A DNA stretch of 46,144 bases from a virus, in the IMG/VR virus record IMGVR_UViG_3300010883_000065, positions 1 through 46,144 of that record. One strand, given 5' to 3'. Under the pieces are notes generated by a model that was not told the origin of the DNA, ran no database searches, and worked only from the letters and a program-made list of their open reading frames with translations. Position numbers and translations under genes: made by a program. Below, one piece after another: positions 1 through 46,144 of this stretch (its first letter is position 1; each line of letters starts with the position of its first letter).

Positions 1-98
1 GAATCAAACGTATAGTGGAAGATGACGGAAACAAACACAAAATGGTGTATGTTCCTAAATTAACGGTTAAATACCGTAACTCCGACGGGAAGTTCTAA
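1..98 (+). CDS. 3' end of an unidentified gene (partial)
   Basis: An open frame enters from the left edge, with its first full codon at base 3, and stops at TAA 96-98. The 31 visible residues are charged (IKRIVEDDGNKHK, then VYVPKLTVKYRNSDGKF) and look like the beta-rich end of a small domain. This is too little to assign a family. It lies on the same strand as everything downstream. It is followed by a 185-base gap holding promoter-like sequence, so it probably ends a transcription unit. Confidence 0.6.
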   Translation, partial: IKRIVEDDGNKHKMVYVPKLTVKYRNSDGKF

Positions 99-155
99 AT
101 TCACTAAATATCACCACCAGAAGTGATTGTTTCTTATCATAACTAATTTCCTTAA

Positions 156-163
156 TATAAATA
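156..163 (+). promoter_or_regulatory. Candidate late promoter box (TATAAATA)
   Basis: An exact match to the T4 late promoter consensus TATAAATA lies in the gap between the first partial gene and the gene at 284. The next start codon is about 120 bases away, farther than for other candidate boxes here. A second AT-rich patch at about 240-262 (TTATATTTATATTATAATAA) is closer to the start and may be the working element. The surroundings are very AT-rich, so a chance match is possible. The rest of the gap 99-283 shows no tRNA, strong hairpin or ORF. Confidence 0.3.
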
Positions 164-283
164 CTTATTAACAAAATTCATTTATTTTGGCTTTTATGAA
201 AAATAAGTGTCCAAAAGTTTTTTTATGTCGCAAAAAAGTATTATATTTATATTATAATAATTAAAACAATAAAAAACAAACAC

Positions 284-586
284 ATGGCAATTACTAAAAC
301 TGCATCAACCGAACCATTATCCGAGATACTTTCGTATCAAATCTTAAATGCAATGAAAATAACTGGTTCCGCCGAGGAAGCCTTTTATTATATAGAAGAA
401 TCTCTTACATTACATGATTCTGGTAGAATATCTCAATTTCTTACCTTCATAGATAAAGAAATAGGTGGATGTGGACCGATAAACATTCAACCATTATGGA
501 CAGCGTTTAATAACCCAACTAGTTTATTCGCTAAACAAACAATAAAACATTGGAAAGAGAAATTATCCATGTATAAAACTTTTTAA
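284..586 (+). CDS. Small hypothetical protein, 100 aa
   Basis: The family is not recognised. The 100-residue product looks soluble and mostly helical. It has a Ser/Thr-rich first dozen residues, an acidic helix near residues 27-42 (EEAFYYIEESLTLHDS) and a basic C-terminus (KHWKEKLSMYKTF). It has no membrane segment or signal peptide. The ATG follows an A-rich leader (AAAAACAAACAC) with no Shine-Dalgarno, as for most genes here. It precedes the HAD phosphatase by 23 bases, and a TATAAATA box lies between them. It could belong to the nucleotide-metabolism group or be a late accessory gene. Confidence 0.6.
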   Translation: MAITKTASTEPLSEILSYQILNAMKITGSAEEAFYYIEESLTLHDSGRISQFLTFIDKEIGGCGPINIQPLWTAFNNPTSLFAKQTIKHWKEKLSMYKTF

Positions 587-597
587 TAGCAAAAGCA

Positions 598-605
598 TAT
601 AAATA
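598..605 (+). promoter_or_regulatory. Candidate late promoter box (TATAAATA)
   Basis: An exact TATAAATA lies only 4 bases before the ATG of the HAD phosphatase gene. If used as in T4, transcription would begin at or just inside the start codon, giving a leaderless message or one starting at a later codon. That very short spacing weakens the call. Confidence 0.3.
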
Positions 606-609
606 CTAT

Positions 610-1209
610 ATGAAGAACGTTAACACATATCAAGAATTTCTAAACGAAGGAATAAAATACGAAAAGATCAATCTATTTGATGTCGATGATACTTTGGTTG
701 TAACTAAATCTAAGATAAAAGTTACTGATCATAAAACTGGAAAAACTTACGAGCTAACTCCTAAGGAATTTAACGAATACGAAAACAGTCCAAATCATGA
801 ATTAGATTTTTCTGATTTTCAAAACGCTGAAATACTTAAAGCTGGAAAAATAATCGATTGGGTCTTTGATATACTTAAAGCAACCATGAAAAAAGGTAAA
901 CGAGTTGGTATCGTAACAGCAAGAGATGATTCAAAACTAATATACAATTTTCTTATACATCATGGTGTGGATGTCAATCCTAGATACATATTTGCTATTA
1001 ACGATCCTAAACAAGGATTCACTGGTAATACAGTTGCTTTGCGTAAAAAGGAAGCCTTTCAAAGATTTGTTGAAATGGGCTTTAACGATATAACATTCTT
1101 TGATGATGATAAAGAAAATATAAAACTCGCAAAGGAATTAGATAAAGAAACTCCTGAGCTTAAACTAAAGACACGATGGATACAAAACAAGTGGATTCCA
1201 AAAATATAA
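610..1209 (+). CDS. HAD-superfamily phosphatase with capsid-targeting-like N-terminus
   Basis: This is a 199-aa haloacid-dehalogenase-fold hydrolase, expected to remove phosphate through an aspartyl-phosphate intermediate with Mg2+. The four HAD motifs are visible: FDVDDTL (nucleophile Asp24, acid/base Asp26), IVTARDD (Thr103), a Lys pair at 146-147, and FFDDD (165-167). An insert of about 50 residues after motif I could be a small cap. The substrate is unknown; 5' nucleotides or DNA/RNA 3'-phosphate ends (as in T4 PseT) are possible. Residues 6-13, TYQEFLNE, closely resemble the T4 internal-protein leader MKTYQEFIAE that is cut by the prohead protease, so this enzyme might be packaged in the head. 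The 3' end overlaps the dCMP deaminase gene by 34 bases. Confidence 0.8.
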   Translation: MKNVNTYQEFLNEGIKYEKINLFDVDDTLVVTKSKIKVTDHKTGKTYELTPKEFNEYENSPNHELDFSDFQNAEILKAGKIIDWVFDILKATMKKGKRVGIVTARDDSKLIYNFLIHHGVDVNPRYIFAINDPKQGFTGNTVALRKKEAFQRFVEMGFNDITFFDDDKENIKLAKELDKETPELKLKTRWIQNKWIPKI

Positions 1210-1673
1210 AAATACGCAGATTAGACAAGAAACTTCAAGTCTATTCTGATATCGTTACATCTATTTCGGAACTATCAGCTGCATCAACTAAACGAGTTGG
1301 ATGTATGGCAATTAAAAAGGATTTTAGTAAGATGGCTTCATTCGGATATAATGGATCATATCCAGGTGCTTCAGTTTATGAAGAAACAGGAACTATCGAA
1401 GAATCATTAGAACCAGGACAAAGCGGTTTAATACATGCTGAAATAAATATGGCTGCTAAATTCCAAGAAAATGACCCTGAAAATTATATGGTTATTCTTA
1501 CTCTTAGTCCTTGCAAACATTGTACAAAGGTATTATGTACTGCAGGATTCAAATACATTTATTGGATTGAGGAATATCGAGTAAACGATCATTTTTATAT
1601 TTTAGATGATTGTGGAGTTAAGTATGGTGATATCAAACAATTGGCAATCGACTATCAAAGATACTTTTGGTAA
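1176..1673 (+). CDS. cd: Deoxycytidylate (dCMP) deaminase
   Basis: This zinc enzyme converts dCMP to dUMP, supplying thymidylate synthesis during phage replication. The 165-aa protein has the cytidine-deaminase-fold signature: HAE at 87-89 (zinc ligand His87, proton shuttle Glu89) and PCKHC at 112-116 (zinc ligands Cys113 and Cys116). The length is close to that of other phage dCMP deaminases such as T4 cd. ATG 1176 lies inside the HAD gene (34-base overlap). It is the only upstream ATG that keeps the N-terminal helix and the Cys43 region, so translation is probably coupled. An AT-rich, self-encoded dTTP supply fits the low GC of the genome. ComE-type deaminases share the fold, but phage context favours dCMP. 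Confidence 0.88.
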   Translation: MDTKQVDSKNIKIRRLDKKLQVYSDIVTSISELSAASTKRVGCMAIKKDFSKMASFGYNGSYPGASVYEETGTIEESLEPGQSGLIHAEINMAAKFQENDPENYMVILTLSPCKHCTKVLCTAGFKYIYWIEEYRVNDHFYILDDCGVKYGDIKQLAIDYQRYFW

Positions 1674-1691
1674 GATAACCTTTTTATTGAG

Positions 1692-1699
1692 ATATATAA
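1692..1699 (+). promoter_or_regulatory. Candidate late promoter box (ATATATAA)
   Basis: GATATATAATAAAAAC lies just after the dCMP deaminase stop and 26 bases before ATG 1718. It shares the ATATATAA/G core seen ahead of many unit-leading genes in the window. Confidence 0.5.
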
Positions 1700-1717
1700 T
1701 AAAAACAATAAGCATAT

Positions 1718-2236
1718 ATGGCAGCAATATCCGGAGTTGATGGTTTACTTCTTTCATTTAATAATGCATTTCTTATTTCTTTACATCGAGAACGATATAA
1801 TTTAACTCGTCTTAGATTTAAGTTTATTAACGAAAGTAATCGCGTCACATATAGAACCTTTGAAACCCACGCAGCTTTTAATGCACATTTTAGTGTTTTA
1901 CTTGCTAATCCTAACATAGGATGTTCTACAGGAAATTATCCTATACTAGAAAGTATATTGCTTAATAACGAAAAGTTAAATTTTGCAAACGATTATTACG
2001 CTAGAAATATACCTGATGGTGCAAATATCCAAAGACAATGGAAGTTTGATAGTTATAGAAAGGATAGACAAAAAGAAGCAGTAGACAAATATCATTCATA
2101 TCTTACATCTAAATTTATTAAGTATATGACTGATATAAATAACTTAATCGCATACAGAAACGAAATGTATATTGAGGAGTGCTATATTGCAGAATCTTAT
2201 TTCTCAACTCCACCGATCCCGTTGGTTTCTTTGTAA
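1718..2236 (+). CDS. Hypothetical protein, 172 aa, first gene of a late unit
   Basis: The family is not recognised. The 172-residue protein is soluble-looking, rich in Asn and Tyr, with a basic middle (RQWKFDSYRKDRQKEAVDKY, residues 108-127) and a mostly helical second half. It has no signal peptide or membrane segment. It has its own promoter-like box upstream, and a second one separates it from the collagen-like protein. That placement suggests a late virion or assembly role, for example a chaperone or partner of the collagen-like protein, but nothing in the sequence proves this. A frame on the other strand (1684-1917) is only a shadow. Confidence 0.65.
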   Translation: MAAISGVDGLLLSFNNAFLISLHRERYNLTRLRFKFINESNRVTYRTFETHAAFNAHFSVLLANPNIGCSTGNYPILESILLNNEKLNFANDYYARNIPDGANIQRQWKFDSYRKDRQKEAVDKYHSYLTSKFIKYMTDINNLIAYRNEMYIEECYIAESYFSTPPIPLVSL

Positions 2237-2237
2237 G

Positions 2238-2245
2238 ATATATAG
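2238..2245 (+). promoter_or_regulatory. Candidate late promoter box (ATATATAG)
   Basis: GATATATAGAATATAAAATA begins one base after the stop of the upstream gene and 30 bases before ATG 2268. The same 16-base string GATATATAGAATATAA recurs at 7396, ahead of the baseplate unit. Confidence 0.55.
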
Positions 2246-2267
2246 AATATAAAATAACAACGTTCAA

Positions 2268-4766
2268 ATGGCTAACTACCCAAATTCGCAAAAATACAGA
2301 TTAGATCTAACTCGTCCATTAACTTGGCAAGAAGGTGATGAAAACGAAAGGTTCCCAACACAATGGGAAGAACCTAGAACTTATATACAAGGCCAAGTAA
2401 CTTTATACGATGATAGTTATACTGTTGCTCCTACTGCCTATGGATCCTTATCGTATTTTCAATGTATTTTAGGTAATGCTGGACAAACTCCAGGACTTCC
2501 AATAAATTCAGTTGCTATTCCTCAACCAGCCAATGTTTATTGGAGTCGAGTTGTTGGTGGTGGTGATGTTAATGTTCAAGGACCTGTTGGAGCTCAAGGA
2601 GCTCAAGGACCTGGAGGAACTTCCGGTCAAACTGGACCTCAAGGAACTATTGGCTCTATGGGAGCACAAGGAGCTATTGGAGCACAAGGTTCTACTCCTG
2701 GACCTACAGGTGCTCAAGGACCTCTAGGTACTCAAGGTAATATAGGACCTGCTGGAATGCAAGGACCTTCTGGAGCTCAAGGAGCTGGACCTCAAGGAGC
2801 TGGTGGATCTGCTGGAGCTCAAGGAGCATTAGGACCTACTGGACCTGGAGGAACAGGTGGAGTTCTAAATATCGATTTAGGAGGAATTGGAATTGGTTTA
2901 TCTGGAGCTGGTGGATCTGCTGGTGGAACTTATTGGAGCAAATTTGGTAACCAAAATAACACATACGGTAGTAGTACAGCTAAAGCATGGGCTCCAAACC
3001 GATCATATATCGAAGCTGATAGAACTCAATCATTAACTATGACTCAGGGATCTGCAGAGTATACTAAAGTTATGCTGACTGTTAGCGATGAGGTACTAGT
3101 AAATACTGATTCATTTAAGCTTCAACTATGGAAATGGCCAGGACAGACTGGATATTCTTATGGAGCTGGTGGAACTGTTTACGAAAAAACATATACTAAT
3201 ACGTTTGGAACGTATCACGGAGGAGATGCTATTGAACTATTTCCTCTTATAAATATAAACCCAGGAGCTGATGGTTCTAGATATGCATGGGCATTCAATT
3301 TACTTAATCAAAATGTAGCACATACCGGTTCTACTGGTAATTTCATATTTGATCTATCTGCACAACAATCTATAGGAGGTGGAACTGGAGATCCTGGAGT
3401 TGCTGGACCTCAAGGTCCTGCTGGAGCTGCTGGAGCTGCTGGTTCAACTGGTCTTGATGGACCTACTGGACCTTCAGGTGCACAAGGTGCTTATAATACT
3501 CCAAAAGAATTAGATACCGTTTGGGGCTGGAACACAACCGGCGAGACTATTAATGGAGGATTCACAAGAACGTTAGGATTTAATAATGCAATTTTTAATA
3601 ATACTTCTTATACAGGAATTACCGGAGCTTCCGGTTGGTATAGAGAATGGATATTAGATCCAGGTGCTTCAGGACAAAAATATCTTATTCAATACGATGT
3701 GTCTTTAATGGAATCTGGAAATAACGATTCAACATTTCAAGCTAATTTAGAGTACAATAATTATATAGCTTCTGGAGGTTGGCAAGACGTTATTGGAGGT
3801 CAAGTTGATTGGGATTCTCAAGGTGCAACTTCAGTTGCTGAGTACGAAACAATCGGAACTCAGGTTATTTATACTGCAGGTTCTACCGCTGATAATAGAA
3901 TACGAGTTTTCATGACTAACGCAAGTGCTGGTGGAAACAACCTGGTAACAAATGCAAAAGGAACTAATATAAGTATTATTAAATTACAAGGTGCAGTTGG
4001 CCATACCGGACCTGCTGGAGCTGCTGGAGCTCAAGGAGCTGGTGCTGGAACTCCTGGAACCGCTGGAACTGCTGGAGCTGCTGGACCTCAAGGTACTGCT
4101 GGTGCTCAAGGAGCTGCTGGAGCTCAAGGAAGTCAAGGTCCTGTTGGAGCACAAGGATCGAGCGCATCTGGTATGTCAATTACGCAAAGAACAATTATTC
4201 ATAATACTGCAGGTCGTGCTAGTAGACCTTCTGCCGGAACGTATTATATGGCTGGAAATACGGCGGAATTGACAGTGGCAAGAGGATTTGATTGTAATAT
4301 GATGGACATGACTGTGCAATACCCTGGAGTTTCAGGAGCAACAGTTGGTATTTATATGAGCACAGGAATTTTAGGAGATCATGTAGCTGCAATGTCAAAA
4401 GTACAAGATAGGTTAATAAAGGCGTGGGATACAACTGCCGGATCTACATTTCAATTCGATGTTTATGTAAGATGTGATACTGCCACAACTGCTAATAACG
4501 TGGATTTTGCATTATTGCATACAGAATGTTCAGATATAATAGGATACGATCCAAAGAAAGAATTTATTGCACACTCAACATTTTTAGGAAAAGCAACCTT
4601 CTCGTCGGTAGGAGTTATTTGCCAATCATTTCAAGTTAAAGCAAATAAAGATTGGGTAAGTCCATTAATTGGTGTTATGATGGGTGGAAATGGACTAGTT
4701 AATTCTGTACCTTTTGATTATAGCTATCAATTGAGTTTACTAACTCCGGCACCTTGGAGAACATAA
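2268..4766 (+). CDS. Collagen-like virion/fibre protein with three Gly-X-Y segments
   Basis: This 832-aa protein probably forms a trimeric rod or fibre on the virion. Collagen-type Gly-X-Y runs occupy about residues 105-198, 371-407 and 575-630, dominated by GAQ, GPQ, GPT and GAA triplets. Between them are an N-terminal globular domain (1-100), a beta-rich domain (about 200-370), a second beta-rich domain (about 410-573) that resembles a C1q/TNF-like jelly roll, and a C-terminal beta-rich domain (635-832). Collagen repeats occur in many phage fibre and head-decoration proteins and drive trimerisation. The C1q comparison is by eye only. The gene has its own late-type promoter box and stands apart from the main fibre cluster, so a head fibre is as likely as a tail fibre. 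Confidence 0.75.
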   Translation: MANYPNSQKYRLDLTRPLTWQEGDENERFPTQWEEPRTYIQGQVTLYDDSYTVAPTAYGSLSYFQCILGNAGQTPGLPINSVAIPQPANVYWSRVVGGGDVNVQGPVGAQGAQGPGGTSGQTGPQGTIGSMGAQGAIGAQGSTPGPTGAQGPLGTQGNIGPAGMQGPSGAQGAGPQGAGGSAGAQGALGPTGPGGTGGVLNIDLGGIGIGLSGAGGSAGGTYWSKFGNQNNTYGSSTAKAWAPNRSYIEADRTQSLTMTQGSAEYTKVMLTVSDEVLVNTDSFKLQLWKWPGQTGYSYGAGGTVYEKTYTNTFGTYHGGDAIELFPLININPGADGSRYAWAFNLLNQNVAHTGSTGNFIFDLSAQQSIGGGTGDPGVAGPQGPAGAAGAAGSTGLDGPTGPSGAQGAYNTPKELDTVWGWNTTGETINGGFTRTLGFNNAIFNNTSYTGITGASGWYREWILDPGASGQKYLIQYDVSLMESGNNDSTFQANLEYNNYIASGGWQDVIGGQVDWDSQGATSVAEYETIGTQVIYTAGSTADNRIRVFMTNASAGGNNLVTNAKGTNISIIKLQGAVGHTGPAGAAGAQGAGAGTPGTAGTAGAAGPQGTAGAQGAAGAQGSQGPVGAQGSSASGMSITQRTIIHNTAGRASRPSAGTYYMAGNTAELTVARGFDCNMMDMTVQYPGVSGATVGIYMSTGILGDHVAAMSKVQDRLIKAWDTTAGSTFQFDVYVRCDTATTANNVDFALLHTECSDIIGYDPKKEFIAHSTFLGKATFSSVGVICQSFQVKANKDWVSPLIGVMMGGNGLVNSVPFDYSYQLSLLTPAPWRT
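2580..2861 (+). repeat. Collagen-like Gly-X-Y coding repeat 1
   Basis: About 94 codons of nearly continuous Gly-X-Y with a few breaks (GSTPGPTG, GAGPQGAGG). At DNA level it is a degenerate 9-base pattern of GGA-GCT-CAA type, a likely site of slippage or recombination with the two other collagen tracts in the same gene. Confidence 0.85.
3378..3488 (+). repeat. Collagen-like Gly-X-Y coding repeat 2
   Basis: About 37 codons of Gly-X-Y (GDPGVAGPQGPAGAAGAAG and onward) join the two central globular domains of the same protein. Confidence 0.8.
3990..4157 (+). repeat. Collagen-like Gly-X-Y coding repeat 3
   Basis: About 56 codons of Gly-X-Y, the most Ala-rich of the three (GTAGTAGAAGPQGTAG), precede the C-terminal domain. 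Confidence 0.85.
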
Positions 4767-4784
4767 TCTACATGAATGTGAAAC

Positions 4785-4812
4785 AAGTATTATTACTAAG
4801 CATATAATACTT
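4785..4812 (+). other. AT-rich hairpin between transcription units
   Basis: AAGTATTAT (4785-4793) and ATAATACTT (4804-4812) are perfect reverse complements with a 10-base loop. It lies just after the collagen-like gene and abuts the next ATATATAA box. There is no T-run after the stem, so a standard intrinsic terminator is doubtful. A weak terminator, an RNA end-protection stem or a protein site are all possible. Confidence 0.4.
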
Positions 4813-4815
4813 AAA

Positions 4816-4823
4816 ATATATAA
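4816..4823 (+). promoter_or_regulatory. Candidate late promoter box (ATATATAA)
   Basis: AAAATATATAAAAATG: the box core starts only 10 bases before ATG 4826, which would give an almost leaderless message. Confidence 0.4.
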
Positions 4824-4825
4824 AA

Positions 4826-5362
4826 ATGTCAAATAATTTACGGTACCAATGGATCAAGGGAGAAAACCTTGGATTGGTAGAAGAACAAATTTCAGATGAT
4901 GGAACTTATTTAATTTTTCAATCTGGTAACAAATGTAGTAAGGCAGTGCAAAAAGAATTTATGCAATATATTCAAATGGATATGGATATAATTTCTATGG
5001 AAGAACTTGCAAATAACCCAACACCACCAAAATCTAACAATAAAACTGCACCAGCAAAGGCTCTTAAAAAGAATCCGGTAAAAGGAAAGGTTAAAAGCGA
5101 ACCTAAAATAGAGATAGTTGTTGAAGATTTAACTCCGATCATATCACTACTTTCACAAACTAAAACAGACAAAGTTAAGTTAAACGTTAGAATGGAAGTA
5201 GATTTACCATCTAAAGAATTTCTTTCTGTTTTACAAGATTCATTTACTAACGATATTATTAAATTACTTAGCGATCATCTAGTTTCTAAAATGAAAGATC
5301 CTAAATTATTTCTTAGTTCTAAATTAAAGACATCAATTAAAGACTGGCACAAGAAAAAGTAG
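4826..5362 (+). CDS. Hypothetical two-part protein, 178 aa
   Basis: The family is not recognised. The N-terminal part (about 1-62) looks like a small alpha/beta domain. A Pro/Lys/Asn-rich linker follows at about 64-94 (NPTPPKSNNKTAPAKALKKN). A charged, helical C-terminal domain (about 95-178) ends in DWHKKK. Two compact domains joined by a flexible basic tether is an arrangement seen in scaffold and adaptor proteins, but no partner can be named. It is flanked by promoter-like boxes on both sides, so it may be a single-gene unit. It uses TAG as stop. Confidence 0.65.
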   Translation: MSNNLRYQWIKGENLGLVEEQISDDGTYLIFQSGNKCSKAVQKEFMQYIQMDMDIISMEELANNPTPPKSNNKTAPAKALKKNPVKGKVKSEPKIEIVVEDLTPIISLLSQTKTDKVKLNVRMEVDLPSKEFLSVLQDSFTNDIIKLLSDHLVSKMKDPKLFLSSKLKTSIKDWHKKK

Positions 5363-5378
5363 TCAACTTTTTAAGCTA

Positions 5379-5386
5379 ATATATAA
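5379..5386 (+). promoter_or_regulatory. Candidate late promoter box (ATATATAA)
   Basis: CTAATATATAACTAAAGATG: the core starts 14 bases before ATG 5393. The string ATATATAACTAAA is repeated almost exactly at 15269, ahead of another unit. Confidence 0.45.
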
Positions 5387-5392
5387 CTAAAG

Positions 5393-5587
5393 ATGAAAAC
5401 AACTATGGATACCGATGGCAACTTAAAACTTGATTTTGAATCGGTTGAAGAATGTTCTGATCTTAAGAATCAACTAATATCCTTTATTAAAAAGGCTAAA
5501 AGAAATATAAGAGATAAAGGAATCAAACCTAATTTAACATTTAACTATAAACAATCAAACAACGATGGGAACAACATCAGAAAATAG
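5393..5587 (+). CDS. Small hypothetical protein, 64 aa
   Basis: The family is not recognised. It is a short, charged protein with an acidic start (MDTDGNLKLDFESVEECSDL) and a basic second half (KKAKRNIRDKGIKPN). It begins a string of six small genes that overlap or nearly touch, which suggests one transcript. Its last 23 bases overlap the next gene. The short length lowers confidence, but the promoter-like box, the lack of other coding potential and the coupled neighbour support a real gene. Confidence 0.55.
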   Translation: MKTTMDTDGNLKLDFESVEECSDLKNQLISFIKKAKRNIRDKGIKPNLTFNYKQSNNDGNNIRK

Positions 5588-5876
5588 AAAACAAAAACGT
5601 CACTATCTTAAACAAGCTAAGAAGAAAATGTCTACATCTGAATTTTTAGAATTAAAGAAAGCATTAGCAGAACAAGGTAAAGAATCGCGTATAGAATTAT
5701 TAAAGGAAACTTTAGAAAAAGAACAAGAAACCTTAGGAAATCAGGAAGCTAAATTGAGAGAAGGATTTGTAGCTGACGGAATGAAGAAGAAAGATATAGA
5801 TAAAAAAATAGAAGATTGGTATGACTCTGTTAAAATATGGTCATTACATTCTGATGTTAGAGATCAACTTATATAA
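5565..5876 (+). CDS. Small coiled-coil protein, 103 aa
   Basis: The family is not recognised. A basic N-terminus (NRKQKRHYLKQAKKK) leads into a long Glu/Lys-rich helix, residues about 24-85, with heptad-like Leu spacing typical of a coiled coil. It ends with a Trp-containing patch (DWYDSVKIWSLHS). It starts inside the upstream gene (23-base overlap). A second in-frame ATG at codon 22 could be the true start. A small basic coiled-coil protein could bind nucleic acid or be an assembly factor; neither is shown. Confidence 0.6.
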   Translation: MGTTSENRKQKRHYLKQAKKKMSTSEFLELKKALAEQGKESRIELLKETLEKEQETLGNQEAKLREGFVADGMKKKDIDKKIEDWYDSVKIWSLHSDVRDQLI

Positions 5877-5879
5877 ATT

Positions 5880-6083
5880 ATGGAAACAAAAACTAATAAG
5901 AACGGCTATAAACTTGAATGGAAAATGGGTACTAATTGGAATGATAAATCATTTGGTTGGTATTTACAATGTCGTGGTTGTGCTGAAATGACTCGAGTAG
6001 GTAGTGATGATCTTGAATCGGTTTTATGTTCACGTTGTGTTAGTTCAACACTAAAAGAATTTGACGAAGATGCTAAAAGTTAG
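5880..6083 (+). CDS. Small zinc-ribbon-like protein, 67 aa
   Basis: The 67-residue product has two CxxC knuckles, CRGC (Cys31/Cys34) and CSRC (Cys50/Cys53), 15 residues apart, which is the usual geometry of a zinc ribbon. The N-terminal half is Trp-rich (LEWKMGTNWNDKSFGWYLQ). Zinc ribbons in small phage proteins often bind nucleic acid or RNA polymerase subunits, but no target can be read from the sequence. It sits 3 bases after the previous gene and overlaps the next by 14 bases. Confidence 0.65.
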   Translation: METKTNKNGYKLEWKMGTNWNDKSFGWYLQCRGCAEMTRVGSDDLESVLCSRCVSSTLKEFDEDAKS

Positions 6084-6447
6084 ATTAGAAATAGTATCTA
6101 ATGGCATAATAAAAACTATCATTGATGATAATTTTAATGGTGCAGGTAAGTCTCATGAAGAGAAAGTAGTATATGTAACTGAGATGGATAAAAATAATTC
6201 TTATCTTAATACTATGAAATTATTTTATGAAGTTGCATCAGATTTAGGTATAGATATGGGAAATAAATTTGACAAGGAAGTGTTAGAATTCAAAAGAAGT
6301 TGGGGTTCTCATTACGAACCAGATTTAGAGGAAGTTAAACAAGAAATAAAAGATTATCGAGGAGAATTAAAGTATTTAGTTAATTTAGAAAAGGAGTTGA
6401 AGGTTACTCAGACTATGCAAACAATTATCGATGATTCTAAAAAATAA
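6070..6447 (+). CDS. Hypothetical protein, 125 aa
   Basis: The family is not recognised. The frame could be extended upstream to a TTG at 6061, but ATG 6070 gives a natural start (MLKVRLEIVSNG) and a shorter 14-base overlap with the zinc-ribbon gene, so it is preferred. The first 50 residues look beta-rich and the last 50 form a Glu/Lys-rich helix, probably coiled coil (EEVKQEIKDYRGELKYLVNL). It has no signal or membrane segment. Confidence 0.6.
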   Translation: MLKVRLEIVSNGIIKTIIDDNFNGAGKSHEEKVVYVTEMDKNNSYLNTMKLFYEVASDLGIDMGNKFDKEVLEFKRSWGSHYEPDLEEVKQEIKDYRGELKYLVNLEKELKVTQTMQTIIDDSKK

Positions 6448-6451
6448 TAAT

Positions 6452-6856
6452 ATGATTTTGGAAGACGTAATACAAAAAGAATTTGTGATAGTTCATTGTT
6501 CGTTAAAACTATTTAACGAAAATTTTAAGAAAAATAGTGAAGAGGAAATTGTTAACTACCATGATATCATGTCAAAATTAGAAAATAATGACATATACAA
6601 AAATGTTCCTGATAGAAAAATAATAGAGTATTACATTATTAGAAAAATAAGTAATATAATTCATTCTAAAAAAACATCTAGGATTTATTACTTCTTAGAA
6701 AACTTAGAATTAGATATAATACAATCCTTAAAAAAGGTTATCAATCAAAAAACCCTGAAATATAAATTATTGTTAATAGAAGATGACGACATTGATGATA
6801 TCAAACAAGAGTTTGACACTATTGAAATAGTAAATTTAGGTAATGATAAAACATAA
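6452..6856 (+). CDS. Hypothetical protein, 134 aa
   Basis: The family is not recognised. ATG 6452 lies 4 bases after the upstream stop, behind an A-rich leader. An alternative in-frame ATG at 6431 would add seven low-complexity residues (MILKNNN) and overlap the upstream gene. The product is helical, Lys/Ile/Asn-rich, with a strongly acidic patch near the C-terminus (LLIEDDDIDDIKQEFD). Its 3' end overlaps the next gene by 14 bases. It may be a small regulatory or assembly factor within the 5393-7397 group. Confidence 0.6.
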   Translation: MILEDVIQKEFVIVHCSLKLFNENFKKNSEEEIVNYHDIMSKLENNDIYKNVPDRKIIEYYIIRKISNIIHSKKTSRIYYFLENLELDIIQSLKKVINQKTLKYKLLLIEDDDIDDIKQEFDTIEIVNLGNDKT

Positions 6857-7397
6857 ACTAATAAATAAAGGTTCTCTTGCACACTCTCTCATCACATCAG
6901 TTAATGATCCAAACATACTAATTCCAGTAAAAGTAATTATTAAAGATATTCAATTTGATGAATACAATCCTGTATATCTTGTTAAAATAACTAAATTTTA
7001 CGACAACATTTATTTTCTTAAAAAACATTTTCTAAATAATAAATTTGCTAACGGTTTTAATAAGAAGCCTAGAATCTTTTGGATATCTAATGATATTAAA
7101 ACTGTACAAGAACTAGAGAATTATTTAGAGAAGGAACAGAGTCGTTTTTTTGTTGTAGTTGATTCAATTCATACTACTCGTTATAAAAATGAATTGAACA
7201 ATATGTTTAACAAAATACAAGACTTTCTAATTTTACGTAATATATCTGAATTAAAGGAATTATCTACTAGAACATTTTACTCTGGTAAGTTAAGATTTGA
7301 CACTCAAATCGAGTTTTTTATTCGATTGAAAAGGATGATAAGCGATAAAATAGTTGATCTCAAAGAAAATTGGGATCAATTCACAAAGAGCCTTTGA
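6843..7397 (+). CDS. Hypothetical protein, 184 aa
   Basis: The family is not recognised. The 184-residue basic alpha/beta-type protein starts with beta-rich sequence (about 20-60), then has FFVVVDSIHTTR (about 107-118), which looks like a buried strand, followed by a helical C-terminus. The start overlaps the upstream stop by 14 bases. It is the last of the small-gene series; the gp7429-type baseplate unit follows behind its own promoter box. T4 also keeps small assembly catalysts such as gp51 and gp26 near hub genes, but no sequence likeness was recognised. Confidence 0.6.
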   Translation: MIKHKLINKGSLAHSLITSVNDPNILIPVKVIIKDIQFDEYNPVYLVKITKFYDNIYFLKKHFLNNKFANGFNKKPRIFWISNDIKTVQELENYLEKEQSRFFVVVDSIHTTRYKNELNNMFNKIQDFLILRNISELKELSTRTFYSGKLRFDTQIEFFIRLKRMISDKIVDLKENWDQFTKSL

Positions 7398-7404
7398 TAT
7401 ATAG
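7397..7404 (+). promoter_or_regulatory. Candidate late promoter box (ATATATAG)
   Basis: GATATATAGAATATAATAAAATAATC begins at the stop of the upstream gene, 32 bases before ATG 7429. It matches the box at 2237-2252 over 16 bases and would drive the baseplate hub unit. Confidence 0.55.
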
Positions 7405-7428
7405 AATATAATAAAATAATCTAATTGT

Positions 7429-9066
7429 ATGGCTAATACTGGAATTCGTGGAAGAGACTACAAATCATATGAAACTCTTGCAAATGCTACTAACCGAGCG
7501 CTATTACCGTATCTAAACGAGGTTGATATACCTCAAGCTGGTGATTCCGAAAGTAAGAAGGTCGGTAGAGAAGCCTTATTCAATAGATTTTATGCATACT
7601 ATTATTCTGGAAATCTTGGAGATGCCAGTGGAAGTCAATCAGTAAATTATTTTGAAGATGACAAAGGATGGGCACCTAAAGAAATAGAACGAAATCCAAC
7701 TGCATCGAAAATAATTGAATGGAGTAAAGGTAAAAATGCAGCAGAGTATTCTTGGGAAGATTTTTTATGGGGAAAGAATTACGGTAAAGTTCCTAATAAC
7801 TATATGATTACTTTAAGAAGATTTGGAGCTCCCGTAGGCGATAATCTATTAAACAACGAAAGACAAGGTACTCCTGATATTGGGAGAATGGTTGGTTGGA
7901 TAGATGGAGAAAAAAATAAGATCGAAGATTTGATGAAATTTTCAGTTAAATTTAATTGGGAAGAATTCAAATCAGAAATTCAAACATTGCAAGGTGGTGG
8001 ATATGGTGGATCTGGTGGTGGATCTATGATCGGTAAGATTTTAGGAGCTACTGATACTAAAGGTTCTAATACTGCAAGATCTAAAGGTTCATCTGGAGAT
8101 GTTGATCCATACGCAAATGGTATGAACAAGATCTTAGGTCCGATAAACGTTATTGATAAAATGATGGTAAGAAAGAGAGGACTAAATTTCGAACAATCAA
8201 TAAAACTTACATTTGAATATGAATTAAAATCTATTGATGGAATAAATGGAAAAATTGCATTTTTAGATTTAGTCATGAACGTTATGATGGTGACTTATAA
8301 TCGTGGAGATTTTTGGGGAGGAGCTAGAAGATATGTTGGAGGTTCACGACAATCAAATCCTCTTGCTGGACAAGATGGAATGAAGATGCTAAAAAACGGA
8401 GATTTTGGAGGTTTCTTAGGAAAATTAACAGACGGCTTATCATCTAGATTAAATGATTTAACTGGCGGTAAAGGACTTTCATTAGAAGGAATTGGAAATG
8501 CTTTGAAATCAGTTGGTGGTAATATAGCATCTAGGGCTGCTGGTGGATCTATGGATAAAATGGGTCGGCCTCAAGCTCAAGCTATGATGGCGTTATTAAC
8601 TGGTGAAGATACTGGTGAATGGCACGTTCAATTAGGAAATCCATCAAGACCAATGTTAAGCGTTGGTAATTTAATACTAGAAAATACTGAATTAAAATTT
8701 GAAGGTCCATTAAATAAAGATGATTTCCCGACTAAACTAACCGTTGTTTGTTCATTAAAACCTGCAAGACCTAGAGATAGAGATGATATTCAAATGATGT
8801 TTGCTCCAGGTAATGGTGAAAGATTATATGGATCTGCTTTAGATTTTATTAAAAAATCTTACTATGGACAAGTTAACGCTGGAGGTGTAAGTAACGCAGA
8901 AGGAGATCAGAGTAGTAGTCAAAATCCTACTGGAGTAATGAATACAATGGATACGAATGCATTAAACGCAGAAGAGCAACAAGTTCAAAATATATTAGCA
9001 CAACGATTCCCTAATCATGCAAATGATGCTGGAATTGTAGAAAACATAAGTAAATTCACAACATAA
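7429..9066 (+). CDS. Baseplate/tail-tube-proximal structural protein, 545 aa
   Basis: This is probably a central baseplate or tail-tube-junction protein. Supporting features are its position directly before the LysM-like, hub and spike genes and two recognisable stretches. One is a strand-rich segment at about 243-290 (ELKSIDGINGKIAFLDLVMN). The other is a C-terminal segment at about 400-465 with GNPSRP, VGNLILENTELKFEGPL, DDFPTKLTV and ARPRDRDDI. I recall this last pattern from virion proteins of large contractile-tail phages. A Gly/Ser-rich linker (about 185-225) separates the N-terminal half, which contains YMITLRRFGAPVGDNL (about 125-140). The tail after residue 490 is Gln/Asn-rich. No T4 gene number can be assigned; gp48/gp54-type tube initiators are the closest functional guess. 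Confidence 0.55.
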   Translation: MANTGIRGRDYKSYETLANATNRALLPYLNEVDIPQAGDSESKKVGREALFNRFYAYYYSGNLGDASGSQSVNYFEDDKGWAPKEIERNPTASKIIEWSKGKNAAEYSWEDFLWGKNYGKVPNNYMITLRRFGAPVGDNLLNNERQGTPDIGRMVGWIDGEKNKIEDLMKFSVKFNWEEFKSEIQTLQGGGYGGSGGGSMIGKILGATDTKGSNTARSKGSSGDVDPYANGMNKILGPINVIDKMMVRKRGLNFEQSIKLTFEYELKSIDGINGKIAFLDLVMNVMMVTYNRGDFWGGARRYVGGSRQSNPLAGQDGMKMLKNGDFGGFLGKLTDGLSSRLNDLTGGKGLSLEGIGNALKSVGGNIASRAAGGSMDKMGRPQAQAMMALLTGEDTGEWHVQLGNPSRPMLSVGNLILENTELKFEGPLNKDDFPTKLTVVCSLKPARPRDRDDIQMMFAPGNGERLYGSALDFIKKSYYGQVNAGGVSNAEGDQSSSQNPTGVMNTMDTNALNAEEQQVQNILAQRFPNHANDAGIVENISKFTT

Positions 9067-9067
9067 T

Positions 9068-9655
9068 ATGGCACTTAATCTTAAATATCTAAACTTAAAA
9101 CGAGTAATTGAAAAGAAAAATTACTTTGGATACAGTAAAAGAGTAACAGACTTAACCGAACCTACACTTAAGCCTAATTATTCAAATCCTAACTTTGTAG
9201 TAGCTAGAACAATTTTAATAAATGAAGATTACGCTATGAGACCAGATCTTATATCTATGTTTGCATATGGAACAGATGTATATACGGACATCATCCTTAA
9301 ATTCAATGGTATATCTAATCCGTTTTCTATCGCAGTTGGAGACTTGTTATTTATTCCTAAATTATCCGGTGCTAAAACTATGTACATTCAACCTAAACCT
9401 ACTAAAAAGGAAATTGAAGAAGTAAAAAGATCATATATCGATAAGAGTAGATATAGTAAACCTACTGAAGAACGATTAGCTAAATTAAAAGCATTGGCAG
9501 AAGGACGTAAAAACGGATCTCCGACGATCGAACCATCAGGAAAACTTAAACCGGGTGAATCGGCAGTAACTACTAAAGCTGGTGCATTGATATTTGCAAG
9601 TTATCGTAGTAAAGATAGTAAAAAGAATACTGACACTAATAATAATAATTCATAA
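9068..9655 (+). CDS. 53: LysM-like baseplate protein (gp53-like)
   Basis: This is likely a baseplate wedge or hub-proximal protein of the gp53/LysM-like group. The key stretch is about residues 58-98: RPDLISMFAYGTDVYTDIIL, KFNGISNPFSI, then GDLLFIP. It has the beta-alpha-alpha-beta layout and closing GD-x-L-x-IP of LysM-type phage baseplate domains. The N-terminus resembles an arm and the last 75 residues are a Lys/Ser/Asn-rich, probably disordered tail ending in NTDTNNNNS. It lies one base after the 7429 gene, and its stop overlaps the next start (TAATG). The gene number is by analogy; in this family the domain bridges proteins rather than binding peptidoglycan. Confidence 0.6.
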   Translation: MALNLKYLNLKRVIEKKNYFGYSKRVTDLTEPTLKPNYSNPNFVVARTILINEDYAMRPDLISMFAYGTDVYTDIILKFNGISNPFSIAVGDLLFIPKLSGAKTMYIQPKPTKKEIEEVKRSYIDKSRYSKPTEERLAKLKALAEGRKNGSPTIEPSGKLKPGESAVTTKAGALIFASYRSKDSKKNTDTNNNNS

Positions 9656-11265
9656 TGGCAGCAGTTGATAGAGATATACTAACTATCGTAGAGCCAACGA
9701 TAGAGTTAGATCAAGTTTTTGTTGAAGACACTCAGAGTGTAGATGCTCAAAAAGAAGATTCTACCGCGAATCCAGATCCAACAGCTAACCAGCAAACAGT
9801 TGAAGGTGGTTTGTATCCTATGGTTCAGATTGGTACTAATAAAGTTTCGATGGAAGATATGCTACACATGGAAATTCAAAACGAAGCATTTATCCCTACC
9901 GCTACTTTTGTTGTAGCGGATTCTATGGAAAAATTATCTGCTATTGAATATCCATTAGATGGAGATGTTGTTTCCTTATACTTAAAACCTAGGCCAGTTG
10001 ATGAATATAGACCAATTCGTATAGATTGGGATATATCAGTAATATCTTCAGTTCCAGGAGTTCCTGCTGAACCTGCAGCCGACGATGAACCTTTACCTGA
10101 AGAAGGAGGTGAAAGTGCAGGTGAAAAGGGTAAGCCTGCTGAGTATACATTTCGCTGCGTAATGCGCGTTCCTTTATTATATGCTGATATCGTTCAAGGA
10201 TTTGAAGAAGGAAACTCTTTCGATCATATGATGGAGTGTGCAGAAGGATTAGGCCTTGGATTTGCATCTAATGAAGATGGAACCGATGATCCTATGATAC
10301 GGGTTTGTGCAGATACTGATAGACAAGAATTTATAAAAGAAAGTACGTTATCCGCTTATAAAAATGATGAATCTTTCTTTACATCATATATAGATTTGCA
10401 TTATTATTTATGTATGGTTAATATCAATAAACAATTTTCTATGGAGGATGTTATGGAAGATATAACAGTTGTTCAACAAGAAGATTTCGATTTACAAAGT
10501 AATACAGAACCTGGTGATAAAACTCCAGGTAGTTTACGACTAAGTAATGGACAGGATGTTTCTGGAACAAACATGTCTATATCTACACATGTTTTGAAAA
10601 ACAAAGCCGGAACTGTATGGATGGAAAACGGATATTCAAGAAAATTAAAATATCTAAATTTGAATGAAAATAATCAAGATGCCGGTGGTGCAACTGCCGG
10701 TCTTGAGCAATTTTTGATTACACCATTAAATACTCCTGGTGCAGAAGAAGATAGGATACCATTAAGAGGAAGACCGAACGATCCTGCAGAAATGTGGAAA
10801 GATAATGCAAAGGCTAAATACCTAGGTAAACAACCATCCGAAGATTTTGGTAATGTTCATCCTAATTATATGTATGCAATTGCTAATAACTTTGGTAATA
10901 TGGATGAGATAGAAAAGATGAGTATGGAAGTAGAACTAGAAGAAGTTAATTGGGCTTTGTATAGATATCAACGAATTCCAATTATCATTTATAATAAAGG
11001 AGAACAAACTAATAAAACTTTAGAAAATAGAGATAGACAATTAGGAGAAGATGTTCAACCACCATTAGACGAGACACAACAAGAAGGAGATGCAGACGTA
11101 AATTATGAAGAACCTGCTACTGAAGTTAAAAACGAATTTTTGAGCGGTTTTTATGTTATATCGAAGATCGAATATAAATATAATAAAGACGATATGAAAA
11201 TAAAACAAAAGTTGGAGCTATTACGTAGAGAATGGCCTATTCCAGCTAGAAATAAAGATAACTAA
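9655..11265 (+). CDS. 27: Baseplate hub protein (gp27/gpD-like)
   Basis: This protein probably forms the trimeric hub joining the tail tube to the spike. The N-terminal 50 residues are acidic and flexible. A hub-type beta domain follows (about 53-130: MVQIGTNKVSMEDMLHMEIQ, then DGDVVSLYLKPR and YRPIRIDW). It is interrupted by an acidic Pro/Glu insert at about 135-165. The C-terminus (about 495-536), SGFYVISKIEYKYNKDDMKI then LRREWPIPAR, is typical of phage hub proteins of the gp27/late-control-D fold. It starts in a TAATG overlap with the LysM-like gene and is followed two genes later by the OB-fold spike, the usual hub-spike neighbourhood. The fold call rests on motif likeness by eye. Confidence 0.62.
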   Translation: MAAVDRDILTIVEPTIELDQVFVEDTQSVDAQKEDSTANPDPTANQQTVEGGLYPMVQIGTNKVSMEDMLHMEIQNEAFIPTATFVVADSMEKLSAIEYPLDGDVVSLYLKPRPVDEYRPIRIDWDISVISSVPGVPAEPAADDEPLPEEGGESAGEKGKPAEYTFRCVMRVPLLYADIVQGFEEGNSFDHMMECAEGLGLGFASNEDGTDDPMIRVCADTDRQEFIKESTLSAYKNDESFFTSYIDLHYYLCMVNINKQFSMEDVMEDITVVQQEDFDLQSNTEPGDKTPGSLRLSNGQDVSGTNMSISTHVLKNKAGTVWMENGYSRKLKYLNLNENNQDAGGATAGLEQFLITPLNTPGAEEDRIPLRGRPNDPAEMWKDNAKAKYLGKQPSEDFGNVHPNYMYAIANNFGNMDEIEKMSMEVELEEVNWALYRYQRIPIIIYNKGEQTNKTLENRDRQLGEDVQPPLDETQQEGDADVNYEEPATEVKNEFLSGFYVISKIEYKYNKDDMKIKQKLELLRREWPIPARNKDN

Positions 11266-11266
11266 C

Positions 11267-12688
11267 ATGGCTATAACTCCGTATACAGACAAGGCATTAA
11301 ATGCATTTAAGAAAACGAATTTATTCTATACTAGAAATCCGTTACTTTCAATGCAGGACCCTACCGCTCATGGATTCAAATTATTGTTTAATTTTAACCA
11401 ACCTAACAGTGGTTTATTATGGGGTGCTAATACAGATGCAGATCCTCCAGTAAACACAGCATTAGGTTATTTATTATCGATTGGTGATTTACAAAGAGCA
11501 CATTATTTAAGAAGATTCTTAGATTTATTAGCTGGTATTAACAATCAAACCCCATGGTTCTTTCAAAGTTTAACTGGATTAGCCGGAGCATGGAAGCGAG
11601 ATCTTACAAAACCTTTATTACCTGATAGTAAATTAGAAATTGAATGTTTAGAGTCCATAGATATGCGAGTTACCGCAATGATGGATTTGTATAGAAAGGC
11701 ATGTTATGATTGGAAATATCGTAGAGAGGTAATACCTCAAAATTTAAGATATTTTTCTATGTCTGTTTATACATATGAAGCAAGATGGATAGGAAATCCT
11801 AACGATATAGCATTAACAGATGCACCACCAAATGAAGAAACTGGATATGGTGGAAATCTACAAGGACAACCTAGTATTACTGCTGCTGATATAACAGGAA
11901 GATTAACCGGTCCGAATGAAACGGCTAACGATCCTAGTAGTTCACATGTTAACACGGTTGAAGGTGTTTCTATGAGTACTACTCGAAATTTATTCCATTT
12001 TGATTTTTGTCAATTTGATATGTCGGAAGCGCAACATTTAGGAACTATAAGTAATGCTGCTCCAGAAGATCTAAAACAAAAATTTGTTATACATTATAAA
12101 GAAGTAGAAGAAGCAAATCTATATGCATACTACGATGGTACTATAGTAACTGATAATTTCTTAACAGAATTTGATAGCGCTGCTTTAGATATTGGTTTAA
12201 CTCCTCCTGGAGAAATGCCACAATCTAGACCATTGATAAATGGAGGAGAAAAAGAAAAATGGCCGAATAGTTTCCTTAATGGTTTGAAAGACCAAGGCCA
12301 AGCTAAATTAGATAAATTAAAGAATAAATATAGCCCTTCAAATATGTTAAGTAATGCAGTTGATCAAGCAAAGGCAACCGCAGAGAATTTAGTTACTTCT
12401 AGATTAAACGCATTAATGTTAGGAAACATATATGGTTTTGCTCCATTAAATTTAGCAGAAACCGGATTACAACGATTAACAACAACTGTATTAGATGCCG
12501 GTGCCTCATTGGTTAACGGAGGAAAGGCTAATATAGGTGCTGGCGTTGCAAATATGTTTGAAGGTAATTCGCCATCACAGGCTAATACAACAGGAACACC
12601 ACCACAAGAAAATATAGGAACAGGATCGCCTTCATTAGCGAACACAGATCCAGAAAACACAAATCCTGGAAATATATTCGATGGATAA
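11267..12688 (+). CDS. Tail-tube-fold baseplate protein, 473 aa
   Basis: This is probably a tube-initiator or tube-like baseplate ring protein. Two stretches support it. Residues about 120-170 carry LEIECLESIDMRVTAMMDLY, a WKYRREVIPQNLRYFSMSVY run and YEARW. Residues about 243-285 carry FHFDFCQFDMSEAQHLGTIS and a FVIHYKEVEE strand. A strand, long helix, strand and late closing strand pair is the layout of tail-tube proteins. The Pro/Asn/Gly-rich last 50 residues look disordered. It lies between the hub and the spike genes, one base after the hub stop, consistent with a gp48/gp54-like role. A function as a separate hub subunit is the main alternative. Confidence 0.5.
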   Translation: MAITPYTDKALNAFKKTNLFYTRNPLLSMQDPTAHGFKLLFNFNQPNSGLLWGANTDADPPVNTALGYLLSIGDLQRAHYLRRFLDLLAGINNQTPWFFQSLTGLAGAWKRDLTKPLLPDSKLEIECLESIDMRVTAMMDLYRKACYDWKYRREVIPQNLRYFSMSVYTYEARWIGNPNDIALTDAPPNEETGYGGNLQGQPSITAADITGRLTGPNETANDPSSSHVNTVEGVSMSTTRNLFHFDFCQFDMSEAQHLGTISNAAPEDLKQKFVIHYKEVEEANLYAYYDGTIVTDNFLTEFDSAALDIGLTPPGEMPQSRPLINGGEKEKWPNSFLNGLKDQGQAKLDKLKNKYSPSNMLSNAVDQAKATAENLVTSRLNALMLGNIYGFAPLNLAETGLQRLTTTVLDAGASLVNGGKANIGAGVANMFEGNSPSQANTTGTPPQENIGTGSPSLANTDPENTNPGNIFDG

Positions 12689-12701
12689 AATTTATTAAAC
12701 A

Positions 12702-13514
12702 ATGCAAGTAAGTAGAAAAGACTTTTTTAAGGATAATGTACGTGATGGAAGTTACGTAGGGAAGGTAGTGGATATCGAAGATCCTATAAAGATAGGACGT
12801 GTAAAGGTTGAGGTATTCGGATTTTGGGAAGGATTAGATGTTGCATTAATTCCATGGGCTACTCCATTACAATCTATTACTGCTGGTTCAGATACTGGCG
12901 GTGGATTCTATTCAGTACCTAAATTAAATTCAATAGTAAATGTTAAGTTTGATAATGGAAATACATATTGTCCTCAATATACATGCATCCAACGAATTTC
13001 AGATGAATTAAAAGAAGAAATTAGTGCATCTTACGAAAATGCACATTCGGTAATATACGATACAGAATCTCAACCAGGACCCGTAAAGATTTTCTTTACT
13101 GAAGAAAAGGGATTGATGTTAGATTACAATGGAAGTCAAGTTAATATAAGAAATGATAATACCATTTATATTGAACATAAGGGTGGAAAGGTTATACACG
13201 TTCAAGATAATCATATTAGTATAGGAAAAGAAAATGAATCAGATGAACCAGCAACGTTAGGAGAAAAGAATGTTACCGCGTTAGATGCATTAGCGACTGA
13301 AATCGTAAATTTGTGTGTACTATTAGAAACTTATGCAAAAACACAAACTTCTGTAGTGACTGCTGTTTCACCATTAAGTCCTTTGGCTGTAGCTTTAGGT
13401 TACATGACCGGAGCTGCTGGAGGAATTAAAGCCACTGTAAATAGTAAGATTAAGCCAACTACCATACCAGAAACTCGATCTTCTACTGTTTCAGTAGATG
13501 GACCATCTATGTAA
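12702..13514 (+). CDS. 5: Tail spike/puncturing protein with OB fold (gp5/VgrG-like), no lysozyme domain
   Basis: This is the probable central spike that pierces the outer membrane. Residues about 15-97 form the gp5/VgrG OB fold: GKVVDIEDPIKIGRVKVEVF, then IPWATP and GGGFYSVPKLNSIVNVKFDN. Residues about 120-175 are short beta repeats of spike-stem type (VNIRNDNTIYIEHKGGKVIH), followed by ATLGEKNVTALDAL, often found near the end of such spikes. At 270 aa it is less than half of T4 gp5 (575 aa) and lacks the lysozyme domain entirely. The C-terminal 75 residues are Ala/Thr/Ser-rich. An A-rich leader precedes ATG 12702. The next gene may cap or partner the tip. Confidence 0.75.
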   Translation: MQVSRKDFFKDNVRDGSYVGKVVDIEDPIKIGRVKVEVFGFWEGLDVALIPWATPLQSITAGSDTGGGFYSVPKLNSIVNVKFDNGNTYCPQYTCIQRISDELKEEISASYENAHSVIYDTESQPGPVKIFFTEEKGLMLDYNGSQVNIRNDNTIYIEHKGGKVIHVQDNHISIGKENESDEPATLGEKNVTALDALATEIVNLCVLLETYAKTQTSVVTAVSPLSPLAVALGYMTGAAGGIKATVNSKIKPTTIPETRSSTVSVDGPSM

Positions 13515-13518
13515 AGAA

Positions 13519-13526
13519 ATATATAA
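13519..13526 (+). promoter_or_regulatory. Candidate late promoter box (ATATATAA)
   Basis: AAATATATAATATAAATTAAAAAC lies 29 bases before ATG 13548. It overlaps TATAAATT (13527-13534), one base off the T4 late consensus. Confidence 0.5.
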
Positions 13527-13547
13527 TATAAATTAAAAACTAAAATT

Positions 13548-14036
13548 ATGCCACTATTACCAATCGCTCTATTCACACCACTTTTCGCAGCAATCCAAAC
13601 TGCTGCAGAAGAATCAATGCTTTTATATAACAGAGGACTAGATCCTTGTGATAAAGAAAAGGATATCGTTGCTATGAATTTTTTAGGTGTTGAATTAAAA
13701 GTAAGTGTTGACACTGCAGTGCAGATTGCACAACCTGCCTTAAATATAAATAACAAAACCGAACAATCTATGGGAATAGGAGAGGTTGCTAAAACATTAG
13801 GTGCATCTAACGCTGGCCAAAAAGCTCCTATCGGAACGGTTGATATGGCAAAAGCTGCTGAATTATTCGGTGTGGTATTTGCTGCTAAACTAGCTCCAGT
13901 TTTAACAACACAAATCGATGCATACATAAGAACTGGTTTAGTTCAAACAACGGTTGCTCCTGGAATCTTAACTGCAGGATCTGCTGCAGCACAAGCAACT
14001 ACAACACCTGGAATTGGGACAGGAATTATGATCTAA
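13548..14036 (+). CDS. Ala-rich spike-adjacent protein, 162 aa
   Basis: The family is not firmly recognised. The protein is Ala/Thr/Pro/Gly-rich with a hydrophobic start (MPLLPIALFTPLFAAIQTAA). This could be mistaken for a signal peptide but lacks the usual positive N-terminus. The middle is a helical, Ala-rich domain (about 85-125). The end is a repetitive TAGSAAAQATTTPGIGTGIM segment. Proteins of similar composition sit next to spike genes in other contractile systems, so a role at the spike tip or in spike assembly is plausible. It is not an obvious PAAR protein, since the Pro-Ala-Ala-Arg repeats and the metal-binding His/Cys pattern are absent. Confidence 0.55.
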   Translation: MPLLPIALFTPLFAAIQTAAEESMLLYNRGLDPCDKEKDIVAMNFLGVELKVSVDTAVQIAQPALNINNKTEQSMGIGEVAKTLGASNAGQKAPIGTVDMAKAAELFGVVFAAKLAPVLTTQIDAYIRTGLVQTTVAPGILTAGSAAAQATTTPGIGTGIMI

Positions 14037-14054
14037 ATCCAACAGAAAACCTAG

Positions 14055-14062
14055 ATATATAA
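14055..14062 (+). promoter_or_regulatory. Candidate late promoter box (ATATATAA)
   Basis: CTAGATATATAAACTATT precedes ATG 14091 of the S1-like gene by 36 bases, the longest leader among the boxes, which is notable for a gene encoding an RNA-binding protein. Confidence 0.45.
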
Positions 14063-14090
14063 ACTATTACTAACACCTAAAATAAATTTA

Positions 14091-15263
14091 ATGCCTAAAA
14101 ATAGCTACACCTCCCATATACAACCACTCAAAGATTTTGATTGGGATGCTTTCGAAGCAACAGGAGGACACTTCACACACAATCCAAAAGTAAAAACTAC
14201 CAGTAAACGAGATAAAGTTTTTTCACGATCACCACAAGCCCAAGAAATGTATGATTTTCTTTCAACAACGAAAGAATTAAAAACTCCAGTTCAAGGAGAA
14301 TTAACAAAAGGAACGATAGAATCTATCGGTTCTAGATATGCTTATTTAGATATTGGATGGAGAGAAAGCGCTATTCTAGACTTACACAAAGAAAATTCTG
14401 ATTACATATCGGAATTTCAAGTAGGTATTGAAATAGATATTGTCGTTAAAGCTGCCAATTTATTAGGTAAACAATCGGATATTGAAGTATCATATACAGA
14501 TGCTATCAAACACGTTAAATATAGAGAAATTTACGCATCCATAGGAGGATCTATGGCATATTTAGCTAAAGTAACAGAACTTATACATGGAGGTTACTTC
14601 TTAACTATTGATAGTGTACGAGTATTTATGCCTGGTTCTTTAGGTGGAGTAAATAAATTAGTAAATTTTGAAGAATTATTAGGACAAGAAATTTATGTGT
14701 GTCCTATCAATTATTCTAAAGAAAAAGATTTTATTGTAGTTTCTCATAGAGATTACCTAAGGGCTTTAATACCTTCAGCATTAGATGCATTAGATCCTGG
14801 AGATCATTTCGGTGGATTTGTTACTGGTACAACTAAATTCGGAGTATTCGTTGAATTCAATAAATGTTTAACCGGTTTAATTCACAAAACCGATTTAGAA
14901 GATGATACTCTAGATAAATTTAATAATAGAACACTTAAGCCTGGCGATGAAGTAGACTTTACTATAAAAGAACTAGCTTCTAATAATAGAATTATTTTAA
15001 CACAAAAAGAATTCATACCAGTAATTGATCCATGGGACACAGTATCAGAAAGGTATAAAGCTCCTAGTGAAGTAACTGGTAAAATTAGAAAGAAAACTAA
15101 ATATGGTTTATTTGTAGAATTAGAACCTAAAGTTGTTGGCTTACTACATGTTTCAGATATCCCTGAATTTATTGATTTAGATGGATTAGAAGAAGGTGAA
15201 GATATCATCGTTAAATTGGTAAAAATTGAAGTTGAATCTAAAAAGCTGTTCTTCAAAATCTAA
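14091..15263 (+). CDS. S1-type RNA-binding protein, four repeats (ribosomal protein S1-like)
   Basis: This 390-aa protein carries four S1 (OB-fold) RNA-binding repeats at about residues 66-137, 155-222, 236-306 and 325-390. Repeats 3 and 4 are classical: GGFVTGTTKFGVFVEFNKCL with TGLIHKTDL, and GKIRKKTKYGLFVELEP with VGLLHVSDI. Repeat 2 has the MPGSLGG loop and VVSHRDYLR end found in S1 domain 2. This is the order found in bacterial ribosomal protein S1, which has six repeats in E. coli. The first 60 residues are unlike S1. It has its own promoter-like box and stands between spike and wedge genes. A likely role is binding the AU-rich leaders of phage messages to steer translation; RNA decay or a virion role is possible. 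Confidence 0.88.
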   Translation: MPKNSYTSHIQPLKDFDWDAFEATGGHFTHNPKVKTTSKRDKVFSRSPQAQEMYDFLSTTKELKTPVQGELTKGTIESIGSRYAYLDIGWRESAILDLHKENSDYISEFQVGIEIDIVVKAANLLGKQSDIEVSYTDAIKHVKYREIYASIGGSMAYLAKVTELIHGGYFLTIDSVRVFMPGSLGGVNKLVNFEELLGQEIYVCPINYSKEKDFIVVSHRDYLRALIPSALDALDPGDHFGGFVTGTTKFGVFVEFNKCLTGLIHKTDLEDDTLDKFNNRTLKPGDEVDFTIKELASNNRIILTQKEFIPVIDPWDTVSERYKAPSEVTGKIRKKTKYGLFVELEPKVVGLLHVSDIPEFIDLDGLEEGEDIIVKLVKIEVESKKLFFKI

Positions 15264-15268
15264 CGGGA

Positions 15269-15276
15269 ATATATAA
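15269..15276 (+). promoter_or_regulatory. Candidate late promoter box (ATATATAA)
   Basis: GGGAATATATAACTAAAAATATCCCC, 25 bases before ATG 15294. The GGGAATAT and ATATCCC ends are partly complementary, so the box lies in a potential 7-base stem (GGGATAT-like) that could be a coincidence. Confidence 0.45.
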
Positions 15277-15293
15277 CTAAAAATATCCCCAAT

Positions 15294-16595
15294 ATGGATT
15301 TTAATGCGTTTCAACATTCTTACATTACTAATGCCTCATCTATTGGTCTAGATCTAGATTTTTATTGTAAATTTAGCATCAAAAAGGTTGCTGAGAAATT
15401 TTCTACTGCTTTAGGCTCACCAGTCGAAGTAGTTCAATGGGAAGACTTTACACCCGAATCTGGTAAATTTTACATCAAAGAAGGTTATGGTTATGGTAAA
15501 GAAAGATACTCTTTTGTTTCTTTACCATTGGATTATAGTAGTGCTAGGCAAACTTTAATAAAAGTATTTCAAACTATTAAAGAGTATTGCTATACAGACA
15601 ATACATGTATTGCTCAAGTTGATTATTCTTATGATACTAACTTAGTACCTGAATTAGATATTACTAAGTTAAATATATTAAAGTTTATTTTAGAATTTAA
15701 TGAATCTATGATGTGGAAGTTCTTTCCGGATCAAAAAGATTCTATATATGTAAAGTCTATTAAAAATATAATACCTCAGAATAAATTTTATAGATCAGAA
15801 AACTTAAATATCAATAGCTTTAATTATATTTTACCAAATATGAAATTTTTTGGAGCTAATTTTGAAAGAGTTAAGGAAGGGTTTATCGCATTTAGATATA
15901 TTGGTGGTAAAAATTATGAATATAAAATCACAGAAGCGTTAGATGTAATTGCAGTATACAATTCATTTATATCACGTTCTTTATTCAGTCCAGCATATAC
16001 AGATAAAAATAAATCTGACTTAAAATCACTTTTGAAAAATGCTGATAGGATACTTAAGGCATACGAATCATATAATGGATTTGTTGAGGCGTATCCAAAA
16101 ATTAAATTAACGGTAGACTTAGATGATAATGTTCAAATCATAAAAAGTAAATTTACATCGTTTAGAGATAACATATTTAATTTATTAGCTGCATCTGACT
16201 TAACTGAAGCAAATATAAACTATGATAGTGCAATGTCAAGAATACAAATTGAAAATGCAGATATTCATATTTATGAAATTAAGGAATGGGAATTCATTAA
16301 ATGTAAATTAGTAGTAGAATATGCGTACAATTGCTCGTTTTTTGATTGCGAACTAAATTCCTCATCTTTGAATAAATGCAATTTGTATAGATATAGTAAA
16401 GCTAAAAATTCTAGAATGAAGGATACATATATAAACAAGACGGTAACAATCGAAGATAGTTATATTTATGGGAAGACATCGACGGTTGAAGGTATCATCG
16501 ATGGTGGAATTGTATATGGAGGAAGGGTTGGAAGACATGCACAAATATCTGATCGAACTGAGCTAATAGATTATACAAAAATATATCTTAGATAA
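15294..16595 (+). CDS. Large uncharacterised protein with beta-helix-like C-terminus (possible amidoligase-like domain)
   Basis: The identity is uncertain. Residues 1-300 form an alpha/beta domain with the recognisable runs YGYGKERYSFVSLPLDY, NMKFFGANFERVKEGF and AFRYIGGKNYEYKITEALDV. The F-R-x-IGG-x-x-Y element is reminiscent of amidoligase-type proteins in large phages, but I cannot confirm catalytic residues. From about residue 315 the sequence turns into short beta repeats (HIYEIKEWEFIKCKLVVEYA, NCSFFDCELNSSSLNKCNLY) and then VEGIIDGGIVYGGRVGRHAQ, as in pentapeptide-like or hexapeptide beta-helices, which form trimeric or fibre-like ends. A virion protein is therefore also possible. It has its own promoter box and precedes the wedge genes. 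Confidence 0.45.
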   Translation: MDFNAFQHSYITNASSIGLDLDFYCKFSIKKVAEKFSTALGSPVEVVQWEDFTPESGKFYIKEGYGYGKERYSFVSLPLDYSSARQTLIKVFQTIKEYCYTDNTCIAQVDYSYDTNLVPELDITKLNILKFILEFNESMMWKFFPDQKDSIYVKSIKNIIPQNKFYRSENLNINSFNYILPNMKFFGANFERVKEGFIAFRYIGGKNYEYKITEALDVIAVYNSFISRSLFSPAYTDKNKSDLKSLLKNADRILKAYESYNGFVEAYPKIKLTVDLDDNVQIIKSKFTSFRDNIFNLLAASDLTEANINYDSAMSRIQIENADIHIYEIKEWEFIKCKLVVEYAYNCSFFDCELNSSSLNKCNLYRYSKAKNSRMKDTYINKTVTIEDSYIYGKTSTVEGIIDGGIVYGGRVGRHAQISDRTELIDYTKIYLR

Positions 16596-16610
16596 AATAA
16601 TAGAACTGAA

Positions 16611-17435
16611 ATGACTGCAAAAAAGACAACAAGTAAAAAGTTTGGAAATGTTTATAATGGACAGATTCCAGAGAATCAAACATCCGAGGATGCTTTTGTA
16701 GCAGAGGTGCAGCAAGAACTAACAGTTTCTTGTGCATTGCCATTTTCAGTACCAGTAACAGAAATACAAAGAATAATCAAATACGCTGCTAAATGGTTCT
16801 ATAAAAAATATGAGTATTCTGTACAGGAAAGATATTATGTAATCCCACAAGAGAATTTTGATAAAATACCTACATATGCACAATACGGTACTCTTAAAAT
16901 GCCTGATTGTATTTTTTCAATTATTGCAGTAAGACAATGTAAAGATGGATTTAGTTTATATGATCCTTTGAAGAGTATGCCTGATTTTTCTTTAGAAAAG
17001 GTTTTGTTTAAGGATATTTACACAATCGATGGTTCTACCGAAGCATTAATGTATGCAACCATTTATCAGTCTTGGATAGATTTAGCAAGTCATATTTTAT
17101 TCCATCCGATGAGTTATAACTTTAATACTAATTCTAAAGAACTTGTATTTTTAGGAGAAAAACCACAAAACGATGTAGTAATAACAGTATACGAAGAATT
17201 ACCTATAGGATATTTGTTTAAGGATGAGATATTCTTTAGATATGTATGTGCAAAAGCAAAAACTCAATTATCTCGTGTACTTGGTACATTTGCATTTAAT
17301 CTTCCTGGAGGAGTGACTATAAATTATGATTTATTAAGAGAGGAAGGTATGGGTGCATTAGAAAAAATTGAAGAGGAAATAAAAACTGACGAAGGGATGG
17401 ATTGGTTCTTCACTTCTGGAAATGACAACAAATAA
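16611..17435 (+). CDS. Structural protein, baseplate- or neck-associated, 274 aa
   Basis: This looks like a virion connector protein, but no T4 gene can be named. The N-terminal 30 residues are basic and flexible. A helical stretch follows (VPVTEIQRIIKYAAKWFYKK, about 47-66), then a beta domain with SWIDLASHILFHPMSYNFN (about 150-168) and VITVYEELPIGYLFKDEIFF. The helical end has VCAKAKTQLSRVLGTF, LPGGVTINYD and an acidic EKIEEEIKTDEGMDWFF. Connectors and tail completion proteins of large phages often show this LPGG-x-x-x-NYD pattern followed by an acidic helix. It lies 15 bases after the previous gene and directly before gp25. Confidence 0.5.
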   Translation: MTAKKTTSKKFGNVYNGQIPENQTSEDAFVAEVQQELTVSCALPFSVPVTEIQRIIKYAAKWFYKKYEYSVQERYYVIPQENFDKIPTYAQYGTLKMPDCIFSIIAVRQCKDGFSLYDPLKSMPDFSLEKVLFKDIYTIDGSTEALMYATIYQSWIDLASHILFHPMSYNFNTNSKELVFLGEKPQNDVVITVYEELPIGYLFKDEIFFRYVCAKAKTQLSRVLGTFAFNLPGGVTINYDLLREEGMGALEKIEEEIKTDEGMDWFFTSGNDNK

Positions 17436-17446
17436 TAAAAGATAAA

Positions 17447-17463
17447 TATACTACAATAGTATA
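17447..17463 (+). other. Short perfect hairpin upstream of gp25
   Basis: TATACTA-CAA-TAGTATA is a 7-bp palindrome with a 3-base loop, placed between the stop at 17435 and ATG 17478, next to GATAAATA (17441-17448), a near match to the late box. It could be an operator, an RNA stem affecting gp25 translation, or chance. Confidence 0.35.
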
Positions 17464-17477
17464 AAACAATAATTCAC

Positions 17478-17840
17478 ATGAATATAGATATTTACGCTAG
17501 AAATCCTGCCGATCCAAATTATGTAGATAATTTGCTAGAAATGGAAGATAGCTTAAACTTATTTAAGCAACAAATAGAAAGTGTTCTTTTTACTCAGAAA
17601 ACTGCAGTAATGGGAACGCAAGATTTTGGATGTAGTCTAGATGAATACATTTGGACGTTTGTGACTTCTGGCGATGATATAAAGCAGGAGATTGCAAGAC
17701 AGGTGGATCAATTCTGTAGTATGGCAAGGAATTTTTCCTATTCGGTAGATGTTAATTTCTATCGAGGAAATATACGTGATATAGCAGAGATACAAATAGA
17801 AATAAATGGAACAGATAGATTTGCTGTTCTCATGGGATAA
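17478..17840 (+). CDS. 25: Baseplate wedge protein gp25-like
   Basis: This 120-aa protein has the size and layout of the gp25 / GpW-gp25 family, the most widely conserved wedge protein of contractile injection machines; it helps polymerise the sheath onto the baseplate. The N-terminus ends in NLFKQQIESVLFTQKTAVMG, followed by QDFGCSLDEYIW. This replaces the usual PDFGSxLxxxLFEP region, so the EPR-type motif of the family is not preserved. The C-terminal strands (RNISYSVD-like RNFSYSVDVNFY, IAEIQIEINGTDRF) fit the fold. It is directly followed by gp6, as in T4-like and R-type systems. The hairpin upstream may tune its expression. Confidence 0.82.
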   Translation: MNIDIYARNPADPNYVDNLLEMEDSLNLFKQQIESVLFTQKTAVMGTQDFGCSLDEYIWTFVTSGDDIKQEIARQVDQFCSMARNFSYSVDVNFYRGNIRDIAEIQIEINGTDRFAVLMG

Positions 17841-17857
17841 AAATTATACGAATTTAG

Positions 17858-19684
17858 ATGGCGAACGGAAACAAAAACTTTTTAGAGACCGATAAAATTA
17901 CATTTGCGGCTTTGGTTAATCAAACCCAAGAGTATTTAGTAAAGGCATATAATAGAGCTAGATCTATTTTTACACCAGCCTCACCATTTGGTCAAATTTT
18001 ACAAGTTGTACAAAACTTAACTCAATTGGTTATTTTCTATATTGAAGATGCCTTAGTAGAATTAAATATCTACACGGCATTCAAAGAAAGATCTGTATAT
18101 GGTTTAGCTAGATTAGCTGGACATAACCCAACTCGAGCAATAACTGCTAGAGGTACATTTACGTTATCAATAAAACCTGGAGCTGTTACAGATATTGCTG
18201 CTCCTTATGTTTTTATTTTTAATAATACTAAAATAGTTAATCAAAATACTATGCTACCATATTTGATTAAAATAGATAATGTCCAAGAAAAAGCAAAAAT
18301 AGATCTGAATTCTAGTCTCTCATTTAATTATCGCGTAGTGCAAGGCGAGATTGAGGAACAAACGGTAATTGCAGATGGAAAGAATTTACAAAGTTATAAC
18401 TTTACATCTAGTAAATTTATTGATAACGATTTAGTTGATGTTTTCGTTAATGGCGAGCAATTTGGTATTGTAGATTCTTTATACGATTTAACTAAAGATG
18501 AAAAGGGTGTAATTCTAAAAACTGGAATAAATGATGGAATCGATATTTATTTTGGTAATGAAGATTGGGGATATGTACCTTCGCAAGGAACAAACATAAC
18601 CGTTAAATACGTAACAACTGCTGGAGTAAGAGGAAACTTATTTGCGAGATCTAATATATTAACTTGGAAATTTGATACAAAAGGAACTAGTAATATAGGA
18701 GAAGAGGTTGATTTGAACGATGTATTTAACGTAGCTGTTGAAACTCCATTAGTTTTAGGATCTGGAGAAGAGGAATTAGATTTAACTAGACTTATCGCAC
18801 CAAAAACTTCAAGAGCACTAGTCTTAGCAAATACAGATAATTATATAGCCTTTTTATCTAGATTTGATTTTTCTTATGTTAATGCATATACAACTTATGA
18901 TGATGAATACTTAGATGATGATAACGTTATTTATTTATTTTTATTACCAAATGTTCAAAGTAGATTATCTACTGATAGTGATTATTATACAACACCAGAG
19001 ACTAACTTTTATTTAGATGGTGAAGAAAAAACTGCATTGTATACTTACATACAAAAAAGCGGAAGACAAATTGTTAGTACAGAATTAAGTGTAGTTGATC
19101 CTATAATTACACGATACGCTCTTAATATAAGTCTTAGAGTTTTTGATGGAACCGATATAGATGGAATGAGATCTGATATACTATCAGTATTATCTGAATA
19201 CTTCTTACGAGTTCAACGTCGAGATGCTATACCAAAATCTGATATAATTGCTATACTAGAAACAATAAATGGTGTAGATTCTTGTAATATCGAATTTGTT
19301 TCCCAAGTTAACGAAGAAGCTATTACTAATGGTTATTATTTCAAAACTACTTACGAAATAGATACCATACGATCGTTAAAAATACCAATAACTACACAGG
19401 TGACTTTACAAACACAAACAATTGATAATGTCACAACCGTTATAGAAGATCCTAAATTAGGTCTAGATAAATTTGGTGATATTAAAATAGGACTAAATGA
19501 ATTACCTATTATGAGAGGAGGATGGAAAGACCGTAATGGAGTAGAATACGTAGTTGACATAAAGAATAATAATATCTCATCCGTTAATATCATGGTTGAC
19601 GAAGTAATTGATGAAAATTTATCTGCAAAAATCATGGCACAAAACAAAAACATTTTAATAAACAATGAGCGTAAAAGATCCTAA
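17858..19684 (+). CDS. 6: Baseplate wedge protein gp6-like (baseplate J family)
   Basis: This is the large wedge protein that forms the ring of the baseplate with gp25 and gp7. The 608-residue length is near T4 gp6 (660). The N-terminal helical part (about 15-85) includes ASPFGQILQVVQNLTQLVIF and SVYGLARLAGHNPTRAITAR, the Gly/Pro start common to gp6/baseplate-J proteins. Beta-rich domains follow, then a C-terminal region (about 400-530) with YALNISLRVFDGTDIDGMRS and RDAIPKSDIIAILETINGVD, the typical baseplate-J pattern of a pairing domain. The gp25-gp6 order is strongly conserved. The last 20 bases overlap the next small gene. Confidence 0.75.
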   Translation: MANGNKNFLETDKITFAALVNQTQEYLVKAYNRARSIFTPASPFGQILQVVQNLTQLVIFYIEDALVELNIYTAFKERSVYGLARLAGHNPTRAITARGTFTLSIKPGAVTDIAAPYVFIFNNTKIVNQNTMLPYLIKIDNVQEKAKIDLNSSLSFNYRVVQGEIEEQTVIADGKNLQSYNFTSSKFIDNDLVDVFVNGEQFGIVDSLYDLTKDEKGVILKTGINDGIDIYFGNEDWGYVPSQGTNITVKYVTTAGVRGNLFARSNILTWKFDTKGTSNIGEEVDLNDVFNVAVETPLVLGSGEEELDLTRLIAPKTSRALVLANTDNYIAFLSRFDFSYVNAYTTYDDEYLDDDNVIYLFLLPNVQSRLSTDSDYYTTPETNFYLDGEEKTALYTYIQKSGRQIVSTELSVVDPIITRYALNISLRVFDGTDIDGMRSDILSVLSEYFLRVQRRDAIPKSDIIAILETINGVDSCNIEFVSQVNEEAITNGYYFKTTYEIDTIRSLKIPITTQVTLQTQTIDNVTTVIEDPKLGLDKFGDIKIGLNELPIMRGGWKDRNGVEYVVDIKNNNISSVNIMVDEVIDENLSAKIMAQNKNILINNERKRS

Positions 19685-19940
19685 AAATATAGTTCCAGCT
19701 GATGGACTTTATAGAAGTAGATTAAGGAAAGGTAGGGATAAGAAAAACTTAGGTTTTAATTACCATGCTGAAGATATTATAGTTAAGAAAACTATGATGC
19801 CTAGACTCTTTTTGAACGAAAATGTTAAAGGTTTTTTGTCACACATCAATGATATATTCGTTAACAGTATAGATTCTGTAAAAATAATTAGAACCTTTTT
19901 TAACTATACCGTTAAGAAAGATGATACTAACGTAAACTAA
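19665..19940 (+). CDS. Small basic protein between wedge genes, 91 aa
   Basis: The family is not recognised. The 91-residue, strongly basic protein (SRLRKGRDKKNLGFNY near 18-33) has a short C-terminal helix with NDIFVNSIDSVKIIRTFFNY. It starts inside the gp6 gene (20-base overlap) and ends 4 bases before the giant protein gene, so it is translationally tied to wedge assembly. It could be a wedge accessory or chaperone, comparable in position only to the small proteins found beside gp6 and gp7 in other contractile systems. Confidence 0.6.
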   Translation: MSVKDPKNIVPADGLYRSRLRKGRDKKNLGFNYHAEDIIVKKTMMPRLFLNENVKGFLSHINDIFVNSIDSVKIIRTFFNYTVKKDDTNVN

Positions 19941-19944
19941 CAAG

Positions 19945-22900
19945 ATGGCATTAAAAAGACAAAATTATTCTTGGTGGAGATTTTTCGATAAAGCTGGTGA
20001 TAACGCTAACTTTACTTATAGTGAATCTTTAGATAAATGGACCGGTACCATTTATATAGACTCTGTCTCGGTTGATTTAATTGAATATGAGCCATTATAC
20101 GTTTTACAACAAGTATATGATAACGTAAATGCTGCTCAGTTAGGATTAAGATATCCTAGAAAATTAAATTTTACTGGAGTTTGTGCTGGAGCAACTGAAC
20201 AAAACGTTCAATTACGTTGGAAGGATGAAGTGGTTGGATCAACTGCAACTAATGTACCAGAAATCTTCTTATGGAGTATGCAAAATTATCCTGGACCTGA
20301 CCCTTCTATTGCTAAACACGATAATGTAGATATTGATTTAGGAAGCTTTGCTGCTGATGCAGTTGGACCAACAGTTGGACCACCTATTGGAGGAACTGGT
20401 CAATCACTTGCGAATGCAACATCTAATTTTAAGGACGAAGCGCTTTCAGTTAGAGTAGGTTTACAAGGAGCAACTGCCGGATCTTATTATAGAACTTTAC
20501 AAATTGTTGATCCTAACTATTTAACGGAAGATCCATATAATACATTTACTGGTTGTACCACAAGTTCACATGTCTTTGCTGAAATTACATTCTATGGAGA
20601 AACCATAGGTGAAGATGAACGTCTTGAAACTATGTTAGAAAACTTTGGAACCGATATCCAAGGAAACGATTTTAAGATATTTGATGATGTTGATATAAAT
20701 GAAGCATATCCGGATTACCAGAAATTAAATTACAAAAGAAAAGAATTATTATTACAATGGGAACAGATATTTCCATATACAGGTTCTTATAAAGCCTTAA
20801 TCAATATACTTAAGTACTTCGGTTACGATCAAGTAACGTTAAAGGAGTATTGGCTTAATATAGAAGATTATTTAGGAAATAACCCAGAAGGTATATCTAA
20901 AGTTACTTATAAACAAACTCCAATAGAGGATTTATTTAGCACAGAGCCAAAATCTGCAACGGCTCCGGCCAACATGATTCCATCTAAATTATTTAAGAAA
21001 ACTTCTAAATTTGGTTTATTTTATGATATCACTCGAGATAGTGGAGAGTATGATGCTGATGGTATTCCGATTGTGGAGGAGGCATTCTTATTTAGTAATG
21101 AGGAAATACTCATTAAATTATTCGCGTTAAAACAGAAGCTTAAGAATTACTTTCTGCCACTGAATGCAAGAATTGTAGATATCGTAGGAGAACTATTATG
21201 TTATGCAAGATATGATGTTAATATATGGCAAGATCAATTAAGAGTTGATGACGTAGAATTGAATATCAATCCTTGTGTTAAAATTACACCAGATGACGGA
21301 TGTAGTTTAATAGAAGACTTAACCGCACAAAATTTCTCAGGTTATAAAATTCCACCTGATATGGATATGGCTGGAGTAAGTGATTTTGTTGCGTATGGAA
21401 TAGGAGCGACTTATCAATATGGTCCTGCTTATGGTGCTTCTGCTGGATCTGGATATAACTTCACTGGTGTTGGTGATAAATGGAAGATTCATGATACAGT
21501 ATCTGGTGCATCATTTACTTATACTACTACAATATACGGTGCTACCGTTAGTACAATAGTAGATAACCTAATGGCTTTATGGTCAACACAAACAATTGAA
21601 CCGTTTACTCAGTTTGAATTAACAAAAGAATTAAATCCTGCAGGTATGACTTCTATATTAGGAGCTTCAGCTGCAGATTATGCATGGTTTTATGCTATAC
21701 AAGATGATATTATAGGACCTACAAGTGGAAGTAATTTTATAGTAACGCTTACACCTACTGCTGGACCTACTACTGTACAATATAATACTCCGGGTGCTAC
21801 ATATACTGGTAATCTTGCTCCAGCATTAGGAACTGGACCTATGACTAATTATGCAAATGCATTCATTGGATATTTTAACGGAACTAATACCCCGGTTGCA
21901 GATCTTAATGATTATCCATGTGCACCGATCGCAGCACCATATATTTTAGAAAATTGTTCATTCAAATTAGATTGGAATGAGGCTAAAACAACATGGGATT
22001 CTGTGGACTACGCAAATGCCGGAGGAACTTTAGGAACTAATTACTCAGATTTTGATTATTCTTACACTTCACCATCATATCCATTAGGTAATACAAACCC
22101 TTATGGAGGTGCTACTGGCGTAACTTCATCCGGTCCATCTGGTGGAGTTTCCTTTATTCCTCTTCCAGGATTTCCTGGAGGTGCAACTCCCGGTGCTACA
22201 TTACATCCACCAGGACCAACTTATACAGTTAATTTTCAAGGTGGTACTGGACCAACCGCTAACCCTATTATTTGGAATTGGCAAACCTTAGGTCAAGGTA
22301 ATTTCCTAGAAATGCAATGGATCGTAACATTTGAAACGTTACCTACTCCGACTGGTGCAACTTCATGGGTTTTAGATAGTGGATTACTATCAATTTCTCA
22401 AGGTGAAACTTGGCCAATACTATTACCATATGCCGGTACTTATAAATTAGAACTAAGATTATATGATGCATTTGGTAGTTTTTCTAGTTATATACAAAAG
22501 GCTAAATTATGTGTTGATACCAAGGATGTGGACTTTATAGGACACTATCGAAGTAGAGAGTGTAAATACACATGGGATAAAAAAACAATCAAGAGACAAA
22601 GCGATAGAGTCCCTGCTCCAATCAAAAAGGAATATCCTGATTGGGATCATTACAATAGTACATGGTCATTACCATTACAAGAGAATGAGCAAATGTCAAT
22701 GGAAGATTTAACATATAATGATTTAGATAGAATAGAATTTTATCAAACACAGAATGACCCTCAATATCAAGGTTACTGTGAAACAGTCGATACACTTCCG
22801 TTACAACCCGGATCTTCTGAATCTTCTGGTTTATACGATTTAGATGCTTATAAATGGAATCTTATAGAATCAAATGCAAGCTGGGAAGATGTGTGCCATT

Positions 22901-24393
22901 TATGGTGGGATGGAATGGGCCCTAAATATGCTAAGTTTAGAATAGGATATCCTTCATTGGATGTGGCTGGAGCACAAGATGATTTTTCATTAGTTATGAT
23001 TGATGAAAACGTTCCTTACCGAGATCCAATGAGAAATAATCAACATTCAGTAGGAATTGTAGCTAATTTGAATCCTGGAATTGTTGGACCTACTAATCCA
23101 TCGTTTGGAGATCTACGAATAAATTTAGATGCTGGTGCAACCGGTATTACTAACATATATCAATACTTAGGAGGACCTACTGGAATTGTTGGAGGAACTT
23201 CATGGGTAGAATCTAAAATTTCATGGGATAGAGTTTTAATAACAGATACAAACCTAGCTTCAGCGACATATAACGAAAAATGGAAAGAGGCTACTCGACA
23301 AATCATAGAACAACAATACGATGGAACACATCCTCTTTTTGAAAAGTACATTACATATTATAGTGAAATGTATAATCAGACAGGAGCAACTGCTAATATA
23401 TTAACTCCATATATTGAATTACGTAGTAAAGAATACGGTAAATATGCTAGAAGACATTTATACGGATTCAAAGGTAATCACTCAACAAATGCATGGAATG
23501 ATATATTCTTCACTTCTACGTTTGGACCTATCGTCGGTCCTTCATTTAGTATGACACCATCATGGGGTACTACTGCATGGGCTTTACCAGAATATACAAC
23601 AGTTAACTGGGGAGACAATGGAGATATTCCGTTCTACTTTGAAATTTTTGGAGTTGGTGCTTGTGGTGGAATGATTGGACTACCAGGACCTACAGTATTA
23701 ACTGATGCTTATGGTGGAACTTCTATAGGACCTGTTAATTGGGAATATCAGTTTGGAAATACTTCATTTTCTACTCTATGGCAAGCACTTACTTATAGAA
23801 GTGAAGGTCTTAACACTGGTGGAACTGGTCCAAATGGACAAACCGGTGTACTTGGAAGTTATGGACCTATATCTGATTATGAATGGAATATAGTTTATGG
23901 TGCTAGTGGATATACTGGATCAACTTCATCGTTCCCACCACCTACTGGTCTAACTGCTATTAAAATTCAAGGATCTAAAAGATCTATTTTAAGCTACGAA
24001 ACTGGCTGCATAGGATTTACAGGAATGACTGCAGCTGGATACACTGGAGCAATACTTGGAGGTACTCATGGTTTCATAGGAACTAAATGTGGTAGATCTA
24101 TAACAGCTAATTCTACGTGGAATACTCTACGAATACATAAATATGCAAAAACATTCCCTTTACTAAGTCAAGTTCAATTTAATTACAGTCTTTCACCTAT
24201 GCATGGTAAGACAAAACCAATGTGGAAGTTGATTAAAGAAAATGATAATAAGTGGGTGAATATATACTATAATAATCCATACTTCAGTTATCTCTTTACT
24301 CAACCAGGTAGCTATACAATTGAGCTAAGTGTAACTGATGGAAATGGTAATATAAAAACGGAAACAAAAAAGGAATTCATTAAAATAATTTGA
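19945..24393 (+). CDS. Giant baseplate wedge protein (gp7-like by position), 1482 aa
   Basis: This is probably the long wedge arm protein: it follows gp6 as gp7 does in T4 (1032 aa), but no sequence likeness was confirmed. The N-terminus (SWWRFFDKAGDNANFTYSES) and a helical block (about 230-300: LLLQWEQIFPYTGSYKALIN, LKYFGYDQVTLKEYWLN) resemble structural proteins of large phages. Long beta-rich regions are separated by Gly/Thr/Pro loops such as GPTVGPPIGGTGQ and GGTGPNGQTGV. The C-terminal 75 residues look like a PKD-type beta sandwich (QFNYSLSPMHGKTKPMWKLI then GSYTIELSVTDGNGNIKTET), and a second PKD-like segment lies near 830-850. Such domains usually mediate surface contacts. Confidence 0.6.
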   Translation: MALKRQNYSWWRFFDKAGDNANFTYSESLDKWTGTIYIDSVSVDLIEYEPLYVLQQVYDNVNAAQLGLRYPRKLNFTGVCAGATEQNVQLRWKDEVVGSTATNVPEIFLWSMQNYPGPDPSIAKHDNVDIDLGSFAADAVGPTVGPPIGGTGQSLANATSNFKDEALSVRVGLQGATAGSYYRTLQIVDPNYLTEDPYNTFTGCTTSSHVFAEITFYGETIGEDERLETMLENFGTDIQGNDFKIFDDVDINEAYPDYQKLNYKRKELLLQWEQIFPYTGSYKALINILKYFGYDQVTLKEYWLNIEDYLGNNPEGISKVTYKQTPIEDLFSTEPKSATAPANMIPSKLFKKTSKFGLFYDITRDSGEYDADGIPIVEEAFLFSNEEILIKLFALKQKLKNYFLPLNARIVDIVGELLCYARYDVNIWQDQLRVDDVELNINPCVKITPDDGCSLIEDLTAQNFSGYKIPPDMDMAGVSDFVAYGIGATYQYGPAYGASAGSGYNFTGVGDKWKIHDTVSGASFTYTTTIYGATVSTIVDNLMALWSTQTIEPFTQFELTKELNPAGMTSILGASAADYAWFYAIQDDIIGPTSGSNFIVTLTPTAGPTTVQYNTPGATYTGNLAPALGTGPMTNYANAFIGYFNGTNTPVADLNDYPCAPIAAPYILENCSFKLDWNEAKTTWDSVDYANAGGTLGTNYSDFDYSYTSPSYPLGNTNPYGGATGVTSSGPSGGVSFIPLPGFPGGATPGATLHPPGPTYTVNFQGGTGPTANPIIWNWQTLGQGNFLEMQWIVTFETLPTPTGATSWVLDSGLLSISQGETWPILLPYAGTYKLELRLYDAFGSFSSYIQKAKLCVDTKDVDFIGHYRSRECKYTWDKKTIKRQSDRVPAPIKKEYPDWDHYNSTWSLPLQENEQMSMEDLTYNDLDRIEFYQTQNDPQYQGYCETVDTLPLQPGSSESSGLYDLDAYKWNLIESNASWEDVCHLWWDGMGPKYAKFRIGYPSLDVAGAQDDFSLVMIDENVPYRDPMRNNQHSVGIVANLNPGIVGPTNPSFGDLRINLDAGATGITNIYQYLGGPTGIVGGTSWVESKISWDRVLITDTNLASATYNEKWKEATRQIIEQQYDGTHPLFEKYITYYSEMYNQTGATANILTPYIELRSKEYGKYARRHLYGFKGNHSTNAWNDIFFTSTFGPIVGPSFSMTPSWGTTAWALPEYTTVNWGDNGDIPFYFEIFGVGACGGMIGLPGPTVLTDAYGGTSIGPVNWEYQFGNTSFSTLWQALTYRSEGLNTGGTGPNGQTGVLGSYGPISDYEWNIVYGASGYTGSTSSFPPPTGLTAIKIQGSKRSILSYETGCIGFTGMTAAGYTGAILGGTHGFIGTKCGRSITANSTWNTLRIHKYAKTFPLLSQVQFNYSLSPMHGKTKPMWKLIKENDNKWVNIYYNNPYFSYLFTQPGSYTIELSVTDGNGNIKTETKKEFIKII

Positions 24394-24397
24394 AAAC

Positions 24398-25033
24398 ATG
24401 GCAGTAACTACAACAACGATTGCTGGAACCGATTCACTGAGCGGATCTAGAATAACAATCAACGACAACTTCAAAACATTGACAGATGCGTTAAACTCAG
24501 TATTACTAGCTTATGATATTGTAAGCGGTAGATTCGATAATTCGACGGTTGGAAGTGCGAATGATATCATTACAAATGGTATTCAGGTTGCAGGATCAGG
24601 CTTAACTACCTCGGTAACTATTCAAAATGGTAATTTATCATTATTAGTTGGAGATATTAGTCTTGCACAAAACTTTGCACTAAACATCGGAACTTTATTA
24701 GAACTAGATAAACATGACTTAAAATTTGCTACTTCGGCTGCATCATATCCTGCATGGGATTTGAGAGATCCTACAGTAACACAAAACGTTGTAGGTGGTG
24801 TTGTGCTACCTAGTTTATCTGCTGCAGGTCAAGCTAACATTGGTACTGCTGGATCTAGTGTACCAGCTAACGGAACACTTATATTTTCTGATGGTGGACC
24901 TACCGCAGTTCAATCTTCCGGTGGTATATTCGCTGGTGGTGGTGGAACCGGTGGTGGATGTCCGCTTAAGATTTGGTGGACTTCAGGACCTTCCGGAGCA
25001 ACTTGGTATAATATACTAGCGTTCCCTAGCTAA
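24398..25033 (+). CDS. Short fibre/baseplate attachment protein, 211 aa
   Basis: This structural protein probably sits on the baseplate rim. The N-terminus has SGSRITINDNFKTLTDALNS (about 15-34), a helix motif shared loosely with the start of the 1343-aa fibre at 36699 (KVNFNFDQLLLA). A short coiled or beta-solenoid middle (NGNLSLLVGDISLAQNFALN) follows. A Gly-rich segment (GGIFAGGGGTGGGCP) leads to a Trp-rich end (KIWWTSGPSGATWYNILAF). The N-terminal likeness suggests both proteins dock on the same baseplate site. It starts 4 bases after the giant wedge gene. Confidence 0.5.
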   Translation: MAVTTTTIAGTDSLSGSRITINDNFKTLTDALNSVLLAYDIVSGRFDNSTVGSANDIITNGIQVAGSGLTTSVTIQNGNLSLLVGDISLAQNFALNIGTLLELDKHDLKFATSAASYPAWDLRDPTVTQNVVGGVVLPSLSAAGQANIGTAGSSVPANGTLIFSDGGPTAVQSSGGIFAGGGGTGGGCPLKIWWTSGPSGATWYNILAFPS

Positions 25034-25070
25034 TAGATAATGATAATAACAATAAAAACAGTTTAAGTAG

Positions 25071-27131
25071 ATGGCAACTAGTTTTCTCAAACCATTAAAA
25101 GTACAAGGAGGTACATTCTTTACGTTTGCATCAGCAGCTAAAGATATCTCAAAGACTTTTACTGATGACAATTATAGATTTGTATTTTCTAAATTTGCTC
25201 TTCTAGATGTCCCAGATGTTACAACTCCTATGAATGGAGAAAATAATGTCGTATGGGAAGCTCTAGATGTATTTGCAAATGGTGCTGGTACTGGTGCTAC
25301 TTGTAGTAGTGCAATTGCCAATGATTTTATAGCCTCAAATAATAACTATAATTTTTCACAGGCATTTCAATCATATGCTCTAAATATGGAGCAATTAGTT
25401 TTAGCAGGTCTTAACGGATCTGGTAGTATATATGATGAAAGCGTATTACATAATACATCTGAAAGAATATGGTGGCATTTTATGAAAAATATAAATGCAA
25501 TTAGATGGACAGATGCAAATACAACGAACGAGGCTGCGGTTGTTGGTAGATATAAAGAAGGTGAAGCGACGGGAGCAACATATAACTACACAAATGTTGT
25601 AAAATACTTAGGAGATATAGATGTAATAAACAATATAAGTAAAGGTGGTCAGTGCTATTCTGAAATTTATATTCATGTACCAACAAGTCATGGTAACACT
25701 CCTTTAGTTTTGTACAAGACTGCAACTGATGCAAATTATATAGCTAACGAAACTTGGAGTACTAACTCTAATTATATTTATGGACGTGCGGCAGGAATCG
25801 GAGGTGGTGGATTGAGTAATAATGCCTATTATGATGATATGGCAAACGATCAATATGAATTATTTACTAATTTTTCTACAACTACTAATGTTAATGGATT
25901 GGCAAGAGTTGGACCATGTCCAGGAAGTGCGAAAAACGTTAGAATATCTAGTTTAGATGGTGTAGTTTTAGATTGGAATCCTCAAGATTATTTACCAATA
26001 AGTACTGATCCAACTCTGAATACTTTAGATAATTTCAATGCAAGTGCCCAGTCAATGGACTTCAAATTTAATTGCTGCTTAGTTTATTATGATGTTTATG
26101 ATGTTTCAAATCCTGATAATTATGCTAGAAATTTATATGGTATTTTAGTTGTTGATGATTATGAAGAAGGAGCAGTAACCTCTAAATTAAAAGATTATAC
26201 AAAATTCAAACCAAATGCTGTAACAAAGTTAAATGGTAATTCATATGGCCTTAAATTAAACTTAAAGTTTGATACTGCTGCAGATAACGTTGGTGTTGAA
26301 ACCGTTATTAGAGAAGATCTTACCTTTGGTATGGATTTATTCGCTGATGCATCCGTTAGATTACAAGAATCTGCTGATATGTTTATCGATCAAAAACTTG
26401 AATTGATTAAGATTGAAAACCGACTTACTTCGTTAGAACAGTATTATTTCAGTCAAGATACTATTGACACTATCAATACAAATATAACAACATTACAAGG
26501 TCAAGTTGCATCGGCTGAAATAAACTTTGCAGGAGAATCAACGTTATTAGACTTAATACGAGAAAATTCAGATAACATTAATGATATTGTTACTGGTAAG
26601 ATCGATGTTAATCTTCAATATAATACAGACGTTATACAACCTGGTTCTGGTATTATTGTAGATACATCAGTTCCTAATCAAATTTCTATAGATAATAAAG
26701 TACAAACATATTATAACTTCGGAGCTTGTCTAAATAATGATGGATTCTTAATTTATGGTGTTAACAACGGAATTACCCCAGGATCTACAGCGGATGGAAA
26801 CCGAATTGAATTAGGAGAATATGGTAATTATTATCGCAATGTAGGAGCTACTGCACCAACCTTTAACGATAATTTAATTATCAATATCGATGATAGTAAT
26901 ACCAAATGGAAAACTGGACAAACATATAGAATTGTATTTACTGAAGATATTACTATTGGAACTTATCTAATAAATATCCAAACGGATGCACAGAACACAA
27001 AATCAAACGGAAAGTATGGCATATTATGTGGAACATTAAATGTCGGAAGCTTGAGCTCAACTAAACCTATCATTGATGTGGTTTGTGTTGATTCAGCTTT
27101 ATATTCTTTCTATATAGATGTTATTAAATAA
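25071..27131 (+). CDS. Virion structural protein with coiled-coil and C-terminal beta domain, 686 aa
   Basis: This is a baseplate or fibre component. The N-terminus (MATSFLKPLKVQGGTFFTFA) starts a beta-rich domain that reaches about residue 400. From about 425 to 525 there is a heptad-rich helical segment (DQKLELIKIENRLTSLEQYY; INTNITTLQGQVASAEI), a likely trimeric coiled coil. The last 150 residues form a small beta domain. The layout of globular head, coiled coil and C-terminal knob is usual for fibre adaptors. T4 gp8 to gp12 occupy this position in gene order, but no homology to a specific one is claimed. Confidence 0.55.
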   Translation: MATSFLKPLKVQGGTFFTFASAAKDISKTFTDDNYRFVFSKFALLDVPDVTTPMNGENNVVWEALDVFANGAGTGATCSSAIANDFIASNNNYNFSQAFQSYALNMEQLVLAGLNGSGSIYDESVLHNTSERIWWHFMKNINAIRWTDANTTNEAAVVGRYKEGEATGATYNYTNVVKYLGDIDVINNISKGGQCYSEIYIHVPTSHGNTPLVLYKTATDANYIANETWSTNSNYIYGRAAGIGGGGLSNNAYYDDMANDQYELFTNFSTTTNVNGLARVGPCPGSAKNVRISSLDGVVLDWNPQDYLPISTDPTLNTLDNFNASAQSMDFKFNCCLVYYDVYDVSNPDNYARNLYGILVVDDYEEGAVTSKLKDYTKFKPNAVTKLNGNSYGLKLNLKFDTAADNVGVETVIREDLTFGMDLFADASVRLQESADMFIDQKLELIKIENRLTSLEQYYFSQDTIDTINTNITTLQGQVASAEINFAGESTLLDLIRENSDNINDIVTGKIDVNLQYNTDVIQPGSGIIVDTSVPNQISIDNKVQTYYNFGACLNNDGFLIYGVNNGITPGSTADGNRIELGEYGNYYRNVGATAPTFNDNLIINIDDSNTKWKTGQTYRIVFTEDITIGTYLINIQTDAQNTKSNGKYGILCGTLNVGSLSSTKPIIDVVCVDSALYSFYIDVIK

Positions 27132-27143
27132 AAACAAATAAGA

Positions 27144-30100
27144 ATGGCGGATACAAATATAGACTTTAGTACTAAGTACTCTTTATCATCTTTACTTAAT
27201 AATCTTTTACGAATTAACCAAAATTCGTTAGAGATCTTGAATAAGTTATCTAATATCACAACTACGGATGCTGATATGGTTGAGATTGATGTGTTAGATT
27301 CTAATAATCAAGTAAGTAAAATATACGTTCCTAGTTATGGCCAAATAAAGGCAGACATAAATAGAATCGATAATAATATAAAACAAATTTCTGGAATAGG
27401 AGATTCAAACGCTAATGTTCAATTAGAAGATGGTTCATTTAGAAAATTGATTCAATCGAATTTAATGATTGAAGGTAATACGTTAACCCAAATGAATTTA
27501 CCTACTACATTTGAATCTAAAACGAATTGGTTCTTTGAGAGTTTTTTGAATCCTCTATTATACGTTTCATTTAATTTTACCGGACAGATACCTAGTGATA
27601 CAGAAAGATGTAAAGTTCAGAGATTTATACTTAATATAACTACTCCTTTACAATTGAACGTTTGGAATAACAGCATAAATAAAAAGTCAAATTTAGATTA
27701 TGTAACGTTCTTTCAATTATTACTTGCAAATAACATAACATACTTTTTAGATGAAGATGTTGTTGATATGCCTCCAAGAGATCTTAGATATTATGGAGCA
27801 TTTATTGCAAATCGAGTATTTGATGATGACGTTATAACTCTTGTTGATGGAGTTTCTACTTCAAAAAGAAAATTTAGAATTCAACTTAATACTGTAAATT
27901 ATAATGATTCTACTTCAGAATACTCAAAAACTCAACAACTTAAAATTGGAGATTCTATTGTTATTGTAACTGAAGGTACTCAAAAGAATACAAGATACCA
28001 AATTACTAATATAGATTTAGATAATGGAAACGTTGTAGAATTAAAATTGTTAGAAGGTTTTGATACAATTGCAATTGGAACAAAATTTCAATTCTATAGT
28101 GCCGATATAACAGCAACAAATTTAGACTTAAATATAGGATTCAACGAATATAATGTAGTATTTGTAAAACCTATCAATCCAGTTTCTAAAATACCTGCGT
28201 TAGAATGGTCACCAGGTGCTGCCTTTTATACAAATGGTTTAGAAATTATTGATGAAGCAGGTAATAAAATAACTTTAGAAGAATACTATAAAGATCAAGT
28301 AGTTGATTTTGGAGTATTTTTATATAATATGGCTAAGGATGGAATTCCACCTGCAACTTTAGCAGAAACTCCATTAAAGCCTACCGTTTCAGCAACTGAT
28401 TTTAAGGTTGCTCAAATAAATAATCATATTACTGATGTGGCTATTATTTCTACTATCAAATCTCTGCAATCTGAGAAAATAAAATTAGCTGGTGAATTAG
28501 ATTCTCTTAATTCTTCTATCAAGAAGAAAAAAGCAGAAATGAATACTAAACGATATACATCACAACCTCAACGTGATACAGATCAAGCAGAATTAAATGA
28601 TTTAATAAATAGAAGTTCTTCTGCATCGACTCTTTTGAAATCTAGTGTAGATGAAATCTTATCATTATCTGATTCTGGTAATTTAGGTGCAGTATCTCCT
28701 AAATTTAGAATTAAAGGATTCTGGCCAATGCCTGATCAAGTGGCTGCAGCAAGAACAGGTCCTCAAAGTGTAATTCAATTTAGAGTTGCATATAGGTATA
28801 TTACTAAAGATGGTGGTGCAAATCAACCTCAACAAATAGGATTCAAAGATAACACAGGTGTAGAACGTAGAGGTACCTTTTCTTCGTGGGAAGAATTCCT
28901 TACTCCAGTTAGAAAGAGATCCAAGAATGCTACAACAGGAAACTATGAATGGGATATAGAAAACGTAGAAAATGCTGATGTTGTAAATATCAATCAATTA
29001 GAAATTCCTATTAGACAAGGTGAAGGAGTTGAAATTAAGATAAAATCTATTTCAGAAGCTGGATGGCCAGCTAATCCTGCAGAATCTGCATGGTGTGATA
29101 TTGTTAAAGTAGATTTTCCAGATGAATTGATATCATCAAATGAAATAAGTACAATAATCGAGCAATCTAAAATTGCTTCAGAATCATTAGAATTAACTGC
29201 TACCTTAGCAGATACCGGAGTTACTGAACATATATCAGAACAATTTACTCAAAATGAATCATTCTATGCTCATCCATCTGGATCTATTGCATCAGGATTT
29301 TTAACAGATGAGCAAAACGTAATTAACTTATTTGAAAAATTAAGCGATTTTGAAACTCGAATAAAACAAATCGAAGAAGCAATAACCGGTGAAAAAGGAA
29401 TTCTCGGTGTTACGATCTTAGATTCAAAACAAAGAGAATATCGAGTTAAGAAAAATACACTAGTTCAATTATTCGCAGGTAACTATAGAGATCAAGTTCA
29501 AAGTTTAACATTACCTAAAGGTGCAATAATGAGTAAAACATACTTATTGCAATTAACTAATATAAATGCTACTCCATTAGAATTATACTCAAGAGAATTT
29601 GGTAATTATACTAAGGTTGTAAATTCTACAACACCGTTAGGTACAGGATTTAATGCAAATGAAATTGATTACAATACTGCTAGAAGATATGATGTGGTTC
29701 CTTTAGGACCAAGTAATCCTTCTACTGATGATACTTTAACGTATTCTCAATTTAGAAACTTACCTTTACAATCGAGTCAAGTTAAAGGACAATTTATAAA
29801 CACAAGATATCAAACGGTCGATGGTACTTCAAATTTATATGAAGATATTACAACATCTATCGGTGGAACACCGGCTGCAACATTAGCGGTGTCAGCGACG
29901 AATAACTTCCCAATTCCTTCTATAGCAACTCCGTTAACCAATTATACTCAACATGAATATACACTATCCTCAGAATATGATGCTGGTGGTGCTTTACCTG
30001 CTAATACAGGTAATGTTGCAGGAGACTTTATTTGGAGTGGTATTATGAATGGTGGAGTTGCAGAAACAGTAAATACATCAGTAGTGAGTGGTATCGTTGG

Positions 30101-30848
30101 TGGTTGGAACGATGGAATTTACGTACACAATATACATCCATCTATTACAGATGGTGATTGGGGTACTGTTGGTGCAACACAAGGAATCGGTTCAACTGGA
30201 GCTGCAGGACCTACAGGAGTTAGAAATTCTGGATTTGCTCCATTAGCCTCTACAGATCTTACCGGTGGAGGTAGAAAACAAGCTGCATATTTTTGGTACG
30301 ATACATTAGTTGGACCTACTGCGGCTAAGGTAAGTAAAATGTCCTATTCATCATACGATCAATATCTACTAGGTCCTAATTCGTGCGGTGCTTATTTATT
30401 CCTATCACCAACAAATTTATCTGGTGCAATTAATGTATCCGGTGCTAATCAACTTTCTACAAGAACTTTAGATTTTGGAAATCAACATACTCTAAATATA
30501 CCTTTAGTATATCAATACAGAATGACTGACTTTTTCGGAGATAATACAAACGGTTTAGGTAATATCGGCGGAGATCCTACCGGTACAGTTAATCAAGTTG
30601 AATATACAAAAAGGCTTGGAATAGATATTTATTCAAATATAGACGAAAGATATTCTTTCGATGTTGAAATAACTGCAAGATATCGTTCGGTATCTCTACA
30701 AATGGAGGAAGTTCCATCAACTAGTCTAACAAACGTTGTAGATGATTTAACTAGAACTGTTAGAGTATTGAATCCTAAAATTTCGGGAGTATCAGCAGAA
30801 AGTTCAACCAATAGTAATAACAGCGGTAATTTACTAGGATCTATATAA
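27144..30848 (+). CDS. Large baseplate/fibre structural protein with coiled-coil and FN3-like domain, 1234 aa
   Basis: This is a virion protein with four visible parts. The helical N-terminus (about 10-45: SLSSLLNNLLRINQNSLEIL) may dock to the baseplate. A large beta-rich region follows. A coiled coil at about 425-510 (KSLQSEKIKLAGELDSLNSS then DLINRSSSASTLLKSSVDEI) comes next. Then there is a segment at about 520-660 resembling a fibronectin-type domain, including SEAGWPANPAESAWCDIVKV. The C-terminal 500 residues are beta-rich, with Gly/Thr loops such as GSTGAAGPTGV. It starts 12 bases after the previous gene. The likely role is an elongated fibre or wedge extension; the family is not recognised. 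Confidence 0.55.
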   Translation: MADTNIDFSTKYSLSSLLNNLLRINQNSLEILNKLSNITTTDADMVEIDVLDSNNQVSKIYVPSYGQIKADINRIDNNIKQISGIGDSNANVQLEDGSFRKLIQSNLMIEGNTLTQMNLPTTFESKTNWFFESFLNPLLYVSFNFTGQIPSDTERCKVQRFILNITTPLQLNVWNNSINKKSNLDYVTFFQLLLANNITYFLDEDVVDMPPRDLRYYGAFIANRVFDDDVITLVDGVSTSKRKFRIQLNTVNYNDSTSEYSKTQQLKIGDSIVIVTEGTQKNTRYQITNIDLDNGNVVELKLLEGFDTIAIGTKFQFYSADITATNLDLNIGFNEYNVVFVKPINPVSKIPALEWSPGAAFYTNGLEIIDEAGNKITLEEYYKDQVVDFGVFLYNMAKDGIPPATLAETPLKPTVSATDFKVAQINNHITDVAIISTIKSLQSEKIKLAGELDSLNSSIKKKKAEMNTKRYTSQPQRDTDQAELNDLINRSSSASTLLKSSVDEILSLSDSGNLGAVSPKFRIKGFWPMPDQVAAARTGPQSVIQFRVAYRYITKDGGANQPQQIGFKDNTGVERRGTFSSWEEFLTPVRKRSKNATTGNYEWDIENVENADVVNINQLEIPIRQGEGVEIKIKSISEAGWPANPAESAWCDIVKVDFPDELISSNEISTIIEQSKIASESLELTATLADTGVTEHISEQFTQNESFYAHPSGSIASGFLTDEQNVINLFEKLSDFETRIKQIEEAITGEKGILGVTILDSKQREYRVKKNTLVQLFAGNYRDQVQSLTLPKGAIMSKTYLLQLTNINATPLELYSREFGNYTKVVNSTTPLGTGFNANEIDYNTARRYDVVPLGPSNPSTDDTLTYSQFRNLPLQSSQVKGQFINTRYQTVDGTSNLYEDITTSIGGTPAATLAVSATNNFPIPSIATPLTNYTQHEYTLSSEYDAGGALPANTGNVAGDFIWSGIMNGGVAETVNTSVVSGIVGGWNDGIYVHNIHPSITDGDWGTVGATQGIGSTGAAGPTGVRNSGFAPLASTDLTGGGRKQAAYFWYDTLVGPTAAKVSKMSYSSYDQYLLGPNSCGAYLFLSPTNLSGAINVSGANQLSTRTLDFGNQHTLNIPLVYQYRMTDFFGDNTNGLGNIGGDPTGTVNQVEYTKRLGIDIYSNIDERYSFDVEITARYRSVSLQMEEVPSTSLTNVVDDLTRTVRVLNPKISGVSAESSTNSNNSGNLLGSI

Positions 30849-30864
30849 TATGAATAAATAAACT

Positions 30865-33800
30865 ATGAGCAAAGCAATTCTACAAAAAACATCATTTGGT
30901 TTAGTTAGGACAAATCCTAAACTTTCCACTAACGTGAAGATTGTTACGAGTAGTAATGATCAGTTATATTTAGAATCATTCTCTGCAACAAAGGAATTAT
31001 CTAAATCTAAATACAAAGGGTTTCCGGTTTCTAGTTCTAGTGATTATTATATGGATCTATACAGATTCTATAATCAGAATACTACTACTATAAAAGCTGA
31101 TGCATATGCATTGAACGTTAAGGATCAGAGCCTTTCCGTAAAGGAGAGATATGGCGATCAATATAATAATTTCTATAATTACGGAGCTCAACCTAAACCG
31201 TCTCAATTATATACCGAAGAGTATTCTTTACTTGCTCCTTTATGGGTTGAACCTAATAACCTTCCTGATTATTTTGTTATTTTTAGAACAGAAGATCCTG
31301 TATCAGTTAGTACTAAAACGACTACGATTGAAGATGATCCAACAATTACAGACTTAGTTAAAAACCCTCAATACGTTACTGATAATATAATAAAGAAGAG
31401 TCGAATTGTAACAGCATTTGATTTGACCGAAAAAACTAATTTAGGCCGATATATTAGAAATCACGCGGGTAGTGCTCTATTTCCGGAAAGTTCTATATTA
31501 GTAGATTGGGAAAAAAATAGATATTTTCGATATCTAGGAATGTCAATAGATAAACCAGGATTCACCGAAAAAACTAAGGAAATGTTTTTTGAAACATGGC
31601 CTAACGATAAAACTATATCAGAATATGAAAGTATAGTAACAAATGGGTTTGCTGAATTAGGTATTGTTCAGGCAAATCTATTAAACATGGAATTCTTATT
31701 TGACGATTCGGATACAACTGATTATCAATTCTATAGATACTATGGATTTTATATGAATGCATACGATTATTCTACGTTTAAGTTAGATGGAGATGCATTG
31801 TTTAGTGATAGATTTAATCAATCTAATCAAGTTCCTATTCCGGTACAAGATGACATAGGATATCCTGCTAATGTTAAAGATCAAAAACAAACTAATACAT
31901 CTGGTATAGTATTGTATCCAAAATTAGTTGGATCTACTTCTATAGGAGCTTCTTTCTTTAAGAATGAAATGGTATATAATCAATCTAGATATGGCTATGT
32001 TCAGGATGCATCTGGAGAATTTCATAAAATAAGAACAGATAACCAATTTCCGTATGGACAAATTAAATTAGATGAGACTAGCGTAAATTGGAAAAATTTT
32101 ACAGGATTCAGTGCACCTGATAATTATATTCCTGCAGAATTAAACTTAAAGGCTCAAGGGAGACCTGCATGTGTAATTGAATTTAAGTATATTCCGTTAG
32201 ATGATGATGAATTTAGAATTTATTTTACAGATACTAACGATCCTGCAAGTTTACCATATATAGATGTATTTACTATAACAGCATCTTCTACTATCCCAGT
32301 TGGAACTTCAGTATCTAATTTATATAGTAGTCAAGGTACATTAAAAGAAATAGCTGCAGCATTTGCAGATTGCGTTAATAAACGACATACCTACTTCCAA
32401 GATTTAATTTCAGTTGGTGCATGCGCAATGGGAACGAAAGTCGTAATTTTTTCTAGAGTTGCTAGTGCCACTTGGAATAAAATTAAAGTAACGTCATTTG
32501 CCCAGGCTACATCGGTAGATGAGGTTGGAATACATTTAATTTCTGGATTCCCTAATGGTTATAATGCTGGTGGATATATGAGCAGTCCTCAACCCTTTAC
32601 TGCAGTTAACGGATGGTTCGCAAAAGGTACTTTCGTAGGTGGTAATGATAATGCTAGAGCAAAAGTTAAAATTAGCAAGGATTCAACCGAGTTAATTTCT
32701 AGTAATAATTATTTAGTTGCCGAAGACAAATCTATACAAAAGGTAGATAATATAGTTCCTTATTTAGATGAACCTCAGGTTAACGGTGAAGGTCAAATCG
32801 TATCATTTAAGGATATGAATGCTTACTATACGGTTAATATAGTTGATACAAAAAGAAATATCCTATTAGATTCATCAAAGCAGGTTGTAGTATTATCAGA
32901 AAGAACTAATACCGCTGGTTTATTTTCATTCTTCCCAGTTAAAGATTTTGATTTTGATAGATTTTCTACTCAATATAAAAAGGATGCTGATGCATCAGTT
33001 TCTAAATTAAATGATTGGTATCTTGGAGTTACTGGTCCTTATGGAGACGTAACAAATTTTTGTTCTACTGCTATTGGAGCTAGCGGAACAACTGCTTGGG
33101 TAGATCCTATTATAGGAATCAATTCTCCATTTGTAGCTAGTGGTGGATATCAAGGATTGGCTGGAATTGGAGATATATTTAGAGATACAGATAGTACAGT
33201 ATATAATGAATATGATAGATTAAAAGAAAATGATGTAAAACAATTAGCATTAGATGGTAGAGTTGTTCCGTTTATAAATAAATGGGTTTATGATGATGAT
33301 GGTTTAGATGTAAGACAAAATCCATATAGATTAGATGCTACAGCTGCATTTAGATATCCAAATTTTGGACCATCTCATAGAGAATTTACTAGAAATCCTA
33401 AATTCTTTACACACGAATGGTATTACTTACAAAAGTATCCTCCATATATGGGATTTGATGAAAGAAAAGAATCATTCTCATATTTTGATAGTGCTATAAA
33501 CGTTGGTGGCACCGCTATGAATAATACAGCAGATCCTAATTATGGACTTGCAACAGTTACAGGAACCACTTCATCTACTTTAACAAAAATACCAGATTAT
33601 TTTACTGATTATTTTGTTCGAACTATGATTGGTGCAACCGCAGTTTCAACGGATATAAAATATAGTACGTTTGCATATGGTACTGATCGAAGATTTTCAG
33701 AAACATTTTTTAGAGGAGCTAAGGTTGTTATAAAACCACGTATAGACAATTCTGCGATTAACTATAATTTACAAAATATAAAATATCAGCAGAGCACAAA

Positions 33801-36687
33801 GTATAATGATTATAAGTTTGCTGCTATTATTAGTTTGGTTAAAACCGGTGTTAGATTCCGAGTTATTGAAAACGAAAAATTCAAAACAATTACCTTGGTT
33901 ATTGAATCTGGTCTTATGGATGATTATTTTACTTCAACCGCTGGAACAACAGGTTCAACAGATCCTAATGATTACTTCGTAGACAGAACTTTAATGTACT
34001 CAATGAGTGATAAAATAGTTTCTACTTCGGTAGGTTGTACAGGATATAAACCTACTGATGTAACAATTGGAGGAGCTATTCGTAATTGGGATGCATCTAC
34101 TGGTGGTCCTGGTATTGCTGGTGGTATTACAGTTTACGGAATGTATAATCTTACTAATGGATCTTATCCTAATTATGCAGCAGAAATTCCATTAAATTCG
34201 AATGGATCATATAATAATATAATAGTTCCTTCACCAACATCACCATTACAATTGATATCGTTTGAAGGTATTACACACGTTTCACAAACATCATTTAGGT
34301 GTACATACGTAAATATGTATAATGCACCATATCCTCCAGGTAACGGAAATCCTCCGGCAGTACCACCTGCTTCAGCGAACTGGATACAGGCTTTATATAG
34401 TCCTATGTCTTGGATGCCAGCAAACCCTGCTACAGTACCAGCGATATTTAATGATGGTCCTCTTGGGTTATGGTCTAAGATACCATATTATTTAGATGGT
34501 GGATATGGAGCATACTTAGGTGTTTTAGACCAATTAAATTTTGCACATATTGCAGATGTGTTTAATACAGGATATCCTGATATAGAATATATTACATACA
34601 AGAAAGATGGGACTAAAATTATAAATGATAAAACTTTAGAATTTCCTAGACCACAAGAGATATTTAAGGCTAATTATTTAACTCCAGTTGAAGATACCGA
34701 CATTCCACAGGAAATAGATACAATTTCTACATCTGATATTATAGGATATCAAATGTCTGCAGCAAACCGATCAGTTATAAATGTTTTAGCTAGATATCCT
34801 GGAAGATATCAACCAAAATTTAATAATTTGCTATATTTTTCTGATTATGATACAACTCAATTTCAGAATCCTGGAGTTACTAGCCAAACATCAACAGGTT
34901 CTGCTGGGAATTTAGGAATATACAATAGTTCAGATAATGCACCAGTCTTTACAGATGATTGTGGATATAATCAAAATCCTAATAATATGAGTAGAACCGA
35001 AATTGCTACAGCAATTATAAGTGGTGGACCTGCAACTATAAGTAATTGGGTTGCTGAAGGTCTTATCTTTACAGGTAATACTGGTGGTGGAGCTACATAT
35101 TGGACAGAGGTTGTTAATCCAACCGATCATTATTACAGCGCAGATTCAACATTACCTAATGATATAAAATGGTATATGGAGCATGGATGTCCACCTGCTG
35201 GAAGTACTGCGTTACCTCAAGGGTATTGGAATTATATTGTTTCACAATATCCTGAAACGGATGTGAGATCTATGATATTACAAAGTAAAGTTTTACCTTT
35301 AGCAATGTATGAGAACAGTTATTATGGGAGTTACGATATGACATGCGGGTTGCAAGGACAATATGGAGGTGTTGGACCAACCGCTAATAAATTACCGATG
35401 GTAACTCTTCCGTACTTATATCATTGTTTCGAAGCTACTGGAGCAACCAACGGACATGCACACGATATTAATGGACCCTTTTATACATGGAAAGATTTAA
35501 TGACCGATATATCTACTAATACAGGATTTGGTACTTATTGCGGAATTTCATCAACAGATACATATAAAGAATATATTTCAAAAATTGCAGGAGCAACTGG
35601 ATTTTGGAATACTTCACCACCTGCAGCCTGTACAACGTTTGGTCAACCGACTAGAGTTATTAGTTTTTCTGCAACAGATCCAAATGGAAATAAATTTATA
35701 GATTATATTTTACCATGGGGTCAACAATACAATAGATTTAGATCGACAAATCAAGCTCCTACATGGGGTGGATGCTGCGGATTTAAGTTAGGTGGAGTAG
35801 GTTGGGGATTCGATCCTTATACTAATTTAGAATTTAATTTACAAGAACCGAAATTCGGACAAATCAATAGTTATTGGTTTAATAAAGTTAACCCAGAAGA
35901 TCCTAAAGGAATTTTACAATTGAGTACAGAAAGTAGTAATCCAAGTGTATACCCAAAAATAAATGAGTTGGCTATTGCAAAAAGGCCTTTATATACATTT
36001 ATGAGTAATTGGGATATTGATTATTATTTCAAAAGTATAAACAAAAATACATTAGTAAGTAAAATTGGATACAGCGGAGTATTAGAAAACAAATCATTCT
36101 TTGGATCTAAAATTATGGAAATACCTGATACAATAACGTTAGAAAATTTCGTTTCGTTAGATTTATCTGAATTAGATGGTGGCTTACCTAATATATCTAA
36201 TGTATCAGAAAATGTTATACGTCAAGATCTTAGTACAACGTTTAATCAAGGTCCACCTTCATCACCTTCACCAACGGATAGAACTCAAATGATATTGGAT
36301 GTTTTTTCTACAAAGGCATTAACGAAGTATTTACGAGCTAATGGATTTGATGGAGAATTTAATACTTATATCAATCCTTTATTTAGCTACGGTGAAAGCG
36401 GTTTAGATGATGATATAAATAACTATATAAGCAATAACATCTTCGATAGGTACGTAGTGAAACGAGTAGTATTTTATGAGAACACGTTTAGTAATAATAC
36501 TTATTCACTTCCGACCTTAGATTTAACATTAACGAATACACAATTATTTAGTAAAGGTTATAATTTTAGTGAAAACTGTAATATCAAATTTTCTAGCTCA
36601 GAACCTCTAGATTTTAGATTGATATATAATATACCAAAACTTGATAAGTACTCAATATCTTTCAAGGTGGAATTGGAGAAAAAATAA
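30865..36687 (+). CDS. Giant virion structural protein, 1940 aa
   Basis: This is the largest gene of the window, a beta-rich, Tyr/Asn/Gly-rich protein with no detected membrane segment. The N-terminal 150 residues (LQKTSFGLVRTNPKLSTNVK; WVEPNNLPDYFVIFRTEDPV) look like an attachment domain. Central regions hold long stretches of alternating polar strands. A Cys-containing part near 1400-1650 (CGYNQNPNNM, MEHGCPPAGS, FGQPTRVISFSATDPNG) is probably a surface-exposed region. The C-terminus is a helix-poor domain (SYGESGLDDDINNYISNNIF then PKLDKYSISFKVELEKK). A TATATAAT-type box and a 16-base gap lie before ATG 30865. It is likely a long tail or baseplate fibre; no family is recognised. Confidence 0.55.
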   Translation: MSKAILQKTSFGLVRTNPKLSTNVKIVTSSNDQLYLESFSATKELSKSKYKGFPVSSSSDYYMDLYRFYNQNTTTIKADAYALNVKDQSLSVKERYGDQYNNFYNYGAQPKPSQLYTEEYSLLAPLWVEPNNLPDYFVIFRTEDPVSVSTKTTTIEDDPTITDLVKNPQYVTDNIIKKSRIVTAFDLTEKTNLGRYIRNHAGSALFPESSILVDWEKNRYFRYLGMSIDKPGFTEKTKEMFFETWPNDKTISEYESIVTNGFAELGIVQANLLNMEFLFDDSDTTDYQFYRYYGFYMNAYDYSTFKLDGDALFSDRFNQSNQVPIPVQDDIGYPANVKDQKQTNTSGIVLYPKLVGSTSIGASFFKNEMVYNQSRYGYVQDASGEFHKIRTDNQFPYGQIKLDETSVNWKNFTGFSAPDNYIPAELNLKAQGRPACVIEFKYIPLDDDEFRIYFTDTNDPASLPYIDVFTITASSTIPVGTSVSNLYSSQGTLKEIAAAFADCVNKRHTYFQDLISVGACAMGTKVVIFSRVASATWNKIKVTSFAQATSVDEVGIHLISGFPNGYNAGGYMSSPQPFTAVNGWFAKGTFVGGNDNARAKVKISKDSTELISSNNYLVAEDKSIQKVDNIVPYLDEPQVNGEGQIVSFKDMNAYYTVNIVDTKRNILLDSSKQVVVLSERTNTAGLFSFFPVKDFDFDRFSTQYKKDADASVSKLNDWYLGVTGPYGDVTNFCSTAIGASGTTAWVDPIIGINSPFVASGGYQGLAGIGDIFRDTDSTVYNEYDRLKENDVKQLALDGRVVPFINKWVYDDDGLDVRQNPYRLDATAAFRYPNFGPSHREFTRNPKFFTHEWYYLQKYPPYMGFDERKESFSYFDSAINVGGTAMNNTADPNYGLATVTGTTSSTLTKIPDYFTDYFVRTMIGATAVSTDIKYSTFAYGTDRRFSETFFRGAKVVIKPRIDNSAINYNLQNIKYQQSTKYNDYKFAAIISLVKTGVRFRVIENEKFKTITLVIESGLMDDYFTSTAGTTGSTDPNDYFVDRTLMYSMSDKIVSTSVGCTGYKPTDVTIGGAIRNWDASTGGPGIAGGITVYGMYNLTNGSYPNYAAEIPLNSNGSYNNIIVPSPTSPLQLISFEGITHVSQTSFRCTYVNMYNAPYPPGNGNPPAVPPASANWIQALYSPMSWMPANPATVPAIFNDGPLGLWSKIPYYLDGGYGAYLGVLDQLNFAHIADVFNTGYPDIEYITYKKDGTKIINDKTLEFPRPQEIFKANYLTPVEDTDIPQEIDTISTSDIIGYQMSAANRSVINVLARYPGRYQPKFNNLLYFSDYDTTQFQNPGVTSQTSTGSAGNLGIYNSSDNAPVFTDDCGYNQNPNNMSRTEIATAIISGGPATISNWVAEGLIFTGNTGGGATYWTEVVNPTDHYYSADSTLPNDIKWYMEHGCPPAGSTALPQGYWNYIVSQYPETDVRSMILQSKVLPLAMYENSYYGSYDMTCGLQGQYGGVGPTANKLPMVTLPYLYHCFEATGATNGHAHDINGPFYTWKDLMTDISTNTGFGTYCGISSTDTYKEYISKIAGATGFWNTSPPAACTTFGQPTRVISFSATDPNGNKFIDYILPWGQQYNRFRSTNQAPTWGGCCGFKLGGVGWGFDPYTNLEFNLQEPKFGQINSYWFNKVNPEDPKGILQLSTESSNPSVYPKINELAIAKRPLYTFMSNWDIDYYFKSINKNTLVSKIGYSGVLENKSFFGSKIMEIPDTITLENFVSLDLSELDGGLPNISNVSENVIRQDLSTTFNQGPPSSPSPTDRTQMILDVFSTKALTKYLRANGFDGEFNTYINPLFSYGESGLDDDINNYISNNIFDRYVVKRVVFYENTFSNNTYSLPTLDLTLTNTQLFSKGYNFSENCNIKFSSSEPLDFRLIYNIPKLDKYSISFKVELEKK

Positions 36688-36698
36688 GAAAGTAGAAA

Positions 36699-39600
36699 AT
36701 GGCAATTGTAATCAAAGAAATAATTCTAAGTGATTCGGTCTCTAAGTTTATGGAAAAAGTTAACTTTAACTTTGACCAATTACTCTTAGCTGGAGGTGGA
36801 CCTCCTGGTCCTCAAGGAGTTCTTGGTCCGATTGGACCTGGTGGACCTAAGGGAGATCCTGGTACTCAATGGTATGTAGGATGTACACCAACTGAAACAG
36901 AAATAGGAACAACCGCATATCAAGGCGATTTATTCTTACATAAAGGTAGTATAAATTGTGTAGGTTCTACATATGCTTTAGGTAATGTAGATATGTGGGT
37001 TGAGGCATCTAATCAATTTCAATTCACTGGCTTAAATTTAAGAGGTCCTACTGGAATTACAGGAGCAACTGGTAATAACTTAGATTGGAGACAATATCCT
37101 GGTATTCTTAGTGGTGCATTTTGGGTTCCTAATACAGCAACTCCAAATACACCATCAGTTAACACGGATTTCATCTTTATGCGAGATGATACTCCTACCG
37201 GTACTAATCCTAACGGACTATCAAAAAATACATTATGGTTAGGTGGAGATCAATCTGCACAAACTGTAATAGCTGCATATACACAACCAAGAGTTCCTAA
37301 ATTAGTAGTTAACGCAAAGAATCAAGTAACTGGTGGTACTGCAATAGATTATACTCAATATACCGATTTAACTGGTGGAGCTAGTGCCGGTCAAGCAGGT
37401 ACAGGAATTGCAATAGGTTGGGATGGAATCGTTGGTGCACCAGTACCTAATAGCCAAGCAAACTGGAGTAATTTATTTACAGATAATCGTAGATCGTTAC
37501 ATATTACAAACTTTACTAACTTTTCACAAGCAGCCGGAGGACTTGCTCCATTCGGCGATGCTAATCCATTAACAAAAAACATATCATTAGAATCTATAAA
37601 TAGAGTTCAATTATTTGGTGGTAATTATACACATCAAGGAGCTTACGGATTCATTGAGGTTGGACAATCATTATATAATGTAGGATCTAATTTACCAGGA
37701 AGTTCTGGTTGGAGTCAAGAGGGTGTTCAAATATCTACTCCTCCAGGAAACGGTATTATTAACGATAGTACAATTAAATTACTTACCGATGTTAGAGGAC
37801 AGGTACAAATACATACTGGATCTCAACCTGGAAATAGTATTTGGCCTGGAGTTATATTAACAAACAATCAAGGAAATACAAATACGAATTCTGCTCACTT
37901 AATGATGAGTTCTGCAAGATTAACAGAGTCTTCTGATTATTCTGGAAAAGCATTTATGGTTGCTGGACAAGCTGCAATAGCCAACGAACCTTTTATTGGA
38001 TTTGGATCTAACTTTTCAACTACAGTAGCAAGTGCAAATCGAGGTGAATTTGGAGTTTCAAATAAACGAGCTATTGTTGGTCAACCTGATGTTGATTGGG
38101 ATGCTGTTACAAATACACTTCCTATATCTAGTTTAGATGTTGTTGGTAGAATACGTATAAGAACTGGAACTGCGGTTGCAGCAATTGGTTCTGTATTAGT
38201 TACACAAGATACTTCTGGTACTGCTGATTGGGTACCGCCAAGTGAGGTTGGTGGCTGGAGAGACGATGGAGCTTGTCCAACTAGAATTAGAATATCTAAG
38301 AATGATACTCGTTTTGCATCTTTCTTACCTGATGCTGGAACTTATACTAGAGTGGATATACCTAATTTAACATCGGCTGCAGCAGTCAAATCACAATTAT
38401 TGTTTAATTCAATAGATGATACTAATACACATTATTCGTTAGGAAGAAATATAGTTAATAGTAATGCATATTGGACTCTTGAATCTGGACAATGGAATGC
38501 GTGTCCGGCAACTTCAACAGCGGAACAAACTACTGGTGTAATGACAACCAAAAAGAGATTATCTGTTGGATCTGGTGGTCAAATAACTATAGGTGATGCA
38601 AATCCTATCAATGATCAATTTAATTCAAATCCTGATCAAACTGCGGTTCTAAGATTACGATCAACGTTAGGTGGTGGTTCGGATGGTATTAGTAATAATG
38701 TATTTGCTGATCTAGTTATGCGAAATGCTAGTACTAGTAAAGATGGCCATAGAAGCCCACTTATTAAAATTGGACAAGGAAGACAAGGAACAACGGTAGT
38801 AGCTGGTGGAACTAATTCTACAGTAACTGGATACTCTGGTGATATTGTTATAGAGTCGTTAAAGACTCGAATAGTTGGAGCTCAAAATTATGCGATACCT
38901 TCATATAGATTAACTGGAGCTGGATATGCAAATTCCTTTGAAGGTTTTGATGGAGCATTCTACCAACCATACTCTGTTCCAGGTTCTGATAGTACAGGTA
39001 CCGGAAGAGGTGCTTCTGCTGGTGGACATATCGTAGTTATTCCTGATATGAATTCAAATGTTTCTAACATACCATATTACGGAGATGGTTTTGGTATACG
39101 TGATCCTTATGGAAGACTGAATAAAACGCCAACCTATTATGAAATGAATGATAGAGACTTTTACGTAGATAAAGTAAGATTACAATATAGACAAGCTACA
39201 ACTGGTTCAAATACATACGGTAATTTGCCTAAAACATTCGCAAGTCATGTGTTTAATTTATATGCATGGGGTACCGATGGATCTGGATGGTCACCTGCAA
39301 TATCAGGAAGTACAGGAGCTGGTCTATCTAAATTTACTGGTTCAGGTACTTACGAGAATCCTGGAGGAATGGCTAATTTCTCAGGTGGTATTAGTACTAA
39401 CGACTTACCACCAGGATGGAACATAAATGCAGGTGAAGCACCAGGAACTGATTTTAGACCGTGGTATGGATTAGGAGCACAGGCTGGAGCTAACTGGCAT
39501 TGTTGGACTTCTCCTTCGTCATCTATTAAATGGGTACCTCAAAATGCTGCAATGGAACAACAAGAAACAGAGATGCAAGGTGTTGGTCATCTAAGTTTTA

Positions 39601-40730
39601 ATATCGATATAGGAATGATTTTAGTATCAATGAAAGATAATACTGCTAATCTAGCTAATAGGTCACAAGGACAATTTCCTTTATGTGGACCTGGATCTAA
39701 TTCAAATGGATCTTCATTTTCAGATCCGGTAGCTAATAAACCTTCATTACGTCCAGCGGTGAAATTACAAGCCTTGAGAGTAAATATAACTACTGATGCT
39801 AAAATTGCAGGATTGAATGATCTAACACGATTTATATCGAGAAAGAGAAATATATTTAATGGAAACGGAAATGATTACGGAGGAAATGCAGAATCGAGTT
39901 CAACTAGATTAGGATATGGTAGTGATTGGAACGTTGGAGCCGTTAATAAAATGACAAGACCTTCAGTTTCTAGAAGAACTAGATCTAATGCTAACGATTG
40001 GCTTCCATCTTCTGGATATACCGATACTGAAGGAGGTACAAACAGATTTATGGATGGATACGCTTGGTTTAACGATAAAGCTGCACAAACTGCTAATATA
40101 CCAACAAACATTACAAAACCATTCTTTAGACCATTCGCAGATATGGCTTCAAATCCGATGGCTATTGAAAACTGGATACAAGATTGGGATGGAACTGGAT
40201 ATGGAGCAGTAACTCTGGATGTATGGTCGAACCCTTACGGTGTTATATTTTCTTTAGATCCTGCTGCTGATTATGCGCCAAATAACCAATCTGCAACATT
40301 TTTATGGAGAGTGGTTCAATACTATGCAGAACCAGTATCAAAACCGAATTCTTCTACTAAGTATCCTACTGCCGGAACTTACATAGAATTTATATGGCAT
40401 AATCACCCAGCAAAACTTGGAGGATATCAATCTGATGCAGCTGGAAGAGTTTGGAAATATCAATTATTCGAAACTGGTGGTAATCAAGTTGATTATGGAT
40501 CAGTAAACAGTGGTGGAATTCCTTTGGTTGCTCCGATTATAAGTGCACAATGGGGAACTTCAATAAATGGTTCTTTTGCCGGAGGTATCGCCGAAGGTTT
40601 ACTAAGAAGTTTTGATAGAACAAATAGTTTTTATGAATCACACGGAATGTCCTTTACCGGATCTGCTATGGTAGGTTACTGTGGTAGAACATCTTTCGTT
40701 GGAGAGACAATGAAAAAGTCAAGTAAGTAA
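36699..40730 (+). CDS. Long tail fibre-type protein with N-terminal collagen-like segment, 1343 aa
   Basis: The N-terminus (residues 1-30) has KFMEKVNFNFDQLLLAGG, a helix like that of the 24398 protein, then a short collagen-like run at 34-55 (GPPGPQGVLGPIGPGGPKGD). Beta-rich domains follow, with Gly/Thr loops such as GITGATGNN and a C-terminal region with repeated short strands, including GYGGNAESS-like Gly/Asn loops. This is the classical layout of trimeric phage fibres whose distal end binds the host surface. No chaperone or intramolecular protease motif was recognised. It is last in the run of giant structural genes and is followed by the coiled-coil/membrane trio. Confidence 0.65.
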   Translation: MAIVIKEIILSDSVSKFMEKVNFNFDQLLLAGGGPPGPQGVLGPIGPGGPKGDPGTQWYVGCTPTETEIGTTAYQGDLFLHKGSINCVGSTYALGNVDMWVEASNQFQFTGLNLRGPTGITGATGNNLDWRQYPGILSGAFWVPNTATPNTPSVNTDFIFMRDDTPTGTNPNGLSKNTLWLGGDQSAQTVIAAYTQPRVPKLVVNAKNQVTGGTAIDYTQYTDLTGGASAGQAGTGIAIGWDGIVGAPVPNSQANWSNLFTDNRRSLHITNFTNFSQAAGGLAPFGDANPLTKNISLESINRVQLFGGNYTHQGAYGFIEVGQSLYNVGSNLPGSSGWSQEGVQISTPPGNGIINDSTIKLLTDVRGQVQIHTGSQPGNSIWPGVILTNNQGNTNTNSAHLMMSSARLTESSDYSGKAFMVAGQAAIANEPFIGFGSNFSTTVASANRGEFGVSNKRAIVGQPDVDWDAVTNTLPISSLDVVGRIRIRTGTAVAAIGSVLVTQDTSGTADWVPPSEVGGWRDDGACPTRIRISKNDTRFASFLPDAGTYTRVDIPNLTSAAAVKSQLLFNSIDDTNTHYSLGRNIVNSNAYWTLESGQWNACPATSTAEQTTGVMTTKKRLSVGSGGQITIGDANPINDQFNSNPDQTAVLRLRSTLGGGSDGISNNVFADLVMRNASTSKDGHRSPLIKIGQGRQGTTVVAGGTNSTVTGYSGDIVIESLKTRIVGAQNYAIPSYRLTGAGYANSFEGFDGAFYQPYSVPGSDSTGTGRGASAGGHIVVIPDMNSNVSNIPYYGDGFGIRDPYGRLNKTPTYYEMNDRDFYVDKVRLQYRQATTGSNTYGNLPKTFASHVFNLYAWGTDGSGWSPAISGSTGAGLSKFTGSGTYENPGGMANFSGGISTNDLPPGWNINAGEAPGTDFRPWYGLGAQAGANWHCWTSPSSSIKWVPQNAAMEQQETEMQGVGHLSFNIDIGMILVSMKDNTANLANRSQGQFPLCGPGSNSNGSSFSDPVANKPSLRPAVKLQALRVNITTDAKIAGLNDLTRFISRKRNIFNGNGNDYGGNAESSSTRLGYGSDWNVGAVNKMTRPSVSRRTRSNANDWLPSSGYTDTEGGTNRFMDGYAWFNDKAAQTANIPTNITKPFFRPFADMASNPMAIENWIQDWDGTGYGAVTLDVWSNPYGVIFSLDPAADYAPNNQSATFLWRVVQYYAEPVSKPNSSTKYPTAGTYIEFIWHNHPAKLGGYQSDAAGRVWKYQLFETGGNQVDYGSVNSGGIPLVAPIISAQWGTSINGSFAGGIAEGLLRSFDRTNSFYESHGMSFTGSAMVGYCGRTSFVGETMKKSSK
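36798..36863 (+). repeat. Short collagen-like Gly-X-Y coding repeat
   Basis: Twenty-two codons of Gly-X-Y (GPPGPQGVLGPIGPGGPKGD) lie near the N-terminus of the fibre, using the GGA/GGT-CCT codon mix of the larger collagen tracts at 2580-4157. Confidence 0.75.
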
Positions 40731-40751
40731 TATAACTAAACAATAATATAA

Positions 40752-41006
40752 ATGCAATTAAATAAAACAGAAAAAAAACTAATAACATCCATCGTTTCTA
40801 GATTTAAGGAATGTTGGAAGGATATGGAAACCTTAGAAGATGATTTATCTAATCTAACTAAACAAAAGGAATCTTTATTAAAGTCGTTAAAGGCTATACG
40901 AAAAGAAGAATCTAAAATTGTAAATAAATTAAAAGAAAAATATGGCGAAGATCATTCGTTAGATTTAGAAACATTTGAAATAAAAGAAACAGAAAAGATA
41001 TGTTAA
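40752..41006 (+). CDS. Small coiled-coil protein, 84 aa
   Basis: The family is not recognised. It is almost entirely heptad-patterned Lys/Glu/Leu helix (ETLEDDLSNLTKQKESLLKS; LKAIRKEESKIVNKLKEKYG), so a two- or three-stranded coiled coil is expected. It has no signal peptide or membrane segment. An AATATAAC box at about 40729-40737 precedes it. Its last 7 bases overlap the next gene. It is probably cytosolic and may pair with the two membrane proteins that follow. Confidence 0.6.
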   Translation: MQLNKTEKKLITSIVSRFKECWKDMETLEDDLSNLTKQKESLLKSLKAIRKEESKIVNKLKEKYGEDHSLDLETFEIKETEKIC

Positions 41007-41299
41007 AGAAAATTTGGAAATGGATAGCTGGTATAATCACAGGATTAGCTGCTATATTTGTTATATTCAAAACCCTTCAGGATCCTGGTAAAAAGGAATT
41101 CAATAAAAAGAAGAAGAATATCGAAAAGGATATTGATAAAGTAAAAAAGAAAAAGGCAGTCGTTAAAAAAGAAAAGACTGTTACTAAAAGGAAAATTAAA
41201 GAATCTAAAAAGAAAATTAAAGCTACTGAATCTAAAGTAAAAGATACTCAAAAGGCTAAAGATACTCTTAAAGGTTTTGCGAAAAAATACAAAAAATGA
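41000..41299 (+). CDS. Small membrane protein with Lys-rich coiled coil (possible lysis/spanin-type protein)
   Basis: The 99-aa protein has one N-terminal hydrophobic segment (about 5-25, IWKWIAGIITGLAAIFVIF) and then about 70 residues with extreme lysine content (35 Lys of 99 total) that look helical. One membrane segment followed by a charged helix is the topology of inner-membrane spanins and of some membrane-bound DNA-binding proteins. The extreme basic charge would suit binding to DNA or to the negatively charged cell envelope. It overlaps the upstream coiled-coil gene by 7 bases and the downstream gene by 4 (ATGA). No holin or endolysin is recognised in the window, so lysis is an inference from topology and pairing. 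Confidence 0.55.
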   Translation: MLKKIWKWIAGIITGLAAIFVIFKTLQDPGKKEFNKKKKNIEKDIDKVKKKKAVVKKEKTVTKRKIKESKKKIKATESKVKDTQKAKDTLKGFAKKYKK

Positions 41300-41682
41300 G
41301 AAATTTTATATTAGTATTACTATTAGGGCTTTCAATTAATGTCTTCTCGCAAACCGAGAGTGATTCAGTTTTAATACCTAGGACAGAATTAACAAAAGTA
41401 TTTAGCGCGATAGATACATTAACTACACAAGATAGTATTAAAGATGTTTTAATAAATGATTTGAAATTACAAATAAATAATTACGAATTGTTATCTAATC
41501 AAGATAGTTTATTACTAATGTATAACAAAAGACAAATAGTATTACTAAATACTGAAATAAAATTATATGATGATAGATTAAAGAATGTTGATAAATGGTA
41601 TAAAAAACCATGGGTTGGCTTTATAATAGGAGTTGCAACAATAACAACATCATCATGGATTGTAAAAAATGTAAATGAATAA
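41296..41682 (+). CDS. Secreted, C-terminally membrane-anchored coiled-coil protein (possible lysis partner)
   Basis: A signal peptide is clear: MRNFILVLLLGLSINVFS, with predicted cleavage before Gln19 (FS|QTES), matching the Bacteroidetes Q-rule. Residues about 35-100 are a helical Leu/Asp-rich, probably coiled-coil, periplasmic region. A C-terminal hydrophobic segment (about 105-124, WVGFIIGVATITTSSWIV) follows KKP, and the last residues are KNVNE. The mature protein should thus be a periplasmic coiled coil tethered by a C-terminal anchor. It begins in an ATGA overlap with the Lys-rich membrane protein and its stop abuts the next gene. A spanin-like, envelope-linked or virion-release role is plausible; the family is not recognised. 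Confidence 0.6.
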   Translation: MRNFILVLLLGLSINVFSQTESDSVLIPRTELTKVFSAIDTLTTQDSIKDVLINDLKLQINNYELLSNQDSLLLMYNKRQIVLLNTEIKLYDDRLKNVDKWYKKPWVGFIIGVATITTSSWIVKNVNE

Positions 41683-43869
41683 ATGGCAACTAGTTCAAAA
41701 TATATAAGTTTATCGAATTCTGTATTATTAGAATATGAATACAGAGATCAAGCTACGGTAACAAATACTTACACTGCAGGACCTGGTTCTGTAGCAGGAA
41801 CCGCACCATGGTATTTAATGAATGATGCACATGATGGTAGTAGTTTGATATTCAATCAAGATGCGTTTACTAATGCAACTGGCAACGTTAGAACTCGTTC
41901 AGCTGCTCCGATAGAAGCTACTCAAGCAAAATATGGATATTTATTTACTTCTCAATCTGTATTATTAAATGATTATGATCCTGATTTAACATCATCCGCA
42001 AGTTTACCAGTTAATTTTACTGCTATGCAAAGCATAAAATACGATGTGGTAAGATTACATTTAACACAAGGATTTAATTATGAAAATAATTTAGGAATGT
42101 ATTTCCGACTATCCTTTAATAATAATGCGAGTAAGAAAATACGTTATCTGAATATGTCTTATAGAAAGGCTGATAACTATGCTCAGATTAACCCAAATCC
42201 TTTCGTTTTTGGAGGTAAATACTATGCATCTTTTATAGAATTTAAGGTTCCTGCATTATATAATTTACAAAAGGAATACACTGATGCAATAAATACCGGA
42301 GCTCCTACTGTAGATTTACCATCTTCACGATTGACTAATGGATTCGGTCCACATATGAATGCATTGATAGAAAGTGAGTTTGGTTGGATTGTACAAGAAT
42401 CTAGCGCTAATAACATGTCTTACTTTAATTCGTATGAATTTAAGAAAGTAGATTTACCTACATTAGATACCTTTTCTACAGTATCAGCAGTTGTACAAAA
42501 TGCACCAACAGCACAAGGAGATTATATTGAATTATACGCTGCAGCAAGTGGAGTAATAATAGATAATTTTATTACAACGTTAAATAATGTTCCAGGAAAT
42601 GATTACATTATTTTACATGATTTACAAGTCTCTGAATATATTTGGACACCAGGTTCTACAGCGTTTTGGAAACAAACTAGTAGTTTAGAATTTGTACAGG
42701 ATAGTGATTATGGAAATCCTATAAACTATAGACCTGTTATACAATATCCTCAATCAGTTTCTTATAAAATAGATTATACAGTTCGCTTATTTAACAGAGC
42801 TGATCAAACATCTATTTGGAAAACTTCTTCTAAGCAATTTAACAATGTCTTAAAGTACTCTAAAAATTTACAAAAGATAGCTTTGGGTGCAAATCCGATC
42901 CAACCAAAAGTTTATAATAAGATATACGAAAAGAACGTTAATATGACTGGCATAGGAGCAACATCTGGTAATGTAGTTTCAACTCAAAATTATGCTAAAT
43001 ATATTACATCATTTTTAACGAGTAATCAAGTATCAGTTACAGCACAGAATGCTTACTTACAAAGAAATCCTACTACAAGTGTTGTTGAGGTAAAAAGTGT
43101 AGGAAACAGTAAAACTGAAACCGTTTTTGCTCAAGGACTTGGTTCATTCGCAATGACGAGTAGTGATACATTTGTTAAATTTACTATATATGAAGGTGAC
43201 CCAACCGCAAGTATAAGATTCTTAGATCTTTCTGGATTAGGGAAACTATATCTAAATTTCTTTACAGATTCTGGTGCAAATGTAAAATTCTTAAATTTTA
43301 TGAGTAATCAAGTATCTAGTGCAAGTGGAGAAGTTTTATTTAAGATACCTGCAAAAAATTCTGCACAAATCTCTAGATATAAAGATAAAACCTTTACAAT
43401 AACAAATGTAACATCTGAGGAAACAACTCAATTATATACAGGTTCATTTATTAATGTTGGTGATGCGGTAGGTACGTTAAAAGATAGAAAGATTACTAAT
43501 CAAACGTTGCAAATAGAAGAAGGAAATACTGCATACCAAATGTTAAAGCAATTATACGATACAGCGATCGGAGCTAATTCTAGTTTAACTACGGCTAATC
43601 AGCAACAAAATACAATGATACAAAATTTACAAACATCATTAGACGAAAAGATTCAAGAAAATAATTTCTTAATTGATGATGATGCAACAGATGAACAACA
43701 GAAAATTGAATTACAAGAGAAGATAACGGAGTATGAGGCTTTATTAGCAACAACTCCAGAAAACCCAGAAATAGTTTATGTACAAGTAGATGCTGATTGT
43801 CCAGTTTCTTGGGTCAATCCTAAATCTGCTAATCTAGTAAGCTCTAGAAAAAGTCCATTTTCAAATTAA
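41683..43869 (+). CDS. Virion structural protein with C-terminal coiled coil, 728 aa
   Basis: This is probably a tail or baseplate protein. It is beta-rich over residues 1-600 (YISLSNSVLLEYEYRDQATV; DQTSIWKTSSKQFNNVLKYS). It ends in a Gln/Glu-rich heptad region at about 610-690 (TANQQQNTMIQNLQTSLDEK; EEKITEYEALLATTPENPE-like). The stop of the upstream membrane gene abuts its ATG (TAAATG), so it is in the same transcript. It may form a trimer through the C-terminal coil. No family is recognised, and no enzyme motif was seen. Confidence 0.55.
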   Translation: MATSSKYISLSNSVLLEYEYRDQATVTNTYTAGPGSVAGTAPWYLMNDAHDGSSLIFNQDAFTNATGNVRTRSAAPIEATQAKYGYLFTSQSVLLNDYDPDLTSSASLPVNFTAMQSIKYDVVRLHLTQGFNYENNLGMYFRLSFNNNASKKIRYLNMSYRKADNYAQINPNPFVFGGKYYASFIEFKVPALYNLQKEYTDAINTGAPTVDLPSSRLTNGFGPHMNALIESEFGWIVQESSANNMSYFNSYEFKKVDLPTLDTFSTVSAVVQNAPTAQGDYIELYAAASGVIIDNFITTLNNVPGNDYIILHDLQVSEYIWTPGSTAFWKQTSSLEFVQDSDYGNPINYRPVIQYPQSVSYKIDYTVRLFNRADQTSIWKTSSKQFNNVLKYSKNLQKIALGANPIQPKVYNKIYEKNVNMTGIGATSGNVVSTQNYAKYITSFLTSNQVSVTAQNAYLQRNPTTSVVEVKSVGNSKTETVFAQGLGSFAMTSSDTFVKFTIYEGDPTASIRFLDLSGLGKLYLNFFTDSGANVKFLNFMSNQVSSASGEVLFKIPAKNSAQISRYKDKTFTITNVTSEETTQLYTGSFINVGDAVGTLKDRKITNQTLQIEEGNTAYQMLKQLYDTAIGANSSLTTANQQQNTMIQNLQTSLDEKIQENNFLIDDDATDEQQKIELQEKITEYEALLATTPENPEIVYVQVDADCPVSWVNPKSANLVSSRKSPFSN

Positions 43870-43879
43870 AGATTAAGAT

Positions 43880-44548
43880 ATGTTCCTAAACGCAAGATCA
43901 GATTTATTTAAGATAGAGTTTCCGAGAACTTTTATACCTAAAGTTATTAGGGATAAATATGCACCATACGTTTTTAGAATGCCAACTATGATTAACGATG
44001 TTACAGATTTGATAAATTATACTATACAATCTGTTACAATACCTACAATGAATTTTACGCCTTCTGAACAAGTTAAGCCAGACGTTAAAAACTTTGATAC
44101 ATCCGGATTAAGTCCAAATTCATTAGGAAATTCTCAGACATCGGCTGCAAGAACTAAAAGGTGGAGATCTTCACAGAATTATCAAGAAATCTTTACTAAG
44201 GAATTTAATATAACATTTCAATTGATAGATGGACATGTAAATTACTGGATAATGTTAGACACCTTGTTATATTATTATGATTTTAGAAACAAAGAAAGAT
44301 TTACCGAGTCTATTCCAGTTAGAATTTTAGATGCTCAAGGTAATGTAATGTACACTGCATTGTTTATAGATTCATTATTTACAGGATTAACTGAATATCA
44401 ATTATCATACTCGGATTTATCTCAGGAATTTAAGACATTTGATGCATCTTTTACATATAATACATTAAAATTAGAAATGTTACCGGAAGTTAAAATAGAT
44501 AAGAAATTATTTATACCAGGTGGCTCTGCTCAAACTAACTATTCTTAA
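43880..44548 (+). CDS. Tail-tube-fold structural protein, 222 aa
   Basis: The central stretch looks like the tail-tube fold. It has FNITFQLIDGHVNYWIMLDT and LLYYYDFRNKERFTESIPVR (about 113-152), then ILDAQGNVMYTALFIDSLFT and LSYSDLSQEFKTFDASFTYN (about 153-196). This strand-helix-strand order with a late strand pair is common in tube and tube-initiator proteins of large contractile phages. It could be a tube-initiator, a minor tube protein or a baseplate ring protein. The main tail tube itself is not identified in the window. It lies 10 bases after the 728-aa structural gene. Confidence 0.5.
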   Translation: MFLNARSDLFKIEFPRTFIPKVIRDKYAPYVFRMPTMINDVTDLINYTIQSVTIPTMNFTPSEQVKPDVKNFDTSGLSPNSLGNSQTSAARTKRWRSSQNYQEIFTKEFNITFQLIDGHVNYWIMLDTLLYYYDFRNKERFTESIPVRILDAQGNVMYTALFIDSLFTGLTEYQLSYSDLSQEFKTFDASFTYNTLKLEMLPEVKIDKKLFIPGGSAQTNYS

Positions 44549-44551
44549 CGA

Positions 44552-44567
44552 ATATATAATATAAATA
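44552..44567 (+). promoter_or_regulatory. Late promoter candidate (ATATATAA plus TATAAATA)
   Basis: AATATATAATATAAATAAAACAC precedes ATG 44579. The ATATATAA core (44552-44559) is followed by an exact TATAAATA (44560-44567), combining the two box types seen elsewhere. Confidence 0.5.
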
Positions 44568-44578
44568 AAACACTAAAA

Positions 44579-44926
44579 ATGAATACATTTCAAGAATATC
44601 TTGATTCTAAAGATCCTAAGCAATTAGCTGAGTTTTTATCTGAATCTATAGATTATCAATTAACTGAAAGTGAAGAAGCACAAATCGATGATGCCGTTGC
44701 TATATTTTTAGCAGAAGGAAAATCAATAGAAGATTTTGAAGAGGAAATGACAAATGAAGGTTTATTTGGTTCTATAATGGGAGGATTAACTGGAGCTGCG
44801 TTAGGAAAGGGTATAGGAAGAACAATCGCTAAAGTTTTAGGAATACAAAAAGGTGTTTTATACGATTTATTAACCTCGAGATTAGTTGGTGCTGCATTAG
44901 GTGCAGCTATTGGCAAAAAGTTTTAA
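44579..44926 (+). CDS. Small protein with capsid-targeting-like start and glycine-zipper C-terminus, 115 aa
   Basis: The first residues MNTFQEYLDSK resemble the T4 internal-protein leader MKTYQEFIAE and the start of the 610 phosphatase (NTYQEFLNE). Residues 10-60 are acidic and contain four L-x-E triplets (16-18, 20-22, 28-30, 44-46) of the type cut by T4 gp21 protease. Residues 61-115 are a Gly/Ala-rich helix-hairpin (GSIMGGLTGAALGKGIGRTI; LVGAALGAAIGKKF) with G-x3-G spacing, a glycine zipper typical of membrane-inserting peptides. A processed head protein released on injection is a reasonable model; a holin-like or assembly membrane protein is an alternative. Its own double promoter box suggests late expression. 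Confidence 0.6.
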   Translation: MNTFQEYLDSKDPKQLAEFLSESIDYQLTESEEAQIDDAVAIFLAEGKSIEDFEEEMTNEGLFGSIMGGLTGAALGKGIGRTIAKVLGIQKGVLYDLLTSRLVGAALGAAIGKKF

Positions 44927-44944
44927 TCTCATAATATAAAATAT

Positions 44945-45568
44945 ATGAATTTAGTCGCAATAGACTTTTCAATCACATCTACCGCAGTATGCATCTCTAC
45001 TCCAGAAAAAATACATTGGTTTAGTTTTGTTTCAAATTTAGATCTTAATAAAAAATCATTCAGAGTACATAAAGACTTATCAGACTTAGGTTTGAATATG
45101 ATAGGATATGAAAGAAACAAACCTAAGGAGATTTCTTACACAGAAGAACAATCATTCAAACTTAATAATGCAAACTATTTATCTTATTGTATAATAAATG
45201 CCATAGGTCCATATATCGATGAAGATACTATATTCGGGATTGAGGGATATAGTTATGGTTCTCGTGGTAACGCATTTATAGATCTCATCTCTTACAATAC
45301 ATTCCTCAAATCTAAAATCTTACGAGTATCTGAAAGAGATTTATTAGTATTTGCTCCTAAAACTATTAAGAAAGCTTTTACTAGTAATGGTAATGCTGGT
45401 AAACCTATGATGGTACAAACATTTTGTGAACGTGAGAGCGATGAACTTCTCAACGATCCTTTTCATGAATATGTGAAGTGTGCGGCTTATGGCGATAACA
45501 TCCCTAAACCAATTGACGATCTAGTCGATGCTTTTGCAATAATGGAATACTTAAAAGATTATAGCTGA
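44945..45568 (+). CDS. RuvC-like Holliday junction resolvase/nuclease
   Basis: The 207-aa protein has the RNase H-fold signature of RuvC-type resolvases. The first strand is NLVAIDFSITSTAV (Asp7), then FGIEGYSYGSRGNAFIDLIS (Glu100). Next comes a basic helix near PKTIKKAFTSNGNAGKP, where substrate contacts occur in the family. The acidic end is IDDLVDAFAIMEYL (Asp191/Asp192, Asp195). Large phages often use this family instead of T4 gp49 to resolve branched DNA before packaging. Alternatively it could be a related RNase H-fold nuclease with another target. It follows the 115-aa late gene by 18 bases and precedes an intergenic gap. Confidence 0.72.
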   Translation: MNLVAIDFSITSTAVCISTPEKIHWFSFVSNLDLNKKSFRVHKDLSDLGLNMIGYERNKPKEISYTEEQSFKLNNANYLSYCIINAIGPYIDEDTIFGIEGYSYGSRGNAFIDLISYNTFLKSKILRVSERDLLVFAPKTIKKAFTSNGNAGKPMMVQTFCERESDELLNDPFHEYVKCAAYGDNIPKPIDDLVDAFAIMEYLKDYS

Positions 45569-45768
45569 TCTTTCTATATTACTTTTAACTTTATTACTTA
45601 TAATAATTATATGTAAAGAGTGAGAGTCAGTTTCAACAATGCATAAAAAAAAGTAAATAAATTTTATTGAAACTTTAATTTAGTACATTCATATAATAAA
45701 TAATGGCTATTACAGCGAGTAGTAGTCTATAACTCAAGTGTTTAATTAAAAAAATAAAGTGTAAAATT
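45569..45768 (+). promoter_or_regulatory. Intergenic leader region of the SSB gene
   Basis: This 200-base gap, the longest in the window, precedes the gp32-like gene. It holds an 8-bp inverted repeat AGTTTCAA (45629-45636) / TTGAAACT (45667-45674) around a mostly A/T loop, and a promoter-like TTGAAA (45667) with TATAAT (45692-45697) 19 bases apart. Further on are a nine-codon mini-ORF at 45703-45732 (MAITASSSL) and an A-rich leader (TTAATTAAAAAAATAAAG). T4 gene 32 is translationally self-regulated through its leader, so leader control is possible here. No tRNA or clear terminator was seen. Confidence 0.4.
45703..45732 (+). other. Nine-codon mini-ORF upstream of SSB
   Basis: ATG-to-TAA frame encoding MAITASSSL, 36 bases before the SSB start, downstream of TATAAT and an A-rich leader. 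It could be a leader peptide or an accident of AT-rich sequence. Confidence 0.25.
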
Positions 45769-46144
45769 ATGAGTGAATTTGATTTATTTAATTTGTCTTT
45801 AGAAGATTTTCAATCTAAGGATGATGCAACAGAAACAAAAGGACCTGGTTTATATAAAGCCAATCCAACCGAAGGAAAAGATAACGTATACAGATCTGTT
45901 ATCCGATTCTTACCAAACCACAAAGATCCAAAAAATTCTATAGTTAAGAAATTCTCTTACTGGTTAGAAGATTCTCAAGGTAACGCAGGTTACTTCGATT
46001 GTCCATCTACAGTAGGTGAGAAATCTATTATAGGAGATACATATTGGAAACTTGCGAAATCTCAATCAGCTTTCGATCAAAAACAAGCAGAAAAAATTAG
46101 AAGAAAGGAATACTACTTCTCAATTATTCAAATTGTTAAAGATC
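45769..46144 (+). CDS. 32: Single-stranded DNA-binding protein, gp32-like (partial, 3' end missing)
   Basis: The 125 visible residues match the N-terminal half of T4-type gp32, which coats ssDNA during phage replication and recombination. After an acidic N-terminal arm the OB core starts at NVYRSVIRFLPNHKD (40-53). A strand SYWLEDS and YFDCPSTVGE (75-84) follow, then SIIGDTYWKLAKS and RRKEYYFSIIQIVKD at the edge of the window. The region that holds the zinc ligands in T4 gp32 (His64, Cys77, Cys87, Cys90) has only one Cys (Cys78), so the zinc site appears absent, as in cyanophage relatives. The start is clear from the A-rich leader. The acidic C-terminal tail lies outside the window. Confidence 0.82.
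   Translation, partial: MSEFDLFNLSLEDFQSKDDATETKGPGLYKANPTEGKDNVYRSVIRFLPNHKDPKNSIVKKFSYWLEDSQGNAGYFDCPSTVGEKSIIGDTYWKLAKSQSAFDQKQAEKIRRKEYYFSIIQIVKD

What the first reader, a model, noticed from the sequence alone, without database searches (positions are those of the whole stretch)
14091..15263. A four-repeat ribosomal S1-like protein within a late tail operon
Four S1 repeats in the order of ribosomal protein S1 domains are seen directly (repeats 3 and 4 have clear GVFVEF/GLFVEL and GLIHKTDL/GLLHVSDI motifs). The gene is flanked by spike and wedge genes and has its own promoter-like box. Bacteroidota messages mostly lack Shine-Dalgarno sites and phage leaders here are AU-rich, so an S1 paralogue made late could redirect ribosomes to phage mRNA. 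Phage-encoded ribosomal proteins are known, but a multi-domain S1 between baseplate genes is unusual. The functional link is inference.
Basis: partly seen in the sequence, partly recalled or inferred. Interest (0 to 1): 0.75.

Follow-up and report, generated by a model that had tools for sequence, protein, structure and literature searches.

The report
Phage-encoded four-domain ribosomal protein S1
A large Bacteroidota-type tailed phage carries, among its tail genes, its own four-domain version of the bacterial ribosomal protein S1, one of hundreds in an old viral S1 family that keeps the key ribosome- and RNA-contacting residues and so probably helps phage messages onto the host's ribosomes.

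Summary
ORF 14091-15263 (390 aa) is a true bS1 homologue: rpsA models match residues 26-386 (2e-49), E. coli bS1 OB1-OB4 aligns (6e-35), and the AlphaFold model's best PDB match is 30S-bound bS1 (1e-25). It lies in a tail/baseplate module.

New here:
(1) One viral S1 clade (100/100 support), at least 550 viral contigs.
(2) The slot spike > S1 > 15294 > neck is invariant in close relatives (68/68 downstream, 54/54 upstream). Other huge phages keep S1 beside tail-tube or other tail-module genes. Lak phages have it among replication/RNA genes, and cultured relatives with related wedge genes lack it, so it is not an obligate baseplate part.
(3) It keeps an N-terminal FxW motif typical of Bacteroidia S1, the E. 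coli Lys43 equivalent that contacts uS2 (basic in 59/61) and mRNA-contacting aromatics (61/61); dN/dS 0.05-0.11.
(4) Ten of 20 S1-phage records also encode bS21.
(5) None of 37 window genes has an SD-like site, but S1-less relatives also lack SD.

Ribosome binding is inferred, not shown.

The parts
14091..15263 (+). Viral bS1 homologue, 390 aa, four S1/OB domains
14136..14156 (+). N-terminal FDWDAFE motif (aa 16-22), Bacteroidia-type FxW motif, predicted helix 18-23; likely ribosome anchor (inferred)
14181..14276 (+). Segment aa 31-62 with motif NxxxKT...KVFSxxPxAQExYD, conserved in most of this clade and in Lak, absent from bacterial S1; helix 50-62
14292..14498 (+). OB1 (aa 68-136, approximate), uS2-docking domain by homology; Arg91 (14361-14363) equals E. 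coli Lys43
   Evidence: PMC10123108
14553..14756 (+). OB2 (aa 155-222, approximate); Tyr169 and Phe179 equal the mRNA-contacting E. coli Phe120 and Phe130
   Evidence: PMC10123108
14793..15008 (+). OB3 (aa 235-306, approximate), VTGTTKFGVFVEF ... GLIHKTD
15057..15260 (+). OB4 (aa 323-390, approximate), KYGLFVEL ... GLLHVSD
14037..14090 (+). 54-bp leader, A-rich, no SD; holds an ATATATAA box of unproven meaning
12702..13514 (+). Baseplate spike/hub (Phage_base_V, gp5/VgrG-like), conserved upstream neighbour
13548..14036 (+). Unknown 162-aa protein, recognised only in the closest relatives (5 hits in the related loci)
15294..16595 (+). Unknown 433-aa protein, invariant downstream neighbour of S1
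16611..17435 (+). Neck / head-tail adaptor (Ad2-like)
17478..17840 (+). gp25-like baseplate wedge protein (weak Pfam match)
17858..19684 (+). gp6-like baseplate wedge protein

Best explanation
The gene encodes a viral paralogue of ribosomal protein bS1, taken in the distant past from a bacterial bS1, most likely of a Bacteroidia host, and reduced to OB1-OB4. Made with the tail genes late in infection (inferred from position), it docks on the host 30S platform through its N-terminal anchor and OB1 (the uS2 site), in place of or beside host bS1. With OB2-OB4 it captures single-stranded, A-rich, SD-less phage leaders and delivers them to the decoding centre, biasing initiation to phage mRNAs when virion proteins are mass-produced. 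Shown: homology, domain order, residue conservation, purifying selection, viral clade, tail-module location. Inferred: donor, timing, ribosome docking, mRNA preference.
For: Full-length match to rpsA models and to E. coli bS1 D1-D4; fold match to 30S-bound bS1. FxW motif shared with Bacteroidia S1 and absent from S1 outside the phylum. Basic residue at the Lys43 site in 59/61 and aromatics at the Phe120 and Phe130 sites in 61/61 phages (roles in PMC10123108). dN/dS 0.05-0.11. 0/37 SD-like sites and A-rich leaders. bS21 co-encoded in 10 of 20 S1-phage records, and phage bS21 is expressed late with structural genes in Bacteroidetes phages (PMC9723584). Added F. johnsoniae bS1 gave a 2-fold higher reaction amplitude on one SD-less mRNA in vitro (PMC9976891). 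In Lak the gene lies among replication and RNA genes, and cultured relatives with related wedge genes lack it: it acts apart from the baseplate.
Against: No direct evidence of ribosome binding. Scores are far below rpsA cut-offs. The tree gives a long branch and no donor. The E. coli Phe5/Phe9 helix is not clearly matched, Phe79 is not conserved and Lys117 is lost. FxW is missing in LR756500 and the 634-735 kb phages. SD absence is not specific to S1 phages. Strong linkage to tail genes in most lineages would also fit a tail role.
Confidence: 0.62

Rival explanations
1. It acts as an RNA-binding protein off the ribosome: an mRNA chaperone or translational regulator, for example of the tail operon or of phage RNA processing and decay, using S1 domains without replacing bS1.
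For: S1 domains serve in many non-ribosomal RNA-binding proteins; Lak S1 neighbours tRNA-His guanylyltransferase and RNA ligase; OB3-OB4 are the best conserved.
Against: OB1, including the uS2-contact residue, is kept under selection, as is the Bacteroidia-type N-terminal motif; a pure RNA chaperone would not need these.
Confidence: 0.17
2. It is a virion or tail-assembly protein: an S1-derived OB-repeat protein that is part of the tail/baseplate or helps assemble it, or is packaged in the virion and injected.
For: Invariant slot between spike and neck/wedge genes (68/68 and 54/54); in other huge-phage lineages it lies behind the tail tube/sheath (25 loci) or behind genes 27144/30865 (30 loci). 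Virion packaging has been suggested for phage bS21.
Against: Five cultured relatives with related wedge (and mostly neck) genes lack it; in Lak it is outside the tail genes; its RNA- and uS2-contact residues are conserved; no tail protein appears among the PDB fold matches listed.
Confidence: 0.15
3. It is a decoy that occupies the uS2 site and shuts off host translation instead of promoting phage translation.
For: It lacks OB5-OB6 of the host's six-domain protein.
Against: A late-module position is late for host shut-off. OB2-OB4 RNA-contact residues are kept. Four-domain bS1 is normal in Actinobacteria and Firmicutes (PMC6705787).
Confidence: 0.05

Closest known systems
rpS1 of huge phages (Al-Shayeb et al. 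2020, PMC7162821)
   Same: The LR/Lak records that match here are huge phages; S1-domain proteins were reported in huge phages, with rare SD sites and a proposed role in initiation.
   Different: That text does not describe one viral clade, a fixed tail-module slot, the Bacteroidia-type motif or the residue tests; here at least 550 contigs, many from smaller fragments, are added.
Ribosomal protein bS1 (rpsA), Bacteroidia type
   Same: OB1-OB4 in order, FxW motif, uS2- and mRNA-contact residues.
   Different: 24-30% identity, four instead of six OB domains, its own deep clade, extra conserved segment aa 31-54, below rpsA cut-offs.
Phage bS21 of Bacteroidetes phages (PMC9723584)
   Same: Platform ribosomal protein, encoded among structural genes; proposed to redirect ribosomes late.
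   Different: A different protein; bS21 is small and was shown to be transcribed late. The two co-occur in 10 of 20 S1-phage records.
bS1 of Microcystis jumbo phage PhiMa05 (PMC13157829)
   Same: Phage-encoded bS1.
   Different: Reported as part of a six-protein set acquired from a Vampirovibrio-like host; very distant by sequence (the Microcystis phage MaAM05 rpsA matches a clade member at 24%, E=4e-4).

Membership tests
Ribosomal protein bS1 (rpsA) | Several S1/OB domains collinear with bS1 OB1-OB4 | tested here: met
Ribosomal protein bS1 (rpsA) | Score over the curated rpsA equivalog cut-off | tested here: not met
   168 bits against 624; 156 against 524; 130 against 368
Ribosomal protein bS1 (rpsA) | uS2-docking residues: N-terminal aromatic helix (Phe5, Phe9), Lys43, Phe79 | tested here: inconclusive
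   Lys43 site basic in 59/61; Phe5/Phe9 sites mostly Leu/Met and Tyr/Leu; Phe79 not kept
Ribosomal protein bS1 (rpsA) | mRNA-contact aromatics of OB2 (Phe120, Phe130) | tested here: met
   61/61 aromatic at both sites; Lys117 is lost
Ribosomal protein bS1 (rpsA) | Binds the 30S subunit and supports initiation | not testable with these tools
   needs purified protein and ribosomes
Bacteroidia bS1 | N-terminal F[DN]W motif before OB1 | tested here: met
   FDWDAFE at aa 16-22; 14/14 Bacteroidia-like S1s have FxW, none outside the phylum
Bacteroidia bS1 | Six OB domains | tested here: not met
   four domains, 390 aa (PMC6705787)
Bacteroidia bS1 | Nested among Bacteroidia S1 in a tree | tested here: not met
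   phage clade separate, 100/100, on a long branch
Viral S1 clade (huge-phage rpS1) | Groups with S1 of LR756500, Lak and the 634-735 kb phages apart from bacterial S1 | tested here: met
   shared FMP[GN]xLAGxNKL and VTGTTxFGVFVEF signatures
Virion structural protein | Match to a known tail or baseplate family | tested here: not met
   no PHROG tail family, only a weak nuclease S1 hit; no tail protein among the PDB fold matches listed
Virion structural protein | Present in purified virions | not testable with these tools
   needs proteomics

The most novel reading that the evidence does not exclude
A core, vertically kept viral bS1 lineage, co-inherited with the tail module of a broad group of large Bacteroidota phages, that together with phage bS21 rebuilds the host's 30S mRNA-entry platform late in infection, giving phage-specialised ribosomes for SD-less virion mRNAs.
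Probability: 0.3. Interest if true: 0.8.

Novelty: new member of a known kind. Interest (0 to 1): 0.5.

Why it matters
Ribosomes of Bacteroidia ignore Shine-Dalgarno sites, and how mRNAs are chosen there is an open question. A conserved phage S1 that keeps the Bacteroidia-type N-terminal motif and is often paired with phage bS21 gives a concrete, testable handle on that, and on how large phages take over translation. The wide and ordered distribution (at least 550 contigs) makes it a family worth biochemistry rather than a one-off acquisition.

Tried and rejected
SD absence as evidence for S1 function: rejected as unspecific, since S1-less relatives show the same.

Obligate baseplate part: rejected, because five cultured relatives lack S1 and Lak has it elsewhere.

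Own promoter: left open.

Tracing the donor by tree: failed, because the phage clade sits on a long branch; the closest bacterial hits by score are of mixed phyla at 24-30%.

The first phylum sample showed mostly sister classes without FxW because the best-scoring loci were listed; further regions were fetched to see Bacteroidia.

A resemblance between the phage YAQELYD segment and the E. coli FAQLFEE uS2 helix was noticed; the alignment places them about one helix turn apart, so it is not used as evidence.

Records such as 'Acinetobacter phage MD-2021a' carry an ordinary rpsA annotation and were set aside.

Full report
What is there. It matches Pfam S1 (6e-20; two stretches, OB3 and OB4) and the NCBIfam rpsA models over residues 26-386 (2e-49 and weaker). 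It aligns with E. coli bS1 domains 1-4 in order (residues 58-357, 6e-35). An AlphaFold model from 39 own and related sequences (mean pLDDT 82.5, pTM 0.54) shows four OB barrels plus two N-terminal helices (18-23 and 50-62). Foldseek's best solved structures are bS1 in 30S mRNA-delivery complexes (1e-25); among predicted viral proteins the best are phage S1 proteins, first that of Virus NIOZ-UU157 (38% identity). The score is far below the rpsA equivalog cut-offs, so it is a divergent homologue.

Surroundings. Upstream are an unknown gene (13548) and a gp5/VgrG-like spike (12702). Downstream come an unknown 433-aa protein (15294), a neck/adaptor protein (16611; annotated 'neck protein' in PTm1), and gp25-like and gp6-like wedge proteins (17478, 17858). 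A sheath-like gene (41683; inferred from its place beside the tube and a homologous pair in LR756504) and a tube gene (43880) lie near the window's right end. The 46-kb record is a viral contig, probably a fragment.

Relatives. Among the 80 closest loci (42 S1s distinct at under 90% identity), S1 is followed by 15294 and 16611 in 68 of 68 testable cases and preceded by the spike in 54 of 54 (full table). A second scan seeded with the 634-735 kb phages gave 59 loci: 25 have S1 behind the tail tube/sheath, 30 behind homologues of window genes 27144 and 30865, 1 in the spike slot, 3 with none of these in the fetched stretch. Lak phages differ: S1 lies beside tRNA-His guanylyltransferase, DnaB-like helicase and RNA ligase genes. 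PTm1, pT24, PAU, MA9V-2 and MaF61, which have homologues of the wedge protein (and, except MaF61, of the neck protein), have no S1 match in their whole genomes. So S1 is strongly linked to tail modules, but it is neither confined to them nor needed for them.

Ancestry. All 29 phage S1s form one clade (100/100) apart from 43 bacterial S1s, on a very long branch. The tree does not show the donor. A shared trait does suggest one: an F[DN]W motif about 30 residues before OB1 is present in all 14 S1s with at least 60% identity to Hoylesella and in two others with less, and absent from the remaining S1s sampled in the phylum and from every S1 sampled outside the phylum. It is present in 50 of 61 phage S1s, including Lak and the window (FDWDAFE). 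One caution: one of the two search patterns contained this motif. However, several Bacteroidota S1s that do not fit that pattern (for example L106, L129, L130, L154) carry FDW too, and the sample did not use it.

Function-bearing residues. In E. coli, bS1 docks on uS2 through its N-terminal helix and Lys43, and OB2 touches mRNA through Phe120 and Phe130 (PMC10123108). The phage equivalents are Arg91 (Arg/Lys in 59 of 61), Tyr169 (aromatic in 61 of 61, where Bacteroidia have Leu/Met) and Phe179 (61 of 61); Lys117 is lost. Close pairs show dN/dS of 0.05-0.11, so the protein is under strong purifying selection. OB5 and OB6 of the host protein are missing; Bacteroidetes bS1 has six domains (PMC6705787).

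Translation setting. None of 37 window genes has an SD-like site, and leaders are 59-70% A at many positions from -17 to -7. This fits Bacteroidota initiation, but it does not single out S1, because S1-less relatives look the same. Ten of 20 S1-phage records also encode bS21, including all four distinct phages over 630 kb; many of the other records are fragments, so absence in them means little. bS21 neighbours bS1 on the platform, and in Bacteroidetes phages it lies among structural genes and is expressed late (PMC9723584).

Mechanism and rivals. The best reading is a viral bS1 made with the tail proteins that docks on the 30S and favours SD-less, A-rich phage mRNAs (0.62). Rivals are an off-ribosome RNA binder (0.17), a virion or tail-assembly role (0.15) and a host shut-off decoy (0.05). 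Ribosome docking, timing and mRNA choice are inferred.

Known or new. Phage S1 and the hijack hypothesis were published in 2020 (PMC7162821: S1 in huge phages, rarely with SD). In the papers found I saw no description of the single viral S1 clade, the invariant spike-to-neck slot, the recurrent tail linkage in other lineages, the Bacteroidia-type N-terminal motif, or the residue-level conservation; the paper library is incomplete, so this is not proof of novelty. I file it as a new member of a known kind.

Noticed in passing
window 14181-14252 (aa 31-54); also L008, L021, L037: A segment NxxxKT...KVFSxxPxAQExYD between the FxW motif and OB1 is conserved from this clade to Lak, is predicted ordered, and has no counterpart in bacterial S1; its role is unknown.
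   Followed up: partly
L174-L183 (records W08-W11, G005-G009, G011): Ten S1-encoding phage records also carry bS21.
   Followed up: partly
window 27144-30848 and 30865-36687: Two very large uncharacterised proteins (1234 and 1940 aa) whose homologues sit together just upstream of S1 in 634/642-kb phages and their relatives.
   Followed up: partly
window 610-1673 and 44945-45568: Polynucleotide kinase-like and dCMP deaminase-like genes at the left end, and a RuvC-like Holliday junction resolvase at the right end, flank the structural genes.
   Followed up: no
genomes G040, G044, G060, G076: Four genomes drawn from the phylum have a second, shorter S1-like gene (238-273 bits) besides rpsA.
   Followed up: no
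window intergenic DNA, e.g. 14037-14090, 15264-15293, 13515-13547, 44549-44578: ATATATAA boxes recur upstream of genes (7 against 0.95 expected); a possible phage promoter element, but within what AT-rich simulations can reach.
   Followed up: partly
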